Source: an uncultured Clostridia bacterium (lineage in GTDB: Bacteria > Bacillota > DTU014). From it: 64,000 nucleotides of DNA. Below, piece after piece: positions 1 through 64,000 of the stretch. The stretch is from positions 1 to 64,000 of the forward strand of contig FIZI01000020.1 in the NCBI GenBank assembly GCA_900016865.1. Reading direction: 5' to 3'. A program made the translations under genes and the position numbers. The notes under the pieces were generated by a model. It saw only the letters and a list, made by a program, of their open reading frames with translations. It was not told where the DNA came from and made no database searches. Numbering within the stretch: position 1 is the stretch's first letter; every line of letters begins with the position of its first letter.

Positions 1-236
1 CTGCATCCCGCAATCAGGTCGATCTCGATGCCTGCTTGCTCCAGCGCAGTGAGCACACCTATGTGCGCAAGGCCTCGAGCAGCTCCCGAACTCAAGGCGA
101 TGCCAACCGACGGGCCGCGTCTTGCGGCCTGCTCACGGTGGCGTGCAACCCTCTCTCTGACATGAGCGAACTCAGAGCCTCTTGCGTTGGATAGGCTGAA
201 CACAAAACAGGCACCACCTTTGACGGCAAAGGCCAT
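1..236 (-). CDS. Patatin-like phospholipase family protein (C-terminus cut by window edge)
   Basis: The first 78 codons of a gene that runs off the left edge. About 45 residues in, it shows the patatin oxyanion-hole and nucleophile-approach signature (ALSSGAARGLAHIGVL, then a GIEIDLIAGC segment where the family has GxSxG), typical of RssA/YlbK-type serine acyl hydrolases that act on membrane lipids. The catalytic Ser would be the next residue and is just outside the window. The ATG follows the acylphosphatase TAG with no spacer and in the same frame, and no Shine-Dalgarno is visible. The true start could lie further inside, since the first 40 residues are not typical of the family. The family call is fairly secure; the substrate is unknown. 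Confidence 0.75.
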   Translation of the reverse strand, partial: MAFAVKGGACFVFSLSNARGSEFAHVRERVARHREQAARRGPSVGIALSSGAARGLAHIGVLTALEQAGIEIDLIAGC

Positions 237-527
237 CTAGAGTGTACGCCGTATCTCGAACCGGGAGTATGTATTGGTCAACGGTCTTGCAGAGGCGCAA
301 AAACTCTGCACACGGGCGGACATTGGACCCCGCCGCATGAGCGCCATAAACTCAACGACTGCCGAAGTCGGGCCTTGGGCATCTACCTCTACGTATCCGT
401 CACTCGTGTTGCGAACATATCCCTTGATACCTAGAGTATTCGCATGGTGGAGGGCGTAGTAGCGAAATCCGACTCCATGCACTTTGCCTCCGATCCGCAT
501 AAACCGCCTTGTCTCATCTTTGCTCAT
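237..527 (-). CDS. acyP: Acylphosphatase
   Basis: A 96-residue acylphosphatase (hydrolysis of carboxyl-phosphate bonds such as acetyl phosphate), the usual length for this cytosolic family. The phosphate-binding signature GGKVHGVGFRYYA carries the conserved Arg, and the second strand GIKGYVRN carries the catalytic Asn. A GTG start at 536 is open in frame, but AAAGGTG there is well placed as the ribosome binding site for the ATG at 527, so 527 is preferred. The gene follows tRNA-Pro and its terminator, so it needs a promoter in 528-590, which I could not identify. It ends in TAG directly against the patatin ATG in the same frame. Confidence 0.93.
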   Translation of the reverse strand: MSKDETRRFMRIGGKVHGVGFRYYALHHANTLGIKGYVRNTSDGYVEVDAQGPTSAVVEFMALMRRGPMSARVQSFCASARPLTNTYSRFEIRRTL

Positions 528-584
528 GGCAAGCACCTTTGAGACTACTCAGACTCTAACCTTATTATACCACCTGACTCATAT

Positions 585-612
585 AAAAGCAGACCCAGCC
601 TTAGGCTGGGTC
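585..612 (-). terminator. Terminator after tRNA-Pro
   Basis: A perfect 9-bp stem (GACCCAGCC/GGCTGGGTC) with a 3-base loop, followed on the minus strand by TGCTTTTAT. It starts only 8 bases after the tRNA CCA end, so it ends the tRNA transcript before acylphosphatase. Confidence 0.85.
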
Positions 613-619
613 CTCAAAG

Positions 620-697
620 TGGTCGGAGCGACTGGATTTGAACCAGCGACCTCTTGCACCCCAAGCAAGCGCTCTAGCCAAGCTGAGCTACGCCCCG
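620..697 (-). tRNA. tRNA-Pro (anticodon GGG)
   Basis: The minus strand folds as a full cloverleaf. The 7-bp acceptor is CGGGGCG/CGCTCCG with one G-T pair. The D arm is GCTC/GAGC. The anticodon stem CTTGC/GCAAG encloses the loop TTGGGGT, so the anticodon is GGG. The T arm contains TTCAAAT. The discriminator is A and CCA is encoded. The G-rich anticodon loop matches the bacterial Pro(GGG) pattern, which reads CCC/CCU codons. It is a single tRNA gene with its own promoter and terminator. Confidence 0.95.
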
Positions 698-721
698 AAA
701 GACACATTCCTTGCGTCAATC

Positions 722-750
722 AGTATAGCAGATCAGACCTAGATTGGCAA
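722..750 (-). promoter_or_regulatory. Sigma-A promoter of tRNA-Pro
   Basis: On the minus strand TTGCCA (745-750), a 17-base spacer and TATACT (722-727) form a near-consensus sigma-A promoter about 25 bases upstream of the tRNA 5' end. Its -35 and spacer overlap the last codons of thrB, so the tRNA has a promoter inside the preceding gene. Confidence 0.8.
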
Positions 751-1668
751 GTGTCCGACGCTTTCCAAAGCTCCTATATTTGTCGGCCTCGTGAAAATGA
801 CCCTGCACTGTAACCCTTGGCCCCTGAACGCCGCAACCATAGCCTCACCAATTCTAGTACCGTCCGAGTCCACATCTCTCGCACAAAACGCAATGACTGA
901 CGGCCCCGCTCCGCTTATCGCGGCCCCGACAGCACCCGACTCGATTGCTGCACTAACCGCTCGCTGTAGACCTGAGACCAGAGGCGCCCTATACGGCTGA
1001 TGAAGACGATCCTCCATCGCCGTTGCCAACAGATCATATCTTCGCTGCTGTAGCGCAGCGACGAGAAGAGCCGCGCGGCTTACGTTGAAGACGGCATCCT
1101 CATGGGCAACTACATCCGGCAGTACAGCGCGAGCCTCCCTTGTCGAAACCTTGTGTTCTGGAACTGCGAGGACCGCAAACAGGTCGTCCGGGGCATCCAC
1201 TCGGACAGATACGATCCTGTGCTGTTTGTCCTTGCACGATATGACGAATCCCCCAAAGAGTGCCGGAGCTACGTTATCAGGGTGGCCCTCCATCTGGGCA
1301 GCTAGATCGAGGAGGTCGCCAGAGCTCAAATCCACACCAAGTAAGGCGTTACCTGCGACAACACCTCCTACGATCGCTGCAGCGCTGCTTCCCATTCCCT
1401 TTGATAACGGGATCCTATTCGTGCAGTGGATCTTAAGGGGCGGGAGCGGAATCCCGGCGCAATCTGCAACCTTAGCTATTGCCCTGTACACAAGGTTTGT
1501 TGAATCATGAGACAACTCGTGCTTGCCTTCACCGTCGATTATGACTATGTCCCTGTCGTTCAGTGATACTACTACCTCGTTGTACAGCTCCAAAGCCATG
1601 CCTGCGCAGTCAAATGCTGAACCAAGATTTGCAGTCGTAGCAGGAGCCTTGACTCTAACTGCTTCCAC
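739..1668 (-). CDS. thrB: Homoserine kinase
   Basis: A 309-residue GHMP-family kinase that phosphorylates homoserine to O-phosphohomoserine in threonine synthesis. The N-terminal PATTANLGSAFDCAG segment and the ATP-binding loop PLSKGMGSSAAA are diagnostic, and the C-terminal AAISGAGPSVIAF glycine loop is present. The start is GTG at 1668, with GAGGTG six bases upstream. The longer in-frame ORF to 1725 would run into the UPF0210 gene. It sits 16 bases after UPF0210, which follows an ACT-domain gene, so the three are probably cotranscribed. ThrB next to an ACT protein suggests amino-acid-linked control, but no aspartate-pathway partners (hom, thrC) are in view. Confidence 0.93.
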   Translation of the reverse strand: MEAVRVKAPATTANLGSAFDCAGMALELYNEVVVSLNDRDIVIIDGEGKHELSHDSTNLVYRAIAKVADCAGIPLPPLKIHCTNRIPLSKGMGSSAAAIVGGVVAGNALLGVDLSSGDLLDLAAQMEGHPDNVAPALFGGFVISCKDKQHRIVSVRVDAPDDLFAVLAVPEHKVSTREARAVLPDVVAHEDAVFNVSRAALLVAALQQRRYDLLATAMEDRLHQPYRAPLVSGLQRAVSAAIESGAVGAAISGAGPSVIAFCARDVDSDGTRIGEAMVAAFRGQGLQCRVIFTRPTNIGALESVGHLPI

Positions 1669-1684
1669 GAACAACACCTCAAAT

Positions 1685-3046
1685 TCAATTGCGCACGCCC
1701 TGCAAAGGAGCAGGGATCCTGCCAACTCGAGTCACAAATCTGCTGCAACCAAAGGCACTTACGGGCATTATTGGTGCTCCTCCGAGCAACCCGCCGAACT
1801 CAACCAGATCTCCGGCTGACTTCCCGGGCACTGGGATCAACCTGACCGCCGTAGTCTTGTTGTTCACTACCCCAATGGCGATCTCATCTGCAATAATCCC
1901 GGCGATAGTTGTCTCAGGCGTATCCCCGGGCACTGCAACCATATCAATGCCTACAGAGCAGACAGAGGTCATAGCCTCAAGCTTCTCAATAGTAAGCGCT
2001 CCTGATTCTACTGCTTCGACCATCCCTGCGTCTTCACTGACAGGTATGAACGCGCCGCTCAGCCCGCCTACATAGGTCGTGGCCATGCATCCACCCTTCT
2101 TGACTGCGTCATTCAGGATTGCCAAGGCCGCGGTAGTACCAGGGGCACCGCACCTATCAACGCCCATCGCTTCGATGATGTCTGCGACGCTGTCGCCGAC
2201 TGCCGGGGTAGGTGCGAGCGATAGGTCAACTATGCCCATGTCAGCGCCCAGTCGCTCCGCTGCTGCTCTAGCGACCAACTCACCAACGCGGGTTATCTTG
2301 AACGCGGTGCGCTTTATTGCCTCAATCATCTCTGCAAACCCTGCATTGCCTAGTCCAGAGATCGCCCTCAATACTACTCCGGGTCCACTGACACCTACGT
2401 TGACTGTCAGGTCTCCCTGTCCGATCCCATGGAGTGCCCCGGCCATAAACGGGTTGTCTTCGGGGATATTCGCAAAGACAACTAGCTTGGCACACCCGAT
2501 CGCATTTTGGGCTGCTGTCGCTTCTGCGGTCTTCTTTATGATCACACCCATCAACCGCACCGCATCCATGTTGATGCCCTCACGGGTAGTCGCGACGTTG
2601 ACGGACGAGCAAACCCGTTCAGTGCTAGCCAAAGCGTCGGGAATAGAGTTGATCAATGCCCTGTCCGCAGGCGTAAATCCTTTCTGGACCATGGCGGAGA
2701 AGCCGCCGATGAAGTTGACACCTACAGCCTCGGCAGCCCTGTCCATGACCTGGGCTAATGGAGTGAGGTCCCTTGCTTCAGAAGGCTCTGCGACTAACGA
2801 GATCGGTGTGACTGAGATGCGCTTGTTGATAATCGGGATCCCGTAATCTCGCTCAATGCTGTCAGCTACCTCGATCAACCGACACGCGGCCCTGGTGATC
2901 TTATCGTAGATCCTCGTACACGTCTGCTCCAGAGACGGCCCTGCACATTCGCGCAACGAAATACCTAGGGTTATCGTCCGGATGTCAAGATTCTCAGTCT
3001 CGACCATCCGTATCGTCTCTAGGACTTCTCTTGACGAAATATCCAT
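1685..3046 (-). CDS. UPF0210 (PFL/DUF711 family) protein
   Basis: A 453-residue protein of the UPF0210 family, typical in length. Its N-terminal [20 protein letters not shown] and several glycine-rich loops (for example [13 protein letters not shown]) match the family. It is structurally related to the pyruvate formate-lyase fold, but no reaction is established. A TTG at 3067 is open in frame, but GAGGAGG lies nine bases before the ATG at 3046, which also gives the normal family N-terminus. It is paired with the ACT-domain UPF0237 gene upstream, a conserved two-gene unit in Firmicutes that suggests ligand-controlled activity or a complex. The family call is secure; the function is unknown. 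Confidence 0.9.
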
Positions 3047-3068
3047 GAAAAGTGCCTCCTCGCTCAAC

Positions 3069-3404
3069 CTAGACTCTGTGCATGAACCTGAAGACGTCCT
3101 CTCGTTGCAACAGTATCCTCAGGCCCATCTCCTCTGCAACTTCGTCCAACTTAGATTTGAGCAAAGAGACCTCTACCTTACATTTCGAAAGACTTACGAG
3201 CATGTTCATAGCGAAAAACTCATCAAAGAGAGTTTGGCTGATGTCGAGTATATTGACTCCACAGTCTGCAAGTACAGAAGCGACCTTTGCTACGATGCCA
3301 ATTTGATCAATGCCTAGGACCGTCACTATCGCTCTATCGCCCTTAGACTGAAGCCTGCTCGAATCATCAGCAATCATTGAAATGTCAAACTTAGAACAAG
3401 TCAA
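3069..3404 (-). CDS. ACT-domain protein, UPF0237 family
   Basis: A single ACT domain, the small-molecule-binding fold common in amino-acid-regulated proteins. The core reads [20 protein letters not shown], then [19 protein letters not shown], the UPF0237 pattern. The family is about 90 residues; the ORF from TTG 3404 adds about 22 residues before the core. A GGGGGGAG lies 11 bases before that TTG, and an ATG at 3377 has no clear ribosome site, so the exact start is open. Its stop is 22 bases before the UPF0210 ATG. It is likely the regulatory partner of UPF0210; its ligand is unknown. Confidence 0.85.
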
Positions 3405-3493
3405 TCACAGCTCCCCCCAATCGGAGGCCGATTACGGCCGCTTGATTTCTTGGGTATTCCACAGAGGTGCTACGGCCCCTTCTATTTACACAG

Positions 3494-3521
3494 AAAAACG
3501 TAGCCTGTGTCAAGCTACGTT
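3494..3521 (-). terminator. Terminator after HU gene
   Basis: An 8-bp perfect stem AACGTAGC/GCTACGTT around a 9-base loop, followed on the minus strand by TTTC, giving a U-rich tail. It lies 62 bases beyond the HU stop. It separates hup from the ACT-UPF0210-thrB unit. Confidence 0.8.
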
Positions 3522-3582
3522 CTCAATCAGTATATACGGCAGTCACATCGGTTGACGTAGGGGCGTTGTCACCCGGCTGCTG

Positions 3583-3858
3583 TCATACCTGGACGGCCTC
3601 TTTGAGAGCCTTCCCCGGCTTAAACGCAGGTACCATTCTCGCGGCAATAGTGATGTCTTCACCGGTTTGTGGGTTTCGCCCAATCCTGGCCGCTCTCTCT
3701 CTAACCTCGAATGTTCCAAAGCCCAACAACTGCACTTTGTCGCCGGAGGCTAGCGCTTGAGATATGCACTCCAGCACAGCTTCAACAGCGCTTCCTGCGT
3801 CTTTCTTGCTCAACCCGCTCTTTTCGGCGACGGCGGCTATCAACTCAGCCTTGGTCAT
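3583..3858 (-). CDS. hup: HU family DNA-binding protein
   Basis: A 91-residue histone-like HU protein, the standard length, which binds and bends DNA as a homodimer on the nucleoid. It has the family start [20 protein letters not shown], the [13 protein letters not shown] strand and the [13 protein letters not shown] arm with the conserved Arg-Asn-Pro intercalating tip. The ATG has GGGAGGTGG upstream. It is a single-gene unit ending at the hairpin at 3494-3521. It sits just downstream of spoIVA in transcription order, a common position for hup in spore formers. Confidence 0.97.
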
Positions 3859-3949
3859 GCCGTTCCACCTCCCGTCAGGACTAGCATAACCAGCCGAGTG
3901 TATCTTTATTTGATGCAGTAATGGCGACCAGGATTCCAGTCAGGTTTGA

Positions 3950-5428
3950 CTACAGTATGATACAGATCAACCCGCCGCTTCCTTCGTTCACAATGCGCTG
4001 AAGCGCCTCCTGGAGTTTGCGCTGAGCGTCTTCGGGCATTCTAACGAGCTTGCTCGCGAGACCCTCTTTTATCAGCTGATGGAGTGGGGTTCCAAGGAAG
4101 TCCTTTTCCCACACAGCAGTGGGATCGCTCTCAAACTCGTCAGTCAGCTTGCGAACAAGCTCTTCTCCCTGTTTCTCTGTGCCGACTACGGGTGACACCT
4201 CAGTCTCTACGTCCACCCTGATCATGTGAATAGAAGGGGCCTTTGCCTTGAGACGCACTCCAAACCTGTTGCCATGACGAATCAGGTCCGGCTCGAAGAA
4301 CGAGATCTCTTCAAGTATAGGTGTAACTATGCCGTATCCACTCTGGCGGACATCAGTCAGGGCGGCCGCGACCTTATCATACTCCCTCTTGGCGAGGCTG
4401 AGCTGTTGAACCAGAGAAATGACGTGATGCTCGCCCTCTATCGGCAGTCCGGAGATATCAGACAAGACGCGATAGTACAGCTCCTCGGGTGCGGTTAGGC
4501 TAATAGTCGCTGCCCCGTCTCCAAGATTGACTTCATCGACCCTGTAGGACCGAATGTAGTCGTGTTCGCCAAAAGCAGCCGCAGCACTGCTGACATCCCT
4601 TACGATATGTATCCTGTCAACAACGTCCTCTATTGCAGCCCGGTAGCTCTGCTTGAGCTGGTGATCCTCACTAAGCTCCGCAATCCATCTGGGAATCCTT
4701 ATATTTACCTCTCTCACCGGGAATTCATAGAGCACGCTCTTAAAGAGCCCTATAGCTTCTTCCTCTGACATGTTCATGCAGTCAAGAGGCACTACCGGCG
4801 TTCCGTACGTCTCTGACAGCTGCTCTGCAAGTTCCCGACAAACTGACCCCTCTGGCCGAGTCGAATTGAGTACAACGACAAAAGGCTTTCCAATCGCTTT
4901 GAGCTCATCTATAACCCGCCGCTCAGCGTCAACATATGCTCTTCTTGGTATCTCCGTAATGCTGCCGTCCGTAGTTACAACGATCCCTATAGTCGAGTGG
5001 TCCTCAATCACCTTTTGTGTTCCGATTTCTGCTGCCCTTTGAAACGGAATCGGCTCGTCAAACCAGGGGGTAACGACCATTCGAGGACCTTCGTCAAGGA
5101 GGTATCCAATCGCCCCCTCGACTGTGTAGCCGACGCAGTCGACCAACCTCACGCTTGCAGCGGTGGCCTCATCGAGAGCTATTGTCACTGCCTCACTTGG
5201 CACGAACTTTGGCTCTGTGGTCTGGATCTGACGTCCAGCCCCGCTCTGAGGCAGTTCGTCTCTAGATCTCTCTCTGTCGTAAGGGTCGGTAATCCTGGGG
5301 AGAACGAGAAGATCCATAAACCTCTTGATAAATGTGGACTTCCCGGTCCTGACTGGTCCGACCACGCCCAAGTATATTTCGCCGTCTGTTCGCTTGGCGA
5401 TGTCTTCGAAGATATCAAAAGTCTGCAT
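3950..5428 (-). CDS. spoIVA: Stage IV sporulation protein A (spore coat basement ATPase)
   Basis: A 492-residue SpoIVA, the full family length. In the mother cell this ATPase polymerises on the forespore surface as the base layer of the coat and is needed for cortex formation. The Walker A motif GPVRTGKS with Lys30 is near the N-terminus. The sequence ends GGLICIIL, the hydrophobic tail typical of SpoIVA. The ATG at 5428 is preceded by TAGGGGGTAGG. A sigma-E-like promoter is visible at 5491-5521, fitting mother-cell expression. It is the strongest single marker, with the spoIIIA operon, that this organism forms endospores. Confidence 0.98.
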   Translation of the reverse strand: MQTFDIFEDIAKRTDGEIYLGVVGPVRTGKSTFIKRFMDLLVLPRITDPYDRERSRDELPQSGAGRQIQTTEPKFVPSEAVTIALDEATAASVRLVDCVGYTVEGAIGYLLDEGPRMVVTPWFDEPIPFQRAAEIGTQKVIEDHSTIGIVVTTDGSITEIPRRAYVDAERRVIDELKAIGKPFVVVLNSTRPEGSVCRELAEQLSETYGTPVVPLDCMNMSEEEAIGLFKSVLYEFPVREVNIRIPRWIAELSEDHQLKQSYRAAIEDVVDRIHIVRDVSSAAAAFGEHDYIRSYRVDEVNLGDGAATISLTAPEELYYRVLSDISGLPIEGEHHVISLVQQLSLAKREYDKVAAALTDVRQSGYGIVTPILEEISFFEPDLIRHGNRFGVRLKAKAPSIHMIRVDVETEVSPVVGTEKQGEELVRKLTDEFESDPTAVWEKDFLGTPLHQLIKEGLASKLVRMPEDAQRKLQEALQRIVNEGSGGLICIIL

Positions 5429-5490
5429 ATGATCCTACCCCCTACCGTACACACGTTTGCCAACGAGAAGTAGCCGACCGCCTGCTAGTA

Positions 5491-5521
5491 GATGTATATG
5501 AACAGACCGACGAAATATGAC
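5491..5521 (-). promoter_or_regulatory. Putative sigma-E promoter of spoIVA
   Basis: On the minus strand GTCATATT (-35) is followed 13 bases later by CATATACAT (-10), close to the sigma-E pattern (ATA, spacer, CATACAnT). It lies about 63 bases upstream of the spoIVA ATG. SpoIVA is a known sigma-E regulon member in Bacillus subtilis; the match here is by eye. Confidence 0.55.
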
Positions 5522-5580
5522 CCAAGCAGAAAAAAAGTCCTAGGACGGCTCAAGCACGGACAGGAGGCAGTGACTGTCTA

Positions 5581-6426
5581 TCACATGTCATCCAGCGACA
5601 ACAAGAACAGGTGAAAAAGCGATTGCAGATCGAAGAGATTGTGGTCAATCACGGGCTGGAGGTAGCCCATGTCGCCCGTCTCCAGATAGCGGCTGAAAGC
5701 GAGAGGCACTCCACCGGCTGGTATGTCTTCGCCACGAGTTGATCCAAGAATGTGCTGCTCGATAGTGGTGAGCCGGCAATCGGGAAGCTCTTCTCCGTAG
5801 TGCTTTCTCACGTGATGCAGCAGGTCGATATTGACCTGATTCAGTGTTCGGCCTACACCAAGAGAGTCCGCTCTGTAGTTCAGATAAGGCACGTCAAACG
5901 CCTTTCCGTTGTAGGTGACCACCACGGAAAAGCTCGAGAGGTCTGACATCGCCTCTTTTAGCATTGCGGCCTCGAGATGGTAGTCTGTAGCGAGGTATTG
6001 TCTGGTCTTGTACCCGTCTTCAGACAAAGAGAGGACTCCTACCAGGATAATGGGGAAGTTGAACCTTAGGCCGAGCGTCTCGATGTCCAGGACCGCGATG
6101 TCGCTGAACGAAAAGAAGCTCAAGAGCTCAGAATACGAAGCCCCGCTTAGGGCGAGGGTAGCGTAGTCGCGCTCCTCTATCGCCCTTACAACTTCTGCGG
6201 CGCGTTGGCTCCAGGTCGGATGCTCCGTCAACTTGACTAGGTCAGTAAACCCTCGTTCCTTTAGCCTGGACTGTCTGTACAGGCCTATCCCTCTAGTCAG
6301 GGTTAGGTTTTGGAGAATATCTTGCTTCCGAGGCTCTGCTATGGGACTGTCCAGGGGAAATGAACGGACTACTCGGTAGCATCCGTCAAAGCCGCCACAC
6401 TCATTTTGCTGTGTTGCCGAACCCAT
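5581..6426 (-). CDS. YprB-like ribonuclease H-fold (DEDD) exonuclease
   Basis: A 281-residue predicted nuclease. Residues about 40-70 (TRGIGLYRQSRLKERGF) resemble a helix-hairpin-helix nucleic-acid contact. The C-terminal two thirds carry the DEDD exonuclease pattern: Asp/Glu in AVLDIETLGL, Asp in VVVTYNGKAFDVPYLNYR, and the last acidic site in DHNLFDLQSL. This is the RNase_H_2/YprB architecture of Firmicutes; the substrate is not established. The start at 6426 gives a long, poorly conserved first 35 residues, so a later start is possible. It stands 18 bases after the secreted protein gene and is probably cotranscribed with it. Confidence 0.8.
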   Translation of the reverse strand: MGSATQQNECGGFDGCYRVVRSFPLDSPIAEPRKQDILQNLTLTRGIGLYRQSRLKERGFTDLVKLTEHPTWSQRAAEVVRAIEERDYATLALSGASYSELLSFFSFSDIAVLDIETLGLRFNFPIILVGVLSLSEDGYKTRQYLATDYHLEAAMLKEAMSDLSSFSVVVTYNGKAFDVPYLNYRADSLGVGRTLNQVNIDLLHHVRKHYGEELPDCRLTTIEQHILGSTRGEDIPAGGVPLAFSRYLETGDMGYLQPVIDHNLFDLQSLFHLFLLSLDDM

Positions 6427-6443
6427 GCTGATACGATGCTCCC

Positions 6444-7904
6444 CTAGCGCTCATCGATTCGAGCTTTGTAAAAGAGGGCTCGTGAAGAATCTGCGGGGAC
6501 CTCAACCGTAAACGTCGCGTACTCGCGCCTGGATAGGTCGCGGGAATGAGATATTGGCTTGGCATCGACAGTCGCACTGATCACAATCCAACTGCCGGTG
6601 CCCATGTATTCGTAGATAGTCACAACTACAGGCTCAGGCGAGTCATTGTCTATGTTGATCATATAAGACACGTCCCGAATACTGCCGGAGCCGGTGACCT
6701 CGTCTCCGGTCTTAACACGCTGGACCGTGACATCGGGTTGATCCAGGGTTCGGACAGTAAACCATGAGTACTCCTTGGGCTTGTGAATCTTGCCCTGAGC
6801 ACACAGAGAGACAAAACCGTCGAGGTCCAAGGAGTATATGGTGGCGGGCGAAAATGGAATGAGCAGTCCCCGGTCCTGCAGTCCTTCCACCTTTATGAGC
6901 TCGGTAACCTCGTACAACCCTGAATCAGGATTGACTTCAGCCGTAACAATGGTCCGAGCGGGGCTTAAGGCATAGTCGTTGCTGAGGAACAACCGCTTCT
7001 CGCCTGAAGGCAGTGTGACAGACGACGGTATCGAATGCCCAAAGCCCAGTTCTGCCAGGCTGAAACTAAACATCGCGTTCTCAAAACGCTTCCCGGAATC
7101 ATTTGTTACAGTGAGCCACTCTGACAGGAGCAACGACTCAGAATCGCTGTCAAAAAAACCTGTATAGCTCAAGGACGCGTAGAGGTCATCCGTTACGTAG
7201 TTGACCTCTAGGCTCGCACCGAGCACGTTGTCCATAGCTATGACTTCGACGTACAGTGTTGCGGAATCGTCTGCGTGAACTAGTCGATAACCACTGATCT
7301 CGACTTCAGCAGGTGCGTTCCAGACCGAGAGAAAGATACTGTTTTCTACAATCGACGTAGGCATGTTGGCAAGTTCCAGAGTGCTTCTGCCCGCGCACAA
7401 GTCAAGGCTACGGATCTCCCTGACAGAGGCTCTCCCTTCAGACATCACTCTGACATAGATGGCTTCTTCTGCAATCGAAACCTCCCTCGGTGATTGGAAA
7501 AAACCATCAAACTGGTCGTCGCACGAGTCAGCAAAGGAACTGACGGTGTCGTCCAACTCCAGATCAACCGGAACGGGTGATTCGGTTAGGTACTCAGTCG
7601 CTGGATCCGGAGCGCCATAGGTCTCGCTATCACCATCAGCAATCGGTCCCAGTTGAAATTCGGACTCGAACTCGGACATCAATCCAAAGACAGGGTTGAC
7701 GCCGCTATCCCCTGGTGACTCAGACACGGCAGGCGGCTGAATCCCATCATCGAGCACGTGATCTATCAGCGCACTGTTCTGTCCGAAATCTATCAGATAG
7801 TCAAGCGCATCGAGCAATTCGATGTCCGGGTAGTGTGCAAAAGACTGGAAACTAGAAAGAGAAAGAAAGGCTGCAATCAGTACAGCGAGGATTGCCCTTC
7901 GCAT
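6444..7904 (-). CDS. Secreted protein, DUF4139-like
   Basis: A 486-residue exported protein. Residues 1-23 are a clear signal peptide (MRRAILAVLIAAFLSLSSF, cleavage likely after SFA). Residues about 25-140 are acidic and low in complexity. From about 140 it is predicted to be all beta. The C-terminal segment (NIDNDSPEPVVVTIYEYMGTG, then SWIVISATVDAK, then a VPADSSRALFYKARI strand) resembles the end of DUF4139 proteins, extracellular beta-sandwich proteins of unknown role. GAAGGGAGC precedes the ATG. There are no cell-wall anchor motifs or extra membrane helices, so it should be released or loosely bound. The family match is by eye only. Confidence 0.6.
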   Translation of the reverse strand: MRRAILAVLIAAFLSLSSFQSFAHYPDIELLDALDYLIDFGQNSALIDHVLDDGIQPPAVSESPGDSGVNPVFGLMSEFESEFQLGPIADGDSETYGAPDPATEYLTESPVPVDLELDDTVSSFADSCDDQFDGFFQSPREVSIAEEAIYVRVMSEGRASVREIRSLDLCAGRSTLELANMPTSIVENSIFLSVWNAPAEVEISGYRLVHADDSATLYVEVIAMDNVLGASLEVNYVTDDLYASLSYTGFFDSDSESLLLSEWLTVTNDSGKRFENAMFSFSLAELGFGHSIPSSVTLPSGEKRLFLSNDYALSPARTIVTAEVNPDSGLYEVTELIKVEGLQDRGLLIPFSPATIYSLDLDGFVSLCAQGKIHKPKEYSWFTVRTLDQPDVTVQRVKTGDEVTGSGSIRDVSYMINIDNDSPEPVVVTIYEYMGTGSWIVISATVDAKPISHSRDLSRREYATFTVEVPADSSRALFYKARIDER

Positions 7905-8025
7905 TTTGTGTGCTCCCTTCGAAGATATGCCTGAACGGCCAGAGCCACAAAACCCTGACCTTCTTCGCCCAGTACAAAGGTGAGAAACTAATCACCCCGC
8001 CTCGCTCAGCAGCTGCTCAGTAGCT

Positions 8026-8053
8026 AGCGAGCGTGATCAGTGTCACGCTCGCT
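8026..8053 (-). repeat. 11-bp perfect inverted repeat after speD
   Basis: AGCGAGCGTGA and TCACGCTCGCT form a perfect stem around a 6-base loop, about 20 bases beyond the speD stop. Neither side has a U-run, so it is either a weak terminator or an RNA-stabilising 3' hairpin of the speD transcript. Confidence 0.6.
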
Positions 8054-8073
8054 GAGCTGTTGGATTCGATATG

Positions 8074-8454
8074 CTACGAAGTCTTTTTTAGTGCCTGCAG
8101 TGGAGGTACTAGGCCCCGCTTGACTTCGGAGGCATGGCGGGACGTCGCCTTCAGACTTTCGGTCAAGCAGTCACATACATCCCAGGGGTCAACCTTATCA
8201 CCGCATGTAAACACGTCTATAGCAGCATATCCCAATTCGGGCCAAGTGTGTATCGCAAGGTGTGACTCGGACACGACTACTACACCGCTCACTCCTTGCG
8301 GGCTAAACTTGTGAAAAGCAACTTCTCTTACCTCAGCACCAGCTGAGAGGGCAGCATCAACCATCGTCTTCTCGATTAGCCCTATGTCATCGAGAATCTG
8401 AGGATCACACCCATAAGCTTCACACAGGACATGACGCCCCAGTGCATGGTTCAT
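8074..8454 (-). CDS. speD: S-adenosylmethionine decarboxylase proenzyme
   Basis: A 126-residue class 1B AdoMetDC, the short bacterial type, which makes decarboxylated SAM, the aminopropyl donor for spermidine. Self-cleavage at Glu63-Ser64 ([14 protein letters not shown]) would create the pyruvoyl cofactor from Ser64. His69 and Cys84 (VFTCGD) are the processing and catalytic partners. The N-terminus [17 protein letters not shown] is standard. A strong sigma-A promoter lies upstream (8517-8544), with a roughly 55-base leader carrying a GGAGC/GCTCC hairpin. Spermidine synthase (speE) is not in the window. Confidence 0.97.
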
Positions 8455-8516
8455 CCCAGCTCAACGCCCCCTTTTCTTGCAGAAACGCTCAGGAGCCTGC
8501 GCTCCAGCCAATACTC

Positions 8517-8544
8517 ATTGTAGCAAAATGCTAGGGGATGTCAA
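8517..8544 (-). promoter_or_regulatory. Sigma-A promoter of speD
   Basis: A perfect -35 TTGACA (8539-8544), a 16-base spacer and -10 TACAAT (8517-8522) on the minus strand. The start would be near 8510, leaving a leader of about 55 bases with a small GGAGC/GCTCC hairpin. Confidence 0.85.
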
Positions 8545-8604
8545 GCAAGTTCAGCGAATAGTCACAGATACTCGCCATTTCCTCAGAAATACTTCGCCAA
8601 AGCC

Positions 8605-9897
8605 TCAAATGCGCAGATTCCTGTCATCAATCATGCGTTGAAAGCCTGCCGCAACATTGGTGACAGTGTGATGCCAGTACATCCCGCCCTGCAAGAACGC
8701 GCAATAGGGCGGCCGAATCGGCCCGTCGCAGCTCACCTCTATTGACGACCCTTGTACAAACGAAGGTGAGGCCATAATGACCTGATCCTCATACCCAGGC
8801 ATCTGTCCTGGCTCAGGTGCAAACGCACTGTTGACGGGCCCTGCAGACTGAATACCCTTGCAAAAGCTGACGAGCTGTTCTGAGCTCTTAAGCCGAATCA
8901 CCTGGACAATATCGCTGCGCGTGCCGCAGTAGTCTGGAATCGACTCAAATCCCAGCATCTCGGCAATCCTAGCCGAGACTACAGCCCCTTTGAGCGCCTC
9001 AGCAACAACAGACGGTGCGAGGAAAAACCCTCGGAGATAATCTCTGTTTGTCCCGTGCGTTGGCCCTACTTCGCGCCCTATGCCCGGTGCAATGAGTCTA
9101 GAGGCCGTCTCCTCAACAATCCAAGACTTCCCGACGACGTAGCCTCCTGAGGGCGCCAATCCGCCGCCTGGGTTTTTGATCAACGATCCAACCGTCACAT
9201 CTGCACCGACCTCAAGGGGCTCGCGGCTCTCTACGAATTCACCGTAGCAGTTGTCGATGAGAATGACCGAGTCCGGGCTGTGCTGTTTGATGATTGTGCA
9301 GAGTCGCCTGAGGTCGGCGATACTGAGCGAGGGCCTGAGCGAGTATCCCCTCGACCGCTGGATCATGCAGACTCTCGGAGACTGCACCAACTTGGCTGCA
9401 AGCTTGTCCTCATCGATTGTGCCTTCAGCAGAGAAAGGCACCTCGTCATACATCACTCCGCGGCTTTTCAGGTTGCCTGTGGCATTGCCGTTGTCAATCC
9501 CAATCACAGTCCTCAGAGTCTCGTACGGCGGCCCTCCGACAAAGAGCAGAGTATGGCCGGGCAGAAGCAGCGCTGACAGGGCTATAGCGAGCGCATGGGT
9601 GCCTGATGCAAACTGGGCTCGGACGAGTGCGTCTTCACCTCCAAAGACCTGAGCGAAGATTGCATCGAGCTTCTCTCGTCCGGAGTCGCCATACCCGTAG
9701 CCTGTCGTGCCCAAGAGGTCGCTGTCAGACACCCTGTTGGACACGAAAGCAGCAACCACCTTGTGGTGGTTGCGAACTGCCGTCTTCTCGATCTCTAGGA
9801 ACACGTCACGGCAATCAGAAACAGCTGTCTCAACAACTGCGGAAAGTTCACTGCAAATGCCCAAGAGGCCAAGAGAATGTGCAATTTCCTCAGACAA
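8605..9897 (-). CDS. PLP-dependent methionine gamma-lyase/aluminium resistance family protein
   Basis: A 430-residue fold-type I PLP enzyme of the YnbB/'aluminium resistance' group within the cystathionine beta-lyase-like clan. The Schiff-base lysine is expected in TVGSLIKNPGGGLAPSGGY; FASGTHALAIALSALL binds the cofactor phosphate; and ILIDNCYGEF carries the PLP-contacting Asp. The substrate is not proven for this family. The start is TTG at 9897, with GGAGGT seven bases upstream. The longer ORF to 10038 would overlap spoVK. The gene lies about 90 bases after spoVK and probably shares its transcript, as in other Firmicutes where this gene follows hfq-spoVK. Confidence 0.85.
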   Translation of the reverse strand: MSEEIAHSLGLLGICSELSAVVETAVSDCRDVFLEIEKTAVRNHHKVVAAFVSNRVSDSDLLGTTGYGYGDSGREKLDAIFAQVFGGEDALVRAQFASGTHALAIALSALLLPGHTLLFVGGPPYETLRTVIGIDNGNATGNLKSRGVMYDEVPFSAEGTIDEDKLAAKLVQSPRVCMIQRSRGYSLRPSLSIADLRRLCTIIKQHSPDSVILIDNCYGEFVESREPLEVGADVTVGSLIKNPGGGLAPSGGYVVGKSWIVEETASRLIAPGIGREVGPTHGTNRDYLRGFFLAPSVVAEALKGAVVSARIAEMLGFESIPDYCGTRSDIVQVIRLKSSEQLVSFCKGIQSAGPVNSAFAPEPGQMPGYEDQVIMASPSFVQGSSIEVSCDGPIRPPYCAFLQGGMYWHHTVTNVAAGFQRMIDDRNLRI

Positions 9898-9988
9898 AAC
9901 CGTTACCTCCAAGACGTTTGATTGGAACAAGCTTGGCTGATAGGGCCTCTTAAGGTGTGTTCTACTAGCGTCTTGGGCTTTCCTGCTC

Positions 9989-10951
9989 CTAACCCGTCCA
10001 GCCTGCAGAGTCGATCTCCTGGATGTCATCGGGTTCAATCGTCATCAGCTGTTCTCTCGAAAGAGGCCCCGACCTTGCGAGAATGCGCACTGCGTGGAGG
10101 CGGATGGCCTGCTCAATGAGGTTTCTCACCCACCTGGCGTTTCCATGATCCAGCCTGCGGTTTTGAACCATAACAAACAGTTTGCGCCTGGCACGTAGAC
10201 TAAAGACGTACTCGCGTTCCCTGAGCATGATCTCAGCTATCTTGATCAACTCATCCGGAGTATAGTCAGGGAAGTCAATATGAAACGGAAATCGCGACCT
10301 GAGTCCGGGATTGCTGCGAAGAAACGAGGCCATTTCATTGGGATACCCGGCGAGTATGAGCACCAGCGATGTCTTGTAGTCTTCCATTGCTTTGACCAGA
10401 GTATCTATGGCCTCCTTGCCGAAGTCTTTGTGCCCCCCCCTCGCCAGGCTATAAGCCTCATCTATAAAAAGGACCCCACCCATGGCCTTTTTAATTTGCT
10501 CTCTTGTGCGCTGTGCAGTATGCCCGATGTACTCTCCGACTAGGTCAGCCCTTTCTACCTCAACGACATGTCCCTTCTCAAGGACACCCATTTCCTTGTA
10601 AAGCTTCCCCAAGATCCGGGCTACTGTGGTTTTGCCTGTTCCAGGATTCCCTTTAAAGATCATATGGAGCACCTGAGGCTCAGTACGCAGCCTGGCCTCT
10701 CGTCTCATCTGCTGAACCTCGATAAGTGCGCGTATCTCCTCTACGATCCTCTTTACCTTCTTGAGTCCTACGAGGAGATCAAGTTCTGCCATGACCCCTT
10801 GGATCTTCTGGTTCCTTATCTCCTCATCAGATTGAGGTTTGAGCGTCTGTGAATTGGTGGTTCTCACGAACTCGACGACTTTGGCCGGAGCTAGGCGCCC
10901 AGTGTCGAACGACCTGAGATCGTCTCTGCTGCTTACCGGGACAATTGCCAT
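9989..10951 (-). CDS. spoVK: SpoVK/CbxX-type AAA ATPase
   Basis: A 320-residue AAA+ protein of the CbxX/CfxQ group, called SpoVK in spore formers, where it acts in the mother cell during spore maturation. It has Walker A KGNPGTGKTT, Walker B VLFIDEAYSL, sensor-1 LVLILAGYPNEM and an arginine-finger region NPGLRSRFPFHIDF. The start is ATG at 10951 with GGGGGTGG nine bases before it; a longer GTG frame to 10978 runs through that site. It is flanked by hfq upstream and the PLP enzyme downstream. A promoter-like palindrome containing CATACTAT lies at 10980-10996. The family is certain; the sporulation role is inferred from homology. Confidence 0.88.
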   Translation of the reverse strand: MAIVPVSSRDDLRSFDTGRLAPAKVVEFVRTTNSQTLKPQSDEEIRNQKIQGVMAELDLLVGLKKVKRIVEEIRALIEVQQMRREARLRTEPQVLHMIFKGNPGTGKTTVARILGKLYKEMGVLEKGHVVEVERADLVGEYIGHTAQRTREQIKKAMGGVLFIDEAYSLARGGHKDFGKEAIDTLVKAMEDYKTSLVLILAGYPNEMASFLRSNPGLRSRFPFHIDFPDYTPDELIKIAEIMLREREYVFSLRARRKLFVMVQNRRLDHGNARWVRNLIEQAIRLHAVRILARSGPLSREQLMTIEPDDIQEIDSAGWTG

Positions 10952-10979
10952 GAAACTCATCCACCCCCAAAGAGACACC

Positions 10980-10996
10980 GCTGCATAGTATGCAGC
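10980..10996 (-). promoter_or_regulatory. Palindrome with sporulation -10-like sequence upstream of spoVK
   Basis: GCTGCATA and TATGCAGC form a perfect 8-bp palindrome around one base, 29 bases upstream of the spoVK ATG. On the minus strand it contains CATACTAT, similar to the sigma-E -10 (CATACAnT). No good -35 is seen, so it could equally be an operator or chance. Confidence 0.3.
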
Positions 10997-11095
10997 AAGC
11001 TCCGGGGGTGTGACAATGGCACGTGCGCCTATGTATAAGGAATGGCTGCCAAGACCTGCGCAACGGGACGTTTCACAAAAGCACCGCGTCTAGGG

Positions 11096-11365
11096 TTATT
11101 CTACGGAGTCGATTGAGGGCTGCGGCCCGCGGCAGCAGTCGAGGGGCTTCACAGACTCGGTTGGAGTAACAGTAGATACGGCATGTTTGTACAACAAATG
11201 CTGCTTTCCTTCGGACTCCAAAACGATGGTAAAGCTGTCAAAGCCGCGCACTACACCCCTCAGCTTACACCCATTTATCAGGAACACATTGACCACGGTC
11301 GAGTCCTTGCGCACCTGGTTTAGGTACCCGTCTTGGAGGTTGATTGGCGTTTTCGCACCCATCAT
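11096..11365 (-). CDS. hfq: RNA chaperone Hfq
   Basis: An 89-residue Hfq, an Sm-fold hexamer that binds A-rich and U-rich RNA. The Sm1 motif runs from about residue 11 (QDGYLNQVRKDSTVVNVFLI) through GVVRGFDSFTIVL, and Sm2 is LLYKHAVSTV with the conserved Tyr-Lys-His. A short tail of about 23 residues is not conserved. GAGGAGAGG precedes two adjacent ATGs (11365, 11362); either may be used. The miaA gene is 78 bases upstream on the transcript, the usual miaA-hfq order. Confidence 0.96.
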   Translation of the reverse strand: MMGAKTPINLQDGYLNQVRKDSTVVNVFLINGCKLRGVVRGFDSFTIVLESEGKQHLLYKHAVSTVTPTESVKPLDCCRGPQPSIDSVE

Positions 11366-11443
11366 TGCATCCCTCTCCTCACTGATCCGGCTGTAGGGAG
11401 TCTCAGCTTCGGTTGCAGGCCCGCGGCATCGCACTCGATTTGA

Positions 11444-12397
11444 TCATTCTACTGAGCCATTAGCTATTCCTTCCACGACTCGCTTCAATCTGCTGATCAC
11501 AGCCTGCCTCTCAGATTCCGTTGTGGCAGGGAGCCACTCCAGGTCTGTGTACCGCCTAAACCAGGTGATCTGGCGCTTCGCATAGCGCCGCGTGTTTCGC
11601 TTGAGTGTTTCCAGTGCCTCGTCAATGGATGCACGGCCTTCGAGATACTCAATGATCTCCTTGTAGCCGATCGCCTGCCGCGCGGTCGCCAGGCGTTCGC
11701 CGTATCGTTCGAGGAGCCAGGCCACCTCTGAAATCAATCCGTCTGCTACCTGCTGGTCGACACGCTTATTGATCCGTTCATAGAGCACGTCCCTGTCGAC
11801 ATTGAGGGCGAACATAGCTGAATCATAGCGCGGCTTGCCTTTGGTCATCAGCGAGCTCATTGGCTTTCCTGTTGTGTAGTAAACCTCTAGAGCCCTGATT
11901 ATCCTCCTCTTGTCATTTGGGTGAACACGGACTGCGGACTCAGGGTCTACTTCCAGGAGCTCTCGATAGAGCGATTCGTACCCCTCCTTCTCTGCTCTCT
12001 GCTCAAGCGACAACCGCAGCCGTGTTCCTGCGGACTCCTCCGGCAGCTCAAACGACTGCAGCACGGCATCGATGTAGAATCCCGTCCCGCCGACTATGAG
12101 CGGCACGTTTCCTCGAGCGTGTATCTCGTCTATCGCTTCATTGGCGAGTCTCTGGTACTGCGATACAGTAAACCGCTGGTCTGGGTTGCATACGTCGATC
12201 AAATGGTGCTTGACCAAGCGTCGTTCCTGCGAAGTGGCCTTGGCTGTACCTATGTCCATGTGTCTGTATACCTGCATGGAGTCGGCAGACACAACCTCCA
12301 CAGGGCATTCCCGAGCCACCTCGAGGGCGATCTTGGATTTCCCGGAAGCCGTTGGCCCGGTCAGCACTACGACAGCCCTGTTGCCGTCCTCACCCAA
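11444..12397 (-). CDS. miaA: tRNA dimethylallyltransferase
   Basis: A 317-residue MiaA, which adds a dimethylallyl group to A37 of tRNAs reading UNN codons. The P-loop LTGPTASGKSKIAL, the DSMQVYRHMDIGTAK segment and the VGGTGFYIDA loop are all family signatures, as is the C-terminal QITWFRR. A GTG at 12406 overlaps the GGAGG, so TTG at 12397, eight bases after it, is the likely start. The product is further modified by MiaB, encoded at 17628-19010. The isoprenoid donor would come from the Dxs/IspA route encoded elsewhere in this window. Confidence 0.96.
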   Translation of the reverse strand: MGEDGNRAVVVLTGPTASGKSKIALEVARECPVEVVSADSMQVYRHMDIGTAKATSQERRLVKHHLIDVCNPDQRFTVSQYQRLANEAIDEIHARGNVPLIVGGTGFYIDAVLQSFELPEESAGTRLRLSLEQRAEKEGYESLYRELLEVDPESAVRVHPNDKRRIIRALEVYYTTGKPMSSLMTKGKPRYDSAMFALNVDRDVLYERINKRVDQQVADGLISEVAWLLERYGERLATARQAIGYKEIIEYLEGRASIDEALETLKRNTRRYAKRQITWFRRYTDLEWLPATTESERQAVISRLKRVVEGIANGSVE

Positions 12398-12441
12398 TTC
12401 AAGCACCTCCAGTCGCCAATCAGTCGCATTCTCCGTCTACG

Positions 12442-13248
12442 CTAGACGTCTATTACTCCGTAACTAATCCTCTTGCCCCTCAATACTTTAAACCCGAGTT
12501 CCTGCAACCTGCTGCCGAAGCTACTGTCCTTCATTACCACTCGGCGTTTCGCGACCCTGACAGCCTCCTCTATATCGCTGTCGGCCGGTGCAGCCGGGCT
12601 TGCAAATATCCTAACAATGTCAAGACCGGTTGAGGTCTCTACCGTTTTCTCAAACATCGGGTCAAAATAGACAACATCATACTGTCTGTCAGGTGTCTTT
12701 CTCAAAAAATCGCTGTAGTCCGCGTTGAAGACCTGTACTCGTCTCATTGCGTCTACGAGCTCTGACAACGGGTCTTCGTGAGTGGAAAGGCCGATCGAGA
12801 CGATTTCACTAAGGAGACTTGAAATCTCGAGAGCATGGACAGAACCGGACTCTCCGACCGCGAAGGATGCTACGATCGCATCTGACGCCAATCCACAGGT
12901 GCAGTCCAAAACGGTGTCCCCGGGCGACAGCCCCATGACCTCCACCATCCGGTCGCGCTGGCCTCTGGTCAACTGCATGATCCTGATCTTTGCCATATTT
13001 GGATGAAACCAAAAAGCGGACTCACCGATGTGCAATGAAATCCTGCCCGATTCGACTACGACTGCACCGGATGCAGAGCCGATGACATCACTGAGGCTGC
13101 GGTTTTTCCGCCTCACGTATGGGATACTGAGCCGCTTGGACACTCTGCGAGCAGTTGCCTCCAAAGAGTTCTCGTGCGACAGGGAGGTTGTGACGACTAG
13201 TCGCAGGCTGCATGAATCAGACTGTCCTGGATCACGAGCAATCCTCAT
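12442..13248 (-). CDS. Class I SAM-dependent methyltransferase, RsmJ-like
   Basis: A 268-residue protein with a Rossmann methyltransferase core in its second half. Motif I is VLDCTCGLASDAIVAS, a later strand is NADYSDFL, and the catalytic-type loop is DVVYFDPMFEKTVE, similar to the DPMFP loop of RsmJ (16S rRNA m2G1516). A conserved SAFWFHPNMAKIRIMQL helix precedes the core and is common to Firmicute members found beside mutL and miaA. Its ATG overlaps the mutL stop (ATGA), so translation is coupled. The rRNA target is inferred by similarity only. Confidence 0.75.
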   Translation of the reverse strand: MRIARDPGQSDSCSLRLVVTTSLSHENSLEATARRVSKRLSIPYVRRKNRSLSDVIGSASGAVVVESGRISLHIGESAFWFHPNMAKIRIMQLTRGQRDRMVEVMGLSPGDTVLDCTCGLASDAIVASFAVGESGSVHALEISSLLSEIVSIGLSTHEDPLSELVDAMRRVQVFNADYSDFLRKTPDRQYDVVYFDPMFEKTVETSTGLDIVRIFASPAAPADSDIEEAVRVAKRRVVMKDSSFGSRLQELGFKVLRGKRISYGVIDV

Positions 13249-15038
13249 CTCCTGCCCACACGCCTCTCAATGTCGCCTTTAGAAAACGTCACCACAATAG
13301 GCCTCCCATGGGGACAGTAGAGCGTGGTGGCGCTCGTGAATAGCGCATCAAGGAGTGCCGCCATCTCGTCTGCTGACAGCCTGTGATTGGCTTTCACTGC
13401 AGACTTGCACGCGAGGCGGGCACACATTTCGTTGACGAGTGCCTGAGAGAGCGCCCCGGCGTCTTCAGCTGCAGGCTCGTCTCGAATCGCTGACAAGACA
13501 TCTTGCAGAACCTCTGTGGCATCGTCACACTCAAGAAACGCAGGGACTGACCGGACCAGGTAGGTACGCATGCCAAAAGGCTCCAGAACAAAGCCTAGTT
13601 TATCAAGGCTTTCTTTATTCTCCTCTACGACGGAGGCCTCCACAGCAGACAGGACGAGGGTATCCGGGATCAGGACTTCCTGTGATTCTATGCCACTGGA
13701 TTGCAGTTTCTTGACGATGTCATCATAGAGCAGACGTTCCATTGCCGCGTGCTGGTCAACTATAAACATCGTATCCTCTGTCGCTGCCACAACATACGAT
13801 TCCCAAATCTGGCCTACGACTGACAAGCCCACGGGCCTCGCAGGCATCGGGCTGTCTTCTGATGGCAGAAAAGAAGCGGTGCCAGTCTGCACATCAGCAC
13901 TGTGAGCGCTGCGGCCGACGATCGTGGGTGCGTCTGCTGCAAACAGAGAGCCTGCCTTCATATCCGATGGGACGTAAGAACTCCGTGATCTCTGATGCAC
14001 GTCATAAGCCTTAGTCTCTCCAGAACGGGACGAGGAGGTTGCAACAGAAGATCCAATCGCCGATGCCACGGCCTTTGATACCAGCGCAAACAGGCCCTGT
14101 TCATCAGCAAATCTGATCTCAGTCTTTGCCGGATGCACATTGACATCGATATTCTTGGGATCTACTTCGACGACAACAACTCCCACAGGATAACGGCCTG
14201 AAGGCAGTGTGGTCCCATATGCCTTGGACACAGCTGCAGCGATCAAGTTGCTGTAAACATGCCGGCCATTCACGACCACTACCAGGTCACGCCTGCTTGA
14301 GCGTGAAACCGACGGGTTACTGACGTAACCGTGTACAGACATTCCGCCGCTTCCAGCAGCAAACTTGACGAGCGATCTCGCTGTATCGAGCCCCATCAAC
14401 TCTCCGAGTGTCTGGAAGAGGTCGCCCGAGCCGGAGGTAAACAGGGTCTGCCTGCCGTTTGAGACAAGGCTAAACGCTACTTCCGGATGCGCCAAAGCTT
14501 CTCCAGCAACTACCTCGGTGATGCGCCGCATCTCGGTACTCGGATGCTTTAGGAACTTCCTTCTGGCCGGCGTGTTGAAAAAGAGGTCATCGACAGTCAC
14601 AGATGTGCCGGGTGCTGATGGATGATCGGAGACAACTGGCGGCCGCCCGCCCTCTACGACGACCTTCGTTCCTCGCTCTGATCCTAGAGCTCGCGTGACC
14701 ATGGTTAGACGGGAGACAGCAGCGATGCTCGGCAATGCCTCGCCCCTGAACCCGAGCGTCTTGACTTCGAGTATGTCTTCAGCGGACCGTATCTTGCTTG
14801 TTGCGTGTCTCTCAAGGGCAAGCAGAGCGTCCTCGCGGCTCATCCCCTCTCCATCGTCTGTGACAGCTATTGACCGGGTGCCTCCGTCAACTATGGAGAT
14901 ATTGACTCGACTCGCCTTTGCATCAATCGAGTTCTCGATGAGCTCCTTGACAACCGAGGCAGGGCGCTCAACGACTTCACCTGCAGCTATCTTGTTGACC
15001 ACCGACTCATCGAGGATGCTTATTCGCCCTGACACCAC
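13245..15038 (-). CDS. mutL: DNA mismatch repair protein MutL
   Basis: A 597-residue MutL. The N-terminal GHKL ATPase has ELIENSIDA, DDGEGM and TLGFRGEAL. The C-terminal nicking endonuclease has DQHAAME at about 428 (final motif position Asp439 where Glu is usual), ACKSAVKANHRLS and CPHGRPIV, so it should be the endonuclease type found in bacteria lacking MutH. GTG at 15038 or 15035 follows GAGAGGGGG, and the start lies inside the 3' end of mutS, so mutS-mutL translation is coupled. It works with MutS, which recruits it to mismatches. Confidence 0.97.
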   Translation of the reverse strand: MVSGRISILDESVVNKIAAGEVVERPASVVKELIENSIDAKASRVNISIVDGGTRSIAVTDDGEGMSREDALLALERHATSKIRSAEDILEVKTLGFRGEALPSIAAVSRLTMVTRALGSERGTKVVVEGGRPPVVSDHPSAPGTSVTVDDLFFNTPARRKFLKHPSTEMRRITEVVAGEALAHPEVAFSLVSNGRQTLFTSGSGDLFQTLGELMGLDTARSLVKFAAGSGGMSVHGYVSNPSVSRSSRRDLVVVVNGRHVYSNLIAAAVSKAYGTTLPSGRYPVGVVVVEVDPKNIDVNVHPAKTEIRFADEQGLFALVSKAVASAIGSSVATSSSRSGETKAYDVHQRSRSSYVPSDMKAGSLFAADAPTIVGRSAHSADVQTGTASFLPSEDSPMPARPVGLSVVGQIWESYVVAATEDTMFIVDQHAAMERLLYDDIVKKLQSSGIESQEVLIPDTLVLSAVEASVVEENKESLDKLGFVLEPFGMRTYLVRSVPAFLECDDATEVLQDVLSAIRDEPAAEDAGALSQALVNEMCARLACKSAVKANHRLSADEMAALLDALFTSATTLYCPHGRPIVVTFSKGDIERRVGRR

Positions 15039-17677
15039 CGGACCCCCTCTCGAGCTCGCTCAGAGAAATCGTGCAAGATCGTTAAGGCCTGAATCGGAGT
15101 CAGTTCAGAGCAGTCCACCTTTGCGAGTTCTTGTATGATCTCATCTATTGCCGTATCAAACAGTGATGCTTGAATCGCAGATGCCCTGGGTTCGCCCACA
15201 TTGCCTGCAGTGGCTGACTCGGAGGCGGCAAGCCGGTCAACCAGCCGTGCAGACGTCTGCTTCTCAATGACAGATTGGATATGTCGTGCACGGGAGATCA
15301 CAGACCTAGGCAAACCCGCCCGCCGGGCAACCTCTATTCCGTAGCTCTTGTCGGCTCCGCCCTCTACTATCCGGTGCAAGAACACGACTTGATCTCCCTC
15401 ATCTGAAACATCGACCCTGTAGTTCTTGACGCGTTGATACATAGACTCCAGATCAGTCAATTCATGATAATGCGTGGCAAAGAGCGTCCGAGGCCTGAGT
15501 CCCTTCTTCTCATGAAGGTACTCCACGACTGCCCACGCAATGCTGATACCATCGTAAGTGCTGGTTCCGCGTCCTACCTCATCCAAGATTATCAGGCTTC
15601 GGGTCGTAGCTTCACTCAGGATGACTGAGACCTCGCTCATTTCTACCATGAACGTGCTCTTGCCGGCTGCCAGGTCGTCCGATGCGCCAATACGAGTGAA
15701 TATGCGGTCAACCAGTCCGATTGAGGCAGACGACGCAGGAACGAAGCTGCCCATCTGAGCCATTATGGTGATAAGTGCGACCTGCCTCAGATACGTAGAC
15801 TTGCCGGACATGTTCGGCCCAGTGATTATTAGGATCTGGTCGCTGTCAGATCCGATCTTTGTGTCGTTTGGGACAAACCGCCCCTCAATCTCCATGGTTT
15901 CAACTACAGGGTGACGGCCGTCGATAATCTCTATGTCAAGGCCAGTGTGGACCTCGGGCCTGCAGTAATTGCTCTCAAGAGCGACCTTACTGAGCGACAC
16001 CAGCGTGTCCACTACACCCAGTGCAGCCGCAGCGTTCCTGATCCTATGCACGTAGGACTTGACCTCGTCGAGCAGCGCCTCAAGCAGTGACTTCTCGAGC
16101 TCGAGACACCGCTCCTCTGCAGACAGGATCTTCTCCTCTTGAGCCTTGAGCTCCGGTGTAACAAATCGTTCAGCATTGGCCAATGTCTGCTTACGAATGT
16201 AGTCACTGGGCACCAGGTCTAGATTGGGTTTAGTGACCTCGATGTAGTACCCAAAGACCTGGTTGTACCCGATCCTCAGGGACTTGATACCCGTGCGTTC
16301 TCTCTCAGACCGTTCGAGCCCGGCGATCCAGTTGCGGCCGGAACTCTTGAGCTGCCTGAGCTCGTCCAGCTCGCCGTTGTACCCGCTTCGAATAACACCG
16401 CCGTCTCTCACGACAGCGGGCGGGTCATCTACTATCGCTCTCGCAAGAAGCTCGACCAAATCTTCGAACAGGTCAATCGCGTTGTTGCACTCACAAAACA
16501 GCTCGCTCGTGCAGTGCGAGAGGTTGTCCTTGACCGCTCTTAGCCTAGACAGCGAGTTTCTCAGGGAGACCAGGTCCCGAGGTGTTGCCGTGCCCATAAC
16601 CACTCTGCCGCACAGTCGCTCGAGATCCTGAATTCCCTTGAGCGACTCGGCGATGCCCTCGCGCAAGAAGAGGTCGCTTACAGCCTCCTCGACAGCGTCA
16701 AGTCTGCGTGTGATGTCATCTACAGACATCAACGGCTGCTCTATCCACTGCCGAAGGGTGCGAGACCCCATGGGTGTCTCCGTCCTATCGAGCACTGACA
16801 GCAATGTGCCTTTGCGCTGCTCTTCACCGAGAGAACTCGTCAACTCGAGGTTCCGCCTAGCGACCCTATCTAGTTGCATGAACTCACCGGGCGTGCGAAT
16901 CACAAGGGTGTTTATATGCTCAAGGCTCGTCTTCTGCATATCCGACACATAACTCAAGAGAGCGCCAGCAGCCTGAACGGCCTCCGGCTGATCCGAACAG
17001 CCAAGCGCTGTCAAGTCAGGCACCTGGAAGTGGTCACATAGCCTCTGAACACATGATTCATAATCAAACTGAGACGGGCCAACCCGGGTAATCACCGCGC
17101 TCTGGATCGCCTGCTTCAGCTCTGCTGCGAAAAGAGCGGCGTCGGATGTATCAGCTATGATGATCTCACTCGGATGGATCCTGTACAACTCGCTAAACAT
17201 CTCTGACTCTGTAGTTGTCTGCGATACGTAGAACTCACCGGTTGTGACATCCATCCATGCAAGCCCAATATGCTCTTTCGCCAAGCTCACCGAAGCTATG
17301 TAGTTGTTGTCAAATGAGTCGAGCATTTGTTCATCTACGACTGTCCCGGGGGTCACAACCCTGACTACCTGTCGTTTCACCAAGCCGCGGGCTTTGGCCG
17401 GGTCCTCGACCTGTTCGCATATAGCGACTTTATGACCTTGCTTGACTAGGCGCGCAATATAGCCGAGCGAGGCGTGGTAGGGCACTCCGCACATAGGGAT
17501 GCGGTTGCCCTTCCCAGCCTCTCTCGAGGTAAGTGTTATATCCAACAGCCGACTGGCAAGCTTTGCGTCCTCTCCAAACATCTCGTAAAAGTCACCGAGC
17601 CTAAAAAAGAGGATGCAGTCCTTGTACTCAGCCTTGATGTCGAGATATTGCTCCAGCATCGGAGTGAGCTTCGCCAT
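15020..17677 (-). CDS. mutS: DNA mismatch repair protein MutS
   Basis: An 885-residue MutS, full length. The N-terminal mismatch-binding domain has KDCILFFRLGDFYEMFGEDA with the Phe-x-Glu intercalating motif. The ATPase domain has Walker A GPNMSGKSTYLRQ, LIILDEVGRGTSTYDG (Walker B) and ATHYHEL. It ends with a short helix-rich C-terminus for tetramer formation. The ATG overlaps the 3' end of miaB by 50 bases, and GGAGGGAG lies 12 bases upstream within miaB. The family-standard N-terminus MAKLTPMLEQYL supports this start. Confidence 0.98.
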   Translation of the reverse strand: MAKLTPMLEQYLDIKAEYKDCILFFRLGDFYEMFGEDAKLASRLLDITLTSREAGKGNRIPMCGVPYHASLGYIARLVKQGHKVAICEQVEDPAKARGLVKRQVVRVVTPGTVVDEQMLDSFDNNYIASVSLAKEHIGLAWMDVTTGEFYVSQTTTESEMFSELYRIHPSEIIIADTSDAALFAAELKQAIQSAVITRVGPSQFDYESCVQRLCDHFQVPDLTALGCSDQPEAVQAAGALLSYVSDMQKTSLEHINTLVIRTPGEFMQLDRVARRNLELTSSLGEEQRKGTLLSVLDRTETPMGSRTLRQWIEQPLMSVDDITRRLDAVEEAVSDLFLREGIAESLKGIQDLERLCGRVVMGTATPRDLVSLRNSLSRLRAVKDNLSHCTSELFCECNNAIDLFEDLVELLARAIVDDPPAVVRDGGVIRSGYNGELDELRQLKSSGRNWIAGLERSERERTGIKSLRIGYNQVFGYYIEVTKPNLDLVPSDYIRKQTLANAERFVTPELKAQEEKILSAEERCLELEKSLLEALLDEVKSYVHRIRNAAAALGVVDTLVSLSKVALESNYCRPEVHTGLDIEIIDGRHPVVETMEIEGRFVPNDTKIGSDSDQILIITGPNMSGKSTYLRQVALITIMAQMGSFVPASSASIGLVDRIFTRIGASDDLAAGKSTFMVEMSEVSVILSEATTRSLIILDEVGRGTSTYDGISIAWAVVEYLHEKKGLRPRTLFATHYHELTDLESMYQRVKNYRVDVSDEGDQVVFLHRIVEGGADKSYGIEVARRAGLPRSVISRARHIQSVIEKQTSARLVDRLAASESATAGNVGEPRASAIQASLFDTAIDEIIQELAKVDCSELTPIQALTILHDFSERAREGVRWCQGE

Positions 17678-19010
17678 CTGGCACTAACTCTCCCTCCAGG
17701 GTCCACGTCTTTGCCTCAGTTATACGGACTAGTGCAGGAGAACCAATAGCCAAGTCCTCAGTTGGATCGAATGTCACAATCTTATTCGTCCTGGTCCGGC
17801 CCTGATGTTTAGTCGGGTTCGTCTTGCTCGGCCCTTCGATTAGCACCTCAACGACTTGCCCGAGCATCTCCTGATTTTTTTCCTTACTGATCGAGTTCTG
17901 AACCTCGATCAACTCGTAGAGCCGCTCCATTCTCTCATCTTTGGGGACCTGGTCCTGCATACTTGCTGCGGGAGTGCCTACTCTCGGCGAATACGCAAAC
18001 GTGAAGGCCGAATCAAATCTGACCCTTTTAACCATGTCAAGGGTGTCATCGAAGTCCTCGCGAGTCTCTCCGGGAAACCCGACAATGAGATCAGTAGTAA
18101 TGGCGCATGACGGAATCCGCTCTCTGATCTTGTCAATGAGCCTCAGGTAGTCCTCTCTGGTGTACCGCCTGTTCATTCGCTCAAGCACCGAATTGCTGCC
18201 AGCCTGAAGCGGCAGATGTATATGCTCGCAGATGTTTTCCCCTTCAGCTATGACATCTATTAGCCGCTCCGACATGTCTTTGGGGTGCGAAGTCGTAAAC
18301 CTGAGTCTCTTGACACCGTCGATCTCACTGACATCGCGCATGAGTGACGCGAAGTCATAGTCGCCCGGCAGATCCTTGCCATACGAGTTCACATTTTGGC
18401 CTAGGAGGGTGAACTCTGAAAAGCCTTCACCAACCAACTTTCGGACTTCCTCGAGTATGCTCTCCCTAGGTCTGCTCCGCTCGCGGCCGCGAACATATGG
18501 GACTATGCAATAAGAGCAGAAGTTGTTGCATCCGTACATCACTGTGATCCAGGCTTGAAATCCGGGTTTGTGCTTGATAGGCAAACCTTCTATGACTTCG
18601 CCTTCAGACTCCCAGACTTCTATCACTCGCGTCCCGCCGGCCTGAACCTGCCTCAACAGCTCCGGAAGCCTGTGCAGATTGTGTGTTCCAAACACCAGAT
18701 CGACGTATGGGTAGCGATCTCTCAGCACGGACAGTTCTGACTCCTGCTGAACCATACAACCGCAGACAGCGATCAACAAGTCAGGATTGCGTTCTTTCAA
18801 CCGTTTGAACTGTCCAATCCTTCCATAGACCTTTCGCTCAGCGTTGCGTCTGACGCAGCAGGTGTTGAGTATGATGAGGTCCGCCTCATCAGGAGACTCG
18901 GCCTCAAAATAGCCAAGTGACTCGAGCATGCCAGCAATTTTCTCCGAGTCGTTTTCATTCATCTGGCAGCCATAGGTTTGTAGGAAGTAACGTGCACTAG
19001 CGCATTGCAC
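17628..19010 (-). CDS. miaB: tRNA-2-methylthio-N6-dimethylallyladenosine synthase
   Basis: A 460-residue radical SAM methylthiotransferase that converts i6A37 (the MiaA product) to ms2i6A37. The N-terminal UPF0004 domain holds the auxiliary cluster cysteines (QTYGCQMNENDS, LNTCCVR, CGCMVQQE). The radical SAM CxxxCxxC is in GCNNFCSYCIVPYVRGRE, and a TRAM domain follows near the C-terminus. The start is GTG at 19010 with GAGAGG nine bases upstream; the longer ORF to 19070 adds a non-conserved stretch. Sixteen extra residues follow the usual end GELV because the gene overlaps mutS. Confidence 0.96.
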   Translation of the reverse strand: MQCASARYFLQTYGCQMNENDSEKIAGMLESLGYFEAESPDEADLIILNTCCVRRNAERKVYGRIGQFKRLKERNPDLLIAVCGCMVQQESELSVLRDRYPYVDLVFGTHNLHRLPELLRQVQAGGTRVIEVWESEGEVIEGLPIKHKPGFQAWITVMYGCNNFCSYCIVPYVRGRERSRPRESILEEVRKLVGEGFSEFTLLGQNVNSYGKDLPGDYDFASLMRDVSEIDGVKRLRFTTSHPKDMSERLIDVIAEGENICEHIHLPLQAGSNSVLERMNRRYTREDYLRLIDKIRERIPSCAITTDLIVGFPGETREDFDDTLDMVKRVRFDSAFTFAYSPRVGTPAASMQDQVPKDERMERLYELIEVQNSISKEKNQEMLGQVVEVLIEGPSKTNPTKHQGRTRTNKIVTFDPTEDLAIGSPALVRITEAKTWTLEGELVPDGEAHSDAGAISRHQG

Positions 19011-19172
19011 CGGCAACACACCTCTCAGCAATACAGCCCACAGCTGGCCTGAGCAGAGCTGCCAGTCCAAGGCCGCGGGTCGACTTCATATATTGTACCA
19101 CTGAAATAGTGCTCCTACAAGCGAAGCGCCCGCTCCGAGGAACGCAGTGAAGCTGCGTGTTCCGTGCTCAAG

Positions 19173-20096
19173 TCAAGCCGGCCTGAAGATCTGAGCTTGT
19201 GTATCAATCACATATGGATGACCAACCATCAACGTGAAGTTACGAGAGCCATGTCCTGCGGAGACTCCGTAGATCGCTGGCCCGTTGAGCTCGAGCAGCC
19301 TGCGCCGAATCAACCTATCTACAGCGCCGGGACAACCAGTGAAGTCGCAGAGGACAACACCGCAAACCTTACGAAACACTCCGGCGAGTTCCAGCTGAGT
19401 GAGCATTCTATCGATACGGTACAACGGCTCCTTGACTTCCTCAAGAAACAGCAGGCATCCATTGAAGTTGGGCATGTAAGGTGTGCCAAGGAGGGAACAC
19501 ATCATCGACAAGTTGCCTCCAAGCAGGACCCCGGATGCCTGGCCGTGCTTAATCACCTTCACCCTGGATTCGGCAGACTCCGTCAGTGCCCATAGGTCAT
19601 CCTCCAAGATCCTGCCGAACACAGCGTTGACGAACATGCGGGCGGAGGCTTTGTCCTCCTCTGATACATGTCGCTTGATCGTGGTCAAGACAGGCCCATG
19701 ATATGTGACCAATCCACATTTGGTGTACAGTGCGGTCAGCAAGGCTGTGATGTCACTAAACCCGACAACGGGTTTTGGATCTGCCGCAACCGACCTGTAG
19801 TTGACTGCCCTCAACACCCGCATGCTCCCGTAGCCGCCCCTGAGGCACACAATTGCTCTCACAGTCGGGTCCGACAACGCCTTGTTGAGCTCGGAGACTC
19901 TTACCCAATCTGGCCCGGCGAGATATTGTGTCTTGTTTGCACTCCACATCAAGCGCCGTTCGGGGATGTGCACAGACAAGTTTGAACTTGATATGAGTTC
20001 TAGGGCGTCGTGAATGTCCCTCAGTGATTGCGCAGGAGAGGCTATAGCGACGACTGCAACCTTGTCGCCTGCGTCGAGCCGTTGTGGAAGCAACAT
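19173..20096 (-). CDS. LD-carboxypeptidase (S66 family)
   Basis: A 307-residue serine peptidase of family S66 (LdcA/MccF). LdcA removes the terminal D-Ala from murein tetrapeptides in cell-wall recycling, while MccF members cleave microcin C-type compounds. The nucleophile Ser is in CLRGGYGSMRVL, followed by the Glu in LFLEEV and the His in VSAGHGSRN. GGGAGG lies nine bases before the ATG at 20096 but only two before the ATG at 20102. There is no signal peptide, so it is cytosolic. An imperfect hairpin (19139-19163) lies beyond its stop without a U-run. The substrate group cannot be decided from sequence. Confidence 0.88.
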   Translation of the reverse strand: MLLPQRLDAGDKVAVVAIASPAQSLRDIHDALELISSSNLSVHIPERRLMWSANKTQYLAGPDWVRVSELNKALSDPTVRAIVCLRGGYGSMRVLRAVNYRSVAADPKPVVGFSDITALLTALYTKCGLVTYHGPVLTTIKRHVSEEDKASARMFVNAVFGRILEDDLWALTESAESRVKVIKHGQASGVLLGGNLSMMCSLLGTPYMPNFNGCLLFLEEVKEPLYRIDRMLTQLELAGVFRKVCGVVLCDFTGCPGAVDRLIRRRLLELNGPAIYGVSAGHGSRNFTLMVGHPYVIDTQAQIFRPA

Positions 20097-20176
20097 AGGC
20101 ATCGCCCTCCCAGAGACACCTTATGCGCAAGACGCGCGGTTGCAGTCAGCTACAGGGCGACGCGGAGTTATTCGCA

Positions 20177-22600
20177 TCACACAAATATCTCGACGATATC
20201 GCGGTCGATCAGCTTAATAGCCTCTCTGATCGTGATGACAAGCTGAGCGTGGCCTGACATCGCTTTGGCCATTTGCCTGAGAAGGTCAATAGCCCTGCGA
20301 AACGCGAGCACAATGGACCCCTCATCTGCGTCTGTCAACGACCTGACATATGCGAAGTCATGCCCTTTGGACCAGGCAAAGGCGGCCTTGGCGAGCGCCT
20401 CGTTGTAAACCGTCTCAGTGTAGCCCAGATACTCCGTTTCCCAACCCTTGACCCTCTCAATGACCTCGTACAGACGATAATCTCTGAAAAACGGCTTCCG
20501 CGGAGTCGACTCCATTCTGCGCGGCTCGTAGTCTACGCTGACACAGAAGGCTGCGAGTTCGCTGCTGTCCATCGCGTCCAACACCCCTTCTGCGAGCAGC
20601 TCCGTTACAAGGAGTTCCTGGATGTGGATGTGTTGAGCTATACGCCCTCTGGGAAGCAATGTCGAGGCCTCAATATACCCCTTGTCTTCGAGAAGGCGAA
20701 GCCTGTCGCGGTACTCCTTGGCCTTGGCCTCAGGAGACCCTAGTCTAACAGCTTCGCTGAGCAACAAGCTGAGCCGCTCCTGAGCTTCTCTAAACTGGCG
20801 GTATTTCCTCGTACACGAACGACTCCGTTTCCCGCACCGCTCGGGTTTCACTCCATCAACCCTAGCTGCTAGTTCGTTGATGCTCGTCACGAGTGACCTT
20901 ATTCTTGCTCGGTGCTTGGCTGCCTGCCGTTTCCCCTTGGGCGGCGATTGCTCAAGCCGTTCGAGCTGTCTCCGTCTCCGCTTGAGTTTGCCGAGGTTGC
21001 GCCTGTACACGCGCAAGCACGTATTTGACCCATAGTGAGTGCACACACTGCCTTGGAGGCTGGATACCTCGTCCCTTGCAGCTTTGATAAGATCATCCAG
21101 GTGACGCCTGCGGTCTCTCAGTCTGTACGAGTCAAATCCTTTGCTAAAAATGTCCCAGATCTCGTCGTAGGTGTACTGAGATGCTAGGTTCAGGACAGTG
21201 TTCATTGAGAGACTGAAGCTGCCCTGCAGATCCTCTATCGAATCCTCTGAGAACGACGGCAGGTCGTCGAGACTATGAAAATAGGCATCGACCAGGGTGA
21301 TCGCTGTTCCCTTTTTGTCGATCCCTCTGCGTCCGGCCCGCCCGGCCATCTGGAAATACTCGCTCTGTTTGAGTTTGCGAAACTCCTTGCCATCGTACTT
21401 GGTAGGAGATTCGAAGCAAACGGTCTTGACGGGGTAGTTGATACCCACAGCAAATGTCTCAGTGGCAAACAGCAGCTTGATGAGCCGCTTCTCATACAGC
21501 TCTTCGACCAGCCGTTTGAGGGGCGGAAGCAGCCCTGCGTGATGAAAAGCAATGCCCTTTATCAAGCACCTCTCAAGGATCTCAAGGTGTTCACTGCCTC
21601 TGACAAACTGCTTGGTGGCTTCGATTGCCGCTCTGACCTCTTCGCGTTCCTCTCCGAGCAGGTAGTCTATACGCACTGCACTCGAAGAAGCATATTCCTC
21701 GCACTTGCGGCGACTGAAAACAAAAAACAGACAGGGCAAGTGCTGTTTGTCGAGGCGCTCCACAAGTTCGTGGTAGAACGTCCGAGGGTACTTCATCTCC
21801 CTTGTACTTCCCAAAGGGGAGCGTTCGTACAGCGCGTATTGCCGCTTGAGTTCGGCTTTTGTGCCAATCCCGATGCTTGTTTCGAATACGTAATGCTCAA
21901 GTGGGACAGGCCGGATGTTGTGCTTTATAGCTACTACAGGATAGTCGCGTATATGTGCCAACCACTCCGAAAACGAGAAAAGGTTCGGCACGGTAGCACT
22001 CAAGCCTAGTATCCTAATCTCCTGAGGCAGGAGAATCAGGCACTCCTCCCACACATGTCCGCGATCCTCATCCGAGATATAGTGGATCTCGTCAAATATA
22101 GCGTACGAGATCTCGGTCAATGCCTCTCTGTCTTCGAGGATCATGTTTCTGAGTACTTCGGTCGTCATCACGAGCACTGGTGCCTCAGGGTTTATGACAA
22201 CGTCTCCAGTCAGGACACCGACGTTTATTTCTCCAATCAGGTTCTTGAACTCCTTGAATTTCTGCATGCTCAATGTCTTGATTGGAGCAGTGTACACGGC
22301 TCGCCTGCCTTCTCTGGCGAGTTTTTCGATTATGAAGTCTGCCACTACCGTCTTGCCTGACCCTGTAGGCGCCGCAACCAACACCGAGAATCCCTGATCA
22401 ATAGCACATATGGCTTGGCGTTGAAACTCGTCAAGAACCAAGCCTCTATAGCTGCTATATCGCTCGAGAAGGGCTTCGTCGAGAACAACGCTTCTGGGCT
22501 CTTGGTGGGCAAACACCATGACCTCGGTGCCCTCTCGTGCATTGTCAAAATCAAGATCACTGTCCACCGGCTGCCTCACGACCGCCTGAACATCAGTCAT
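20177..22600 (-). CDS. Ski2/Mtr4-like (HelY-type) DEAD/DEAH-box RNA helicase
   Basis: An 807-residue superfamily 2 helicase. Walker A is APTGSGKT (77-84), the DExH box is DEIH (170-173), motif III is LSATVPN, and motif VI is QMAGRAGRRGID. The C-terminal half holds a long, Arg/Lys-rich helical insertion and a DSHCT-like domain as in Mtr4, Ski2 and actinobacterial HelY. Within the insertion are four cysteines in two pairs (C520/C528 and C589/C596) that could bind metal. The start is ATG at 22600 with GAGGTGG before it. It is 16 bases after iorB, so probably cotranscribed. RNA unwinding or decay is the likely role, but it is untested in such bacteria. Confidence 0.88.
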   Translation of the reverse strand: MTDVQAVVRQPVDSDLDFDNAREGTEVMVFAHQEPRSVVLDEALLERYSSYRGLVLDEFQRQAICAIDQGFSVLVAAPTGSGKTVVADFIIEKLAREGRRAVYTAPIKTLSMQKFKEFKNLIGEINVGVLTGDVVINPEAPVLVMTTEVLRNMILEDREALTEISYAIFDEIHYISDEDRGHVWEECLILLPQEIRILGLSATVPNLFSFSEWLAHIRDYPVVAIKHNIRPVPLEHYVFETSIGIGTKAELKRQYALYERSPLGSTREMKYPRTFYHELVERLDKQHLPCLFFVFSRRKCEEYASSSAVRIDYLLGEEREEVRAAIEATKQFVRGSEHLEILERCLIKGIAFHHAGLLPPLKRLVEELYEKRLIKLLFATETFAVGINYPVKTVCFESPTKYDGKEFRKLKQSEYFQMAGRAGRRGIDKKGTAITLVDAYFHSLDDLPSFSEDSIEDLQGSFSLSMNTVLNLASQYTYDEIWDIFSKGFDSYRLRDRRRHLDDLIKAARDEVSSLQGSVCTHYGSNTCLRVYRRNLGKLKRRRRQLERLEQSPPKGKRQAAKHRARIRSLVTSINELAARVDGVKPERCGKRSRSCTRKYRQFREAQERLSLLLSEAVRLGSPEAKAKEYRDRLRLLEDKGYIEASTLLPRGRIAQHIHIQELLVTELLAEGVLDAMDSSELAAFCVSVDYEPRRMESTPRKPFFRDYRLYEVIERVKGWETEYLGYTETVYNEALAKAAFAWSKGHDFAYVRSLTDADEGSIVLAFRRAIDLLRQMAKAMSGHAQLVITIREAIKLIDRDIVEIFV

Positions 22601-22616
22601 TGAACCACCTCGCAGC

Positions 22617-23225
22617 TCAAGTGCAACGTTCGGCCGTGACAGATACGCTCGCCAGCCCCTGATCAAAGGCAGCTCGGTTGATATCGAGGTATCGCGGCTT
22701 TATATTGGCAGCCAAGGCATTGGCGAAGTTGCATTGATCGAAAGGTTTGATGGCAGAGAGCGCGCCAAGCATAGCGGTGTTTGCGACCCTTGGGTTTCCG
22801 AGCCTGCGGGCGATGTCCGTGGCACACACGGTGATGATTTTCGCGTTGGGGAAGAAATCCTGAACCGCTACATCGGGATAGTCGGCCTTGCCCTGCAGAA
22901 CCTGTGCAGGCGGCATTTTGCAATCATTTACGATGCACCAACCCCCATCGCGCAGGTGCGACGCCCATCTGAGGGCCTCCATTATCTCAAAGGCGACTAG
23001 ATAATCGACAGTCTCAGAGATAGGTGAGTAGACCCGGCGTCCGAATCTGATCTGAGTTGTAACACTGCCCCCGCGCTGGGCCATCCCGTGTACTTCTGCC
23101 ATCTTTACGTCAAAACCGACCGACACAAGTGCCTCGGAGATCACCCTGCCTGCAAGGATTATCCCTTGCCCGCCAACGCCTGCTATAAGGATGGTCCTTG
23201 TGCTGGATTCGTTCTTAGCCTTCAT
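22617..23225 (-). CDS. iorB: Indolepyruvate ferredoxin oxidoreductase beta subunit
   Basis: A 202-residue gamma-domain subunit of 2-oxoacid:ferredoxin oxidoreductases. The nucleotide-like binding motif IAGVGGQGIILAGRV and the CoA/ketoacid segment EVHGMAQRGGSV are diagnostic of IorB. With IorA it oxidises aryl pyruvates from aromatic amino acids to aryl-acetyl-CoA, reducing ferredoxin. The ATG at 23225 overlaps the end of iorA by 11 bases, with GAGGGAG upstream. This points to an anaerobic or at least ferredoxin-based metabolism. Confidence 0.95.
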   Translation of the reverse strand: MKAKNESSTRTILIAGVGGQGIILAGRVISEALVSVGFDVKMAEVHGMAQRGGSVTTQIRFGRRVYSPISETVDYLVAFEIMEALRWASHLRDGGWCIVNDCKMPPAQVLQGKADYPDVAVQDFFPNAKIITVCATDIARRLGNPRVANTAMLGALSAIKPFDQCNFANALAANIKPRYLDINRAAFDQGLASVSVTAERCT

Positions 23226-25041
23226 CAACAGTCTCCCTCTCTATTGCGTGAAATGGGCAGACTTGCACACATACGCCACAGCCTGCACACACCTCAGGGT
23301 CTATGCTCGCAAACTCCTTGATAGACAGTGCGGGACAACCTATTGACAGGCACAGTTTGCATGACCTGCACTTGTCTTCAATCACATTGGTTCTTGCCAT
23401 GTGCGCACTCCTAGCGTCCGTTGGGCTCGGCTTCTTGAGCAAGCACGGATGTTTGACGACTATCACAGACGGCTCGTTGAGGCTCAAGGACTCATCCAGT
23501 GCACTCTCAATCTCAGAGAGAGAATACGGATTGACTTCTGTCACGCGCTCAATTCCGAGGGCGCGACAGATGTCTCCGATGTCAACCTCGACTGTTCTCT
23601 CACCCTTAACAGTATAACCAGTCCCGGGATTATCCTGGTGTCCCGTCATGCCTGTGGTCCTGTTGTCGAGAACGATAGTAACGCAAGACCCGCGGTTGTA
23701 CACGACGTCCAAGAGCCCGGTGATTCCGGAGTGAAAGAAGGTCGAGTCTCCAATAACAGCTACTACACGAGTGTCCCTGCCGGTCAACGAAAAAGCCTTG
23801 GATGCGCCGTGGCCTGCACTGATGCTCGCACCCATACAGATACATGTATCCATTGCAGAAAGCGGCGCAGCTGAACCCAGGGTGTAGCAGCCAATGTCTC
23901 CGGTCACCATGATGTTCTTGCGCTTGCGGAGAACGTAAAACACGCTTCGGTGAGGACACCCTGCACAAAGGCTCGGAGGCCTCGCTATTGCAGGTGACGC
24001 AGCAGCATCGGGTCCGGCCTCCTCTGGAGCAGAAGAAGAGCCCGTGCCGGATGCCGAGGCAGAACCTGCAGCATTGATTGAGACAGCTTGAGACACTACT
24101 TCGGGAGTGAACTCGCCAATGCTCGGAAACACTTGCTTCCCAACGCAATTGATACCTGCACCCTGTATCTGATCCTGCATGAACGGGTCGAGTTCCTCAA
24201 CAACGTACAAGGTCTTGACTCTCTCGGCCACCTGTCTCACAAGCTCTAGAGGCATGGGATAGGTCATTCCGAGCTTCAGGTAGATCGCGTTGTCGCCAAA
24301 CGCTTCTCGGGCGTACTGATACGCTACGCCTGCAGCTACCACACCTATTTCAGCCTCAGACTCTCCTTCTGGAAACTCTATCTTGTTTACCTCGATAGTG
24401 TTGCTCAGTTCAGTAAGGCGCCTAAGTCTATGTTCGAGGCCCACCCGCAAGATGCGTGAATTCGCCGGAGTAGCAACGTATTTGGAGATCCTACGGGTAT
24501 AAGGAATCGCTTGAGTTGGCTCTCTTGTACCAAGAGTGACCAAAGACTTACTATGTGCGATCCGTGTGGTTATTCGCAAAAGCACCGGAGTGTCGTACTC
24601 CTCGCTGATCGACAACGCCAGTCCCACAAAGTCCTTGGCTTCTTGGCTGTCGGAAGGCTCGAGCATCGGTATTTTCGCGTGCTTGGCGTAGTTGCGGTTG
24701 TCCTGCTCGTTCTGTGAGCTGTGCATGCCCGGGTCGTCTGCAGAGACGATTACCAAGCCCCCGGTGACGCCTGTGTAAGCCACTGTGAACAGAGGATCTG
24801 CCGCCACGTTCAGCCCGACGTGCTTCATGGCTACAATAGACCGGACCCCTGCGATCGAGGCTCCTATTGCTACCTCGAGCGCCACCTTCTCGTTAGGAGA
24901 CCATTCGGCGTAAATCTCGTCGTATTTGGCAATCTCCTCAAGTATTTCAGTACTTGGAGTCCCCGGGTAAGCGGCAGCCACGACTACTCCCGACTCGTAA
25001 GCCCCTCTAGCTATTGCTTCGTTACCTGTCAAAAGCTTCAT
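23215..25041 (-). CDS. iorA: Indolepyruvate ferredoxin oxidoreductase alpha subunit
   Basis: A 608-residue TPP- and iron-sulfur-dependent catalytic subunit. The N-terminus LLTGNEAIARGAYESGV is standard. The TPP-binding half has GDIGCYTLG and GDSTFFHSGITG with DNRTTGMTG. The C-terminus ends in two ferredoxin-like 4Fe-4S motifs (CRSCKLCLSIGCP and CAGCGVCVQVCP). An Ala/Ser/Gly-rich linker lies at about 345-370. Three in-frame ATGs cluster at 25053-25041; the third gives the family N-terminus. It partners with iorB, which overlaps it. Oxygen sensitivity of the family suggests an anaerobe. Confidence 0.96.
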   Translation of the reverse strand: MKLLTGNEAIARGAYESGVVVAAAYPGTPSTEILEEIAKYDEIYAEWSPNEKVALEVAIGASIAGVRSIVAMKHVGLNVAADPLFTVAYTGVTGGLVIVSADDPGMHSSQNEQDNRNYAKHAKIPMLEPSDSQEAKDFVGLALSISEEYDTPVLLRITTRIAHSKSLVTLGTREPTQAIPYTRRISKYVATPANSRILRVGLEHRLRRLTELSNTIEVNKIEFPEGESEAEIGVVAAGVAYQYAREAFGDNAIYLKLGMTYPMPLELVRQVAERVKTLYVVEELDPFMQDQIQGAGINCVGKQVFPSIGEFTPEVVSQAVSINAAGSASASGTGSSSAPEEAGPDAAASPAIARPPSLCAGCPHRSVFYVLRKRKNIMVTGDIGCYTLGSAAPLSAMDTCICMGASISAGHGASKAFSLTGRDTRVVAVIGDSTFFHSGITGLLDVVYNRGSCVTIVLDNRTTGMTGHQDNPGTGYTVKGERTVEVDIGDICRALGIERVTEVNPYSLSEIESALDESLSLNEPSVIVVKHPCLLKKPSPTDARSAHMARTNVIEDKCRSCKLCLSIGCPALSIKEFASIDPEVCAGCGVCVQVCPFHAIERETVDEG

Positions 25042-25068
25042 TAGTTCCATCATCCTTTGCTAACTGCC

Positions 25069-25887
25069 CTAGGCGCCGAGGCCTAATTCACGAGCGAGAT
25101 ACTGCTTGCATAAAGGTATGGTTTTGTCCGCGTTTGCGGAGGCAAAGATCGTCACTCTATTCTGCAGCTCAGTAGGATTGTCGAAAGGCATGAGATCTCC
25201 TGAACGCAACAGCCCCTCTCGCTGAAGCACCGCCTTTACTTGACGTGCTGTCCCGGCATTTCCGTCGACAACTGGCACGTCGTCACCTATGAGGTGAGAA
25301 ACCTCGCGCCTAATGAACACATAATGCGTGCAGCCCAGAACTACAGCTGCTACAGGCTTCTTGAGCAGCGGTCCCAACCTGTCCCTTAAGTATGACAGGA
25401 TCTCGTCGCCTTCGATGTACCCACTCTCTATGAGTTCTACCAGTCCCGGGCATGGCACCGAGACAATCTCCGCGGACTCGGAAAATCGGCTTGCAAGCGT
25501 CCTGAACTTCTCTTCTTTAAGAGTAAGAGGTGTCGCCATGACCAACACGACTCCCGGCCTATGCATTTCGACCGCAGGCTTGACAGCCGGCTCCATCCCG
25601 ATAATTGGAACATCCAGAGTATCCCGCATCTTGGCAACCGCGGCACTAGTTGCAGTGTTACAGGCGACCACAAGGCACTTGACTCCGTGATCCAGCAGAT
25701 AATCAGCAGCCTGCATCGCCAAAGCTTGCACCTCTGCTGCATCTTTGGACCCGTACGGAGCATTCGCAGTGTCCGCGAAGTAGATATAGCGCTCTCTTGG
25801 AAGAACCCGCAACAGTTCTGCAAGGACGCTTATGCCGCCGACTCCGGAGTCAAAAACTCCGATCGGCCTGTCACAGTGTGAGAACAT
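25069..25887 (-). CDS. murI: Glutamate racemase
   Basis: A 272-residue glutamate racemase, which makes D-Glu for peptidoglycan. The IGVFDSGVGGISVL start, the first catalytic cysteine in VVACNTATSAA and the second in VLGCTHYVFI are all present, as is the YFADTANAPYGSK substrate loop. The ATG at 25887 has GGGAGAGG nine bases upstream and overlaps the end of rpiA by 17 bases. A longer GTG frame (25908) would bury that site. It is one of three wall or envelope genes in this block, with ddl and the LD-carboxypeptidase. Confidence 0.96.
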   Translation of the reverse strand: MFSHCDRPIGVFDSGVGGISVLAELLRVLPRERYIYFADTANAPYGSKDAAEVQALAMQAADYLLDHGVKCLVVACNTATSAAVAKMRDTLDVPIIGMEPAVKPAVEMHRPGVVLVMATPLTLKEEKFRTLASRFSESAEIVSVPCPGLVELIESGYIEGDEILSYLRDRLGPLLKKPVAAVVLGCTHYVFIRREVSHLIGDDVPVVDGNAGTARQVKAVLQREGLLRSGDLMPFDNPTELQNRVTIFASANADKTIPLCKQYLARELGLGA

Positions 25888-26581
25888 CGGCTGTCGCCTC
25901 TCCCTCACGCACCCTGCCTACAACCACACAGTCTACCATACCGACAAAAAGGCCATGTCCAACCAACCCTGGAATCCGATCAAGCTCATTGCTCAAGGCA
26001 AGCGGATCGCTAATAGCACCGGTATTCACATCCAAAATCAGGTTGCCGTTGTCGCTGACGACAGGGCCGTCCTTTCCACTGCCCTCTCTGGGCGAGCACG
26101 AAAACCCCATTCTCTCGACTTCTCGCGTTACAAGCCCAAGTGCGGCTGGCAGCACCTCTATTGGCACCGGAAATCCCTGGCCAAGACTGGTCACCAGCTT
26201 GCTCTCATCTATCACCAACACATAGTGATCGGCAAGTGCTGCGACTACCTTTTCAAGCGTGTGACACGCGCCGCCTCCTTTGATGGCGTTGAAACGCTGG
26301 TCCACCTCGTCAGCTCCGTCAACGCACAGATCGAGATTGCTGACAAAGGCAGGGTCGACGACGGTCAACCCGCTCTTCAAGCAGAGCATTCGCGATTGAA
26401 ATGAAGTGGGGACTACCTCAACGTCCAATCGTTCTAAGCGAACGCGCTCAACGAGCGTCTTGATGAACTCGACTGCAGTCGACCCTGTACCTGCTCCCAC
26501 TCTCATTCCGTGCCGCACCATCTCTGCAGCTTTGCGGCCTGCAGCCCGTTTTGCCTCGACATTGGCAGATGTTGCTTTCAA
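25871..26581 (-). CDS. rpiA: Ribose-5-phosphate isomerase A
   Basis: A 236-residue RpiA, interconverting ribose-5-phosphate and ribulose-5-phosphate in the pentose phosphate pathway. Family marks are GMRVGAGTGSTAVEFI near the N-terminus, CVDGADEVDQRFNAIKGGG (catalytic Asp/Lys region) and KLVTSLGQGFPVPIEV. The start is TTG at 26581 with GGAGGT nine bases before it. The longer ORF to 26629 would overlap hisD. It follows hisD by seven bases and overlaps murI, so the three are translationally linked though metabolically unrelated. Confidence 0.95.
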   Translation of the reverse strand: MKATSANVEAKRAAGRKAAEMVRHGMRVGAGTGSTAVEFIKTLVERVRLERLDVEVVPTSFQSRMLCLKSGLTVVDPAFVSNLDLCVDGADEVDQRFNAIKGGGACHTLEKVVAALADHYVLVIDESKLVTSLGQGFPVPIEVLPAALGLVTREVERMGFSCSPREGSGKDGPVVSDNGNLILDVNTGAISDPLALSNELDRIPGLVGHGLFVGMVDCVVVGRVREGEATADVLTL

Positions 26582-26588
26582 CTGATCG

Positions 26589-27884
26589 TTACCTCCTGTC
26601 CTCAGCTCTGACTCTAACGGACAGGGCATGAGCTCTCATTCCCTCAGCCTCAGCCAGAGATACAATCATGTCCATGTTTTGGTCAAGCGCCTCTTCGCTG
26701 TAGCGGACTATCGACATGCTTCGGACGAAATCAGAAACACCAAGCGCTGATGAGAACCTGGCTGTACCATTTGTTGGAAGGACGTGATTTGTCCCGCAGA
26801 AGTAGTCGCCTACAGGCTCAGGACTAAAGGCTCCTGTGTAGATCGCTCCCGCACAGGTGATGCCGTCAATCACCTGCTCATCGTCTTCAACCATTATTTC
26901 TACATGCTCCGGCGCTATTGCATTTGTTGCAGCAACTGCCGTATCAATCGAATCGACAACAAATATCGCGCCATACTCAGACAGCGCCTTGGATACTCGG
27001 TCGACCAAGTCGTACTCTCTAACCAGAGATTCGACTTCTGCAGCGACTCTGCGGCCCATCTCCTCGGACAGGACGAAGGCGACCGATGACTCCTCGCCGG
27101 TACCGTGTTCAGCCTGCGACAAAAGGTCTGCTGCGATAAACCTGGGATTGGCCGACTCGTCTGCTATCACTACGATCTCAGAAGGCCCCGCGTATGAATC
27201 AATGCCGACCACTCCATTTACTATCCGCTTTGCAGTGGAGACGTAAGCGTTGCCTGGGCCGACGATCTTGTCCACCTTTTCAACGCTTTCTGTCCCGTAA
27301 GCAAGCGCTGCAACAGCCTGAGCGCCCGAGATCTTGAGGATGTTGTCAATCCCAAGGTGGTCGGCAACATACAGTATATGATCGTCAACTCGCCCATCTC
27401 TGGGTGCAGTGACAACTGTGATGTGGCTGACGCCCGCTACCAGGGCAGGAACAACGTTCATCATAAGGCTTGAGCACAGGGGCCCGCTGGCGCTCGGCAC
27501 GCAGACTCCCACGCGCTGTATAGGCAGGATGCGCCTTCTCAAGATCACACCCTTTGGATGCTCCATTTCGTAGGATTCTGGCAGCTGTCTCTTGTGGTAC
27601 GCGAACAGGTTGTCCACCGCAGCCTTTACCGCAGCTTTGAACGTATCCGAAACGGATTTGCGGGCATCCTGGATTTCCTGCTTGGACACTCTCAAGGTGT
27701 CCGGAGACAAGACGATGTTGTCAAATCTGTGCATGTAGTGAAAAAGCGCCTCGTCTCCCCTAGCCCGCACGTCCTCCACTATTTTTCGTGTCGACTCCCA
27801 TATCTGCGGAGAGATGTCAGTGCTTCTGGAGAGAAGCTTCTGAAAACGAGGGTTGTCCCATTTGAAATCAGTAACTGAAAGCAT
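26589..27884 (-). CDS. hisD: Histidinol dehydrogenase
   Basis: A 431-residue zinc enzyme for the last two steps of histidine synthesis (histidinol to histidine, NAD dependent). It has GPGNAYVSTAKRIV, the zinc-ligand Gln and His in LSQAEHGTGEES, EHVEIM, and the Asp/His region VGDYFCGTNHVLPT. The ATG at 27884 lies ten bases after GGAGG; GTG 27890 is an alternative. No other his gene is nearby, and it sits between ddl and rpiA. It could serve a scattered histidine pathway or be one of the HisD-like enzymes with another alcohol substrate. Confidence 0.9.
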   Translation of the reverse strand: MLSVTDFKWDNPRFQKLLSRSTDISPQIWESTRKIVEDVRARGDEALFHYMHRFDNIVLSPDTLRVSKQEIQDARKSVSDTFKAAVKAAVDNLFAYHKRQLPESYEMEHPKGVILRRRILPIQRVGVCVPSASGPLCSSLMMNVVPALVAGVSHITVVTAPRDGRVDDHILYVADHLGIDNILKISGAQAVAALAYGTESVEKVDKIVGPGNAYVSTAKRIVNGVVGIDSYAGPSEIVVIADESANPRFIAADLLSQAEHGTGEESSVAFVLSEEMGRRVAAEVESLVREYDLVDRVSKALSEYGAIFVVDSIDTAVAATNAIAPEHVEIMVEDDEQVIDGITCAGAIYTGAFSPEPVGDYFCGTNHVLPTNGTARFSSALGVSDFVRSMSIVRYSEEALDQNMDMIVSLAEAEGMRAHALSVRVRAEDRR

Positions 27885-27952
27885 GTCCACTGCACCTCCA
27901 AAAAAGCCTTGCGACAGGATCATTGCCTGCCGCAAGCTGATCCAATCCGGGT

Positions 27953-29053
27953 CTAGGCGTTGTACGATCTATGAAGCTCGCGCTCTCTCGCGTGACGCTC
28001 TATTGCCAGATGTATCAACCGATCTAGTAACTCAGAGTACGGAAGGCCGTTGACCTCCCACAACTTCGGATACATGCTGATCCGGGTGAACCCCGGCAGG
28101 GTATTGATCTCATTGACTATGAGATCGCCGTTATCCTTCAGGAAGAAGTCAACTCGTGCCATCCCCGAACACTCCAGCACTTCGAACACTCGCACGGCGG
28201 TCTCCTGAACCTTGGCGATGAGTGCCTGGTCAAGATCAGCAGGTATCTGAAGCACTGCGCCGTTTTCATCGATGTATTTCGCATCATAGGAGTAGAAGTC
28301 ATGGTTTGGCAAGATCTCGCCCGGAAGCGATGCCACTGGATCATCATTTCCGAGCACCGAGCACTCTATCTCCCTGCCTTGTACGAACTCCTCGATTAGC
28401 ACCTTTCTGTCGTATCTGAATGCCTCATCTATAGCAGGCGACAGCTCCTCAATCGAGTAGACCTTGGATACACCAACTGACGAGCCCAGATTTGCCGGCT
28501 TGACAAAGAGGGGCAATCCTAGCTGCTCGACAATATTATCATACGCGGCTCGGTTGCGGTCGCGGTAGCGCACTGTTACCCAGCTGGCGACAGAAATCCC
28601 CGCGTCTCTCAGCAGCCTCTTCATAATATCTTTGTCCATGCCTATAGCCGACCCCAATACGTCTGCGCCTACGTAAGGCACGTCCATCATGCGCAATAAT
28701 CCTTGAAGCGATCCGTCTTCACCATATGTTCCATGTATGATTGGGAACACGACGTCGATCTTGCCCAGGCTGCGGCCTGAACCTATCTCAACAAGAGCTC
28801 TATCTTTGCCAACCAAAGCTGGCACGACAGGCGGACAGTCCTTGTTAAGCGCTATTAGCTTGGGGTTGTCGGAATTGAGGAAAAAGACGGATGCCTCGCC
28901 TACATGCCAGACGCCGCTCTTGTCAATCCCAATGAGGACAGGCTCGTAGCGGTCCTTGTCAAGGGCCTCATAGATGCTCTTGGCAGACTGCAGAGACACT
29001 TCGTGTTCGCTGCTTCTTCCACCAAAGATGAGGCCCACACGGATTTTCGCCAT
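27953..29053 (-). CDS. ddl: D-alanine--D-alanine ligase
   Basis: A 366-residue ATP-grasp ligase making D-Ala-D-Ala for peptidoglycan precursors. It starts KIRVGLIFGGRSSEHEVSL, has the ATP-grasp loop PLFVKPANLGSSVGV, and ends with MARVDFFLKDNGDLIVNEIN and NTLPGFTRISMYPKL. A Tyr in DFYSYDAKY favours the D-Ala-D-Ala rather than D-Ala-D-Lac type. GGAGGT lies ten bases before the ATG at 29053; the longer open frame to 29245 is non-coding. A sigma-A-like promoter is visible at 29117-29146, so ddl probably heads the transcript running through hisD, rpiA, murI, iorAB and the helicase. Confidence 0.96.
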   Translation of the reverse strand: MAKIRVGLIFGGRSSEHEVSLQSAKSIYEALDKDRYEPVLIGIDKSGVWHVGEASVFFLNSDNPKLIALNKDCPPVVPALVGKDRALVEIGSGRSLGKIDVVFPIIHGTYGEDGSLQGLLRMMDVPYVGADVLGSAIGMDKDIMKRLLRDAGISVASWVTVRYRDRNRAAYDNIVEQLGLPLFVKPANLGSSVGVSKVYSIEELSPAIDEAFRYDRKVLIEEFVQGREIECSVLGNDDPVASLPGEILPNHDFYSYDAKYIDENGAVLQIPADLDQALIAKVQETAVRVFEVLECSGMARVDFFLKDNGDLIVNEINTLPGFTRISMYPKLWEVNGLPYSELLDRLIHLAIERHARERELHRSYNA

Positions 29054-29116
29054 GCTGTCAGGTACCTCCATGAGTCCGGGAACGATCCCGACGATTAGTG
29101 GTGCACACTCTATACT

Positions 29117-29146
29117 ATTATGCACGAAGGTTGTAGACGGCGACAA
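29117..29146 (-). promoter_or_regulatory. Likely sigma-A promoter of the ddl-hisD-rpiA-murI unit
   Basis: TTGTCG (29141-29146), an 18-base spacer and CATAAT (29117-29122) on the minus strand, about 65 bases upstream of the ddl ATG. The match is reasonable but not perfect. Confidence 0.5.
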
Positions 29147-29178
29147 GTGCGATATGCCGTGGTAGAGAAGAAGTTGAA

Positions 29179-30501
29179 TCAACCTGAGCAAGGCTTGTAC
29201 TGTCGGGGCATGTACGCATTCTTGAAGCCAAAATACTCCTCGCATGCCTTGGCTACAGCCTGAGCCTTTTCCAAAGCCTCAGGAGAGATAAACACATAAA
29301 AGCGCCACAGTCGTCTATGGGAGGCCATGAGGACCTGAAGCTCGGAGTTTCGGGCAGTGACATCCTTCAGAGACTCCGCCTCTCTTAGACCTGCTATAGG
29401 CACATCTGCCTCCTTGAGTTGCATGTCGGGCGACGGGCAGTATATGATCAGCTGCCCGTCCTTGAGCCCGCTGTTGCGGCACAACTCCGATTCAGCCCTG
29501 CTGCGTCTATCCGCATCAAAATGGTAAAGAGCAGACAAGTGAGAGACAACATCTTCAAAGGCTCCGGAATCAAGGCTTTCCGCGTCTCTATGCAACACAT
29601 AGCACCGCTTGTACAGGCGGCGGTATCTGATCATTTCAGCCAGCTGCTCGGCCAGCGGAACCTTGGATGTTCGCAGTTCGTTAATCAGTAGCCAGTCATC
29701 CGAGCAGGCCAGCTTTTCCAGAGAGATTCTGCCTTCGAACAGGGCCACCTCTACCGCCTTGGATATCATGGCCCCTGCCGCCACTTTCGTGTGGTGATAG
29801 TACACACGTTCGGAGAGGAAATACCTCATCCTTAACAGGTTGATTATTTCAGAGAGCGCGTCTTCGCGCACGTCTCCGTTCCTGCCGACCCGGAAGACGA
29901 GTCCCCTGCTGCTGTCTAGCTCCAGGTAACGAAATACCCGCTCATCGTACGATGGAGACAACCCGCAAAATACTGCGTCACGCTTGAGGTAGTCAGCCAA
30001 ATCCGCAGATATGGCTCCGCTAATGATCTGATGGCCGTACGCCGGCACAGTTGAAGCTGTGCTGCGGGTAAGGATCGCGATCACCGGTTCTAGCAACCTC
30101 TTGCTGCGAAGCAGCCTCCCCAATTCGCCTCGGTCAAGCGCCTGGACGAGGCGCTCAGGCGAGTCATGCCTATCGAATACACGGCGCTCGTCTTCGAAAG
30201 TATGCCCGAACGGAAGGTGGGACACATCGTGAAGGAGAGCAGCTATTGAGATCACTCTCGCGTCATAATCGTCTATCGATTGGGAGCCGCAAGATAGGGC
30301 TCGGAGGATGCGCTTGGTGAGCCAGCACGTGCCGATACAGTGGTCAAAACGGGTGTGCAGGGCCGTCGGATAGACGAGATAGGCAGCCCCTAATTGCTTA
30401 ATCCCTCTCAACCTTTGCATCTGTGGAGTGTCCAGGATACTGACTTCCTCTGAAGTCAACTCGATATCGCCATGGATGCAATCACGAACTACTACAGTCA
30501 T
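29179..30501 (-). CDS. HD-domain phosphohydrolase (COG1078/SAMHD1-like)
   Basis: A 440-residue HD-superfamily hydrolase. The N-terminal half carries the metal-binding pattern: His in HTRFDHCIG, the His-Asp pair in ALLHDVSHLPFGH, and the last Asp in ISADLADYLKRD. These resemble dGTPase/SAMHD1-type enzymes, so a nucleotide or cyclic-nucleotide substrate is plausible but unproven. The C-terminal half is helical without a recognised motif. The ATG overlaps the recN stop (ATGA). The gene is last in the run ispA-dxs-tlyA-nadK-argR-recN, and no clear terminator follows it. Confidence 0.8.
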   Translation of the reverse strand: MTVVVRDCIHGDIELTSEEVSILDTPQMQRLRGIKQLGAAYLVYPTALHTRFDHCIGTCWLTKRILRALSCGSQSIDDYDARVISIAALLHDVSHLPFGHTFEDERRVFDRHDSPERLVQALDRGELGRLLRSKRLLEPVIAILTRSTASTVPAYGHQIISGAISADLADYLKRDAVFCGLSPSYDERVFRYLELDSSRGLVFRVGRNGDVREDALSEIINLLRMRYFLSERVYYHHTKVAAGAMISKAVEVALFEGRISLEKLACSDDWLLINELRTSKVPLAEQLAEMIRYRRLYKRCYVLHRDAESLDSGAFEDVVSHLSALYHFDADRRSRAESELCRNSGLKDGQLIIYCPSPDMQLKEADVPIAGLREAESLKDVTARNSELQVLMASHRRLWRFYVFISPEALEKAQAVAKACEEYFGFKNAYMPRQYKPCSG

Positions 30502-32231
30502 GACGTTCTCCCATCTGGCCCTGTTGCGGCCATCATCTTTCGAGCATGCGCTATGCTTATCTCCGTCACTTCACCGTCCAGCATCCTGGCCAGCTCGGCT
30601 TCTCTCTGCTGCCTGCCCAAACGATTGACAATCGTATATGTCTTGCCGTCGACTACATCTTTGGCGATACTGTAGTGGCTGTTTGCTACACTGGCGATCT
30701 GTGGCAAGTGTGTCACACAGATAGTCTGCTTGCTCGCTGATATCTGGCGCAGTTTGCGAGCAACCGCATGCGCTGTTGCACCGCCGATACCCACGTCGAT
30801 CTCATCAAACACAACAACGGGGATCTTGTCGCACTCGGCAAGCACTGACTTGATCGCTAGCATAATCCTTGAGATCTCGCCCCCGCTGGCGACGCTCGCA
30901 AGCGGCTTCAGAGGCTCGCCTTCGTTAGCGCTAAACAGCATTTCGATGCTGTCCATTCCGGTCGGGCCGATCTCTACGATCTCGCCGTTAACATCGAAAC
31001 CTTGGTCCGAAGCTCTCCTAGATACTTGGATGTCAAACCGCGCCCGCGATAGAGCAAGGTCCTTTAGGCTGTCTGTGACCATGGCGCTCAGGCGCTTGGC
31101 TGCTGACACTCGGATTTGAGAAAGGGCCTTTGCGCTCTTGATGAGTTGGTCAGCGATACGCTGAATATCGCTATCGATAGTCGCCAACTCAACTTCTGAC
31201 TGCTGTAGCTCTGAGAGCTCCTTGGCTGCTTCGTTTCTGTAGGCAATCACGTCGTCAATCGTAGATCCGTACTTGCGCTTGAGCGAGTTGAGCAAGTTCA
31301 GTCTGGTTGTCACTTCTGACAGCCGCTCTGGGTCTACGTCACAACTATCTGCAAGGTCTCGCAATTGCCTCGACAGGTCTCGGACTATGATTGCGGCTTC
31401 CTTGTACTGCTCACTCACAGAATGGGCCTGTCTGTCGATCCGAGCAACCCGAGAAAGGTCTTCGGCTATGGCATCCAGCCTCGACGCCAGGCCACCTTCT
31501 CCGTCATATCCCTCGTAGAGCTCATAATACGATCTCTCATAGATCTCTCTCACTGCCTCAATGTTCTCGAGGCGATGCTGCTCCTCCTCAAGCTGGGCGT
31601 CCTCTCCGGGCTTGAGCATAGCGTTGTCTATCTCATCAACCTGGAACTTCAGCAGGTCTATCCTTTGGACCCTCTCCCGTTCGGATGACTCGAGATGCGT
31701 CTTGGTCCTTGTCAGTCGGTCGTGGTCCTTGTACAGCCGGGAGATCTCCTCAAGGAGGGCAGCGGCTCTCTCCCCCGCAAAACTGTCGAGCAGGTCCCTC
31801 TGAACTGACCTGCGCAAAAGCGACTGGTGTTCATGTTGGCCATGCAAGTCAACAAGCAAATCCCCGATCTGCCTCAGCTGAGCTAGGGTGGTACGAAGGC
31901 CGTTGACCCTGCACACGTTCTTGCCGCTTCTTGTGATCTCCCTTGATAAGACAACCTCACCCGGGTTGTCTCCTACCAGCTCGAGCTCTTCCACAAGCCT
32001 CCACGCATGCGAGTTGCAGTCTATCTGAAACGTCGCCTCAACGTATGCACTGTCTGCTCCAGTGCGTATCAAATCAGAACTCGCGCGCATTCCGAGAGCG
32101 AGGTTGATAGAGCCCACAATGACGGACTTGCCTGCACCCGTCTCGCCGGTGAGCACGTTCAGCCCATCGGTGAACTCAATCGCCTGTTTACCTATCAATG
32201 CGAGATTGGCTATGCGCAGCTCTGACAGCAA
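30498..32231 (-). CDS. recN: DNA repair protein RecN
   Basis: A 577-residue SMC-like ATPase acting in double-strand-break repair. Walker A is TGETGAGKSVIV, the ABC signature is SVASGGEISRIMLA, Walker B is VVVFDEIDVGIGG, and the centre is coiled coil (about 155-370). An ATG at 32246 reads into its own GGGAGGT, so TTG at 32231, six bases after that site, is the likely start and gives the usual N-terminus LSELRIANLALI. It follows argR closely, as in Bacillus and clostridia. Confidence 0.97.
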   Translation of the reverse strand: MLSELRIANLALIGKQAIEFTDGLNVLTGETGAGKSVIVGSINLALGMRASSDLIRTGADSAYVEATFQIDCNSHAWRLVEELELVGDNPGEVVLSREITRSGKNVCRVNGLRTTLAQLRQIGDLLVDLHGQHEHQSLLRRSVQRDLLDSFAGERAAALLEEISRLYKDHDRLTRTKTHLESSERERVQRIDLLKFQVDEIDNAMLKPGEDAQLEEEQHRLENIEAVREIYERSYYELYEGYDGEGGLASRLDAIAEDLSRVARIDRQAHSVSEQYKEAAIIVRDLSRQLRDLADSCDVDPERLSEVTTRLNLLNSLKRKYGSTIDDVIAYRNEAAKELSELQQSEVELATIDSDIQRIADQLIKSAKALSQIRVSAAKRLSAMVTDSLKDLALSRARFDIQVSRRASDQGFDVNGEIVEIGPTGMDSIEMLFSANEGEPLKPLASVASGGEISRIMLAIKSVLAECDKIPVVVFDEIDVGIGGATAHAVARKLRQISASKQTICVTHLPQIASVANSHYSIAKDVVDGKTYTIVNRLGRQQREAELARMLDGEVTEISIAHARKMMAATGPDGRTS

Positions 32232-32254
32232 GGCCGTACCTCCCATGCAATCCT

Positions 32255-32710
32255 CTAGGCGCGAAGCGCATCAAAGCTGGACAAAAGCTCGACTGCCCGC
32301 TCCTTTGGCCTGGCAATCACAAGCACGGTATCATCCCCTGCCAACGTGCCGACGATACCCGGCCAGTGAAGGTCATCAACTACATCGCCAACAGCGCCGG
32401 CGTGACCCGGGAGCGTTCTAATGAGCACTAGGTTCTCGCTGTAGTCAACTGACAATACTGAATTCGCAAACACGCGTCTTGCCCTGTCCTCGGGATCACC
32501 CTGGTGCACCATAGCCGGTGGCAATGAATATCGATACTCGCCCGTGCGAGTCGCCACCTTGATCAGCCCCATCTCCTTTATGTCCCGAGAAACCGTAGCC
32601 TGAGTGACCACAAATCCGACCTGGGCCAATTCCTCAGCCAACTGCTCCTGCGTATTGATAACCTTCGAACTGACTATTTCTCGAATCTTTGCGTGCCTCA
32701 GACTCTTCAT
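32255..32710 (-). CDS. argR: Arginine repressor ArgR/AhrC
   Basis: A 151-residue arginine-responsive regulator that represses arginine synthesis genes as a hexamer. The N-terminal winged helix contains AQVGFVVTQATVSRDIKEMG. The C-terminal arginine-binding and oligomerisation domain has TLPGHAGAVGDVVDDL and GTLAGDDTVLVIAR with the Asp pair that contacts arginine. The ATG overlaps the nadK stop (ATGA). Its position between nadK and recN is conserved and does not imply that those genes are its targets. No arg genes are in the window. Confidence 0.97.
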   Translation of the reverse strand: MKSLRHAKIREIVSSKVINTQEQLAEELAQVGFVVTQATVSRDIKEMGLIKVATRTGEYRYSLPPAMVHQGDPEDRARRVFANSVLSVDYSENLVLIRTLPGHAGAVGDVVDDLHWPGIVGTLAGDDTVLVIARPKERAVELLSSFDALRA

Positions 32711-33615
32711 GGATCATCACCATCCGAATCAGGCTGGTATCTAGGCCGTTCTCGCAGCTTTTCACGAAGAATCCGGTAGAAACTGTGGCCCGGAAATCGG
32801 ACAAATCTCGCTGACCAGGGGGATCTCCTTACCCGCACCTGGTCGTCTGAGGACAACCTATGCCCGACCTGTCCGTCCACAGTAAGCACTGTGTCTTGTC
32901 CACTCGTCGTAACCGAAATCCTGACCTCTTCGTCGCCAGAGATGACTTGCGACCGGGAGTACAAGGTGTGCGGGCATATAGGCGTCACTACAAGGCACTC
33001 AAACAGCGGGTTGACAATCGGGCCTCCGGCTGAGAGCGAATATGCAGTGGACCCAGTAGGAGTGCAGACAATAACTCCGTCAGCCGGCACAGTCTGAACG
33101 TATTCGGACCCTACCGATATATCTATGGTGAGCATGCGAGAAAAGCCGCTCTTGTTGAGCACAGCGTCATTGAGCCCTGTGAATTTGCCTACGACCTCAC
33201 CACCTCTTTCCACTAGTGCCTCTAGCATCATTCTCTGTTCTACGTAATACTCTCCTCTTTGCACAGCAATGATCGCGTCCAGAGCGTTCTCACCTTCGAC
33301 TGCACTAAGGAACCCCAAGTGCCCCAGATTCACGCCCAAGATCGGGACGCCGAAAGAGGCCGCAAGACGCGCTGCTGCCAACAGACTGCCATCGCCTCCA
33401 AGGACCACCAGCATATCTAGGCTGGACAAAACCTCCGAATGACTTGACGCAGGCTGAGTCAGCCAGCGAGCCTGCTCGTTGGGGTCACCAAAGCAGGTAT
33501 CCTGATATAGCGGAACAGCGTCGATCCGACGCTCACACATCCACTCGTACAGCTCTCGAGAGGCCTCTGCAGCCTTGCCGCGCTTAAGACACATGACTCC
33601 AAATCGCAAATTCAC
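32707..33615 (-). CDS. nadK: NAD kinase
   Basis: A 302-residue ATP- or polyphosphate-dependent NAD kinase, producing NADP. The GGDG motif lies in MLVVLGGDGSLLAAAR, followed by LGVNLGHLGFLS, LNDAVLNK and the signature ADGVIVCTPTGSTAYSLSAG. GTG at 33615 overlaps the tlyA stop (GTGA); TTG at 33609 has better spacing from GGGGGT and is an alternative. It is cotranscribed with tlyA and argR. The last 20 residues are hydrophilic and not conserved. Confidence 0.96.
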   Translation of the reverse strand: MNLRFGVMCLKRGKAAEASRELYEWMCERRIDAVPLYQDTCFGDPNEQARWLTQPASSHSEVLSSLDMLVVLGGDGSLLAAARLAASFGVPILGVNLGHLGFLSAVEGENALDAIIAVQRGEYYVEQRMMLEALVERGGEVVGKFTGLNDAVLNKSGFSRMLTIDISVGSEYVQTVPADGVIVCTPTGSTAYSLSAGGPIVNPLFECLVVTPICPHTLYSRSQVISGDEEVRISVTTSGQDTVLTVDGQVGHRLSSDDQVRVRRSPWSARFVRFPGHSFYRILREKLRERPRYQPDSDGDDP

Positions 33616-34433
33616 ACCCCCTGAGAGCCAAGAAGATCACGATGAGCAGCAGCTACACACTGCTCAACGTCTGAATCGGAGACCGTCTCTGACCAGTGTT
33701 CTCCGGGTTTGAGGTGAACCAAAAACTCGATGTTGCCCTGAGGCCCGGTTATAGGCGAAAATGTTAGAGACACAGGAGAAAGGCCGGATTGCTTCATAGA
33801 GTCGAACACAGAGAGCAACGCCTCGACATGTGTCTTTGCATCTCTGACTACGCCCTTTTTGCCAACCAGTTTTGGGCCAACCTCAAACTGCGGCTTAACG
33901 AGCACAATCAGATCAGTTGTCTCAGATGAAAACTCGTGAAGTTTGTGCGCAATTTTGGACAAAGAGATAAACGAGACGTCAACGGTGATTACATCAAGGG
34001 AATCGGCTATAGCTGACCTCTCAAGATAGCGAAAATTAGTCTGCTCCAACACGACCACTCGTTCATCGCACCGAAGCTGCCACGCGAGTTGGCCCTTGCC
34101 TACGTCTACTGCGTACACTCGCTTAGCACCCCGCTGGAGAAGGCAGTCTGTAAACCCGCCGGTCGAAGCGCCTACATCCATAGCCACTTTATTCTCTACA
34201 TCGACTCCGAACACCTCTAGCCCCTTTTCCAATTTATGTCCGCCACGCGAGACATACCGCGGAGACCGTGGCCTCAATTCGATGAGAGACTCAACAGGGT
34301 AACGCATTCCCGGTTTGGTTGCAGCCACGCCGTCTACAAGCACTTCGCCTGCTATGATCATGCGCCTTGCTTCTTCCCTTGATTTCACCAATCCGCTCGA
34401 GACTACTAGTATATCAAGACGTTCCTTGTCCAA
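33612..34433 (-). CDS. tlyA: TlyA family rRNA (cytidine-2'-O)-methyltransferase
   Basis: A 273-residue protein with an N-terminal S4 RNA-binding domain (RLDILVVSSGLVKSREEARR) and an FtsJ-type methyltransferase (VAMDVGASTGGFTDCLLQRG; catalytic-type Lys in YVSRGGHKLEKG and VLVKPQFE). The family methylates ribosomal RNA; older annotations call it hemolysin A. The start is TTG at 34433, eight bases after AAGGG, overlapping the dxs end by 20 bases. The dxs-tlyA-nadK-argR-recN order is conserved in Firmicutes. Confidence 0.94.
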   Translation of the reverse strand: MDKERLDILVVSSGLVKSREEARRMIIAGEVLVDGVAATKPGMRYPVESLIELRPRSPRYVSRGGHKLEKGLEVFGVDVENKVAMDVGASTGGFTDCLLQRGAKRVYAVDVGKGQLAWQLRCDERVVVLEQTNFRYLERSAIADSLDVITVDVSFISLSKIAHKLHEFSSETTDLIVLVKPQFEVGPKLVGKKGVVRDAKTHVEALLSVFDSMKQSGLSPVSLTFSPITGPQGNIEFLVHLKPGEHWSETVSDSDVEQCVAAAHRDLLGSQGV

Positions 34434-36369
34434 CTTCCTCACCCTTAGCCTGAAGCGGCAACAACCCCTCGTGAACCGGTGCTGTTGCACCTAACGGAGC
34501 GAGCAGCTCAAGGACTCTGGCAGCTACACTCTCAGGATCCAGCCCGAACTCCCGCAGCAGCCTATCCCTGCTCCCATGTTCTACGAATACCCTCGGTATT
34601 CCTAGATTCAGGACTCGGGCTTTTTTCGAGCCCGGTAGTTGAGCAATGATCTGGGCTATCGCACTCCCCATTCCACCCTCAATGCATCCTTCCTCCAAGG
34701 TGACGATGGGCATCCTCCTTGCAGCTATGTCCAATATAGTCTTGCGGTCGATCGGCGAGGCAAAGCGCGCATCAACCACAGCGCACGACACGCCAGACTC
34801 AGCTAGTCTACTGGCGGCTGCCTCAGCCACGGGCGTCATTGAACCAAGTGAGATCAGAACGACGTCTGTCCCATTGATGATAGTCTCTGCACGGCCATAG
34901 ACGATTGGCGCCCTTTGCTCTCGCCTTGGCTGTGGGCTTGTCCCTTTGGGATACCTGATAGCTACGGGCCCGTCGAACGAGAGAGCGAACTTGAGCATAG
35001 CTGTCAGTTCCTCACGATCTCTCGGAGCCAAAACGGTCATGTTGGGGATATGTCTCAGGAAGCATATGTCAAATATCCCCTGGTGAGTCTGGCCGTCTTC
35101 TCCAACTATGCCTGCCCTATCGATTGCAAACACAACGGGCAATCCGAGGATACAGACATCATGCATTATCTGGTCGTAGGCACGCTGCAGGAAAGTAGAG
35201 TACACTGCGACAACCGGGCGCAACCCCGCCTTCGCCAGCCCTGCTGCAAGTGCCACTGCATGGCTTTCAGCGATCCCAACATCAAAAAATCTCTCGGGGA
35301 ACTCCACTGCAAACCGCTCCAAACCGGTGCCGGCTGTCATAGCTGCGGTGATTGCCACTATGTCTTCCGACTCGCCAGCAAGCCCCACCAACGTTTCGCC
35401 GAATACTTGCGTAAACGTAGGCTCACTAGGAGGGCTCAGCTCTATCAGGTCCCCGCTCTTAAGCTCAAACGGACCGACTGAGTGGAAACGTTCCGGGTTG
35501 GACTCCGCGTGCTCGTACCCTTTTCCTTTTGTGGTTGCAACATGGACCAGGACCGGGCCACCTCTCCTTCTCGCATCAGAAAGCGACCGAGTCAGCCCTG
35601 GGATGTCGTGCCCTTTCACCGGCCCTATGTACGTGAATCCAAGCTCTTCGAACATCGTAGGAACGACAAGATACTTGATGCTGCCCTTGACGCGGGTGAC
35701 TAGATCCGACATCGTTGATCCAATAGCAGGAATGCGGCGGATGAGCTCTTCTATGTCTTCCTTGACTCTAACTACTCCAGGGTTCAGACGAATGCGGGTG
35801 AGACACGACGCGAGCGCACCTACATTGGGAGAGATAGACATCTCGTTGTCATTGAGGACTACTATGAGGTCGGTCTTGAGGTGGCCTGCATGGTTCAAAG
35901 CCTCGAAAGCCATGCCGCCAGAAATCGAGCCGTCGCCTATGACACACACAACAGAGTAGTCCTCGCCCCTTAGGTCCCTAGCCTTCGCCATGCCGAGTCC
36001 AATGCTTATTGACGTGCTGCTGTGGCCTGCGACAAATGCATCGTGTTCGCTTTCGGTGGGTTTAGGAAATCCACTTATGCCACCGTATTGGCGCAATGTG
36101 TAAAAGAGATGTTTACGGCCGGTAACAAGCTTGTGGACATAGCATTGGTGTCCTACGTCCCAGATGATGCGGTCGCGAGGGCTGTCAAACACTCTGTGCA
36201 GGGCCAGAGTAAGCTCAACCACCCCAAGATTGGGTGCAAGATGGCCTCCTGTAACGGCTACAGTATTGATGATCTCCTGCCTCAGCTCCTCTGCGAGAGC
36301 TGCAAGAGTTGGGTTGTCCAGTGCCTTCAAGTCTTGCGGACCGGATACACGATCCAATATCCTACCCAT
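34414..36369 (-). CDS. dxs: 1-deoxy-D-xylulose-5-phosphate synthase
   Basis: A 651-residue TPP enzyme that joins pyruvate and glyceraldehyde-3-phosphate in the first step of the MEP isoprenoid route. It has HLAPNLGVVELTLALH, DVGHQCYVHKLVTGR, the TPP motif CVIGDGSISGGMAFEALN and the transketolase segment AIDRAGIVGEDGQTHQG. The ATG at 36369 overlaps the oapA stop (TGATG), with GAGGAG eight bases upstream. It lies downstream of the OLE RNA and OapA, with ispA on the other side, so an isoprenoid context surrounds the RNA. Confidence 0.98.
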   Translation of the reverse strand: MGRILDRVSGPQDLKALDNPTLAALAEELRQEIINTVAVTGGHLAPNLGVVELTLALHRVFDSPRDRIIWDVGHQCYVHKLVTGRKHLFYTLRQYGGISGFPKPTESEHDAFVAGHSSTSISIGLGMAKARDLRGEDYSVVCVIGDGSISGGMAFEALNHAGHLKTDLIVVLNDNEMSISPNVGALASCLTRIRLNPGVVRVKEDIEELIRRIPAIGSTMSDLVTRVKGSIKYLVVPTMFEELGFTYIGPVKGHDIPGLTRSLSDARRRGGPVLVHVATTKGKGYEHAESNPERFHSVGPFELKSGDLIELSPPSEPTFTQVFGETLVGLAGESEDIVAITAAMTAGTGLERFAVEFPERFFDVGIAESHAVALAAGLAKAGLRPVVAVYSTFLQRAYDQIMHDVCILGLPVVFAIDRAGIVGEDGQTHQGIFDICFLRHIPNMTVLAPRDREELTAMLKFALSFDGPVAIRYPKGTSPQPRREQRAPIVYGRAETIINGTDVVLISLGSMTPVAEAAASRLAESGVSCAVVDARFASPIDRKTILDIAARRMPIVTLEEGCIEGGMGSAIAQIIAQLPGSKKARVLNLGIPRVFVEHGSRDRLLREFGLDPESVAARVLELLAPLGATAPVHEGLLPLQAKGEEVGQGTS

Positions 36370-37034
36370 CAACTGATCTCCTCTGTGCTAGCTCGGGCTT
36401 CGCGCTTCTCGTTCTTAGACTTGCCCGTTCGCCTATCCTTTTTTCTCCGTTTGAAGGAGTTGACAAGCGGGCCTAGCCTAAGTGTGGTCTCGATGAAATA
36501 GATCACCCTCCCGACAACCATCAATACTCTCACATAGTTATGTATTGCCATGCTCTTGCAGTAGGCCTTCCCACCGACAGTAACCGCCGCGGTAGTGGCA
36601 AGAAGCACTGTATTGACTGCATCCAGGGTAGCCTGACGTGTATTGGATGCGATCTGAAAGACGATGGTTGCTACGACAGCGCCGCTTAGGGTCCCACATA
36701 TGTCTCCAACGACGTCATTGCAGAAGTTGGCGACAGCGTCAGCTGCATGCACTACTCTCAAAGCTTCCTTGGCACCCCGCACTCGCTCGGATGCCATGGC
36801 TGTAAAAGGATCGGGTTGAGCTGCAGCGGCAGCTGTTCCAACCAAGTCAAAAACTATGCCGATGAGAACTATCGCAAGGAGAACCAATACAGACTGGAAT
36901 AGGCCTAGCTGGCTGAGTGCGGAGATCGAGCCGAAGTTCAGCAAGGCACTCAAAAAAAACGTCCATGATCCAACGATCAGGACTCGTCGCAACTTGGAAG
37001 TTGATGTTCGCATCGTCAGGCTAAGAACCCCCAT
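36369..37034 (-). CDS. oapA: OapA, OLE RNA-associated membrane protein
   Basis: A 221-residue integral membrane protein encoded directly after the OLE RNA. It has hydrophobic stretches at roughly 17-40, 46-68, 112-130, 137-153 and a weaker one at 167-182, and a very basic tail (about 194-214). A conserved-looking NFCNDVVGDICG segment gives the Asp107-x3-Asp111 pair that matches the DxxxD motif known for OapA. The family is known to bind OLE RNA and bring it to the membrane; that role is assumed here from position and motif. The start is uncertain: ATG 37034 has no clear ribosome site, and ATG 37013 is possible. Its stop overlaps dxs. Confidence 0.82.
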   Translation of the reverse strand: MGVLSLTMRTSTSKLRRVLIVGSWTFFLSALLNFGSISALSQLGLFQSVLVLLAIVLIGIVFDLVGTAAAAAQPDPFTAMASERVRGAKEALRVVHAADAVANFCNDVVGDICGTLSGAVVATIVFQIASNTRQATLDAVNTVLLATTAAVTVGGKAYCKSMAIHNYVRVLMVVGRVIYFIETTLRLGPLVNSFKRRKKDRRTGKSKNEKREARASTEEIS

Positions 37035-37064
37035 TCCGGCAACCAGGTATCAACATCTGAACCC

Positions 37065-37748
37065 CGCCTGACGGAGAATCCTTGCCGGTTATGTAGTGGG
37101 TGATGCCGAGTGGCAGCATCCTGAGTAAACATTGTGGCATTAGGTCTAGTAGGTTTTCCCCACCCGGTATCCGTCGTCGCCGAACGGACGGTTTCCCTTT
37201 ACACCAAGCGTCCCGCTGTCGCCAAACGAGAAACTAGATCGCCTGTAAGCCACACCCTAATCCTCAGGATGCCCCGCAATATGCGGACAGTCTAGGAGTT
37301 TTCCTCATCGTCTCCTGTCGGTTCCTAGCCTCTTTTGCAGTGCCTGCTTCACCTGGCAATAGGCCAAGATCCCTGGCCAAAGGATCAAGGCTTGAACCCA
37401 AGTTCCCACAGGGACCGCTCAAGGCAGGCTACACTACACCCAGCCCTGTTAGGTGCCCTCTCAGGCCGGACCGGCATGTAGGTTCTCCCCACGCCGTGGA
37501 TCCTCCGTGCGAAACACAAGAGTGTGAATCACCGGCCTCACCACGAACGTGGGTCTCCGCGAGGGCAGGGTCAACGCCCGCATGCCATTGCGGATCGCCC
37601 CACCCTCTTAACCCCCAGCACTAACCCCCGACTGGGCGTCAAGAGCCAGCACCAGGGACTTCATCGTTGTGCCCTCTGGCGGATTTTTAGCCCCGCCTTC
37701 AGAACCGATGAAGCCGACTAGAATACTGCGCCACCCAAGCGTAACGCA
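37065..37748 (-). ncRNA. ole: OLE RNA (ornate, large, extremophilic RNA)
   Basis: About 680 bases without a credible ORF, between the PAP2-like gene and oapA and transcribed toward oapA. Many complementary segments fit a large folded RNA: a 5' hairpin (37745-37751 with 37724-37730), a long-range 8-bp helix CGATGAAG/CTTCATCG (37706-37713 with 37659-37666) enclosing GGCGG/CCGCC (37678-37682 with 37693-37697), and others toward the 3' end. Known OLE RNAs are about 600-700 bases, lie just before oapA, and are flanked by ispA and dxs; all three hold here. A sigma-A promoter is just upstream. The 5' end is set by that promoter; the 3' end is approximate. In other bacteria OLE forms a membrane ribonucleoprotein linked to stress tolerance. 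Confidence 0.87.
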
Positions 37749-37753
37749 GTAAT

Positions 37754-37782
37754 ATTATAACATAGGCCCGGCTTGCCATCAA
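37754..37782 (-). promoter_or_regulatory. Sigma-A promoter of OLE RNA
   Basis: TTGATG (37777-37782), a 17-base spacer and a perfect TATAAT (37754-37759) on the minus strand, predicting a start near 37748, at the base of the first hairpin of the RNA. The RNA can therefore be made independently of the upstream operon. Confidence 0.85.
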
Positions 37783-37849
37783 GGAGCCCAACCAGCCTGC
37801 ACTGCGTGGCACAGCGGCGTTAGCTCGATAGAGTCTGATCCGCTCGCCT

Positions 37850-38293
37850 CTACGAAGTCATGATAACGCTTACTGCCACTCCCAACGCCGCACCGGCCAG
37901 CACCTCAACAGGGGTATGGCCTAGGAGTTCACGCAATCGGTTCTCCCGAATGCGGCCTGAATGAAACAGTTCGTCGACGATGTGGTTGAGGACCGCAGCT
38001 TGCTTTCCAGCTGCTCGCCGAATCCCGGCTGCATCGTACATGACAACCAATGCAAACCCTAGAGCAAGGGCAAATAAAGCGCTGTCAAAGCCTGCTTCGA
38101 TACCGATAGCCACGGCAAGTGATGACGTGAAAGCAGAGTGCGAACTAGGCATTCCACCCGGGCCTGTAAGTCTACGGAAATCGATCTTTCGGTGTCTCAC
38201 GTAGTGTGTCAGTACTTTGAGCACCTGTGCAATCAGCCATGATACCGTAGATGATATGAGTGCAGGATTCTGTATCATGCCTGACACATGCAA
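37850..38293 (-). CDS. Divergent PAP2 family (DUF212) membrane protein
   Basis: A 147-residue membrane protein of the YuiD/DUF212 group, related to PAP2 acid phosphatases. The motif trio is present: GGMPSSHSAF (where PAP2 has PSGH), RRAAGKQAAVLN, and LLGHTPVEVLAGAALG. Four hydrophobic helices are likely. The substrate could be a polyprenyl diphosphate, which would suit the neighbouring ispA, but that is inference. The start is TTG at 38293, eight bases after AAGGAGGT. It lies between ispA and the OLE RNA, whose promoter starts about 70 bases after its stop. Confidence 0.87.
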   Translation of the reverse strand: MHVSGMIQNPALISSTVSWLIAQVLKVLTHYVRHRKIDFRRLTGPGGMPSSHSAFTSSLAVAIGIEAGFDSALFALALGFALVVMYDAAGIRRAAGKQAAVLNHIVDELFHSGRIRENRLRELLGHTPVEVLAGAALGVAVSVIMTS

Positions 38294-38324
38294 GACACCA
38301 CACCTCCTTGGGCCAACTCACCGT

Positions 38325-39233
38325 CTAGCGATCCCGAGTCGCCGCGTAGTCTAGTATCTCACTAAGGAGCGTATTGGACAATCCTTCGGCAGCAAGCGCT
38401 TCGTGGCCGCTTGCGACAGCCTCGAGCATCAGCCGTTGCGACTCTTCCATGCCAAAGACTGCCGGATAAGACGCTTTCTTCTTGCTATAGTCAGAACCGA
38501 CACGCTTTCCCAAAGCAGCCTCATTGCCGATAACGTCGAGCATGTCGTCCCTAATCTGAAACACGAGACCCAGAGCCCTTGCGTAAGCGCTGAGCGAGGA
38601 CAAGACTCTATCAGAGGCACCGGACAAAATAGCCGCTGCCCTGACAGCAGCCAAGAATAAAGCTCCGGTCTTGGCAGCGTGAATAGACCGCAGGAGGTCG
38701 ACACTGACATCTGCTGCCCCAGTACTGGCTATGTCAAGTGCCTGCCCGCGGACCATGCCTTCAGGGCCCGCTCCGACTCCGATTTCTTCGATACACCTCA
38801 GCAGCCGGTCGTGGGTAACCGGCGGACTTATCGGCATTCCTGCCAGTGTCACAAACGCCAGGGTCAGGAGTCCATCGCCTGCAAGAACAGCCATTGCTTC
38901 GCCAAAGACGCGATGGTTTGTCGGCATGCCCCTTCGCAAGTCATCGTCATCCATACACGGCAGATCGTCGTGAATGAGCGAATACGCGTGGATCATCTCC
39001 AATGCGCAGGCTGCATCCAGCACATGAGCGTGTGAGCCAAAAACCACGTCTGCTACTGCAATCATCAATACCGCGCGCAACCGCTTGCCACCTGAGAGCA
39101 GTGAGTATCGCATTGCTTCGTAGATGCGCGCCGAATCGTCCCGGCTCGGCCTGACAAGCTCATCCAGCCGCTGTTCTACCTCTGACTTGCAGGCCTTCAT
39201 GAACTGAAGCAAGCCAGTATTACTCTGCTTCAT
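38325..39233 (-). CDS. ispA: Farnesyl diphosphate synthase
   Basis: A 302-residue short-chain polyprenyl synthase that condenses IPP with DMAPP and GPP. The first Asp-rich motif is DDLPCMDDDDLRRG, with the longer DDx4D spacing of bacterial FPP synthases, and the second is FQIRDDMLDVIG. The lysine-arginine segment SGGKRLRAVL is present. GGGGGAGG lies before the ATG, which overlaps xseB by 14 bases. With dxs it brackets the OLE locus; the product feeds quinones, undecaprenyl phosphate and the MiaA donor pool. Confidence 0.96.
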   Translation of the reverse strand: MKQSNTGLLQFMKACKSEVEQRLDELVRPSRDDSARIYEAMRYSLLSGGKRLRAVLMIAVADVVFGSHAHVLDAACALEMIHAYSLIHDDLPCMDDDDLRRGMPTNHRVFGEAMAVLAGDGLLTLAFVTLAGMPISPPVTHDRLLRCIEEIGVGAGPEGMVRGQALDIASTGAADVSVDLLRSIHAAKTGALFLAAVRAAAILSGASDRVLSSLSAYARALGLVFQIRDDMLDVIGNEAALGKRVGSDYSKKKASYPAVFGMEESQRLMLEAVASGHEALAAEGLSNTLLSEILDYAATRDR

Positions 39234-39477
39234 CGTCCGCCTCCCCCACCGCAGGCCGGTCCATCCCTTCTGCTTTGTCAGTCAGATGTGTGATCCTAAG
39301 CTCGGCATCTTCCAATTCGCTCCTGCAACTGCGAGCCAGGGCAACAGCTTCCTCGAAGAGCTCCAAGCTCTTTGCCAAGCCGAGCTTCCCCTCCTCCAGT
39401 GTCTCAACTATTCTCTCAAGCTTCGCGAGTCTCTCCTCAAAGGACATCTTTTCCAAATTCTCAGTGCCGACCGCCAC
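39220..39477 (-). CDS. xseB: Exodeoxyribonuclease VII small subunit
   Basis: An 85-residue subunit that caps the XseA coiled coil. The conserved FEERLAKLERIVETLEEGKL and LAKSLELFEEAVALARSC helices are complete. A GTG at 39489 overlaps GGAGGT, so GTG at 39477, ten bases after it, is likelier. It overlaps xseA and ispA at its two ends, so the three are translated as a coupled set. Confidence 0.93.
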   Translation of the reverse strand: MAVGTENLEKMSFEERLAKLERIVETLEEGKLGLAKSLELFEEAVALARSCRSELEDAELRITHLTDKAEGMDRPAVGEADDEAE

Positions 39478-40720
39478 CTGCGGGCTCACCTCCTACACCT
39501 TTGACGCGGGCGCTAAACACCCCATCCGAGACCCTGACTTCAATATCGTCTCCTGGCGCCACTTGGCTGGTACTTAAGACAAGTTGGTTGCTCCGCATGT
39601 TTGTAACCAACGAATAACCTCTGCTTAGCGTCTTCAGCGGGCTGCAGGCCTCTAACCGCCCTGCGATCAGTCCCAGCTTGGTGTTCCTTGGCTCAATGAT
39701 CTTTGTCAGAGCCAACTCCAATCTGTGTGCCAACTCCTCAAGTGCCTGCCTATGCGACCCGGTGATCATATCAGGCCTTCTGAACACCCACGATGATTGG
39801 AGTGCCCGCATCCTTGATTGGCACATATCTGCCAGAGCAATCAGAGACCTCTTCGCTCTGGATTCCATGTGAAAAATCTGATCGAGAACAGAAGACATAT
39901 CCGGGACTACCATCTCAGCTGCAGCCGACGGGGTTGGAGCCCGCACATCAGCGACTAGATCGCATACGGTGAAATCCCTCTCATGGCCGACTGCACAGAC
40001 CATCGGAAACGGCATGTCAGCTAACTGCCGGGCAACAGATTCATCGTTGAAAACCCAGAGGTCATCGGCGGCTCCCCCGCCTCGGGTCAGTATTCCAACA
40101 TCGAAGCGGCCATCCTCCGCAGCAGCGTCGAGCGCGCTCAGTATGGACGAGACCGCGTTGTCTCCCTGAACCAAACAAGGGACAACTACCAGCTCTACAA
40201 TCGGATATCTTCTTTTCATGACTGCAATGATATCCTTTAGGGCGGCTCCTTCGGGCGAGGTAATGACTGCGATCCTTCTCGGAAACCTAGGAAGGTCCCG
40301 CTTTCTTGCCACATCCAGCAAGCCGTCCTCTGCAAGCCTTTGCCTAGTGAGTTCGAAGCTTCGGGCAAGGGCTCCATCTCCCAGGCCCAGTATCTGCCGG
40401 GCATAAAGCTGATAGGTGCCGCCGCGAGTATACACGCTGATGTCCCCGTAGACGATCACACTGAGACCGTCGCTCAAACGAAAGGGAACTGAGACTGCGT
40501 CGCTCCTGAACATGACACATCTGATCCTGGACTGATGGTCCTTCAGGCTGAAATAGATGTGCCCGGACTGAGTGTGATGGTGCAAGTCTGCGATCTCCCC
40601 GCGAACCCAACAACCCTGTATCTCATCGTGACTGTCCAAGATCTGCTTTAAGTGCGTGTTGATCTCCGTCACTGTTACCGACTGGGCCAGCAGTCGTATT
40701 GAATCGTAGAAGTGCGCCAC
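39461..40720 (-). CDS. xseA: Exodeoxyribonuclease VII large subunit
   Basis: A 419-residue catalytic subunit for single-stranded DNA degradation. The N-terminal OB fold has WVRGEIADLHHHTQSGHIYF, the nuclease core has RIAVITSPEGAALKDI, LTRGGGAADDLWVFNDE and VGHERDFTVCDLVAD, and a long coiled coil follows before the C-terminal RGYSLVTN segment. GGGAGGT lies six bases before the GTG at 40720. It follows nusB by four bases. Confidence 0.96.
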   Translation of the reverse strand: MAHFYDSIRLLAQSVTVTEINTHLKQILDSHDEIQGCWVRGEIADLHHHTQSGHIYFSLKDHQSRIRCVMFRSDAVSVPFRLSDGLSVIVYGDISVYTRGGTYQLYARQILGLGDGALARSFELTRQRLAEDGLLDVARKRDLPRFPRRIAVITSPEGAALKDIIAVMKRRYPIVELVVVPCLVQGDNAVSSILSALDAAAEDGRFDVGILTRGGGAADDLWVFNDESVARQLADMPFPMVCAVGHERDFTVCDLVADVRAPTPSAAAEMVVPDMSSVLDQIFHMESRAKRSLIALADMCQSRMRALQSSWVFRRPDMITGSHRQALEELAHRLELALTKIIEPRNTKLGLIAGRLEACSPLKTLSRGYSLVTNMRSNQLVLSTSQVAPGDDIEVRVSDGVFSARVKGVGGEPAGGGRH

Positions 40721-40724
40721 CAGG

Positions 40725-41156
40725 CTACCTCCCAGACTCGCGATTTCTCTTAATCACTCCAGCGAGCACACCGTTGACAAAACGGGCAGACTCCTCGGAG
40801 CCGTACTCCTTCGCCAGCTCCACAGCCTCATTGACTGTAACGGCCTCCGGTATGTCAGGCCTGTGGAGAATCTCGTAGACACCGAGCCTCAAAATCGCGA
40901 GTTCAACCTTGCCAAGTCTATCAGGGCTCCACCTTAATGTGGCATCTCTGATCTCTGTATCAATGGCTTCCAGGTTTTCAAGGACTCCGTCGACAAGTTC
41001 CCTCAGAAACTGTGTATCCACATCAGGCTCGTCCGTGTCTCCATCGCACTCAAGGACAGACGCGATCGACTCCTCTATGGAATTGGCTGAGAGGTCTATC
41101 TGGTAGAGCACTTTGATGCACTTCTCCCTGGCTTCTCGTCGGTTCATGCGCCGCAT
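40725..41156 (-). CDS. nusB: Transcription antitermination factor NusB
   Basis: A 143-residue all-helical NusB that binds boxA RNA with NusE (S10) to support rRNA transcription. It has the RREAREKCIKVLYQIDL start, AILRLGVYEILHRPDIPEAVTVNEAVELAK and FVNGVLAGV near the end. The ATG at 41156 follows GGAGG by four bases. The open frame extends upstream to 41279 but that part lacks similarity. The roughly 125 bases between DUF2273 and this start hold no recognised feature. Confidence 0.96.
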   Translation of the reverse strand: MRRMNRREAREKCIKVLYQIDLSANSIEESIASVLECDGDTDEPDVDTQFLRELVDGVLENLEAIDTEIRDATLRWSPDRLGKVELAILRLGVYEILHRPDIPEAVTVNEAVELAKEYGSEESARFVNGVLAGVIKRNRESGR

Positions 41157-41281
41157 ACTGCCTCCAACCCCTTCCGTCAGAATGTGCAATGACCGCCCAG
41201 AGGCGGTCACAACCTTACACTCACCACTGCAAATCACAGAGACGTTGCGCCGAGCCGTTTGCCCGGACGTCAGTGTCACAT

Positions 41282-41512
41282 CTAACGCCGTCGCCTCAAC
41301 AGACTGGAAGACAGCAGTGAACGAATGAGATCCTCCTCTTCAACTATCCTTCCCAGTCCGTAGCCAACAAGCACACAGATAGAGAAAGCCAGCGCTTTGC
41401 CGAATCCGCAAAAGACGGCTATGATCCCTGCAATCACGCCTATCAGCAGCCCAATTACCCTACTGCGACGCTCAAAAGCGAGCTTCAGTATGGACCGAGC
41501 TTCGTCATTCAT
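41282..41512 (-). CDS. DUF2273 small membrane protein
   Basis: A 76-residue protein with two membrane helices (VIGLLIGVIAGIIAVFCGF and ALAFSICVLVGYGLGRIV) and basic ends. This matches the DUF2273 family, which is almost always next to asp23/amaP. GGGGTG lies six bases before the ATG at 41512. A role in anchoring or regulating the alkaline-shock complex is inferred only from its neighbours. Confidence 0.83.
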   Translation of the reverse strand: MNDEARSILKLAFERRSRVIGLLIGVIAGIIAVFCGFGKALAFSICVLVGYGLGRIVEEEDLIRSLLSSSLLRRRR

Positions 41513-41582
41513 TCGGTACACCCCACTCTCAGCCCGCATAGATCTGCTACACGCACAACCAATCAAAGCTTTCTGACAAAAT

Positions 41583-42125
41583 CTACTGAGCGACTCGCGA
41601 CCTGGACGCTCCAGATGTGTCCTTGACGTTTATGTGAATCTCCTTGACAGGGACACCAACCAGCTCGCTCAAGTGATCTCTCAACGCGACCTGAACCTGC
41701 TGACTCACTGCAGGAATGCTCTCATCGGATGCCACTGACACATCAACCGTCACGATCAGGCCATCTGCGTCGCCGTCTACTCTAGTACTGCTCTCGCGGA
41801 CGCCCTTGACTTCTCTCGCTACACGCCTCACCGCGTTCTCGATCGCCTTCATCGAGATGTTGATACGCCCAATGTCAGTGGAGGTGGCTACCACTCGCTC
41901 GTCGGGCTCCCGTTCGAGCATGGACCGGACTAAAACGATAGACGCAAGTACACAAATCAGGGCAATAACAAGCGACGGCCACAGATGTGTGCTGCTGAGG
42001 TCTTCGATCGCTGCTGACAGAGAAGCCCTGACACCCCCGTCGATTAGGGCTGCGACTAATAGACACGCTACGACCAAGTACAACAGTACGGCTAAGAACA
42101 CTGAGACTCGTTCGTACAGCTTCAT
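41583..42125 (-). CDS. amaP: Alkaline shock response membrane anchor protein AmaP
   Basis: A 180-residue protein with two N-terminal membrane helices (about 9-27 and 50-67) and a cytosolic domain related to Asp23 (VDGDADGLIVTVDVSVASDE, ending EIHINVKD). In Staphylococcus the homologue anchors Asp23 to the membrane. It lies between asp23 and DUF2273, the standard order. GGAGG precedes the ATG at 42125. This forms the envelope-stress part of the acc-asp23-nusB run. Confidence 0.88.
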   Translation of the reverse strand: MKLYERVSVFLAVLLYLVVACLLVAALIDGGVRASLSAAIEDLSSTHLWPSLVIALICVLASIVLVRSMLEREPDERVVATSTDIGRINISMKAIENAVRRVAREVKGVRESSTRVDGDADGLIVTVDVSVASDESIPAVSQQVQVALRDHLSELVGVPVKEIHINVKDTSGASRSRVAQ

Positions 42126-42192
42126 GACTGACGCCTCCTGAGATAGCCGAAGACTTAACTACGGCTTGTCAACAACCGCGGCAGCGGCCTCG

Positions 42193-42579
42193 CTACCTAA
42201 CTCTGGCCGGCTCTTCGGGTTTCTCCTCAACCTGGAAGTGCACTCCCTGGATGTGGACATTGACCTCAACGACAGTGAGCCCGGTCATGCTGGTTATGGC
42301 CCTGGACACGTTCTCCTGGACCCTGAGGGCCACTTCCGGAATCGAGACGCCGTAGTTGACCACAAGGAACAGGTCTACAGCGGCCTCTCTGTCTCCGACC
42401 TCCACCTTAACACCTTTTGATAGATTCCTCTTTCCAAGGAGCTCGGCTATTCCCCCGGCAAGTCCTCCGCTCATGCCGGCAACGCCGTCTACTTCGGTCG
42501 CAGCCAACCCTGCGATGATCGCCACGACTTCGTCGGCAATCCTCACGTTGCCTATATCCATTCTCTCCGTGTTCTCCAA
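42193..42579 (-). CDS. asp23: Asp23/Gls24 family envelope stress protein
   Basis: A 128-residue Asp23-domain protein with GNVRIADEVVAIIAGLAATE at the N-terminus, then EVDGVAGMSGGLAGGIAELL, and the VNVHIQGVHF strand near the end. The family forms membrane-associated filaments through AmaP and is tied to cell-wall stress. TTG at 42579 lies after GGGGGTG; the longer ORF to 42624 would overlap accC. The conserved position next to accC and nusB makes this the constitutive YqhY-type paralogue, which in Bacillus is linked to acetyl-CoA carboxylase activity. Confidence 0.9.
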   Translation of the reverse strand: MENTERMDIGNVRIADEVVAIIAGLAATEVDGVAGMSGGLAGGIAELLGKRNLSKGVKVEVGDREAAVDLFLVVNYGVSIPEVALRVQENVSRAITSMTGLTVVEVNVHIQGVHFQVEEKPEEPARVR

Positions 42580-42610
42580 GGATCGCACCCCCTGTCGGTT
42601 TCTCTCGACT

Positions 42611-43966
42611 TCAAGCTTTATCAAGGCCGAGGACTACTGCAGGGTCTTGGTCAGTATAGATCCTCGCCTCGCGGAACTGCTGGCTACGCATCAATTCGCG
42701 GTGGAACGGAATCGTAGTCTTAATGCCACCCACTTCGAACTCGTTAAGCGCCCTACACATCCTATTGATTGCGGCCTCTCTGTCATGACCCCATACTATG
42801 AGCTTGCCGAACAGCGAATCGTAATACGGAGAGATCACGCAGCCAACATATGCCGAGCTGTCGACCCTAACTCCAGGCCCGCCTGGGGCATGGTATCGAG
42901 TGATTCGCCCTGGCGACGCCAAAAAGCCGTTCATAGGATCCTCTGCGTTCAATCTGCATTCGATCGAATGTCCAATAAACTTGACGTCCGACTGCCTTCT
43001 GCCCAGCTGTTCGCCTGCCGCAACCCGCAGCTGCTCACGGACCAGATCAATCCCCGTGACCATCTCAGTGACAGGATGCTCTACCTGTATTCTGGTATTC
43101 ATTTCGATAAAATAATGGCGCCCAGACCCGTCAACAAGGTACTCCACTGTACCGACGCCTACGTACCCGACAGCTCTGGCTATCCGAATCGCTCCGTCGG
43201 TCATTGCCCGTCTGAGCTTTGGGGTCAGGATGGGCGATGGCGACTCTTCTACGACTTTCTGCCCTCTTCTCTGAATCGAGCAATCGCGCTCGCCGAGATG
43301 AACAACACTGCCGTATGCATCTGCAAGGATCTGGACCTCTACATGCCTTGGGTTTTCGATAAACTTCTCGATATACAGCTCCCGGCTGCCAAAAGCGATC
43401 TCTGCCTCAGAAGCGGCTGTGAGAAAAGCCCTGCGGAGTTCTCTCTCGTCTCTCACCACGCGAAGGCCCTTCCCTCCCCCGCCTGAGGAGGCCTTGACCA
43501 TTACAGGATAGCCTATCATCGAGGCAATAGACAAGGCATCATCGAGACTCTCGATTGGCCCAGGGCTACCGGGGACTATGGGAACTCCAGCCTTGTCGGC
43601 TATTCGCCGAGCAGCGGACTTGTCGCCCATCTTCTCCATAGCGTCTGCAGGAGGGCCGACAAATCGAATGCCGTGCTCCTCACAGATATCCGCAAAATGA
43701 GCCTTCTCAGACAAGTTGCCGTATCCTGGATGAATAGCGTCTGCGCCGCTGATTATAGCAGCACTGATTATGCTAGGAATATTGAGATAGCTCTTTGTGT
43801 TCTCAGGGGGGCCTACACAGATGGCTTCATCAGCCATCAACACGTGCAACGAGTCTCGATCTGCCTCCGAGTAGATCGCAACAGTTGATATGCCCATCTC
43901 CTTGCACGTACGGATTACCCTTACAGCGATTTCACCACGATTGGCGATTAGGACCTTTCTAAACAC
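42611..43966 (-). CDS. accC: Acetyl-CoA carboxylase, biotin carboxylase subunit
   Basis: A 451-residue ATP-grasp enzyme that carboxylates the biotin on AccB for fatty acid synthesis. It has FRKVLIANRGEIAVRVIR, HPGYGNLSEKAHFADIC, the ATP loop VKASSGGGGKGLRVV, HLGERDCSIQRRGQKVVEE and EMNTRIQVEHPVTE. The start is GTG at 43966, 11 bases after GGAGG. It follows accB by about 40 bases. The carboxyltransferase subunits (accA, accD) are not in the window. Confidence 0.97.
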   Translation of the reverse strand: MFRKVLIANRGEIAVRVIRTCKEMGISTVAIYSEADRDSLHVLMADEAICVGPPENTKSYLNIPSIISAAIISGADAIHPGYGNLSEKAHFADICEEHGIRFVGPPADAMEKMGDKSAARRIADKAGVPIVPGSPGPIESLDDALSIASMIGYPVMVKASSGGGGKGLRVVRDERELRRAFLTAASEAEIAFGSRELYIEKFIENPRHVEVQILADAYGSVVHLGERDCSIQRRGQKVVEESPSPILTPKLRRAMTDGAIRIARAVGYVGVGTVEYLVDGSGRHYFIEMNTRIQVEHPVTEMVTGIDLVREQLRVAAGEQLGRRQSDVKFIGHSIECRLNAEDPMNGFLASPGRITRYHAPGGPGVRVDSSAYVGCVISPYYDSLFGKLIVWGHDREAAINRMCRALNEFEVGGIKTTIPFHRELMRSQQFREARIYTDQDPAVVLGLDKA

Positions 43967-44004
43967 CCGAAGCACCACCTCCGATCGACTGCTTATCAAG
44001 GACC

Positions 44005-44472
44005 TCAGGCGTCCTGCAGAACGAACAGAGGCTGGCCATATTCAACCGGCTCTTCGTTGTCCACAAGGATCTTGATGATTTTGCCACGGCGTTCCGCCTC
44101 AATCTCATTCATGAGCTTCATAGCCTCGACGATACAGACTGTCTGACCAGGCTCGACGATATCGCCGACCTCAACAAAAGGCTTTGCGCCAGGCGCAGGA
44201 GCCCTGTAAAAGGTACCCACCATCGGCGACACAATCGTGAACTGATCGGGCAAGAGCGAGTCTGCCTGATCGGCGTTCTCGCCATACTCTCCTGACGCCA
44301 GATCAGGCTCCGGAGCGCCCTGATCGCTCGGGGCCGTTGCGTCCTTTTTCTGGACAGTTTCTCCCCACTTTCTCATGATGAGCTTATCGCCGTCTGCTGA
44401 CTCGTATTCAAATTCAACCAGCCCGCTCTCGTCTATGAGGCTGATTAACTCCTTGATCTCACTGAGTTTCAT
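44005..44472 (-). CDS. accB: Acetyl-CoA carboxylase, biotin carboxyl carrier protein
   Basis: A 155-residue BCCP. The biotin-accepting Lys119 lies in VEAMKLMNEIEA, within a C-terminal biotinyl domain preceded by VGTFYRAPAPGAKPFVEVGD (the 'thumb' region of AccB). The N-terminal helix MKLSEIKELISLIDESG and an acidic/Ala linker are typical. GAGGACGC precedes the ATG at 44472; the longer frame to 44520 has no support. It follows spoIIIAH by about 135 bases in which I see no terminator. Confidence 0.96.
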   Translation of the reverse strand: MKLSEIKELISLIDESGLVEFEYESADGDKLIMRKWGETVQKKDATAPSDQGAPEPDLASGEYGENADQADSLLPDQFTIVSPMVGTFYRAPAPGAKPFVEVGDIVEPGQTVCIVEAMKLMNEIEAERRGKIIKILVDNEEPVEYGQPLFVLQDA

Positions 44473-44608
44473 ATGCGTCCTCGGCGTTTGGAAACCTCTC
44501 ACGCCAAAGGGGTCTTTCACCTTCCTCTCGTGGCCCCGCTACTACCTGCTCACTGTCCATCAAAGACTCATCAGTCCTATTCACCACATAGAACCATTAT
44601 CCTTCTTA

Positions 44609-45277
44609 CTAGAGACCTCCCTGGTACTCCTTGATTCGGATCTCATGCAGCTTGCGGCCTGTCACTCTAGAAAGAATTCCTCCTATCACTGCAGCATCAT
44701 CCTTGTCAAGACCATCACTGGCAACTATAGCTTCAACGGTCTGCTCACCCACGATGACCAACGCGTCTTTGAACCCGCCTGCACGGATCAGTTCCTCTGC
44801 TGAACTCTCCATTTCCATGGCTGCCACAAGCTCGAGGAGCTTGCGCTCTGCCTCGGTGCCTCGGCCTTCGCCTCCGAGCCTGTCAAGTGTCTCTCTCAAC
44901 AGCTCCAACTCCCTGCTGCGTGTGTAGTCTCTCGAAAGCCTGGCTGAAGCTATTCCGCTGCTTCCATAATCATATTCGATTCTTGCTGAGAGCAGGGCCT
45001 GCTCATGCTCAGCAGCCGCCTGCAAGGCAGAAGTCACAGGCTCCTCTTGTCTTGAGTCGTCTGCAAGGTCCACGTCTAGATCAATACCTCGTTCCGGCTG
45101 CGCGACTGTCAGTTCACCTCCAGTGGTCGTGACAATCGTCGGCCAATCCAAATCGCCTAGTGCAGGCGATTCCCTCAGTTTGAGCATAACCGCCAACGAA
45201 GCCCCGCCAATCAAGCAAACAAGTGCCATCAACAAATATATGGTTCTCCTCTTGATCAGTACTACTCTCGTCTGCAT
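44609..45277 (-). CDS. spoIIIAH: Stage III sporulation protein AH
   Basis: A 222-residue mother-cell protein that spans the membrane once (about 12-31) and carries a YscJ/FliF-like C-terminal domain (AEELIRAGGFKDALVIVG). It pairs with forespore SpoIIQ across the two membranes to form the feeding-tube channel. GGAGGT lies ten bases before the ATG. It is the last gene of the spoIIIA operon. The middle is acidic and low in conservation, as usual. Confidence 0.95.
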   Translation of the reverse strand: MQTRVVLIKRRTIYLLMALVCLIGGASLAVMLKLRESPALGDLDWPTIVTTTGGELTVAQPERGIDLDVDLADDSRQEEPVTSALQAAAEHEQALLSARIEYDYGSSGIASARLSRDYTRSRELELLRETLDRLGGEGRGTEAERKLLELVAAMEMESSAEELIRAGGFKDALVIVGEQTVEAIVASDGLDKDDAAVIGGILSRVTGRKLHEIRIKEYQGGL

Positions 45278-45283
45278 CGTGAC

Positions 45284-45901
45284 TCATACCTCCTTCTCGA
45301 CCACCGCTACTCGATGAAGAGCGACTCCGAGTGCTGAGGACACAGCTTGGGCTATCTCAAGCCGCACTTCGGGTGTTGAAGCCCCTTCAGCTACAACTAG
45401 CACTCCGCGGACTTTAGGAGGCTCTACGCCTACCATCACTAGTTCTTCGTTTCCGCCCGATTTGCGAACCACAATCGGTTCGGTAGTAGTTGTGCTGCGC
45501 TGAGTCGTCCTGACTCCGCCGCTAGAGTCATGCTCCTCTATCCTCTCAGTGTCGTTGCTGCTAGAAGTCGCATAGATAGTCTGCCTGTCGGTTTCGAGTG
45601 TAACCACAACAGAGACTGACCCGATGCCGCGCATCTGACTGATCGCCCGCTCGAGGCTTGACTCGAGGTCTGAAACGTAGTCGCTCGCACCAATCTCAGT
45701 GTCTCTCAAGCCAAGAGGAGGGCTCGGCTCTACATGGCCAGGCTTCTGCACATACCTCGCGGATCCGATCAGTATCAGGATGATTCCCAGTATCCCTAAA
45801 ATGGCCAGGGGGATGATGTCTATTCGACTCCGGCTTCCCGCTCCAGTGGAGTCGGAGTTTTGGCTGTTTAGGCGCAGCAGCTTCCTTAACCGCTCAACCA
45901 T
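45284..45901 (-). CDS. spoIIIAG: Stage III sporulation protein AG
   Basis: A 205-residue membrane protein with one N-terminal helix (IIPLAILGILGIILILIG) and a ring-building domain that in B. subtilis forms a 30-subunit pore in the mother-cell/forespore channel. SDYVSDLESSLERAISQMRG and RGVLVVAEGASTPEVRLEI match the family. The Ser/Thr-rich insert (about 125-155) corresponds to the beta-triangle region. ATG 45901 is six bases after GGGTG and overlaps spoIIIAF by eight. Confidence 0.95.
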   Translation of the reverse strand: MVERLRKLLRLNSQNSDSTGAGSRSRIDIIPLAILGILGIILILIGSARYVQKPGHVEPSPPLGLRDTEIGASDYVSDLESSLERAISQMRGIGSVSVVVTLETDRQTIYATSSSNDTERIEEHDSSGGVRTTQRSTTTTEPIVVRKSGGNEELVMVGVEPPKVRGVLVVAEGASTPEVRLEIAQAVSSALGVALHRVAVVEKEV

Positions 45902-46319
45902 CCGACTCACCCACCTTCACCCTTGGTATGGCTGGCACTTTGACTGGCCTAACCGACGCGGACACTCGCACTGAGACATTGACTCCTGGCTTCGGGTTTG
46001 CCGGGCCTGAACTGTAGCCTGCCTCGTCTGCCTGCTTGATGGCTGACAACGTCTCTTCTGCCAACGCTTGGCCTGCAGCCAGGTGTTGCTCATCCCACGT
46101 TGCAAGAAGCAGCTCCGCTGTACCATCTCCGATATCAAACTGCAGTCCGATAGAAAACAGGCTCAATACCAAATCAAGGACCAGCGCTATGATACAGAGC
46201 CCTGTCACAACCCGGGTTAGACCCGTGGCTGCAGAACGTGGGACCAGGAGTTCAATGAACGCTATCACAATCAGCGCAGAGGCAATGACATATACGTAGG
46301 ACCCGATCGTTTCTATCAC
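45894..46319 (-). CDS. spoIIIAF: Stage III sporulation protein AF
   Basis: A 141-residue protein with two N-terminal membrane helices (SALIVIAFIELLVP and GLCIIALVLDLVLSLF) and a small soluble domain ending in a short basic/proline tail. It is part of the SpoIIIA secretion-like complex in the mother-cell membrane. The start is GTG at 46319, about nine bases after GAGGTAG; GTG at 46328 is too close to that site. Confidence 0.92.
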   Translation of the reverse strand: MIETIGSYVYVIASALIVIAFIELLVPRSAATGLTRVVTGLCIIALVLDLVLSLFSIGLQFDIGDGTAELLLATWDEQHLAAGQALAEETLSAIKQADEAGYSSGPANPKPGVNVSVRVSASVRPVKVPAIPRVKVGESDG

Positions 46320-46328
46320 CGAAAACAC

Positions 46329-47543
46329 CTACCTCAACATCATGGGCAGAGCCCCTATGCTCAATATCACAGTCAGCAGTACGGCAAACATGATTCCAGT
46401 AACAGCCGTGCATACAGCCAAGTGTGACAGCCCGTCTGCGAGGTCGCAGAGGCAGTCGGAGACCGACGTGTCACCAAGAGGTTCTACTAGGCTTGCAGCC
46501 AATCTGTACATGAGCACTATGGCCACGATCTTGACAACAGGATAAAGACTGATCACCGCGACAGTAAGGACCCCCGCCAAACCAACCACGTTCTTGATGA
46601 GGAGAGACGCGCCTGCCACTACTTCCATCCCTTCGGCTACGGCCGTTCCGACGACAGGGACGAAGGTAGAGGTTGTGAGCTTGGCTGTTTTCATAGTAAC
46701 CGCGTCTCCGAATGAGCCCACCAGGCCTCGGACGCTCATGATCGCGAGAAAGACTCCAAAGAGAAGGCCCATTGCTGCGGTCGCGGCTCGCCTTAACAGC
46801 TTTGACAAGCGCAACGCGCTGGGCTTACCTGATAGGCGCGTAACTACTGCAAGCACTACGGAAAAGAGAGTTAGTGGAACGACGACTCCTCCAACAAGGG
46901 AAGCAAAGCCTATCACCGCCGCCAAGACGATGGGGTGCAACGCTGCGGCAGTCGAGATTCCGCCCATAGCCACCATTAAAGTAAACAGAGTTGGAGTGAG
47001 AGACTGAACAAACGCAGTCATGGAGTCGACAGAACTGTACGCTATGGAAGCGGCAGTCCTGAAGCTAGACAAGCCGACAAGCAGTATTACCAGGTACAGG
47101 ACTGCAGAGACTACTCCAGAGACTGTGTCTTCGTCCAGAGAAGTTGCCAGGTTTCGGGCAATGGCTGCCACCACTGCTATCAACAAAAGCTGCCCTAGGA
47201 GGCTCGTATTCTGGACGACTTCTCTGAACAAGTAAGTGACCACTCCTTTGATGAACCCCCAAGGGCTCAAAGGGATCTGTCCTCGAGAGACCAACCACTG
47301 GTACAGGTTCAGATCAATACCGACCTCTCCGTACTGCCTAACCAGGCTATCCATCTCCGCCTGCAATAGGTCCAAGTCAACCGCGTCTATCTGATATTCC
47401 AAAGCCGCCTCAAGAGGGTCCTCTGAAGAGCTGGCGAGTCCTGTCCATCCTACAATCACAACCGTGGCAAGGCATACAGCAACACAACTCAAAGCTACGG
47501 TTTTCGGACATGTACGGTGCAGCAGCGAGTACTTCAATGTCAT
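46329..47543 (-). CDS. spoIIIAE: Stage III sporulation protein AE
   Basis: A 404-residue polytopic membrane protein with an N-terminal signal-like helix (about 16-38) and at least six further helices. LDEDTVSGVVSAVLYLVILL, MSVRGLVGSFGDAVTMKTAK and STFVPVVGTAVAEGMEVV are strongly family-like. It is the largest membrane component of the SpoIIIA channel. GGGGGTTG lies just before the ATG. It continues straight from spoIIIAD after a 50-base gap. Confidence 0.95.
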   Translation of the reverse strand: MTLKYSLLHRTCPKTVALSCVAVCLATVVIVGWTGLASSSEDPLEAALEYQIDAVDLDLLQAEMDSLVRQYGEVGIDLNLYQWLVSRGQIPLSPWGFIKGVVTYLFREVVQNTSLLGQLLLIAVVAAIARNLATSLDEDTVSGVVSAVLYLVILLVGLSSFRTAASIAYSSVDSMTAFVQSLTPTLFTLMVAMGGISTAAALHPIVLAAVIGFASLVGGVVVPLTLFSVVLAVVTRLSGKPSALRLSKLLRRAATAAMGLLFGVFLAIMSVRGLVGSFGDAVTMKTAKLTTSTFVPVVGTAVAEGMEVVAGASLLIKNVVGLAGVLTVAVISLYPVVKIVAIVLMYRLAASLVEPLGDTSVSDCLCDLADGLSHLAVCTAVTGIMFAVLLTVILSIGALPMMLR

Positions 47544-47593
47544 GCAACCCCCAAAGCCCGCGAAGCCCGCATCATCGTCACGTCAGCCTCGAC

Positions 47594-47989
47594 CTACAGC
47601 GCCATTGTTGCGAGTCCTTCGATCGCTTCTGCCAAGGCTTTGAACACAGGGAGCGCCGTCAAGAGAATCATGACTTTTCCTGCGAGTTCCACCTTTGCCG
47701 CAAGCGCGGATTCCCCGGCGTCTCTACACATCTGAGCGGCAAACGCGGTAATATACGACACTCCGACGACCTTCAGGACTACCCGGATGTAGTCGCTCTT
47801 GATACCGGCATTACCAGCCAATCCTTGAAGAACGTCTACAGCATCTCCCAGCGAATCAACAACCAGTGCGAGCAGCACGACACCCAGGCCTATGGTGATC
47901 AACGTTGCCATCTCCGGCACAACTTGCCGGGCCAGAGCTAGTACAAGCAGGCCCACAATCGCCAAGCCTGCCAGAGACAGTATGTTCAT
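47594..47989 (-). CDS. spoIIIAD: Stage III sporulation protein AD
   Basis: A 131-residue membrane protein with about four helices (GLAIVGLLVLALARQVVPEM and ATLITIGLGVVLLALVV at the front). It is a conserved small component of the SpoIIIA complex. The ATG at 47989 is preceded by GAGGTG at six bases; an open frame to 48058 overlaps spoIIIAC and is not used. Confidence 0.94.
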   Translation of the reverse strand: MNILSLAGLAIVGLLVLALARQVVPEMATLITIGLGVVLLALVVDSLGDAVDVLQGLAGNAGIKSDYIRVVLKVVGVSYITAFAAQMCRDAGESALAAKVELAGKVMILLTALPVFKALAEAIEGLATMAL

Positions 47990-47999
47990 TGCCTTCACC

Positions 48000-48191
48000 T
48001 CACCAGAGGTGGAATGTGGTTCTGACCTGGTTGATAAGCTCTGCGACACGTTGGACAATCAAAAGCAGCACACTGACGCTCCCGGCAATCACTACCCAGA
48101 TGCCGTAGTCTTCCTTGCCCGCCTGCTTTAGGACGGCCTGAATGACCGCCACCAGTATCCCTATACCAGCTATCGTGAGTATAACGTCCAA
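48000..48191 (-). CDS. spoIIIAC: Stage III sporulation protein AC
   Basis: A 63-residue two-helix membrane protein, the normal SpoIIIAC size. Helices are at about 3-20 and 29-48, with KQAGKEDYGIWVVIAGSV between and into the second. The start is TTG at 48191, ten bases after GAGGAG. It is a component of the SpoIIIA channel, encoded between AB and AD in the standard order. Confidence 0.94.
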   Translation of the reverse strand: MDVILTIAGIGILVAVIQAVLKQAGKEDYGIWVVIAGSVSVLLLIVQRVAELINQVRTTFHLW

Positions 48192-48219
48192 TACCGCACA
48201 ACTCCTCTGTTGCCTGCTC

Positions 48220-48747
48220 CTACAGAATCGCTAGAGCGATGACTGACGCTCCCAGGGCACCCAGGTAACGAAAGAGCTTGGGGTAGATGTCCAGGTCTCT
48301 CCTGGCAGCTCCCTCGTTTATCGCCAAGGCGTCCCTTGCAAGTCTTATGTGAGTGACCTGATCGCCTCGGCCTGAGCCGCCGAGGACTCCGAAGAGACGC
48401 TGCAAGATCTCAAGGTCGTCTGCTGAATAGGCAGGGTATTCAGGCCCGCCCATCTCTGCCTGAACAAGGTCCCAACCTTGCGACAAGGTGAGGTTGGGGT
48501 TGTCAGTTAGAACTTCAGAGATCCTGCAGAAGAGAAGACCTGCAGGCCCGCGAGTGCTCCTGCCAACAGACTCAAGCGCTCTGGGAATCGGTTGCGAGGT
48601 CCTGGACACATAGGTCTCGAGCAGAGTCAGGGCGTGTCTCAACGAGCACAGATCTCTATAGCGGGCTCTGTACCGCCTTGCCCATAGATCGCCTATCAAC
48701 AACCCGGACAAAAAGACCATGACGAATCCAGCCAATTTCGCGCTCAA
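48220..48747 (-). CDS. spoIIIAB: Stage III sporulation protein AB
   Basis: A 175-residue protein with an N-terminal helix (LAGFVMVFLSGLLIGDLWA), a soluble helical domain similar to type II secretion GspF-like folds, and a C-terminal helix (YLGALGASVIALAIL). LCSLRHALTLLETYVS and LGGSGRGDQVTHIRLA are family marks. The start is TTG at 48747, seven bases after GGCAGGTG. It partners with the ATPase SpoIIIAA encoded just upstream. Confidence 0.93.
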   Translation of the reverse strand: MSAKLAGFVMVFLSGLLIGDLWARRYRARYRDLCSLRHALTLLETYVSRTSQPIPRALESVGRSTRGPAGLLFCRISEVLTDNPNLTLSQGWDLVQAEMGGPEYPAYSADDLEILQRLFGVLGGSGRGDQVTHIRLARDALAINEGAARRDLDIYPKLFRYLGALGASVIALAIL

Positions 48748-48770
48748 TCAGTGTCACCTGCCCTGCTACG

Positions 48771-49772
48771 CTAGGCTTTAGCATTGGAGCAAAACAGGCT
48801 TGCAACCTCGTTGCCCGTATTCACCTGTGCGATTGCACCCACTCTGGGCTCGTTGCTGAGCCCTATGTACCGCTCAAAATAGCCTCTGGACAGCATGGCC
48901 TCGAGTGCAGGCCGTCTCACCAGTTCCTGCAGAGAACCGGCATGTGCGGATGCCACCAGGGCGACTCCCGCATTCATGCATTCTTCAACTGCGTACACAT
49001 CTTCGGCCCTTCCAAGCTCGTCTGTTATCACCACTTCAGGCGACATGGACCTAATCACCATCATTATCCCTACCGCCTTTGGCGCCCGGTCGAGGACATC
49101 AGTACGCACCCCGACGTCTCTCTGCGGTTCCCCTCGATAGCACCCGGCCAACTCAGACCTCTCATCAACTAGTGACACCCTAAAAGGCCTCGGGATCCCT
49201 ATGCCATCGCTCAGCCGCCTTGCGAGATCTCGAAGAAGAGTCGTCTTGCCGCAGCCTGGAGGCGAATAAACTAGGGTGGTCCGCACTCCCAGCGGCCCGC
49301 CCAGCACGTGGGGCATTATTTCTACCGCAGCATCCTTGACATCCCTGGCAACTCGGAAATTGATCCCTGATATGTCTACGATCGACTCAACTACTCCATT
49401 GCTGACAACGGCACGGCCTACGACGCCTATCCTATGTCCGCCTGCTATGGTCAAGTATCCGGACCTCAGTTCTTCTTCTGCTGCATAGATTGAGCGGTCA
49501 GTGAGCAGTTGCAGTGTCTCGTCTCTCATAGCTCGGGTAAAGACCACAGGCGTTTCACCGCCGCGACACAGCCCGCTGTGGCCAAGCGGCCTCTCGCAGT
49601 CCTCGAACACCAGCATCACCGGCCTGCCCAGCCGCAGGCGGATTTCCAACAGCCTATCAAGGACGCCTTCGCAAGCTCTGCACAGCGAGTATCTAATCGC
49701 CTGAGGCAAGTAGCCCAAGAACCCGTCGAGGCTCGTCTGTCCTACACCGACAGAGCTGCGAACGACCTTCAT
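48771..49772 (-). CDS. spoIIIAA: Stage III sporulation protein AA (ATPase)
   Basis: A 333-residue secretion-type ATPase that powers or assembles the SpoIIIA channel. Walker A is YSPPGCGKTTLLRDLAR and Walker B-like VVITDELGRAEDVYAV; the SLVDERSELAGCYRG segment is specific to SpoIIIAA. ATG 49772 follows GAGG by six bases; GTG 49784 overlaps the site. It begins the eight-gene operon, about 75 bases after the efp terminator. A sigma-E promoter is expected in that gap, but I see only a weak match (TATAGATT). Confidence 0.96.
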   Translation of the reverse strand: MKVVRSSVGVGQTSLDGFLGYLPQAIRYSLCRACEGVLDRLLEIRLRLGRPVMLVFEDCERPLGHSGLCRGGETPVVFTRAMRDETLQLLTDRSIYAAEEELRSGYLTIAGGHRIGVVGRAVVSNGVVESIVDISGINFRVARDVKDAAVEIMPHVLGGPLGVRTTLVYSPPGCGKTTLLRDLARRLSDGIGIPRPFRVSLVDERSELAGCYRGEPQRDVGVRTDVLDRAPKAVGIMMVIRSMSPEVVITDELGRAEDVYAVEECMNAGVALVASAHAGSLQELVRRPALEAMLSRGYFERYIGLSNEPRVGAIAQVNTGNEVASLFCSNAKA

Positions 49773-49845
49773 GCCAGTCCTCACCTCAATCTATAGATAT
49801 TACGAACTTGTACAATTATTACTCGCCCTTGCCTGCCAAGTACGA

Positions 49846-49885
49846 CAAAAGCCGATCCCAGGCTATCTTGCCTATGGATCGGCTT
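49846..49885 (-). terminator. Terminator between efp and spoIIIAA
   Basis: A 10-bp perfect stem AAGCCGATCC/GGATCGGCTT, with a smaller GGC/GCC hairpin inside the loop, followed on the minus strand by TTGT. It ends the efp transcript and isolates the sporulation operon from the housekeeping genes upstream. Confidence 0.85.
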
Positions 49886-49914
49886 AATGCTTGCAGTCTC
49901 TGTTACCGAGTGCC

Positions 49915-50472
49915 TTACACACGCTCGAGGTATTCACCAGTGCGTGTATCGACTCGGATCTTGTCTCCTACGTTGACGAAAAAGGGGACCTGCACCGTAG
50001 CCCCGGTTTCAAGTACAGCAGGCTTGCTACCACCAGTGGCTGTATCACCCCTGAAGCTTGGCGGAGTTTCTGTCACTTCCAGTTCGACAAAATTGGGAAG
50101 CTGGACGCCGATGGGGTTTCCTTCGTACATCGCTACATTGATGATCATGTTTTCCTTAAGGAACTTGACACCGTCGCCTATGGCACTCTCTGGCAGCATA
50201 GTCTGCTCATAGGTGCTGGTATCCATTAGACAGTAGTCCGCACCGGTCTTGTAGAGGTACTGCATTTCTTTGTACTCAACCCGTGCAGTAGGAACCTTCT
50301 CGCCTGCTCTAAACGTGCGCTCTTGGACATAGCCTGTTTTCATATTGCGGAGCTTGGAGCGCACGAATGCAGCCCCCTTGCCGGGTTTAACGTGTTGGAA
50401 GTCAACAACCTGATACACTTCGCCATCAATCTCGATAGTCAACCCTGTGCGGAAATCGTTAGTCGAAATCAC
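49915..50472 (-). CDS. efp: Elongation factor P
   Basis: A 185-residue, three-domain EF-P that rescues ribosomes at polyproline stretches. The modified loop is [12 protein letters not shown] with Lys32, the residue that carries the activating modification in many species. The KOW-like N-terminus and the C-terminal [14 protein letters not shown] are complete. GAGGAGG lies eight to nine bases before the GTG at 50472. It follows the aminopeptidase gene and ends at the hairpin at 49846-49885. Confidence 0.97.
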
Positions 50473-50524
50473 AAGACATCCTCCTCTCAGACAGCCGGCC
50501 TGCTCGCGGCAGTTGAACGCCTGC

Positions 50525-51598
50525 CTACAGACAGATCAGCTCCTTGGGTGAACTGGTAAGATTCTCTATCCCATCCGGCCTGAGAACCACTATGTCCTCA
50601 ATCCGGACTCCACCTATTTGAGGCAGGTATATTCCGGGCTCGACAGACACCACTGCTGACAGCTCCAGAGGACTGTCATTGCGAGGAGAGAGCCTAGGAA
50701 ACTCATGCACCTCGAGACCTACTCCATGGCCCAAACCGTGACCGAATCTGTCTCCGTAACCATAACTCTCGATCACGCTTCGCGCTAGTGCATCAGCCTC
50801 TCTGCCGGTCATACCTGCGCGCAGATTGCGGCAAGCATTGAGTTGAGCTTCGAGTACGACCTCATAGATCCTTCGTATTTCTTCGCTCGGCTCGCCAATA
50901 AACACGGTGCGTGTCATATCACTAGTGTATCCACGATAATTGCAGCCAAAATCTATCACTATAGGATCACCGGGCCTCACCTTTCTATCAGTCGGTGCTC
51001 CATGAGCCATAGCCGAACGTGGTCCGGATGCAACAATCGTGTCAAAACCAGGCTTGTCACCTCCGAGCTTGCGCATCTGATACTCCAGTTCAATTGCTAT
51101 ATCGAGCTCTGTAACTCCTTCTTTGATGACATCTCTTATGACAGTCGCCAAGGCGTCATCTGCGATCTTGGCGGCCTGCCTCAGCAGCATCAGTTCGGAT
51201 TCGTCCTTGATTGCACGCAGTTTCTCAATCACCTGGTCTGTTTCAACTATCCGAATCCCTGGCGCCAATTCTGACAGCTTGGTCCTGGAGGCAGCGGTCA
51301 TGCTCGCAGCCTCTATCCCAAGCGAGGCGATTTGCGCCTGACTTGCCCACTTGGCTGCTTCAGAGAGTGCGGATTCCAGGCTTATGATGATGTCAAAATC
51401 ATGAACTTCTTCGGCCGCCTGCACTTCATATCTCGGATCAGTGACAAACACCCCTGATCCGTCCTTTAGGACCACGCATGCCGCGGTCGAGCCCGAAAAT
51501 CCTGCGATGTAGCGCAGGTTTTCTCGCTTTGTTATAACGAGCGCATCAATTCCCAGCTGTGAGTACGTAGACACGAGTCGTTGCACACGGTCGTTCAC
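50525..51598 (-). CDS. Xaa-Pro aminopeptidase (M24B)
   Basis: A 357-residue two-metal aminopeptidase that removes N-terminal residues before proline. Metal ligands are visible in order: two Asp in [17 protein letters not shown], His in [14 protein letters not shown], Glu in [11 protein letters not shown] and Glu in [11 protein letters not shown]. The N-terminal creatinase-like domain is complete. The GTG overlaps the aroQ stop (GTGA) and follows GGGGGTAAGG. The aroQ-pepP-efp order is typical of Firmicutes. Confidence 0.94.
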
Positions 51599-52041
51599 TG
51601 ATCCTTACCCCCAATCAACTTCAGAGCCTCAAGGGCCAACAGATAACCTACCCAGCCAAAACCGCAGATCTGTCCCATGACTACCGCTGCGGTTACAGAG
51701 CGGCTTCTAAATTCTTCCCTGGCAAAGATGTTCGACAGGTGGACTTCAACAGCCGGGACATCCAAAGCCTCCAACGCATCCCTAATCGCATAGCTGTAAT
51801 GCGTAAACGCCGCAGGATTGATGACGACAGCGTCACAATCACATTGATGCAGCCTGTCGATTATCTCCCCTTCGCTGTTGGACTGAAAAAACTCAACCTC
51901 AATACCGAGTTCTGCTGCTTTGGTGCGTATCTTGTCCTCGATTTCAGGCAGAGTCAGTGAGCCATATATACCGGTGTCTCTCCTGCCCAGTATGTCGAGA
52001 TTGGGCCCGTTGACGACAAGCACACGCTGGATAGAAGACAC
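51595..52041 (-). CDS. aroQ: 3-dehydroquinate dehydratase, type II
   Basis: A 148-residue type II dehydroquinase, the third step of the shikimate pathway. It has VLVVNGPNLDILGRRDTGIYG with the catalytic Tyr, NPAAFTHYSYAIRDAL and VEVHLSNIFAREEFRSRSV. The start is GTG at 52041 with GGGAGGT seven bases upstream. The longer ORF to 52215 extends into aroKB and lacks similarity. It is the last gene of the aroE-aroC-aroKB-aroQ set. Confidence 0.96.
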   Translation of the reverse strand: MSSIQRVLVVNGPNLDILGRRDTGIYGSLTLPEIEDKIRTKAAELGIEVEFFQSNSEGEIIDRLHQCDCDAVVINPAAFTHYSYAIRDALEALDVPAVEVHLSNIFAREEFRSRSVTAAVVMGQICGFGWVGYLLALEALKLIGGKDQ

Positions 52042-52072
52042 AGGAAACACCTCCCGGCACGTCTTCGGGCTA

Positions 52073-53683
52073 CTACAGATGCGTAGCCTTGGCAATCGCG
52101 TCTTGAAGCACCATGCGGTCAAACTCGACTCCAAGTCTGACAGACCCAATTCGCTGAAGTACAGAAAACTTGACTTTGCCATCCCGTTTCTTCTTGTCGC
52201 TTTCAAGCGCTTCACACACTGTTGCAGGATCGATGTCAGACAGGTGCACGTCCTTTAGCAGAGGACTCAGGCATTCCTTGAGAGTTGCAAGGCATTCGTC
52301 TGATGCCAATCCTACCATGTTGGCAGCTGTGGTCTCTGCCAGCAGACCGAGGGCTACGGCTTCGCCGTGCCTCAGCCGTCCGTACCCGCACGCCAGTTCA
52401 AGCGCATGGCCTACTGTATGCCCGACATTGAGGATCTCTCTCCTGCCCATGTCTGTCTCATCAGATTCGACTACTTCCGCCTTGACGGCACACGAATGCG
52501 CTATGGCGTAAGTGAGATCCGTTGTCGGCTCGTACCTCAGGATCATATCAGGCCGTTTGACCAAATAATCGAGCAAAGCCGCATTTAGTATGAGTCCGTG
52601 CTTGATTAGCTCAACCATACCCGCTCTGTAGTCTCGCAACGGCAGAGTCTCGAGAGTCTCGTGGTCTGCGACAACAAGATGCGGCTGATGGAAAACCCCC
52701 ACCATATTCTTGCCAAACGGCATATTTACAGCGGTCTTGCCACCTACACTGGAATCGACCATAGCCAGCAATGTAGTTGGGACCTGAACCAGGCCAATCC
52801 CGCGCATGTAAGTGCCTGCAACAAAACCAGCGACGTCTCCTACGACCCCACCTCCCAGAGCGACAATGCTTGACCGCCTCTCAAGACCTGACTGGTTGCA
52901 GGCGGCATAAGCCCGCCCCGCTGTCTCAAGGGTCTTGTAAGACTCACCGTCTGCCATCAGAAACTTGGAGCACTCAAACCCTGCTTCGGACAGCGCTATG
53001 AGCGCTGCTTGACCATACAAAGAGTCCACTGTGTCATTGGAGAACAACAGAACCTTGCCTCTTGACCCTGCTTTTCGCATTTCTGTCCCAATGCGGGACA
53101 GCAGCCCCGAGCCTACCACTATCGAATAGCTCCGGTTGCCTAGGAAGACAGGCACTCGCAGAGTATCGTCTGCAGGATCTTGTTCGCCAACCCACTCGAC
53201 AATGGCGTCTACTACCTCTTGTACTGTCAACATACCTGTGTCAGCACAAAAATCATGATCCGCGTACGCGTCTCTCCTCTGCTCCAGCAAACGGACCAGG
53301 TCCGACGGACGGGTGATCCCCTTGGCAAGCGGCCTCGATTGACACTGAGAAATCCTCTCAAACAAAACGTTCGGGTCAGCAGTCAGCAGGATCACTCTGC
53401 AGCACATTCGGAGAAGCCTCAAGTTCCTTTGGTCAATTGTGGCTCCTCCGCCACACGAGATAACTGTGTCTCTGAGCAAAGATACGCGCTGGATCACAGA
53501 CCGCTCCAGTTCTCTAAAAGCAGGCTCGCCGTCCTCAGAGAATATCCTTTCAATGCTTTTTTTCGCAGTCTCTTCGATCAAGGCATCCGTCTCAACAAAG
53601 GACATGCCCAATCTCTCTGCTAGCATAGGACCAATTGTGGACTTACCCGTACCCATAAACCCTATCAGGGCGATACTCTTCAT
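52073..53683 (-). CDS. aroKB: Bifunctional shikimate kinase / 3-dehydroquinate synthase
   Basis: A 536-residue fusion. Residues 1 to about 167 are shikimate kinase (P-loop IGFMGTGKSTIGPMLAERLG, ETDALIEE, VISCGGGATID). Residues about 176-536 are 3-dehydroquinate synthase (ALGGGVVGDVAGFVAGTYMRG, TTLLAMVDSSVGGKTAVN, LNVGHTVGHALE with the zinc His). A short acidic linker joins them and no frameshift is seen. It catalyses steps 2 and 5 of the shikimate route. The ATG overlaps the aroC stop (ATGA). Separate genes are the more common arrangement. Confidence 0.95.
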   Translation of the reverse strand: MKSIALIGFMGTGKSTIGPMLAERLGMSFVETDALIEETAKKSIERIFSEDGEPAFRELERSVIQRVSLLRDTVISCGGGATIDQRNLRLLRMCCRVILLTADPNVLFERISQCQSRPLAKGITRPSDLVRLLEQRRDAYADHDFCADTGMLTVQEVVDAIVEWVGEQDPADDTLRVPVFLGNRSYSIVVGSGLLSRIGTEMRKAGSRGKVLLFSNDTVDSLYGQAALIALSEAGFECSKFLMADGESYKTLETAGRAYAACNQSGLERRSSIVALGGGVVGDVAGFVAGTYMRGIGLVQVPTTLLAMVDSSVGGKTAVNMPFGKNMVGVFHQPHLVVADHETLETLPLRDYRAGMVELIKHGLILNAALLDYLVKRPDMILRYEPTTDLTYAIAHSCAVKAEVVESDETDMGRREILNVGHTVGHALELACGYGRLRHGEAVALGLLAETTAANMVGLASDECLATLKECLSPLLKDVHLSDIDPATVCEALESDKKKRDGKVKFSVLQRIGSVRLGVEFDRMVLQDAIAKATHL

Positions 53684-54882
53684 AGCTTCGATCCCTCATT
53701 TGGCCGCGGCAGGCTCGTCTGGCTGGATTGTAGATGAGCTTTCAACTCGTCGATACTGTCTCCTCCGTATTTCTCAACAACTGCTTTGGCCAGCTCCAGG
53801 GCAACCATAGCCTCACCCACGATGCCAGCGGCAGGAACGGCACATACATCTGAGCGCTCATAGCTAGCTGTGACTGCCGAACCGTCACGGATGTCCAGTG
53901 TGCGAAGAGGCTTTCTCAGCGTGGGTATAGGCTTCATTGCTGCGCGCACAACGATTGGCTCGCCGTTGCTGACCCCGCCCTCAATACCTCCCGCGTTGTT
54001 TGACAGACGTCTGTAGCCGCGAGGATCGAGGTCACTTGGCTCAACCTCATCGTGAACCTTGGACCCGCGCAGCTCGGCAACCCTGAACCCTGCTCCAAAC
54101 TCAACGCCTTTGACACCGGGTATGCTCATCAGTGCACCTGAGATCGCCGCATCCAGTCGTCGATCGAAGTGAACGTAGCTTCCTACACCAACCGGGATTC
54201 CCACTGCTATGACTTCGAACACTCCGCCGATTGAGTCCCCTTCGGATAGGGCCGACTCAATCTCTTCGATCATTCTCTCTGCAACATCAGAGTCTAGGCA
54301 CCTTACTGGAGATGCTTCAACCTGGTCGTAGTGCGCAATCACTTTTTCCGGAGTCGGATCTGTACTTATACCGCCGATGCTGATGACATGCGAGTATACA
54401 CGGACGTTCAGCTCGGCAAGCAATAACTTGCAGACAGCACCCGCTGCCACACGAGTCGCCGTCTCGCGAGCACTCGCGCGTTCCAAGACGTTTCGGGCAT
54501 CGGGAAACCCGTACTTGACCAGCCCCGCCAAATCAGCGTGGCCCGGCCGAGGCGCGAAAACCTCTCGTCCTGTCCAGGGCCGAGCATCCGAGCAAGAGGG
54601 CAGCGGATCGGCCGACATAACATCGCTCCAGCTCTTATGATCTCTATTGCGTATAAGTCCACACAAAGGGCTGCCAATCGTATATCCGTGTCGCAGCCCT
54701 GCTACGAACTCGACACGATCAGATTCGATTCGCATCCTCTGCCCGCGGCCATGCCCTCTCTGTCGCCGCGATAGATCGGAGTTGACGAACTCAGTGTCAA
54801 CATACAACCCTGCAGGCAGGCCCTCCAGTATAAACGCCAATGACGGGCCGTGCGATTCACCCGAGGTGAGAATTCTTATCAA
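53680..54882 (-). CDS. aroC: Chorismate synthase
   Basis: A 400-residue FMN-dependent enzyme for the last shikimate step, making chorismate from EPSP. It has LTSGESHGPSLAFILEGLP, RRQRGHGRGQRM, RHGYTIGSPLCGLIRNRDH and SNNAGGIEGGVSNGEPIVVR. The start is TTG at 54882 with GAGGAGGT six bases before it. It needs reduced FMN, fitting an anaerobic lifestyle but not proving it. aroA (EPSP synthase) and the DAHP synthase are not in the window. Confidence 0.97.
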   Translation of the reverse strand: MIRILTSGESHGPSLAFILEGLPAGLYVDTEFVNSDLSRRQRGHGRGQRMRIESDRVEFVAGLRHGYTIGSPLCGLIRNRDHKSWSDVMSADPLPSCSDARPWTGREVFAPRPGHADLAGLVKYGFPDARNVLERASARETATRVAAGAVCKLLLAELNVRVYSHVISIGGISTDPTPEKVIAHYDQVEASPVRCLDSDVAERMIEEIESALSEGDSIGGVFEVIAVGIPVGVGSYVHFDRRLDAAISGALMSIPGVKGVEFGAGFRVAELRGSKVHDEVEPSDLDPRGYRRLSNNAGGIEGGVSNGEPIVVRAAMKPIPTLRKPLRTLDIRDGSAVTASYERSDVCAVPAAGIVGEAMVALELAKAVVEKYGGDSIDELKAHLQSSQTSLPRPNEGSKL

Positions 54883-54909
54883 AGCAGCACCTCCTCAAGC
54901 GCGAGGGTC

Positions 54910-55791
54910 TCAGCTTCCGGCTAGGCACTCCTCCAGGGCTCGTCTCATGACACTAACATCCGGGAGCACGCCCGTCCACAGATAAAAAGCCCTGACTCCT
55001 TGGTGCGCCAGCATTCCGATACCGTTCATTGCCCGGTAACCCTTGGCCTGGGCTGATCGAATCAAGACGGTTTCAGAGGGATTGTAGATCAGGTCGGCTA
55101 CGCACGCGTGCTGCGGGAGGCACTCAATGTCCAAGTCAACTACTCGATCGACCAACGGATACATCCCCACCGGTGTCGCGTTGACAAGAAGGTCGGACTC
55201 TGACAGCACCCGGCCCAGGTGTTGTTTGTCCGCTAGGTCCAAAACCTCGATTGAGCAGGAAGGATACCGTTTGCTTATAAACTGCTGAAGCGCTGCAGCC
55301 CTGTCAATGGACCGAGCGGCAAATGCGATCCTGGCCGCACCACCCTTGGCCAATCCAACTGCGACGCCTCTGGCAGCTCCTCCAGAGCCGAGAATGCATG
55401 CGCGCAAGCCTGATGGGCTCATGCCCAGGTCCTCCTGAAGCGAGGCTATGAATCCGTAGCTATCAGTGTTGTGGCCTGTCAGGATGCCTTGATCGTTGAC
55501 TACGGTGTTTACAGCCCCAGCATCCAAGGCATCATCAGAAAGATTGTCAACGAGCTCACAGGCTGCCTGTTTGAGAGGGATTGTGAGGTTTACTCCCGAG
55601 ATCCCCATTGAGCGAACGCCGTCGAGAGCTTTTCTTAGGTCTGCCGGTCTAACTCGGAAGGCGAGGTATACGAAATCAAGTCCCAAGTCAGCTATAGCAG
55701 CATTGTGCATGACCGGTGAAAGCGAGTGCTCTACCGGGTCACCAAAGACAGCCAAGAGTCTGGTTGAGGTCGTTATTCTCTGCAATGGCAC
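54910..55791 (-). CDS. aroE: Shikimate dehydrogenase
   Basis: A 293-residue NADP-dependent enzyme reducing dehydroshikimate. The substrate site is in FGDPVEHSLSPVMHNAA and the catalytic Lys in GVNLTIPLKQAAC. The Rossmann motif is ILGSGGAARGVAVGLAKGG, and DLIYNPSETVL with GIGMLAHQG complete the family set. GTG 55791 has GGAAGG five bases before it; TTG 55785 is an alternative. It overlaps the end of coaBC by about 19 bases. Confidence 0.95.
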   Translation of the reverse strand: MPLQRITTSTRLLAVFGDPVEHSLSPVMHNAAIADLGLDFVYLAFRVRPADLRKALDGVRSMGISGVNLTIPLKQAACELVDNLSDDALDAGAVNTVVNDQGILTGHNTDSYGFIASLQEDLGMSPSGLRACILGSGGAARGVAVGLAKGGAARIAFAARSIDRAAALQQFISKRYPSCSIEVLDLADKQHLGRVLSESDLLVNATPVGMYPLVDRVVDLDIECLPQHACVADLIYNPSETVLIRSAQAKGYRAMNGIGMLAHQGVRAFYLWTGVLPDVSVMRRALEECLAGS

Positions 55792-57014
55792 TCTTCCCTT
55801 CCAGGCGAAGGTCTGCGCATGGACCATATCCTATCCACAATCAGACGTGCCAGATCGCTCTTGCTCATCAGGCCAAGTCTCTCCTGTTGTCCATCCTTGT
55901 GTATAAGCGTCGCAATGTTGGTGTCAACCTCAAAACCGGCCCCCTCCGCTGTGATATCATTGGCCACGATCATATCAAGGCCCTTTCGCTCAAGCTTGGC
56001 CATAGCGTTTGCGATCAGATCGTCCGTCTCAGCCGCGAATCCAACAGCGATCTGATCCGGACGCTTCGACTTGCAGAGGGTTGCGGATATGTCGGGGTTC
56101 TCGACGAGTTCGAGAGTCAGACTGGATCCGCCACCTTTTTTGATCTTGGAGTCGGCCACTACAGCAGGCGTGAAATCAGCCGGAGCTGCTGCAAAAACAC
56201 TGATGTCGGACTCGTCAAAATGAGTCTGGCAAGCGTTCAGCATTTCCTCTGTCGTTTCTACACGTATGGTCTTGATTCCCTCCGGATGCGGAAGGCTTAC
56301 AGGCCCTGTGACCAGTACAACGTCTGCTCCACGCTGCCAGAGCTCTGTAGCGATTGCGTATCCCATCTTGCCAGATGATCGATTCCCAACAAACCGGACG
56401 GGGTCTATCGGCTCTCGTGTCGGCCCGGCCGTGACCAGGCAACGCACACCTCGCCAGTCGTCTGTAGACCTCAGGGCTCTAAGGACATATTGGAAAATCA
56501 GATCTGGCGCAATCATTCGGCCATAGCCTACGTCGCCGCAGGCAAGGAGCCCCTTTTCTGTTCTGAGCACCGTAAACCCTACGGACTTAAGGGTTTCAAT
56601 GTTCCTTTGGGTTATTGGGTTCTCCCACATGGCCGTATTCATAGCAGGAGCTATCACTTTTGGAGACCTACACGCCAAGATGGTAGATGTCAACAAGTCG
56701 TCAGCTATACCCGATGCCATCTTGCCTATGATGTTCGCTGTGGCAGGAGCCACCACCAAGACATCGGCCCGCTGTGCGAGGGACACATGCTCGATATCCC
56801 ATTGGGCAGGCTCCTCAAACATGTCCAATGAAACCGGGTTTCCTGACAAAGTGCGAAATGTCAGAGGTGAGACGAACTCAGCCGCGGACTTGGTCATGAC
56901 AACCCGAACATCCAGCCCGGACTTGATCGCCAATCTTACGAGCTCACAGGACTTATAGGCAGCGATTCCGCCAGTAACTCCGAGGACCATACACTTGCTC
57001 CTAGGACTGGCCAT
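55773..57014 (-). CDS. coaBC: Phosphopantothenoylcysteine decarboxylase/phosphopantothenate--cysteine ligase
   Basis: A 413-residue bifunctional CoaBC for coenzyme A synthesis. The N-terminal flavoprotein CoaC half (1 to about 185) has GVTGGIAAYKSCELVR, the catalytic His in DIEHVSLAQRADV and APAMNTAMWENP. The CoaB half has VTAGPTREPIDPVRFVGNRS, SSGKMGYAIA and KIKKGGG before VGFAAETDD. GGAGGAG lies before the ATG. It follows rpoZ and its terminator. The last roughly 12 residues run past the usual end because the gene overlaps aroE. Confidence 0.97.
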   Translation of the reverse strand: MASPRSKCMVLGVTGGIAAYKSCELVRLAIKSGLDVRVVMTKSAAEFVSPLTFRTLSGNPVSLDMFEEPAQWDIEHVSLAQRADVLVVAPATANIIGKMASGIADDLLTSTILACRSPKVIAPAMNTAMWENPITQRNIETLKSVGFTVLRTEKGLLACGDVGYGRMIAPDLIFQYVLRALRSTDDWRGVRCLVTAGPTREPIDPVRFVGNRSSGKMGYAIATELWQRGADVVLVTGPVSLPHPEGIKTIRVETTEEMLNACQTHFDESDISVFAAAPADFTPAVVADSKIKKGGGSSLTLELVENPDISATLCKSKRPDQIAVGFAAETDDLIANAMAKLERKGLDMIVANDITAEGAGFEVDTNIATLIHKDGQQERLGLMSKSDLARLIVDRIWSMRRPSPGREECHCRE

Positions 57015-57045
57015 GTGGACTCCTCCTCAATGATAATAGTCCTTA

Positions 57046-57070
57046 CAAAAAACGGGGGTGCTCCCCCCGT
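57046..57070 (-). terminator. Terminator after rpoZ
   Basis: A 7-bp stem ACGGGGG/CCCCCGT followed on the minus strand by TTTTTGTAAGG, 35 bases beyond the rpoZ stop. It would end or attenuate the yicC-mIHF-remA-gmk-rpoZ transcript before coaBC. Confidence 0.85.
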
Positions 57071-57104
57071 GACTAGCCAAACGCTATAGCGAACGACCTA
57101 GCAT

Positions 57105-57323
57105 TCAACTACGTGACTTCGCACCGCTCTTCTCGGGCTCCACACACGTGACCTTGTCGTTTAGTATTTCGTAGAGTGCGATTGTCACGGGCTTTTGGCT
57201 GTTTACCGATACTGCAGGCTCCGCTCCGTCGACTATCTGTCTAGCTCGTTTTGCGGCTGTGACAACCAGCGAATACCTGCTACCAATCTTCGGCAGAAGT
57301 TCGTCTAGTGAAGGTCTATCCAT
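57105..57323 (-). CDS. rpoZ: RNA polymerase omega subunit
   Basis: A 72-residue omega subunit that helps fold and assemble the beta-prime subunit. It has DELLPKIGSRYSLVVTAAKRARQI and the helix KPVTIALYEILNDKV, with a short basic end. GGAGGGG lies 11 bases before the ATG. The gene follows gmk by 17 bases, the standard order. Confidence 0.95.
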   Translation of the reverse strand: MDRPSLDELLPKIGSRYSLVVTAAKRARQIVDGAEPAVSVNSQKPVTIALYEILNDKVTCVEPEKSGAKSRS

Positions 57324-57340
57324 GACAGCAAAAACCCCTC

Positions 57341-58018
57341 CTACAAGTCTGAGCCCGACGAGAACGACGAACCATTCTTGGCGTCAAACGTGATCCTACT
57401 GACACGGCAGCGTTCGGCATCAATTATCGCCGCCAGGCACCTGACGGCTTCGTCCAGCTCGTCATTGACGACCACATACGTGTATTCCCGCAAAGCAGAG
57501 ATCTCTCCGAGGGCAGAATTCATCCGCAGCTGTATTGTCGCCTCGTCATCGGTACCTCTGCCCCTAATCCTTCGCTCCAACTCCCGAATCGACGGAGGTA
57601 ACAAGAAGACCAGGACAGCATCGCTGCACCGCTCACGTATCTGACGGGCGCCTAACACGTCGACGTCTAGTATGACGTCTTGACCTGCTGCCAGGATCTC
57701 CTCTATCGGCTTCCTCGGAGTGCCATACAAGTTGCCATAGACCTCGGCATACTCTAGAAGTTCGCCCTGCCTTATCATATCCTCAAATCGATCGCGGGAG
57801 ACAAAATAATAGTTAACGCCGTCCTGCTCGCCCGGTCTCATCGGTCTCGTCGTAGCAGAAATCGAATATCTGAGATCGTCTCTAATGCGCATGACTTCAG
57901 AGATAACGCGATTTTTGCCGGATCCGGATGGACCGGATACCACGATGAGGACACCTCTCCGGCGCAGCTGGTTGGCAAAGTCACTCTCCCGGTCAATCGG
58001 ACAGTTAGTTCTAGTCAC
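57341..58018 (-). CDS. gmk: Guanylate kinase
   Basis: A 225-residue enzyme phosphorylating GMP to GDP. It has the P-loop [13 protein letters not shown] (Asn-Arg after the Lys, where Gly/Ser-Thr is usual), [35 protein letters not shown] and [14 protein letters not shown]. The first 20 residues are a non-conserved extension. GTG 58018 overlaps the remA end by eight bases and has no strong ribosome site, so it may start later. The odd P-loop could reduce activity or simply be a lineage variant. Confidence 0.93.
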
Positions 58019-58277
58019 TGGTCTCTGAGACGCCTTCCTTTCCGCTCAGCCTATGTGCAACGGTCTCGGGTTGAACCGCCGAAAGGATGATGTGGTCACT
58101 GTCAGTCATCACCACGGCTCTTGTCCTTCGACCATAAGTAGCGTCTATCAACACACCTCTGTCGCGGGCGTCTTGGATGATTCGTTTGATTGGTGCGGAT
58201 TCTGGACTAACTATAGCTACGATCCGATTGGCTGCGACAATGTTGCCAAAGCCTATGTTGACCAACTTGATGTCCAA
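58011..58277 (-). CDS. remA: RemA-like (DUF370) extracellular matrix regulator
   Basis: An 88-residue DUF370/RemA protein; in Bacillus subtilis RemA is a DNA-binding activator of biofilm matrix and osmoprotection genes. It has the typical [20 protein letters not shown] start, the SAPIKRI site and [20 protein letters not shown]. The start is TTG at 58277 preceded by GGGAGGTTAGG. Its place between yicC/mIHF and gmk is conserved widely, so its role in this organism may be broader than matrix control. Confidence 0.93.
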
Positions 58278-58290
58278 GGCCTAACCTCCC

Positions 58291-58605
58291 TTATTTCGCC
58301 AGACGCTGCAGCAGCGCCTCTTTCTGCCTCACACCGAGCCCCTGGACCCTTCTCGACTCGTCAATACCTATGTCCTGCATGAGTTTGCGGCTTCGGATCT
58401 TGCCGATTCTCGGGAGAGATTCAAGAAGGTAGGCAACCTTCATGCGAGCAATGACCTCGTCGTCCTTTGCAGCAGCTAGCACCTGATCAAGTGTCAGCTC
58501 GCCAGACTTTAGTTTTGCCCTCATCTGAGATCTCTTTGACCTGACTTCCTGGGCCTTTTTTAGAGCTGCAGCCTTTTCTGCCGGGGTCAGCTTGGGCAGT
58601 GTCAT
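58291..58605 (-). CDS. Integration host factor, actinobacterial type (mIHF)
   Basis: A 104-residue DNA-binding protein of the mIHF family, unrelated to HU/IHF. The N-terminal helices are rich in Lys/Ala (LTPAEKAAALKKAQEVRSKR). The C-terminal helix-two-turn-helix has LLESLPRIGKIRSRKLMQDI and RRVQGLGVRQKEALL. GGAGGT lies eight bases before the ATG at 58605; GTG 58614 overlaps it. The yicC-mIHF-remA-gmk order is like that of some clostridia and, for mIHF-gmk, Actinobacteria. With HU and RemA the organism has at least three small nucleoid-type proteins here. Confidence 0.88.
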   Translation of the reverse strand: MTLPKLTPAEKAAALKKAQEVRSKRSQMRAKLKSGELTLDQVLAAAKDDEVIARMKVAYLLESLPRIGKIRSRKLMQDIGIDESRRVQGLGVRQKEALLQRLAK

Positions 58606-58617
58606 ACTGGCCACCTC

Positions 58618-59502
58618 CTACTCAATGTTCTGAACTTGCTCCCTTAGCTTCTCCAACTGACTCTTGATTTCGATCACCAAACGTCCGATGTCGTAATCGC
58701 TAGCCTTGGACCCGATGGTATTGGCTTCGCGATTACACTCCTGCAGGATGAAGTCCAACTTCCTACCGGCCACACCCCCCGACTGAAGCGTCCCCCTCAA
58801 GGCTTCGATGTGACTTGACAATCGAACCAGCTCTTCGTCGATGGAGGCCCTGTCCGCAAACAGAGCAACTTCAGCCTCGAGACGACCTTGATCTAGCTTA
58901 ACGCCTTCTGATAGCGCCTGAGCCCTCTCTGCCACACGCTGCCTGTAATCGTCGAGAACCTGTGGACTGCGCAGTTGTATCTCGCTAATAAGTTGTTCAG
59001 TTTCGACGATTCTATGTAGTAGATCAGCCCTTAGGCGATCGCCTTCGAGTCTGCGCATCTCCAGCAATTCGTCCAGGGCGCTATCCAAGGCCACCTGGAC
59101 CGCGGGCCACGCGGACTCAGCGCTGTCAGCAGGCTCTTCGAGCCGGAAAACGTCCGGAATTGTGAGTAAATCTCGCAAGCTCGGTGTCTCGTCTATGCCC
59201 AGCCTTCTGGATAGTCGTTTCATGGCCTCAAAGGCCTGCAAAGCTACTTCTTCGTCGAGAATGAAATTCCTGCTACTTCCGGTTGGATATTCGACTGACA
59301 GGGTTACTTCGACCCTTCCACGATGAATCCTGTCGCTCACACGTGCCCTGATCAGATCTTCCAATGCGGCCAGTTCTCTGGGCACTCTGCACACAATATC
59401 CAAGTACCGCCCGTTGACTGACCTGGCTTCAACTGCGTACACCCTGTCTTGCCGGGACGCCTGTCCCCGGCCGTATCCTGTCATACTGTATATTGCGGAC
59501 AA
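58618..59502 (-). CDS. yicC: YicC family endoribonuclease
   Basis: A 294-residue YicC/YloC protein; the family includes RNA endonucleases of the stress response. It has SMTGYGRGQASRQD, EARSVNGRYLDIVCRVPRE, and the C-terminal LDFILQECNREANTIGSKA with conserved Glu/Asn, then IKSQLEKLREQVQNIE. TTG at 59502 with AAGGAAG upstream is the preferred start; ATG 59532 has no ribosome site in view. It probably heads the yicC-mIHF-remA-gmk-rpoZ group. Confidence 0.92.
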   Translation of the reverse strand: MSAIYSMTGYGRGQASRQDRVYAVEARSVNGRYLDIVCRVPRELAALEDLIRARVSDRIHRGRVEVTLSVEYPTGSSRNFILDEEVALQAFEAMKRLSRRLGIDETPSLRDLLTIPDVFRLEEPADSAESAWPAVQVALDSALDELLEMRRLEGDRLRADLLHRIVETEQLISEIQLRSPQVLDDYRQRVAERAQALSEGVKLDQGRLEAEVALFADRASIDEELVRLSSHIEALRGTLQSGGVAGRKLDFILQECNREANTIGSKASDYDIGRLVIEIKSQLEKLREQVQNIE

Positions 59503-59625
59503 AGAAACACTTCCTTGTCTAGCCTGTCCCATGACTACCTAGCATCTATGCCAGTCGGCCTTCTTAGCTTATTCAACCAACTGTGTAGGATTCCTGCTTG
59601 TTGTGCATATTGCCGAAACCTGTCG

Positions 59626-60246
59626 TTATCTCTGGTTGAGCAGCTTCATCATGTCCGTGACTGCATCAATGCGGTCAGCCTCGGGGATCTCAGCAAGCAG
59701 GATCCCAGCCTTCACAGACTCTCCCCTAGCAGCATAGATGAAGGCGAGCATGTGCTTGGCGTATGCGAAGTCACTCTGCAGTGCAAGTGCCTCCGTAAAT
59801 CTCTGTTCAGCCGCTGAGTAATAGGTCTCGGGCCGCGGGCCACTGGCAGCGGTGTATGCCATGTTCGCCTGCCGCAGGTATATAGCTCCTTCGAGGCAGA
59901 GAGCGACAGCGCGCTGCCCGAAATCATCAGGAATTCTCTTGAGCCACTGGAGAGCCGTCCCGTAATCTCGGTCTCTATAAGCAGCAACAGCCGCCACGAT
60001 CGCGATCTCCGGGTCATGATTCGACTTCTCCCAAGCACTGAGGAAATGGTCCTCGGAAGCGCGCCCGATGCCCCAGGACCTGTAGTATATACCCATGCTT
60101 ACATGGAGGTCGCTTTCAGACTGAGCATACTGGGCTGCAACCGGAGCTATCATTCCCAGTACGAATGCTAAGACAACCACTGCTGCTGACACTGCAAGAA
60201 GCTTTCTGTTTATACCGGAGATACTGCCGCACTTGGGGGTTGCCAT
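59626..60246 (-). CDS. Membrane-anchored TPR-like protein
   Basis: A 206-residue hypothetical protein. Residues about 15-37 form a signal-anchor helix (AVSAAVVVLAFVLGMIAPVA). The rest is helical with TPR-like pairs (DYGTALQWLKRIP, then AEQRFTEALALQSDFAYAKHML and AFIYAARGESVKAGILLAEI), suggesting a protein-binding scaffold outside the membrane. GAAGGGTG lies nine bases before the ATG at 60246. It is divergent from rqcH across a 100-base gap holding the rqcH promoter. No function can be named. Confidence 0.65.
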   Translation of the reverse strand: MATPKCGSISGINRKLLAVSAAVVVLAFVLGMIAPVAAQYAQSESDLHVSMGIYYRSWGIGRASEDHFLSAWEKSNHDPEIAIVAAVAAYRDRDYGTALQWLKRIPDDFGQRAVALCLEGAIYLRQANMAYTAASGPRPETYYSAAEQRFTEALALQSDFAYAKHMLAFIYAARGESVKAGILLAEIPEADRIDAVTDMMKLLNQR

Positions 60247-60276
60247 GGCGGACATCACCCTTCCCAGATGTCGAAT

Positions 60277-60305
60277 TTGACCCATAGCATGCAGGGTGCT
60301 ATACT
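60277..60305 (+). promoter_or_regulatory. Sigma-A promoter of rqcH
   Basis: TTGACC (60277-60282), a 17-base spacer and TATACT (60300-60305), about 43 bases upstream of the rqcH ATG. The near-consensus boxes and ideal spacing make this a strong call. Confidence 0.85.
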
Positions 60306-60347
60306 CTCTGTGGCACTGTACAAGTATACGAGTCTGAGGTTGCTATC

Positions 60348-62162
60348 ATGTCAATTGACGGTTTCTTCGTCACAGCCCTTTGCCGGGAATTGTCCGATTG
60401 TATCGTCGGCGGCCGAATCGACAAGATATCAATGCCTGATAGACTACAAGCAGCTATTTCAGTTCGCCGAAACGGTGTTTTCCATCGGCTGCTTGCATCT
60501 GCGCGGTCACAATACGCAAGACTGCACTTGACGAGGACGAATCCCGAAAACCCTCTTGAACCGCCTATGTTTTGCATGGTCCTGCGCAAGCACCTGCTGG
60601 GAGGAAGAATCCTCTCTGTTCACCAACCAGGATCCGAACGAATCCTCACGGTCCAGGTCGAAGCCAGAGATGAATACGGACGCAGGGCTATTAAGGACCT
60701 CATTGTAGAGATCATGGGCAAACACAGCAACCTGCTGCTCGTAGACTCTGACGCCTCAGTGATCATTGACTGCGCCAAACACGTCAGCAGCCGGGTAAAC
60801 CGATATAGAGAACTTCTACCCAATAAGCCGTATGTCCTGCCCCCTTCGCAGGGAAAGGCCGACTTGCAGCTCATTGCGAACCTCTCCCCTGACGACGTTC
60901 TACAGGTGCTCGCGTCCCATCAGTGTGAACAGACAGCACACAAGTGCCTCATCAACCGAGTTCAAGGTCTTGGGCCCTTGACTGCGACGGAAGTGCTTTA
61001 TCGTGCTGGAGTCGATCCCGACTGTAGCTTCAGCCACGTCAGCCCCTCCAAGATGGAGCAAATAGCGCTAGTGCTGTGCGACATCTTGCAGAGCCTCAGG
61101 GAAGGCCGCACTACTCCGGTAACCTACAGTTTAACCACAGATGGCAGCCCCCAACTCAAGGCGTTTTCGTTCATGCGATTGACACATCTTGCTGACCAGG
61201 GATGCTTTGAGCAAACATTCTCTACACTCGGAGATATGCTTGACTACGCTTTAGCGGTCAAGGAGCAAGACGCCCGGCAGTCTGCGTTTAGGTCGGAATT
61301 GGCGTCCGTGGTATCCAATGCAATCCAACGGTCAAGGGAGAGATTGAGTAAGCTCGAGTCATCACTCGAGGTTGCGGAAAACGCCGATGAGTTCAGGCTC
61401 AAAGCCGACCTCCTAATGACGCATAGCAATCAGGCGCAAAAAGGCCTGACATCACTGACCGTACCCAACTACTTCGATCCCGGCCTTAACGAAGTAGCAA
61501 TCGAGCTTGATCCTAGCCTGAGCGTCATTGAGAATGCCAGGCACTACTACAAGCTGTATTCGAAGGCGAAGCGCAGCAAGGCCATAGTCGAATCGCTCAT
61601 ACAATCAACCCGATCAGATCTTGCGTATCTCGAGCAGGTCGAAGTTAGTATCGATTCGTCATCTACAGTCGCAGAGCTGGAAGAGATCAGCTCAGAACTT
61701 GCGGATCAAGGCGTATTGCGATCCAGATCGGAAAAAAGAAGGCGCGGCAGTGGGACCAAAGAAAGGTCTTCGCCTGCGCAGTTCGTCTCTCGCGACGGCA
61801 TACGAATACTTGTAGGAAGGAACAACCGTCAAAACGACGAGCTAACGCTGAAGATCGCATCTCCAAATGACATATGGCTTCATGCGAAAGATATCCCCGG
61901 TTCTCACGTTATAATTCGCTCGCAAGGTGTGAAAGAGATCCCCGATTCCACACTTGCTGCAGCGGCTCTTCTTGCGGCCTTTTACAGTAAAGCTAGAGGG
62001 TCTTCAAACGTAGCTGTCGACTACACCTTGAGAAAACACGTCAGAAAACCGACCGGAGCAAAACCGGGGATGGTGATCTATGACTCTCAGACGACGGTGT
62101 ACGTTACGCCAAGTGAGGAAGCAATCCTGAGTCACCTCAAGGAAGGCTCGACATTGATGTAA
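60348..62162 (+). CDS. rqcH: Rqc2-homologue RqcH (NFACT protein)
   Basis: A 604-residue NFACT protein that binds stalled 50S subunits and adds C-terminal alanine tails in ribosome quality control. The NFACT-N core begins MSIDGFFVTALCRELSD. The RNA-contact pair at the position of the family Asp97-Arg98 is Glu97-Arg98 here (PGSERILTV). A central coiled coil (about 310-460) is followed by NFACT-R (about 485-600) with DIWLHAKDIPGSHVII and YTLRKHVRKPTGAKPGMV. GAGG lies before the ATG. It has its own promoter. Older names call it a fibronectin-binding protein. Confidence 0.95.
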   Translation: MSIDGFFVTALCRELSDCIVGGRIDKISMPDRLQAAISVRRNGVFHRLLASARSQYARLHLTRTNPENPLEPPMFCMVLRKHLLGGRILSVHQPGSERILTVQVEARDEYGRRAIKDLIVEIMGKHSNLLLVDSDASVIIDCAKHVSSRVNRYRELLPNKPYVLPPSQGKADLQLIANLSPDDVLQVLASHQCEQTAHKCLINRVQGLGPLTATEVLYRAGVDPDCSFSHVSPSKMEQIALVLCDILQSLREGRTTPVTYSLTTDGSPQLKAFSFMRLTHLADQGCFEQTFSTLGDMLDYALAVKEQDARQSAFRSELASVVSNAIQRSRERLSKLESSLEVAENADEFRLKADLLMTHSNQAQKGLTSLTVPNYFDPGLNEVAIELDPSLSVIENARHYYKLYSKAKRSKAIVESLIQSTRSDLAYLEQVEVSIDSSSTVAELEEISSELADQGVLRSRSEKRRRGSGTKERSSPAQFVSRDGIRILVGRNNRQNDELTLKIASPNDIWLHAKDIPGSHVIIRSQGVKEIPDSTLAAAALLAAFYSKARGSSNVAVDYTLRKHVRKPTGAKPGMVIYDSQTTVYVTPSEEAILSHLKEGSTLM

Positions 62163-62185
62163 TATTTACCTGCTTGCTTCAGGTA

Positions 62186-62214
62186 TTGCCAAGTGCAAGC
62201 TGCTGTTGTATCAT
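62186..62214 (+). promoter_or_regulatory. Sigma-A promoter of the FMN riboswitch-ribU unit
   Basis: TTGCCA (62186-62191), a 17-base spacer and TATCAT (62209-62214). The predicted start near 62221 lies about 15 bases before the aptamer, as expected for a riboswitch leader. Confidence 0.65.
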
Positions 62215-62235
62215 ATAAGTCGATAATATAAACTG

Positions 62236-62381
62236 CAGGTACCTTCGGGGCAGGGTGAGACTTAGAAGTCAACTCCCGACCGGCGGTGATGGCTCCTTGG
62301 CCTAAGTCCGCGAGTCCAGTGATCTGGGTTGATCTGGTGAGATTCCAGAACCGACGGTACAGTCCGGATGAGAGAAGGTTT
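62236..62381 (+). promoter_or_regulatory. FMN riboswitch (RFN element)
   Basis: All hallmark blocks of the RFN aptamer are present in order: ACCTTCGGGGCAGGGTG, AACTCCCGACCGGCGGT, AGTCCGCGA, the TGATCTGGTGAGATTCCAG helix, ACCGACGGTACAGTCCGGAT and the closing GAGAAGG. It binds FMN. The downstream hairpin at 62405-62438 would be the expression platform, so FMN should stop transcription into ribU. Confidence 0.96.
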
Positions 62382-62404
62382 CCATGTCTCATGCATGTTC
62401 TTTG

Positions 62405-62438
62405 AGCCCCCGAAGGCTTAGACCTCTCGGGGGCTTTT
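62405..62438 (+). terminator. Riboswitch-controlled terminator before ribU
   Basis: A 9-bp stem AGCCCCCGA/TCGGGGGCT around a 13-base loop, followed by TTTC, 24 bases after the aptamer. It should form when FMN is bound; a competing antiterminator involving the 3' aptamer strand and the CCATG region is likely but not traced. Confidence 0.85.
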
Positions 62439-62517
62439 CGTTGTCACTCGCTCGTTGGCCCATGAGATGTGAGTTGCCGGAGGCTGCCTGGCAGGTATCA
62501 ACAAGGAGGTAATGCAC

Positions 62518-63159
62518 TTGTCAGTCACTTCTCACAACCACAAAGCAGCGTCAAGGCTGCACAGTTTCACCAGTCCAAAGAAGCTGGTGTACTGCGGGCT
62601 GCTGACTGCAGTCGCAGTCGTACTCGGGATGCTCGCAGTCTATTTCCCTATCCGTTTGTTTAGTGTGGCTCCCTTCTTGCTGTATGACCCGGCGGACGTA
62701 CCGATCATAATCGGAACACTTCTCATGGGAGCAGGGCACGGCCTGCTCATAACCGTTGCAGTGTCGTTGATCATGGGCCTGTACGAAGCCGGGATAATCG
62801 GCGCATTCATGCACATCGCATCCACAGGCTTGCTCGTTGTGCTGATCGCTGCGTTCTACCATACGCCCGAGCACAGATACAGAAAGGTGTTTGGACCGAC
62901 TATCGGCGCCCTGTACAAGTACAGATATGTGCTCGGAGCCGTTGTAGGAACTATTGGTTCTGCAGCGGTCATGGTCGGGCTCAACCTACTGGTAACGCCC
63001 CTTTATATGGGAGTACCAGTCGAGCAGGTCGTCAAACTGCTGGCCCCGGCGATCATTCCGTTCAACCTTATAAAGTCGGGAATCAACTCCGTGCTGAGCT
63101 ACCTAGTGTTCGCAGCGCTCTCGCCTTATCTACGCGTAAACGAGATCATCGAGAAATGA
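62518..63159 (+). CDS. ribU: ECF transporter riboflavin-binding S component
   Basis: A 213-residue membrane protein with about six helices. It is the substrate-specific subunit of an energy-coupling-factor importer, specific for riboflavin by its FMN riboswitch. FLLYDPADVPIIIGTLLMG matches the RibU signature region, and SGINSVLSYLVFAALSPYL is typical of the end. Its energising EcfAA'T module is not in the window. AAGGAGGT lies seven bases before TTG 62518; ATG 62512 is only two bases from that site. Confidence 0.9.
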   Translation: MSVTSHNHKAASRLHSFTSPKKLVYCGLLTAVAVVLGMLAVYFPIRLFSVAPFLLYDPADVPIIIGTLLMGAGHGLLITVAVSLIMGLYEAGIIGAFMHIASTGLLVVLIAAFYHTPEHRYRKVFGPTIGALYKYRYVLGAVVGTIGSAAVMVGLNLLVTPLYMGVPVEQVVKLLAPAIIPFNLIKSGINSVLSYLVFAALSPYLRVNEIIEK

Positions 63160-63161
63160 AA

Positions 63162-63189
63162 AGAAGGGGGCGGTACGCCGCCCCCTTCT
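63162..63189 (-). terminator. Hairpin terminator between convergent ribU and cysE
   Basis: A 12-bp perfect stem AGAAGGGGGCGG/CCGCCCCCTTCT with a TACG loop. On the minus strand it is followed by TTTCATTTC, so it best terminates cysE. On the plus strand it lies right after the ribU stop but has no U-run, so it may only partly end that transcript. Confidence 0.85.
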
Positions 63190-63201
63190 GCGACTTGCTC
63201 G

Positions 63202-64000
63202 CTATTTCTTTCTGATCTGAGGCACATTGAGCACTTTGCTCCCAGGCGGGACCGACTCGATTAGCCAGACATTTCCCCCAATTTCCGAGCCGCGGCCTAC
63301 TACCGTATCCCCTCCGAGAACAGTCGCTCCGGCGTAGATCGTTACGTTGTCCTCAATTGTTGGGTGTCGTTTCGTACCTCTCACAACTCCGCCGTCGGCG
63401 TCCTTGTCGATTCTGAGAGCACCTAGGGTGACCCCTTGGTATATGGTCACATTATTGCCTATCTCGGTTGTCTCTCCAATGACTACACCCGTGCCATGGT
63501 CAATGAAAAACGACTCGCCGATCTTGGCACCAGGGTGAATGTCGATTCCCGTCTTGCTGTGAGCGTACTCGCTCAGAATTCTAGCCATAGACTTGAGGCC
63601 GAGTTTGTACAGCTCATGTGCGACCCTGTAGACTGCTACAGCAAACAGGCCGGGATACGAGAGAATGACCTCATCATACCCTGTTGCAGCCGGGTCCCGT
63701 CGCCACGCAGCTTTTACATCCAGCAACAGTTTGCGCCGAATCTCAGGTAGAGCGGATATTATCTCACGCGCATAGTTGCAGCTTAGCGCCATGGTCTCAC
63801 AGCCGGTGGGCCCACATTCACAAGTGCCTCCGTTTTCTGCATGCAATGTGTTGTGGATCTGGCGGGCGAGACGCCAGTAGACCGTTCCGATGTATTCCAA
63901 TAGACACACGTCCGTATCGGCGTTGCAGCCGACGCCCCCATCGAAGTATCCGGGAAATAGGATCCGCCGAATGTCCAGGAACAGCTGGACAACTGCGTCA
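63202..64000 (-). CDS. cysE: Serine O-acetyltransferase, EpsC type (N-terminus cut by window edge)
   Basis: The frame stays open to the right edge, so the N-terminus is missing; 265 residues are visible. A stretch [17 protein letters not shown] near the left of the visible protein, upstream of the first in-frame GTG, is typical of EpsC-type enzymes and shows that the ORF does not start at 63909. The C-terminal half is a left-handed beta helix with [35 protein letters not shown] and a [20 protein letters not shown] loop. It acetylates serine with acetyl-CoA for cysteine synthesis. It ends at the hairpin at 63162-63189. Confidence 0.93.

Follow-up and report, generated by a model that had tools for sequence, protein, structure and literature searches.

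A full-length OLE RNA upstream of oapA in an uncultured Clostridia bacterium

The minus strand of the window, the whole 64-kb stretch of DNA analysed here, carries an ole gene, and its identity as OLE RNA is virtually certain. Positions 37094–37750 (−) match the Rfam OLE model RF01071 end to end (cmscan, model 1–616 of 616) with 478.6 bits and E = 5.5e-138, against a gathering cut-off of 50 bits, and the RNA is of the full-length type. The earlier note had placed an OLE RNA at 37065–37748, and the model match agrees with those coordinates within ~30 nt and bears out the strand, the size and the partner gene, oapA, which lies downstream. At 657 nt by the model, the RNA is inside the 600–700 nt range of the class, and a genome-wide RF01071 search finds one copy in the source genome. 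OLE is a large membrane-bound stress-response RNA recorded in thousands of Gram-positive bacteria, among the largest structured bacterial RNAs without known biochemical function, and this copy extends its range to a further lineage, one that encodes all of the established partners. We are very confident of the reading as a whole, that of a full-length OLE RNA in an OapA-linked particle.

Fold and sequence of the RNA

As a single strand, the RNA folds with an energy of −303 kcal/mol (20 shuffles, z = −6.0). For comparison with other members, a MAFFT alignment of 40 OLE sequences, the majority of them from phylum relatives, was made without fitting to the Rfam model. The Rfam structure, as given by the cmscan alignment, was then projected onto the row of the window RNA, where 146 of the 154 projected pairs are standard. 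Among the 40 relatives, both sides have changed in 118/154 Rfam pairs, a count reached in none of 500 shuffles (87.3 ± 3.1), and 1043 cells are changed on both sides as against 369 ± 18 in the shuffles. Paired cells make up 85.6% of the alignment in the projected register and 39–48% when the structure is slid by one to three columns. The secondary structure is thus conserved among relatives, as it should be if the earlier proposal was right, and many alignment columns are invariant. In the long variable stem that precedes the conserved central block, the outer helices are only 34–68% paired between distant species; a divergent hairpin aligned with MAFFT can be expected to give such values.

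The window RNA is longer than the Rfam model (657 versus 616 nt), the extra ~41 nt stemming from two extensions in variable hairpins. The first is an insert of 39 nt that caps a variable helix (37501–37539 (−); 17 nt in the Rfam consensus) and is predicted to form an additional hairpin; the surrounding segment 37484–37556 folds with −36.5 kcal/mol (z −3.5). The next variable hairpin has a 19-nt insertion relative to the model (37448–37466 (−)), also seen in a genome of the same family (L038), and both extensions are shared in part with that relative. Farther towards the 3′ end, two hairpins carry GGCGAC apical loops, at 37218–37223 (−) and 37176–37181 (−). They form a putative OapB-binding region, with the hairpins tentatively assigned to helices P12.2 and P13, the region to which OapB binds on OLE RNA (PMC9723947). 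A few near-invariant bases differ, for example GT to CA at 37245–37244, with one base missing nearby; most substitutions at such positions are common to L038.

Locus, transcript and protein partners

A gap between genes at this place had been pointed out before, and it is real, but its length is 815 nt, from the oapA start at 37034 to the end of the DUF212/PAP2-like gene at 37850, and not ~680 nt. No recognisable gene lies within it, in keeping with the earlier view. Open reading frames of ≤94 aa are present, and were set aside as an explanation of the stretch, for which the OLE RNA model accounts. The gene order ispA – DUF212/PAP2 – ole – oapA – dxs is as had been claimed, with an ispA-type polyprenyl synthetase at 38325–39233 (−; 200.6 bits), a DUF212 divergent PAP2-family membrane protein as the upstream neighbour of ole (37850–38293 (−); 168.7 bits), oapA at 36369–37034 (−) and, downstream of it, dxs at 34414–36372 (−). 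These genes are part of a same-strand cluster (30498–49784 (−)) that comprises recN, argR, nadK, a tlyA-like gene, dxs, oapA, ole, DUF212 and ispA and, beyond ispA, xseB, xseA, nusB, accC, an accB-like gene, SpoIIIAH, SpoIIIAE and SpoIIIAA. The source organism is probably spore-forming. Besides OLE, Rfam matches only a tRNA and an FMN riboswitch (62237–62383 (+), 102.3 bits) in the window; the latter precedes an ECF-transporter substrate-binding gene at 62512–63159, probably encoding a riboflavin transporter.

Upstream of ole, a predicted sigma-70-type promoter (37754–37782 (−)) consists of a −35 element TTGATG (37782–37777), a 17-nt spacer and an extended −10 element TGTTATAAT (−10 hexamer 37759–37754). 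It matches the consensus at 10 of 12 positions, has TG before the −10 hexamer and stops 3 nt short of the model start, and the promoter layout upstream of ole in L038 is identical. Among 58 relatives, TATAAT occurs within −50 to +12 of the model start in 38 (shuffles: mean 5.9, maximum 13), and TGnTATAAT just upstream of ole in 30 (shuffles: mean 0.28, maximum 3). From this promoter, transcription would probably start near 37747. In having a promoter of its own, the window gene fits the ole gene of H. halodurans, which is transcribed from its own promoter inside a larger operon (PMC9723947). We would expect transcription from a sigma-A promoter belonging to ole itself, with some read-through from ispA–DUF212. 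Because the window shows no terminator separating ole from oapA, the 3′ end of this RNA would be made by processing. Processing of the OLE 3′ end is known for H. halodurans (PMC11332333), and work on that species and on C. acetobutylicum suggests that the RNA here may be trimmed or terminated near 37094.

OapA, a membrane protein of 221 aa with an alternative ATG start at 37013, is a distant relative of the CNNM domain. Its CNNM match is below threshold (21.2–24.8 bits, cut-off 28.4), and a weak match has also been published for OapA. The protein is 32–66% identical to 55 OapAs encoded downstream of other ole genes, has hydrophobic segments at 17–74, 107–131 and 135–188, and contains four residues, D107, D111, K156 and K160, that are invariant in 56/56 sequences. 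Matched by spacing and residue number, D107 and D111 correspond to D100/D104, the pair mutated in the PM1 protein of H. halodurans (PMC9723947): the spacing is equal, and with a translation start at 37013 the numbers agree as well. With the window OapA as query, genome contigs yield 26 loci, and OLE lies upstream in 19 of the 20 scanned (named records).

A KOW-domain search of the source genome did not find OapB, which was recovered by reading the interval between map and infA; the homologue at L045:12280–12570 has as its best PDB match 7k9b, ‘OLE-associated protein B’ (E = 2.6e-13). An OapC homologue is encoded between rpoC and rpsL (L046:4332–4601; best PDB match the YbxF-type L7Ae protein 3v7e, E = 3.2e-8). 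By homology and gene location both are putative OLE partners here, OapC being only moderately YbxF-like, and a bS21 gene is present elsewhere in the genome. OapB occurs in ~60% and OapC in ~45% of OLE species, and neither is obligatory.

Distribution of OLE and detachment from oapA

OLE is present in 47 of 61 phylum relatives and OapA in exactly those 47, so that the two are concordant in 61/61. In a wider draw of 200 phylum genomes, OLE was detected in 152 and OapA in 153, with kinship ignored. One genome has OapA without an OLE match in the fast search (G197) and another has three OLE pieces (G202), possibly split or missed ole copies. The earlier note spoke of a few extremophilic Firmicutes, but OLE extends well beyond a few extremophiles, as is shown by this draw and by a published survey that lists 2,822 Bacillota genomes (PMC11332333). 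Since most phylum genomes carry OLE, the window copy is unexceptional among its relatives; it adds a member to a known class and is ordinary within the phylum. One more sequence would refine the consensus, as had been hoped, but only slightly.

MpfA, the competing Mg2+ exporter, is more frequent where OLE is absent, with MpfA in 11 of the 14 genomes that lack OLE versus 14 of the 47 that have it (Fisher p = 0.0017; 61 genomes, kinship ignored), which repeats the published anticorrelation. No MpfA was found in the source genome, which is 96.9% complete.

Two relatives have unusual loci. G015 (L041:9343–9999; G015:C15:391342–391998) has a decaying ole of 169.9 bits, an oapA remnant interrupted by stops, and MpfA; RNA and partner seem to have been lost together. 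In G013 (L043:4648–7483), ole comes immediately after remnants of phage genes of the portal and Mu-F-type head kinds, and its 5′ end is overlapped by a scaffold-like open reading frame, an arrangement suggestive of a prophage remnant or a rearrangement beside ole. The idea of a phage-borne OLE, prompted by this locus, was dropped: 50,697 phage records contain no OLE match, and the conserved 5′ OLE pattern has no match in 2.9 million viral contigs by exact search, which divergent copies may escape.

In eight relatives (L042, L043, L047, L079–L083), ole has no oapA within 1.5 kb. All eight genomes have oapA elsewhere, and in G118, G169 and G193 it is far away on the same single-contig chromosome. 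An intrinsic terminator (hairpin plus T-run) lies near the model 3′ end in 7/8 of these orphan copies versus 3/64 of the oapA-linked ones (Fisher p = 6e-7); six of the terminators start between −11 and +9 of the model 3′ end and one at +27, which helps to define where OLE ends. Because five orphans form one clade in a tree of OLE RNA sequences (support 1.0) and the other three each stand beside linked copies, ole and oapA have probably become detached at least four separate times. That both parts are kept after each detachment, and that the orphan gene nearly always bears a terminator, makes it probable that OLE works in trans and that its 3′ boundary is fixed. We found no mention of such detachment in the part of the OLE literature that our search covered. 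The window's own RNA is the ordinary, oapA-linked form. As self-contained genes with defined ends, orphan ole copies offer a convenient way to express and test the RNA separately from oapA.

Proposed role and relation to known OLE RNAs

In H. halodurans and C. acetobutylicum, OLE is a stable, dimeric RNA in a membrane-bound ribonucleoprotein, with stress phenotypes (PMC12265935, PMC12286853). Assembly at the membrane has been shown experimentally in other species (PMC12265935, PMC9723947, PMC12286853), and we consider it highly likely here too. By analogy with H. halodurans and C. acetobutylicum, the RNA would fold, dimerise and be anchored in the membrane through dimers of OapA. The P5/P6 k-turn region would be the binding site of OapC and bS21, and the P12.2/P13 hairpins that of OapB. 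The particle would then regulate OapA, which is related to CNNM Mg2+ transporters, and so adjust divalent-ion balance and growth under stress. This role in metal homeostasis through OapA-mediated ion handling is our preferred inference, although we would give it only an even chance of being correct.

The rival account that comes closest to it assigns OLE here primarily the part of a ribozyme, for example one that makes a signalling nucleotide, with OapA as an anchor; it differs from regulation of a transporter in mechanism only and leaves the identity of the RNA as it is. The size, complexity and conservation of OLE, including the many invariant columns among the 40 relatives, are like those of large ribozymes, and the Breaker group has proposed such a function, including the idea of a c-di-AMP synthase (PMC11332333). 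On the other hand, catalytic activity is not reported in the OLE literature searched, and two patterns, the almost complete co-occurrence with a CNNM-like protein and the inverse relation to MpfA, point to ion handling, which is compatible with catalysis. We regard a primarily catalytic role as unlikely, though well within consideration.

Much further from the evidence is a cis-regulatory leader, in which the structured element would be a riboswitch-like 5′ UTR of the oapA–dxs operon and not a free-standing RNA. The RNA does stop just 59 nt short of oapA, which starts on the same strand with no intervening terminator, and the H. halodurans cluster is also transcribed polycistronically (PMC12265935). 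However, cis action is impossible in the eight relatives that have oapA elsewhere, nearly all of whose ole genes, unlike most linked copies, have a terminator close to the 3′ end or directly at it, and OLE is known to act as a stable RNA of ~600 nt (PMC9723947). The orphan genes argue strongly against a purely cis-acting leader, an explanation that we consider very improbable. Slighter still is the chance that the locus is a decaying ole gene from which no working particle is made any longer. The altered near-invariant positions and the missing base could be taken for decay, and G015 provides a precedent in the phylum; yet the score of 478.6 bits, the 146 intact pairs and an intact oapA with all invariant residues speak against it, and most of the substitutions are common to L038, which keeps a full OLE, an OapA of 66% identity and the same promoter layout.

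The preferred reading, a full-length OLE RNA working with OapA, can be set against three known systems. OapA differs from MpfA, which has CBS and CorC domains after CNNM, in that the window protein stops after the membrane domain and a short basic tail. OLE variants 1 and 2 (the TANB77 and RF39 types) are of the same class as the window RNA, with P7/P8 short or missing and, in variant 1, often without the OapB site (PMC11332333); assignment to either was ruled out, the variable helices of the window RNA being longer than consensus and both GGCGAC hairpins being present. With the full-length RF01071 type, such as that of H. halodurans, the window RNA shares all 616 model positions, the conserved hairpins and loops, an oapA directly downstream and the ispA/dxs/tlyA/nadK/argR/recN neighbourhood, and it departs from that type in its ~41 additional nucleotides and a few changed near-invariant bases.

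Follow-up and report, generated by a model that had tools for sequence, protein, structure and literature searches.

A predicted extended −10 sigma-A promoter directly ahead of the OLE RNA in a clostridial gene row, and its recurrence across ole loci

The OLE RNA found in the window, i.e., the whole stretch of 64,000 nucleotides analysed here, lies within a row of protein-coding genes transcribed in the same direction, which raises the question of where transcription of the RNA starts, what marks its 5′ end, and whether its promoter serves the RNA alone or the neighbouring genes as well. On the minus strand, the order is polyprenyl synthetase, DUF212, promoter (37782–37754), OLE RNA, oapA and dxs, as follows:

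38325–39233 (−), polyprenyl synthetase (ispA-like)
37850–38293 (−), upstream gene, DUF212 / divergent PAP2 family
37094–37750 (−), OLE RNA (RF01071), model positions 1–616, Rfam 478.6 bits, E 2.4e-137
36369–37034 (−), oapA, OLE-associated membrane protein gene, with a weak CNNM match under the Pfam cut-off
34414–36372 (−), dxs, overlapping the end of oapA

The RNA belongs to the RF01071 family by a full-length match whose 478.6 bits largely exceed the gathering score of 50. Compared to the Rfam model, it contains an insertion of 19 nt at 37466–37448 (−) and, at 37539–37501 (−), 39 nt instead of 17. The longest oapA frame opens 59 nt past the end of the OLE model, and its match to the CNNM family, at 21.2 bits for a cut-off of 28.4, although weak, agrees with the description of OapA as a CNNM/MpfA relative in the available text of PMC11332333. 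The adjacency of oapA and ole is general among the 53 loci L001–L053, the window's own included, since a tblastn relative stands beside OLE in all 53.

A first-pass annotation had reported a near-consensus promoter, TTGATG and TATAAT separated by 17 bases, immediately before the RNA, and direct reading of the minus strand confirms both hexamers, at 37782–37777 and 37759–37754, respectively. An additional TATG, absent from that description, occurs upstream of the −10, so that the elements of the promoter and of the region that follows it can be listed as:

37777–37782 (−), −35 element TTGATG, read directly, identical in the same-family relative L057
37761–37764 (−), −16 region TATG, extended −10 of the TRTG type, read directly
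37754–37759 (−), −10 element TATAAT, 17-nt spacer from the −35, read directly and found in scans
37747 (−), start of transcription predicted from promoter geometry, a G located 7 nt beyond the −10 with a tolerance of about 2 nt
37735–37747 (−), 13-nt variable leader at the 5′ end of the predicted RNA; model positions 1–16 are unpaired and weakly conserved
37716–37734 (−), highly conserved OLE 5′ core GTGGCGCAGTATTCTAGTC, with the inner 13-mer GCAGTATYCTAGT
37745–37751 (−), hairpin 5′ arm TACTGCG, four of its seven bases preceding the predicted start
37724–37730 (−), hairpin 3′ arm CGCAGTA, within the conserved OLE core

The site thus combines the features of an extended −10 sigma-A promoter, namely both hexamers, a spacer of 16–18 nt and a TG placed one base before the −10. 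In a simple scan, it matches the consensus at 10 of 12 positions, and the surrounding 5 kb contain 3 loose sites for 2.4 expected, so that the bare count of weak sites is uninformative. A weighted sigma-A score is more discriminating: at 18.4, the site ranks at the top of the 7 sites scoring at least 16 over the window, both strands included, and ten dinucleotide-shuffled windows contained on average 1.5 sites of at least 16 and none reaching 18.4. Two of the other sites closely precede known kinds of RNA: TTGCCA-17-TATACT (score 17.7), whose −10 ends at 722 (−), lies about 25 nt ahead of a tRNA gene (697–623 (−)), and the promoter-like TTGCCA-17-TATCAT (score 16.2), whose −10 ends at 62214 (+), about 23 nt ahead of an FMN riboswitch (62237–62383 (+), a match of 102.3 bits), which suggests that the weighted score finds real starts.

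The conservation of the promoter was assessed in two sets of ole loci. RF01071 was present in 284 of the 398 genomes of the phylum searched and, in a separate search covering largely the same genomes, in 47 of 61 relatives. The first set comprised 148 loci, 53 from the searches and 95 picked from match lists; the picking skipped some loci that lay at the end of a contig or closely resembled one already included, and retained mostly better-scoring OLE matches, so that the sample is non-random. The 13-mer GCAGTATYCTAGT was found with 0, 1 and 2 mismatches in 129, 18 and 1 of these 148 loci, and the separate removal of 3 loci with short upstream DNA and 16 near-duplicates left 129 loci for analysis. 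The second set was gathered by searching proteins with an alignment of OapA; among the matches listed, out of 569 confirmed relatives, 80 loci were kept, all from titled genome records and many of them from Bacilli. A core-like match (at most 3 mismatches) occurred in 79 of the 80, enough upstream DNA was available in 75, and 68 were new with respect to both the first set and each other. The anchors of three of them, L149, L154 and L161, are not OLE cores, and their exclusion leaves 65 loci, and 194 in the combined set. Counts made on 68, 157 or 197 loci, like the terminator scan and the tally of sites of at least 14, include these three, and the folding of 145 loci may include L149; no count is altered by more than one hit and three loci. 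The genomes G117, G152, G183, G214, G234 and G265 each gave between two and four separate OLE hits, with a best E-value much weaker than usual; these could correspond to split contigs, ole insertions or extra copies.

Within the 200 nt before the core, a site of at least 16 occurs in 111 of the 129 first-set loci, compared to 4.1 expected from dinucleotide shuffles and 2 loci on the reverse strand. The second set behaves similarly, with 50 of 68 loci, where base shuffles predict 1.9 and the reverse strand gives 3, or 49 of 65 once the three false anchors are removed. Among the 194 combined non-redundant loci, 156 possess such a site within 120 nt of the OLE 5′ core, and the last 50 nt before the core account for 140 of 194 on the sense strand vs 3 of 194 on the opposite strand. 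In the profile of 197 loci, the other 50-nt bins contain 0–7 loci each, save for 19 loci in the −100 to −50 bin, and the bins inside OLE contain 0–2 loci with a strong site. Of the 38 loci devoid of a site of at least 16 within 120 nt, 31 have one of at least 14, which provides weak support since this lower score is common by chance (49.5 of 129 in the shuffled expectation over 200 nt).

The weighted scorer rewards TG, TATAAT and TTG, and the composition at these places is accordingly in part selected, as applies to the scored T and G of the extended −10, each found in 96% of 157 family sites. No such selection affects the counts of exact motifs or the unscored bases ahead of the TG. Between −80 and −8, the sense strand carries an exact TGNTATAAT in 128 of 194 loci and the antisense strand in none; in the corresponding controls on 197 loci, a far-upstream window gave 1 sense and 2 antisense occurrences, and the inside of OLE 0 and 0. 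Among the 128 loci with TGNTATAAT, a TTG is found with a spacer of 17 in 82 and of 18 in 20 (102 of 128 together), while the 11 other spacers tested gave 0–6 each. The unscored bases preceding the TG are a T in 80% and a purine in 92% of the 157 family sites. In L057 (genome G001), the only same-family relative found, all 14 bases of the −35, TG and −10 are identical to those of the window, compared to 9 of 15 in the remainder of the spacer. Judged from its sequence and conservation, the promoter ahead of OLE is real and occupies the same place in most of the related bacteria examined, a largely expected result, and the reading of the site as a near-consensus sigma-A promoter that would start the OLE RNA gains support.

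The qualification of this promoter as dedicated, and the idea that it would by itself produce OLE in excess over the flanking mRNAs, find no such support. Two simple scans, which miss Rho-dependent ends, found no intrinsic terminator in the window, whether in the interval from DUF212 to OLE or in that from OLE to oapA, and the intrinsic terminator that would close a single-RNA unit before the next gene is thus lacking in these scans. Across the family, the same rule, applied without a positive control and blind to Rho-dependent ends, identified an intrinsic terminator upstream of OLE in 2 of 197 loci (shuffle expectation 0.2) and after OLE in 4 of 109 (expectation 0.0), with 2 further loci devoid of a 3′ anchor. 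The possibility that OLE ends in an intrinsic terminator, an idea derived from the U-rich end of the Rfam consensus, was discarded from the terminator scan. Strong sites between OLE and oapA are few, the +500 to +700 bins holding 0–2 of 112–197 loci. Because these scans detected no terminator around OLE, and only 59 nt separate its end from the oapA frame, the promoter probably feeds oapA and dxs too, and an internal operon promoter common to OLE, oapA and probably dxs is the simplest reading. OLE is described as highly abundant in Halalkalibacterium (Bacillus) halodurans in the available text of PMC12054373 and PMC9723947, and as processed at its 3′ end in that of PMC11332333; if the transcript is shared and unterminated, high OLE levels would also need processing and RNA stability. 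The start thus suggested to be common to ole, oapA and dxs would link the production of the OLE RNA to that of its membrane partner.

Counted from the end of the −10 at 37754, the usual distance places the predicted start of OLE transcription at G37747 ± 2, and the same geometry offers testable predicted start sites in many species. The H. halodurans OLE was located by means of the OLE1-637 forward primer given in the available text of PMC12054373, which matches exactly in 1 of the 397 genomes searched (G568, locus L230). Since the published positions 78, 83, 151, 152, 182, 183 and 637 all fit, the OLE of L230 is that of H. halodurans, a species name deduced from this agreement. L230 displays TTGAGC-17-TATAAT with a TG at the same place as in the window, and the published nucleotide 1 coincides with the last T of this TATAAT. 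A nucleotide 1 located on the last base of the −10 implies a primary 5′ end probably 7–8 nt further in, and the transcript from the L230 promoter should thus probably begin near nucleotide 8 or 9. Full-length OLE constructs may consequently carry about 7–8 nt lying outside the primary transcript, and the possible mismatch with the published numbering offers a cheap check in a model organism.

The first-pass annotation had also placed the 5′ end of the RNA at the base of a 7-bp hairpin, with a start near 37748. The arms at 37751–37745 and 37730–37724 are indeed exact complements, and a start near 37748 falls within the error of the predicted 37747; both positions, however, lie inside the 5′ arm, 37748 being three bases inward from the base of the hairpin at 37751. 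Further pairing towards the loop brings the stem to 11 pairs, including two G-U (37751–37741 with 37734–37724). The complete inverted repeat gives a stable fold (−16.8 kcal/mol, z −4.9), while an RNA starting at 37747 would retain a 7-pair stem of −10.7 kcal/mol. The hairpin could accordingly be regarded as a functional 5′ cap or operator proper to the lineage of the window, since the part downstream of the predicted start forms 7 pairs in both the window and L057 (ranks of 0.03 and 0.17 among shuffled leaders, respectively), and at least 6 leader-core pairs appear in the best fold of 70 of 145 loci. These pairs come without excess stability: over the 145 strong-promoter loci, leader-core folds are no more stable than those of shuffled leaders (mean z −0.11, sem 0.10), with a rank of at most 0.05 in 6.9% and at most 0.1 in 14.5% of the loci. 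A search for exact complementarity, which ignores G-U pairs, had given the same answer (mean longest run of 4.0 vs 3.96 in shuffled leaders, 111 loci). Moreover, the 3′ arm is contained in the highly conserved core, is unpaired in the Rfam model, and the stem would tie up this core; the comparison within the family covers a single relative. A functional hairpin is thus quite doubtful; the hairpin is taken as either coincidental at this locus or particular to the lineage, and not as a general 5′ boundary, and it is the promoter that would mark the 5′ boundary of OLE.

Two other explanations can be weighed. The TATAAT-like motif adjoins the conserved RNA, the Rfam match beginning only 4 nt after it, and might be conserved because it belongs to the RNA and not because it serves as a promoter. 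The distance that separates it from the core nevertheless ranges between 14 and 162 nt, with a median of 29, in the 111 strong first-set loci, in contrast to the fixed spacing of the −35, and the leader-core pairing does not exceed chance, which makes this explanation extremely improbable. It is also conceivable that the OLE 5′ end arises mainly by cleavage of a longer operon transcript, with a minor contribution of the promoter at 37754–37782. Such a processing would accord with the single polycistronic RNA reported for the H. halodurans cluster in the available text of PMC12265935, with the cutting of OLE by RNase P and its 3′ processing in that of PMC11332333, and with the failure of the scans to find a terminator upstream of OLE. 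The published nucleotide 1, located upstream of the possible promoter start, points in the same direction if it reflects processed longer transcripts, but it may equally be a numbering convention. Against cleavage stands the strong conservation of a promoter at the OLE 5′ boundary, with its fixed 17–18 nt spacer, and we consider it unlikely as the main source of the 5′ end.

The preferred explanation, which we hold with high confidence as a whole, is that 37754–37782 acts as an extended −10 sigma-A (housekeeping) promoter inside the polyprenyl synthetase-DUF212-ole-oapA-dxs row. Transcription would start about 7 nt after the −10, and its product would begin with a short leader of variable sequence, after which comes the conserved OLE core. 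This transcript would be uninsulated, probably extending through oapA and dxs, and transcription begun further upstream would probably cross OLE, so that the level of mature OLE would be set by the strong start together with 3′ processing and the stability of the RNP. More broadly, it is somewhat more probable than not that nearly all ole genes include a sigma-A promoter of the TRTGNTATAAT form, fused to the 5′ core of OLE, and that initiation, not processing, sets the boundary. If so, nucleotide 1 of H. halodurans would fall in the −10 box and the native primary RNA would be some 7–8 nt shorter than the full-length constructs. Such a near-universal promoter was not found described in the literature searched, most subscription papers lying outside this search.

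According to the available text of PMC9723947, which cites Ko and Altman (2007), the H. halodurans ole is located within a large operon and possesses its own promoter. A promoter proper to OLE is thus already known in kind, and what is added here is the window locus and the family-wide count. With respect to the RF01071 family, the OLE of the window is alike in its match to the full model (1–616), followed by oapA and dxs, and departs from it by the 19-nt insertion and the expanded stem, without any difference in kind. Extended −10 sigma-A promoters of Gram-positive bacteria carry a TRTGN motif, and the TATGTTATAAT of the window fits their TRTGNTATAAT, with no difference seen. The ole promoter of H. 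halodurans resembles that of the window in being an own promoter in an operon, with TTG-17-TGNTATAAT directly before OLE, but differs by its −35 element, TTGAGC instead of TTGATG, and by a distance from the −10 to the core of 21 nt, compared to 24 nt in the window.
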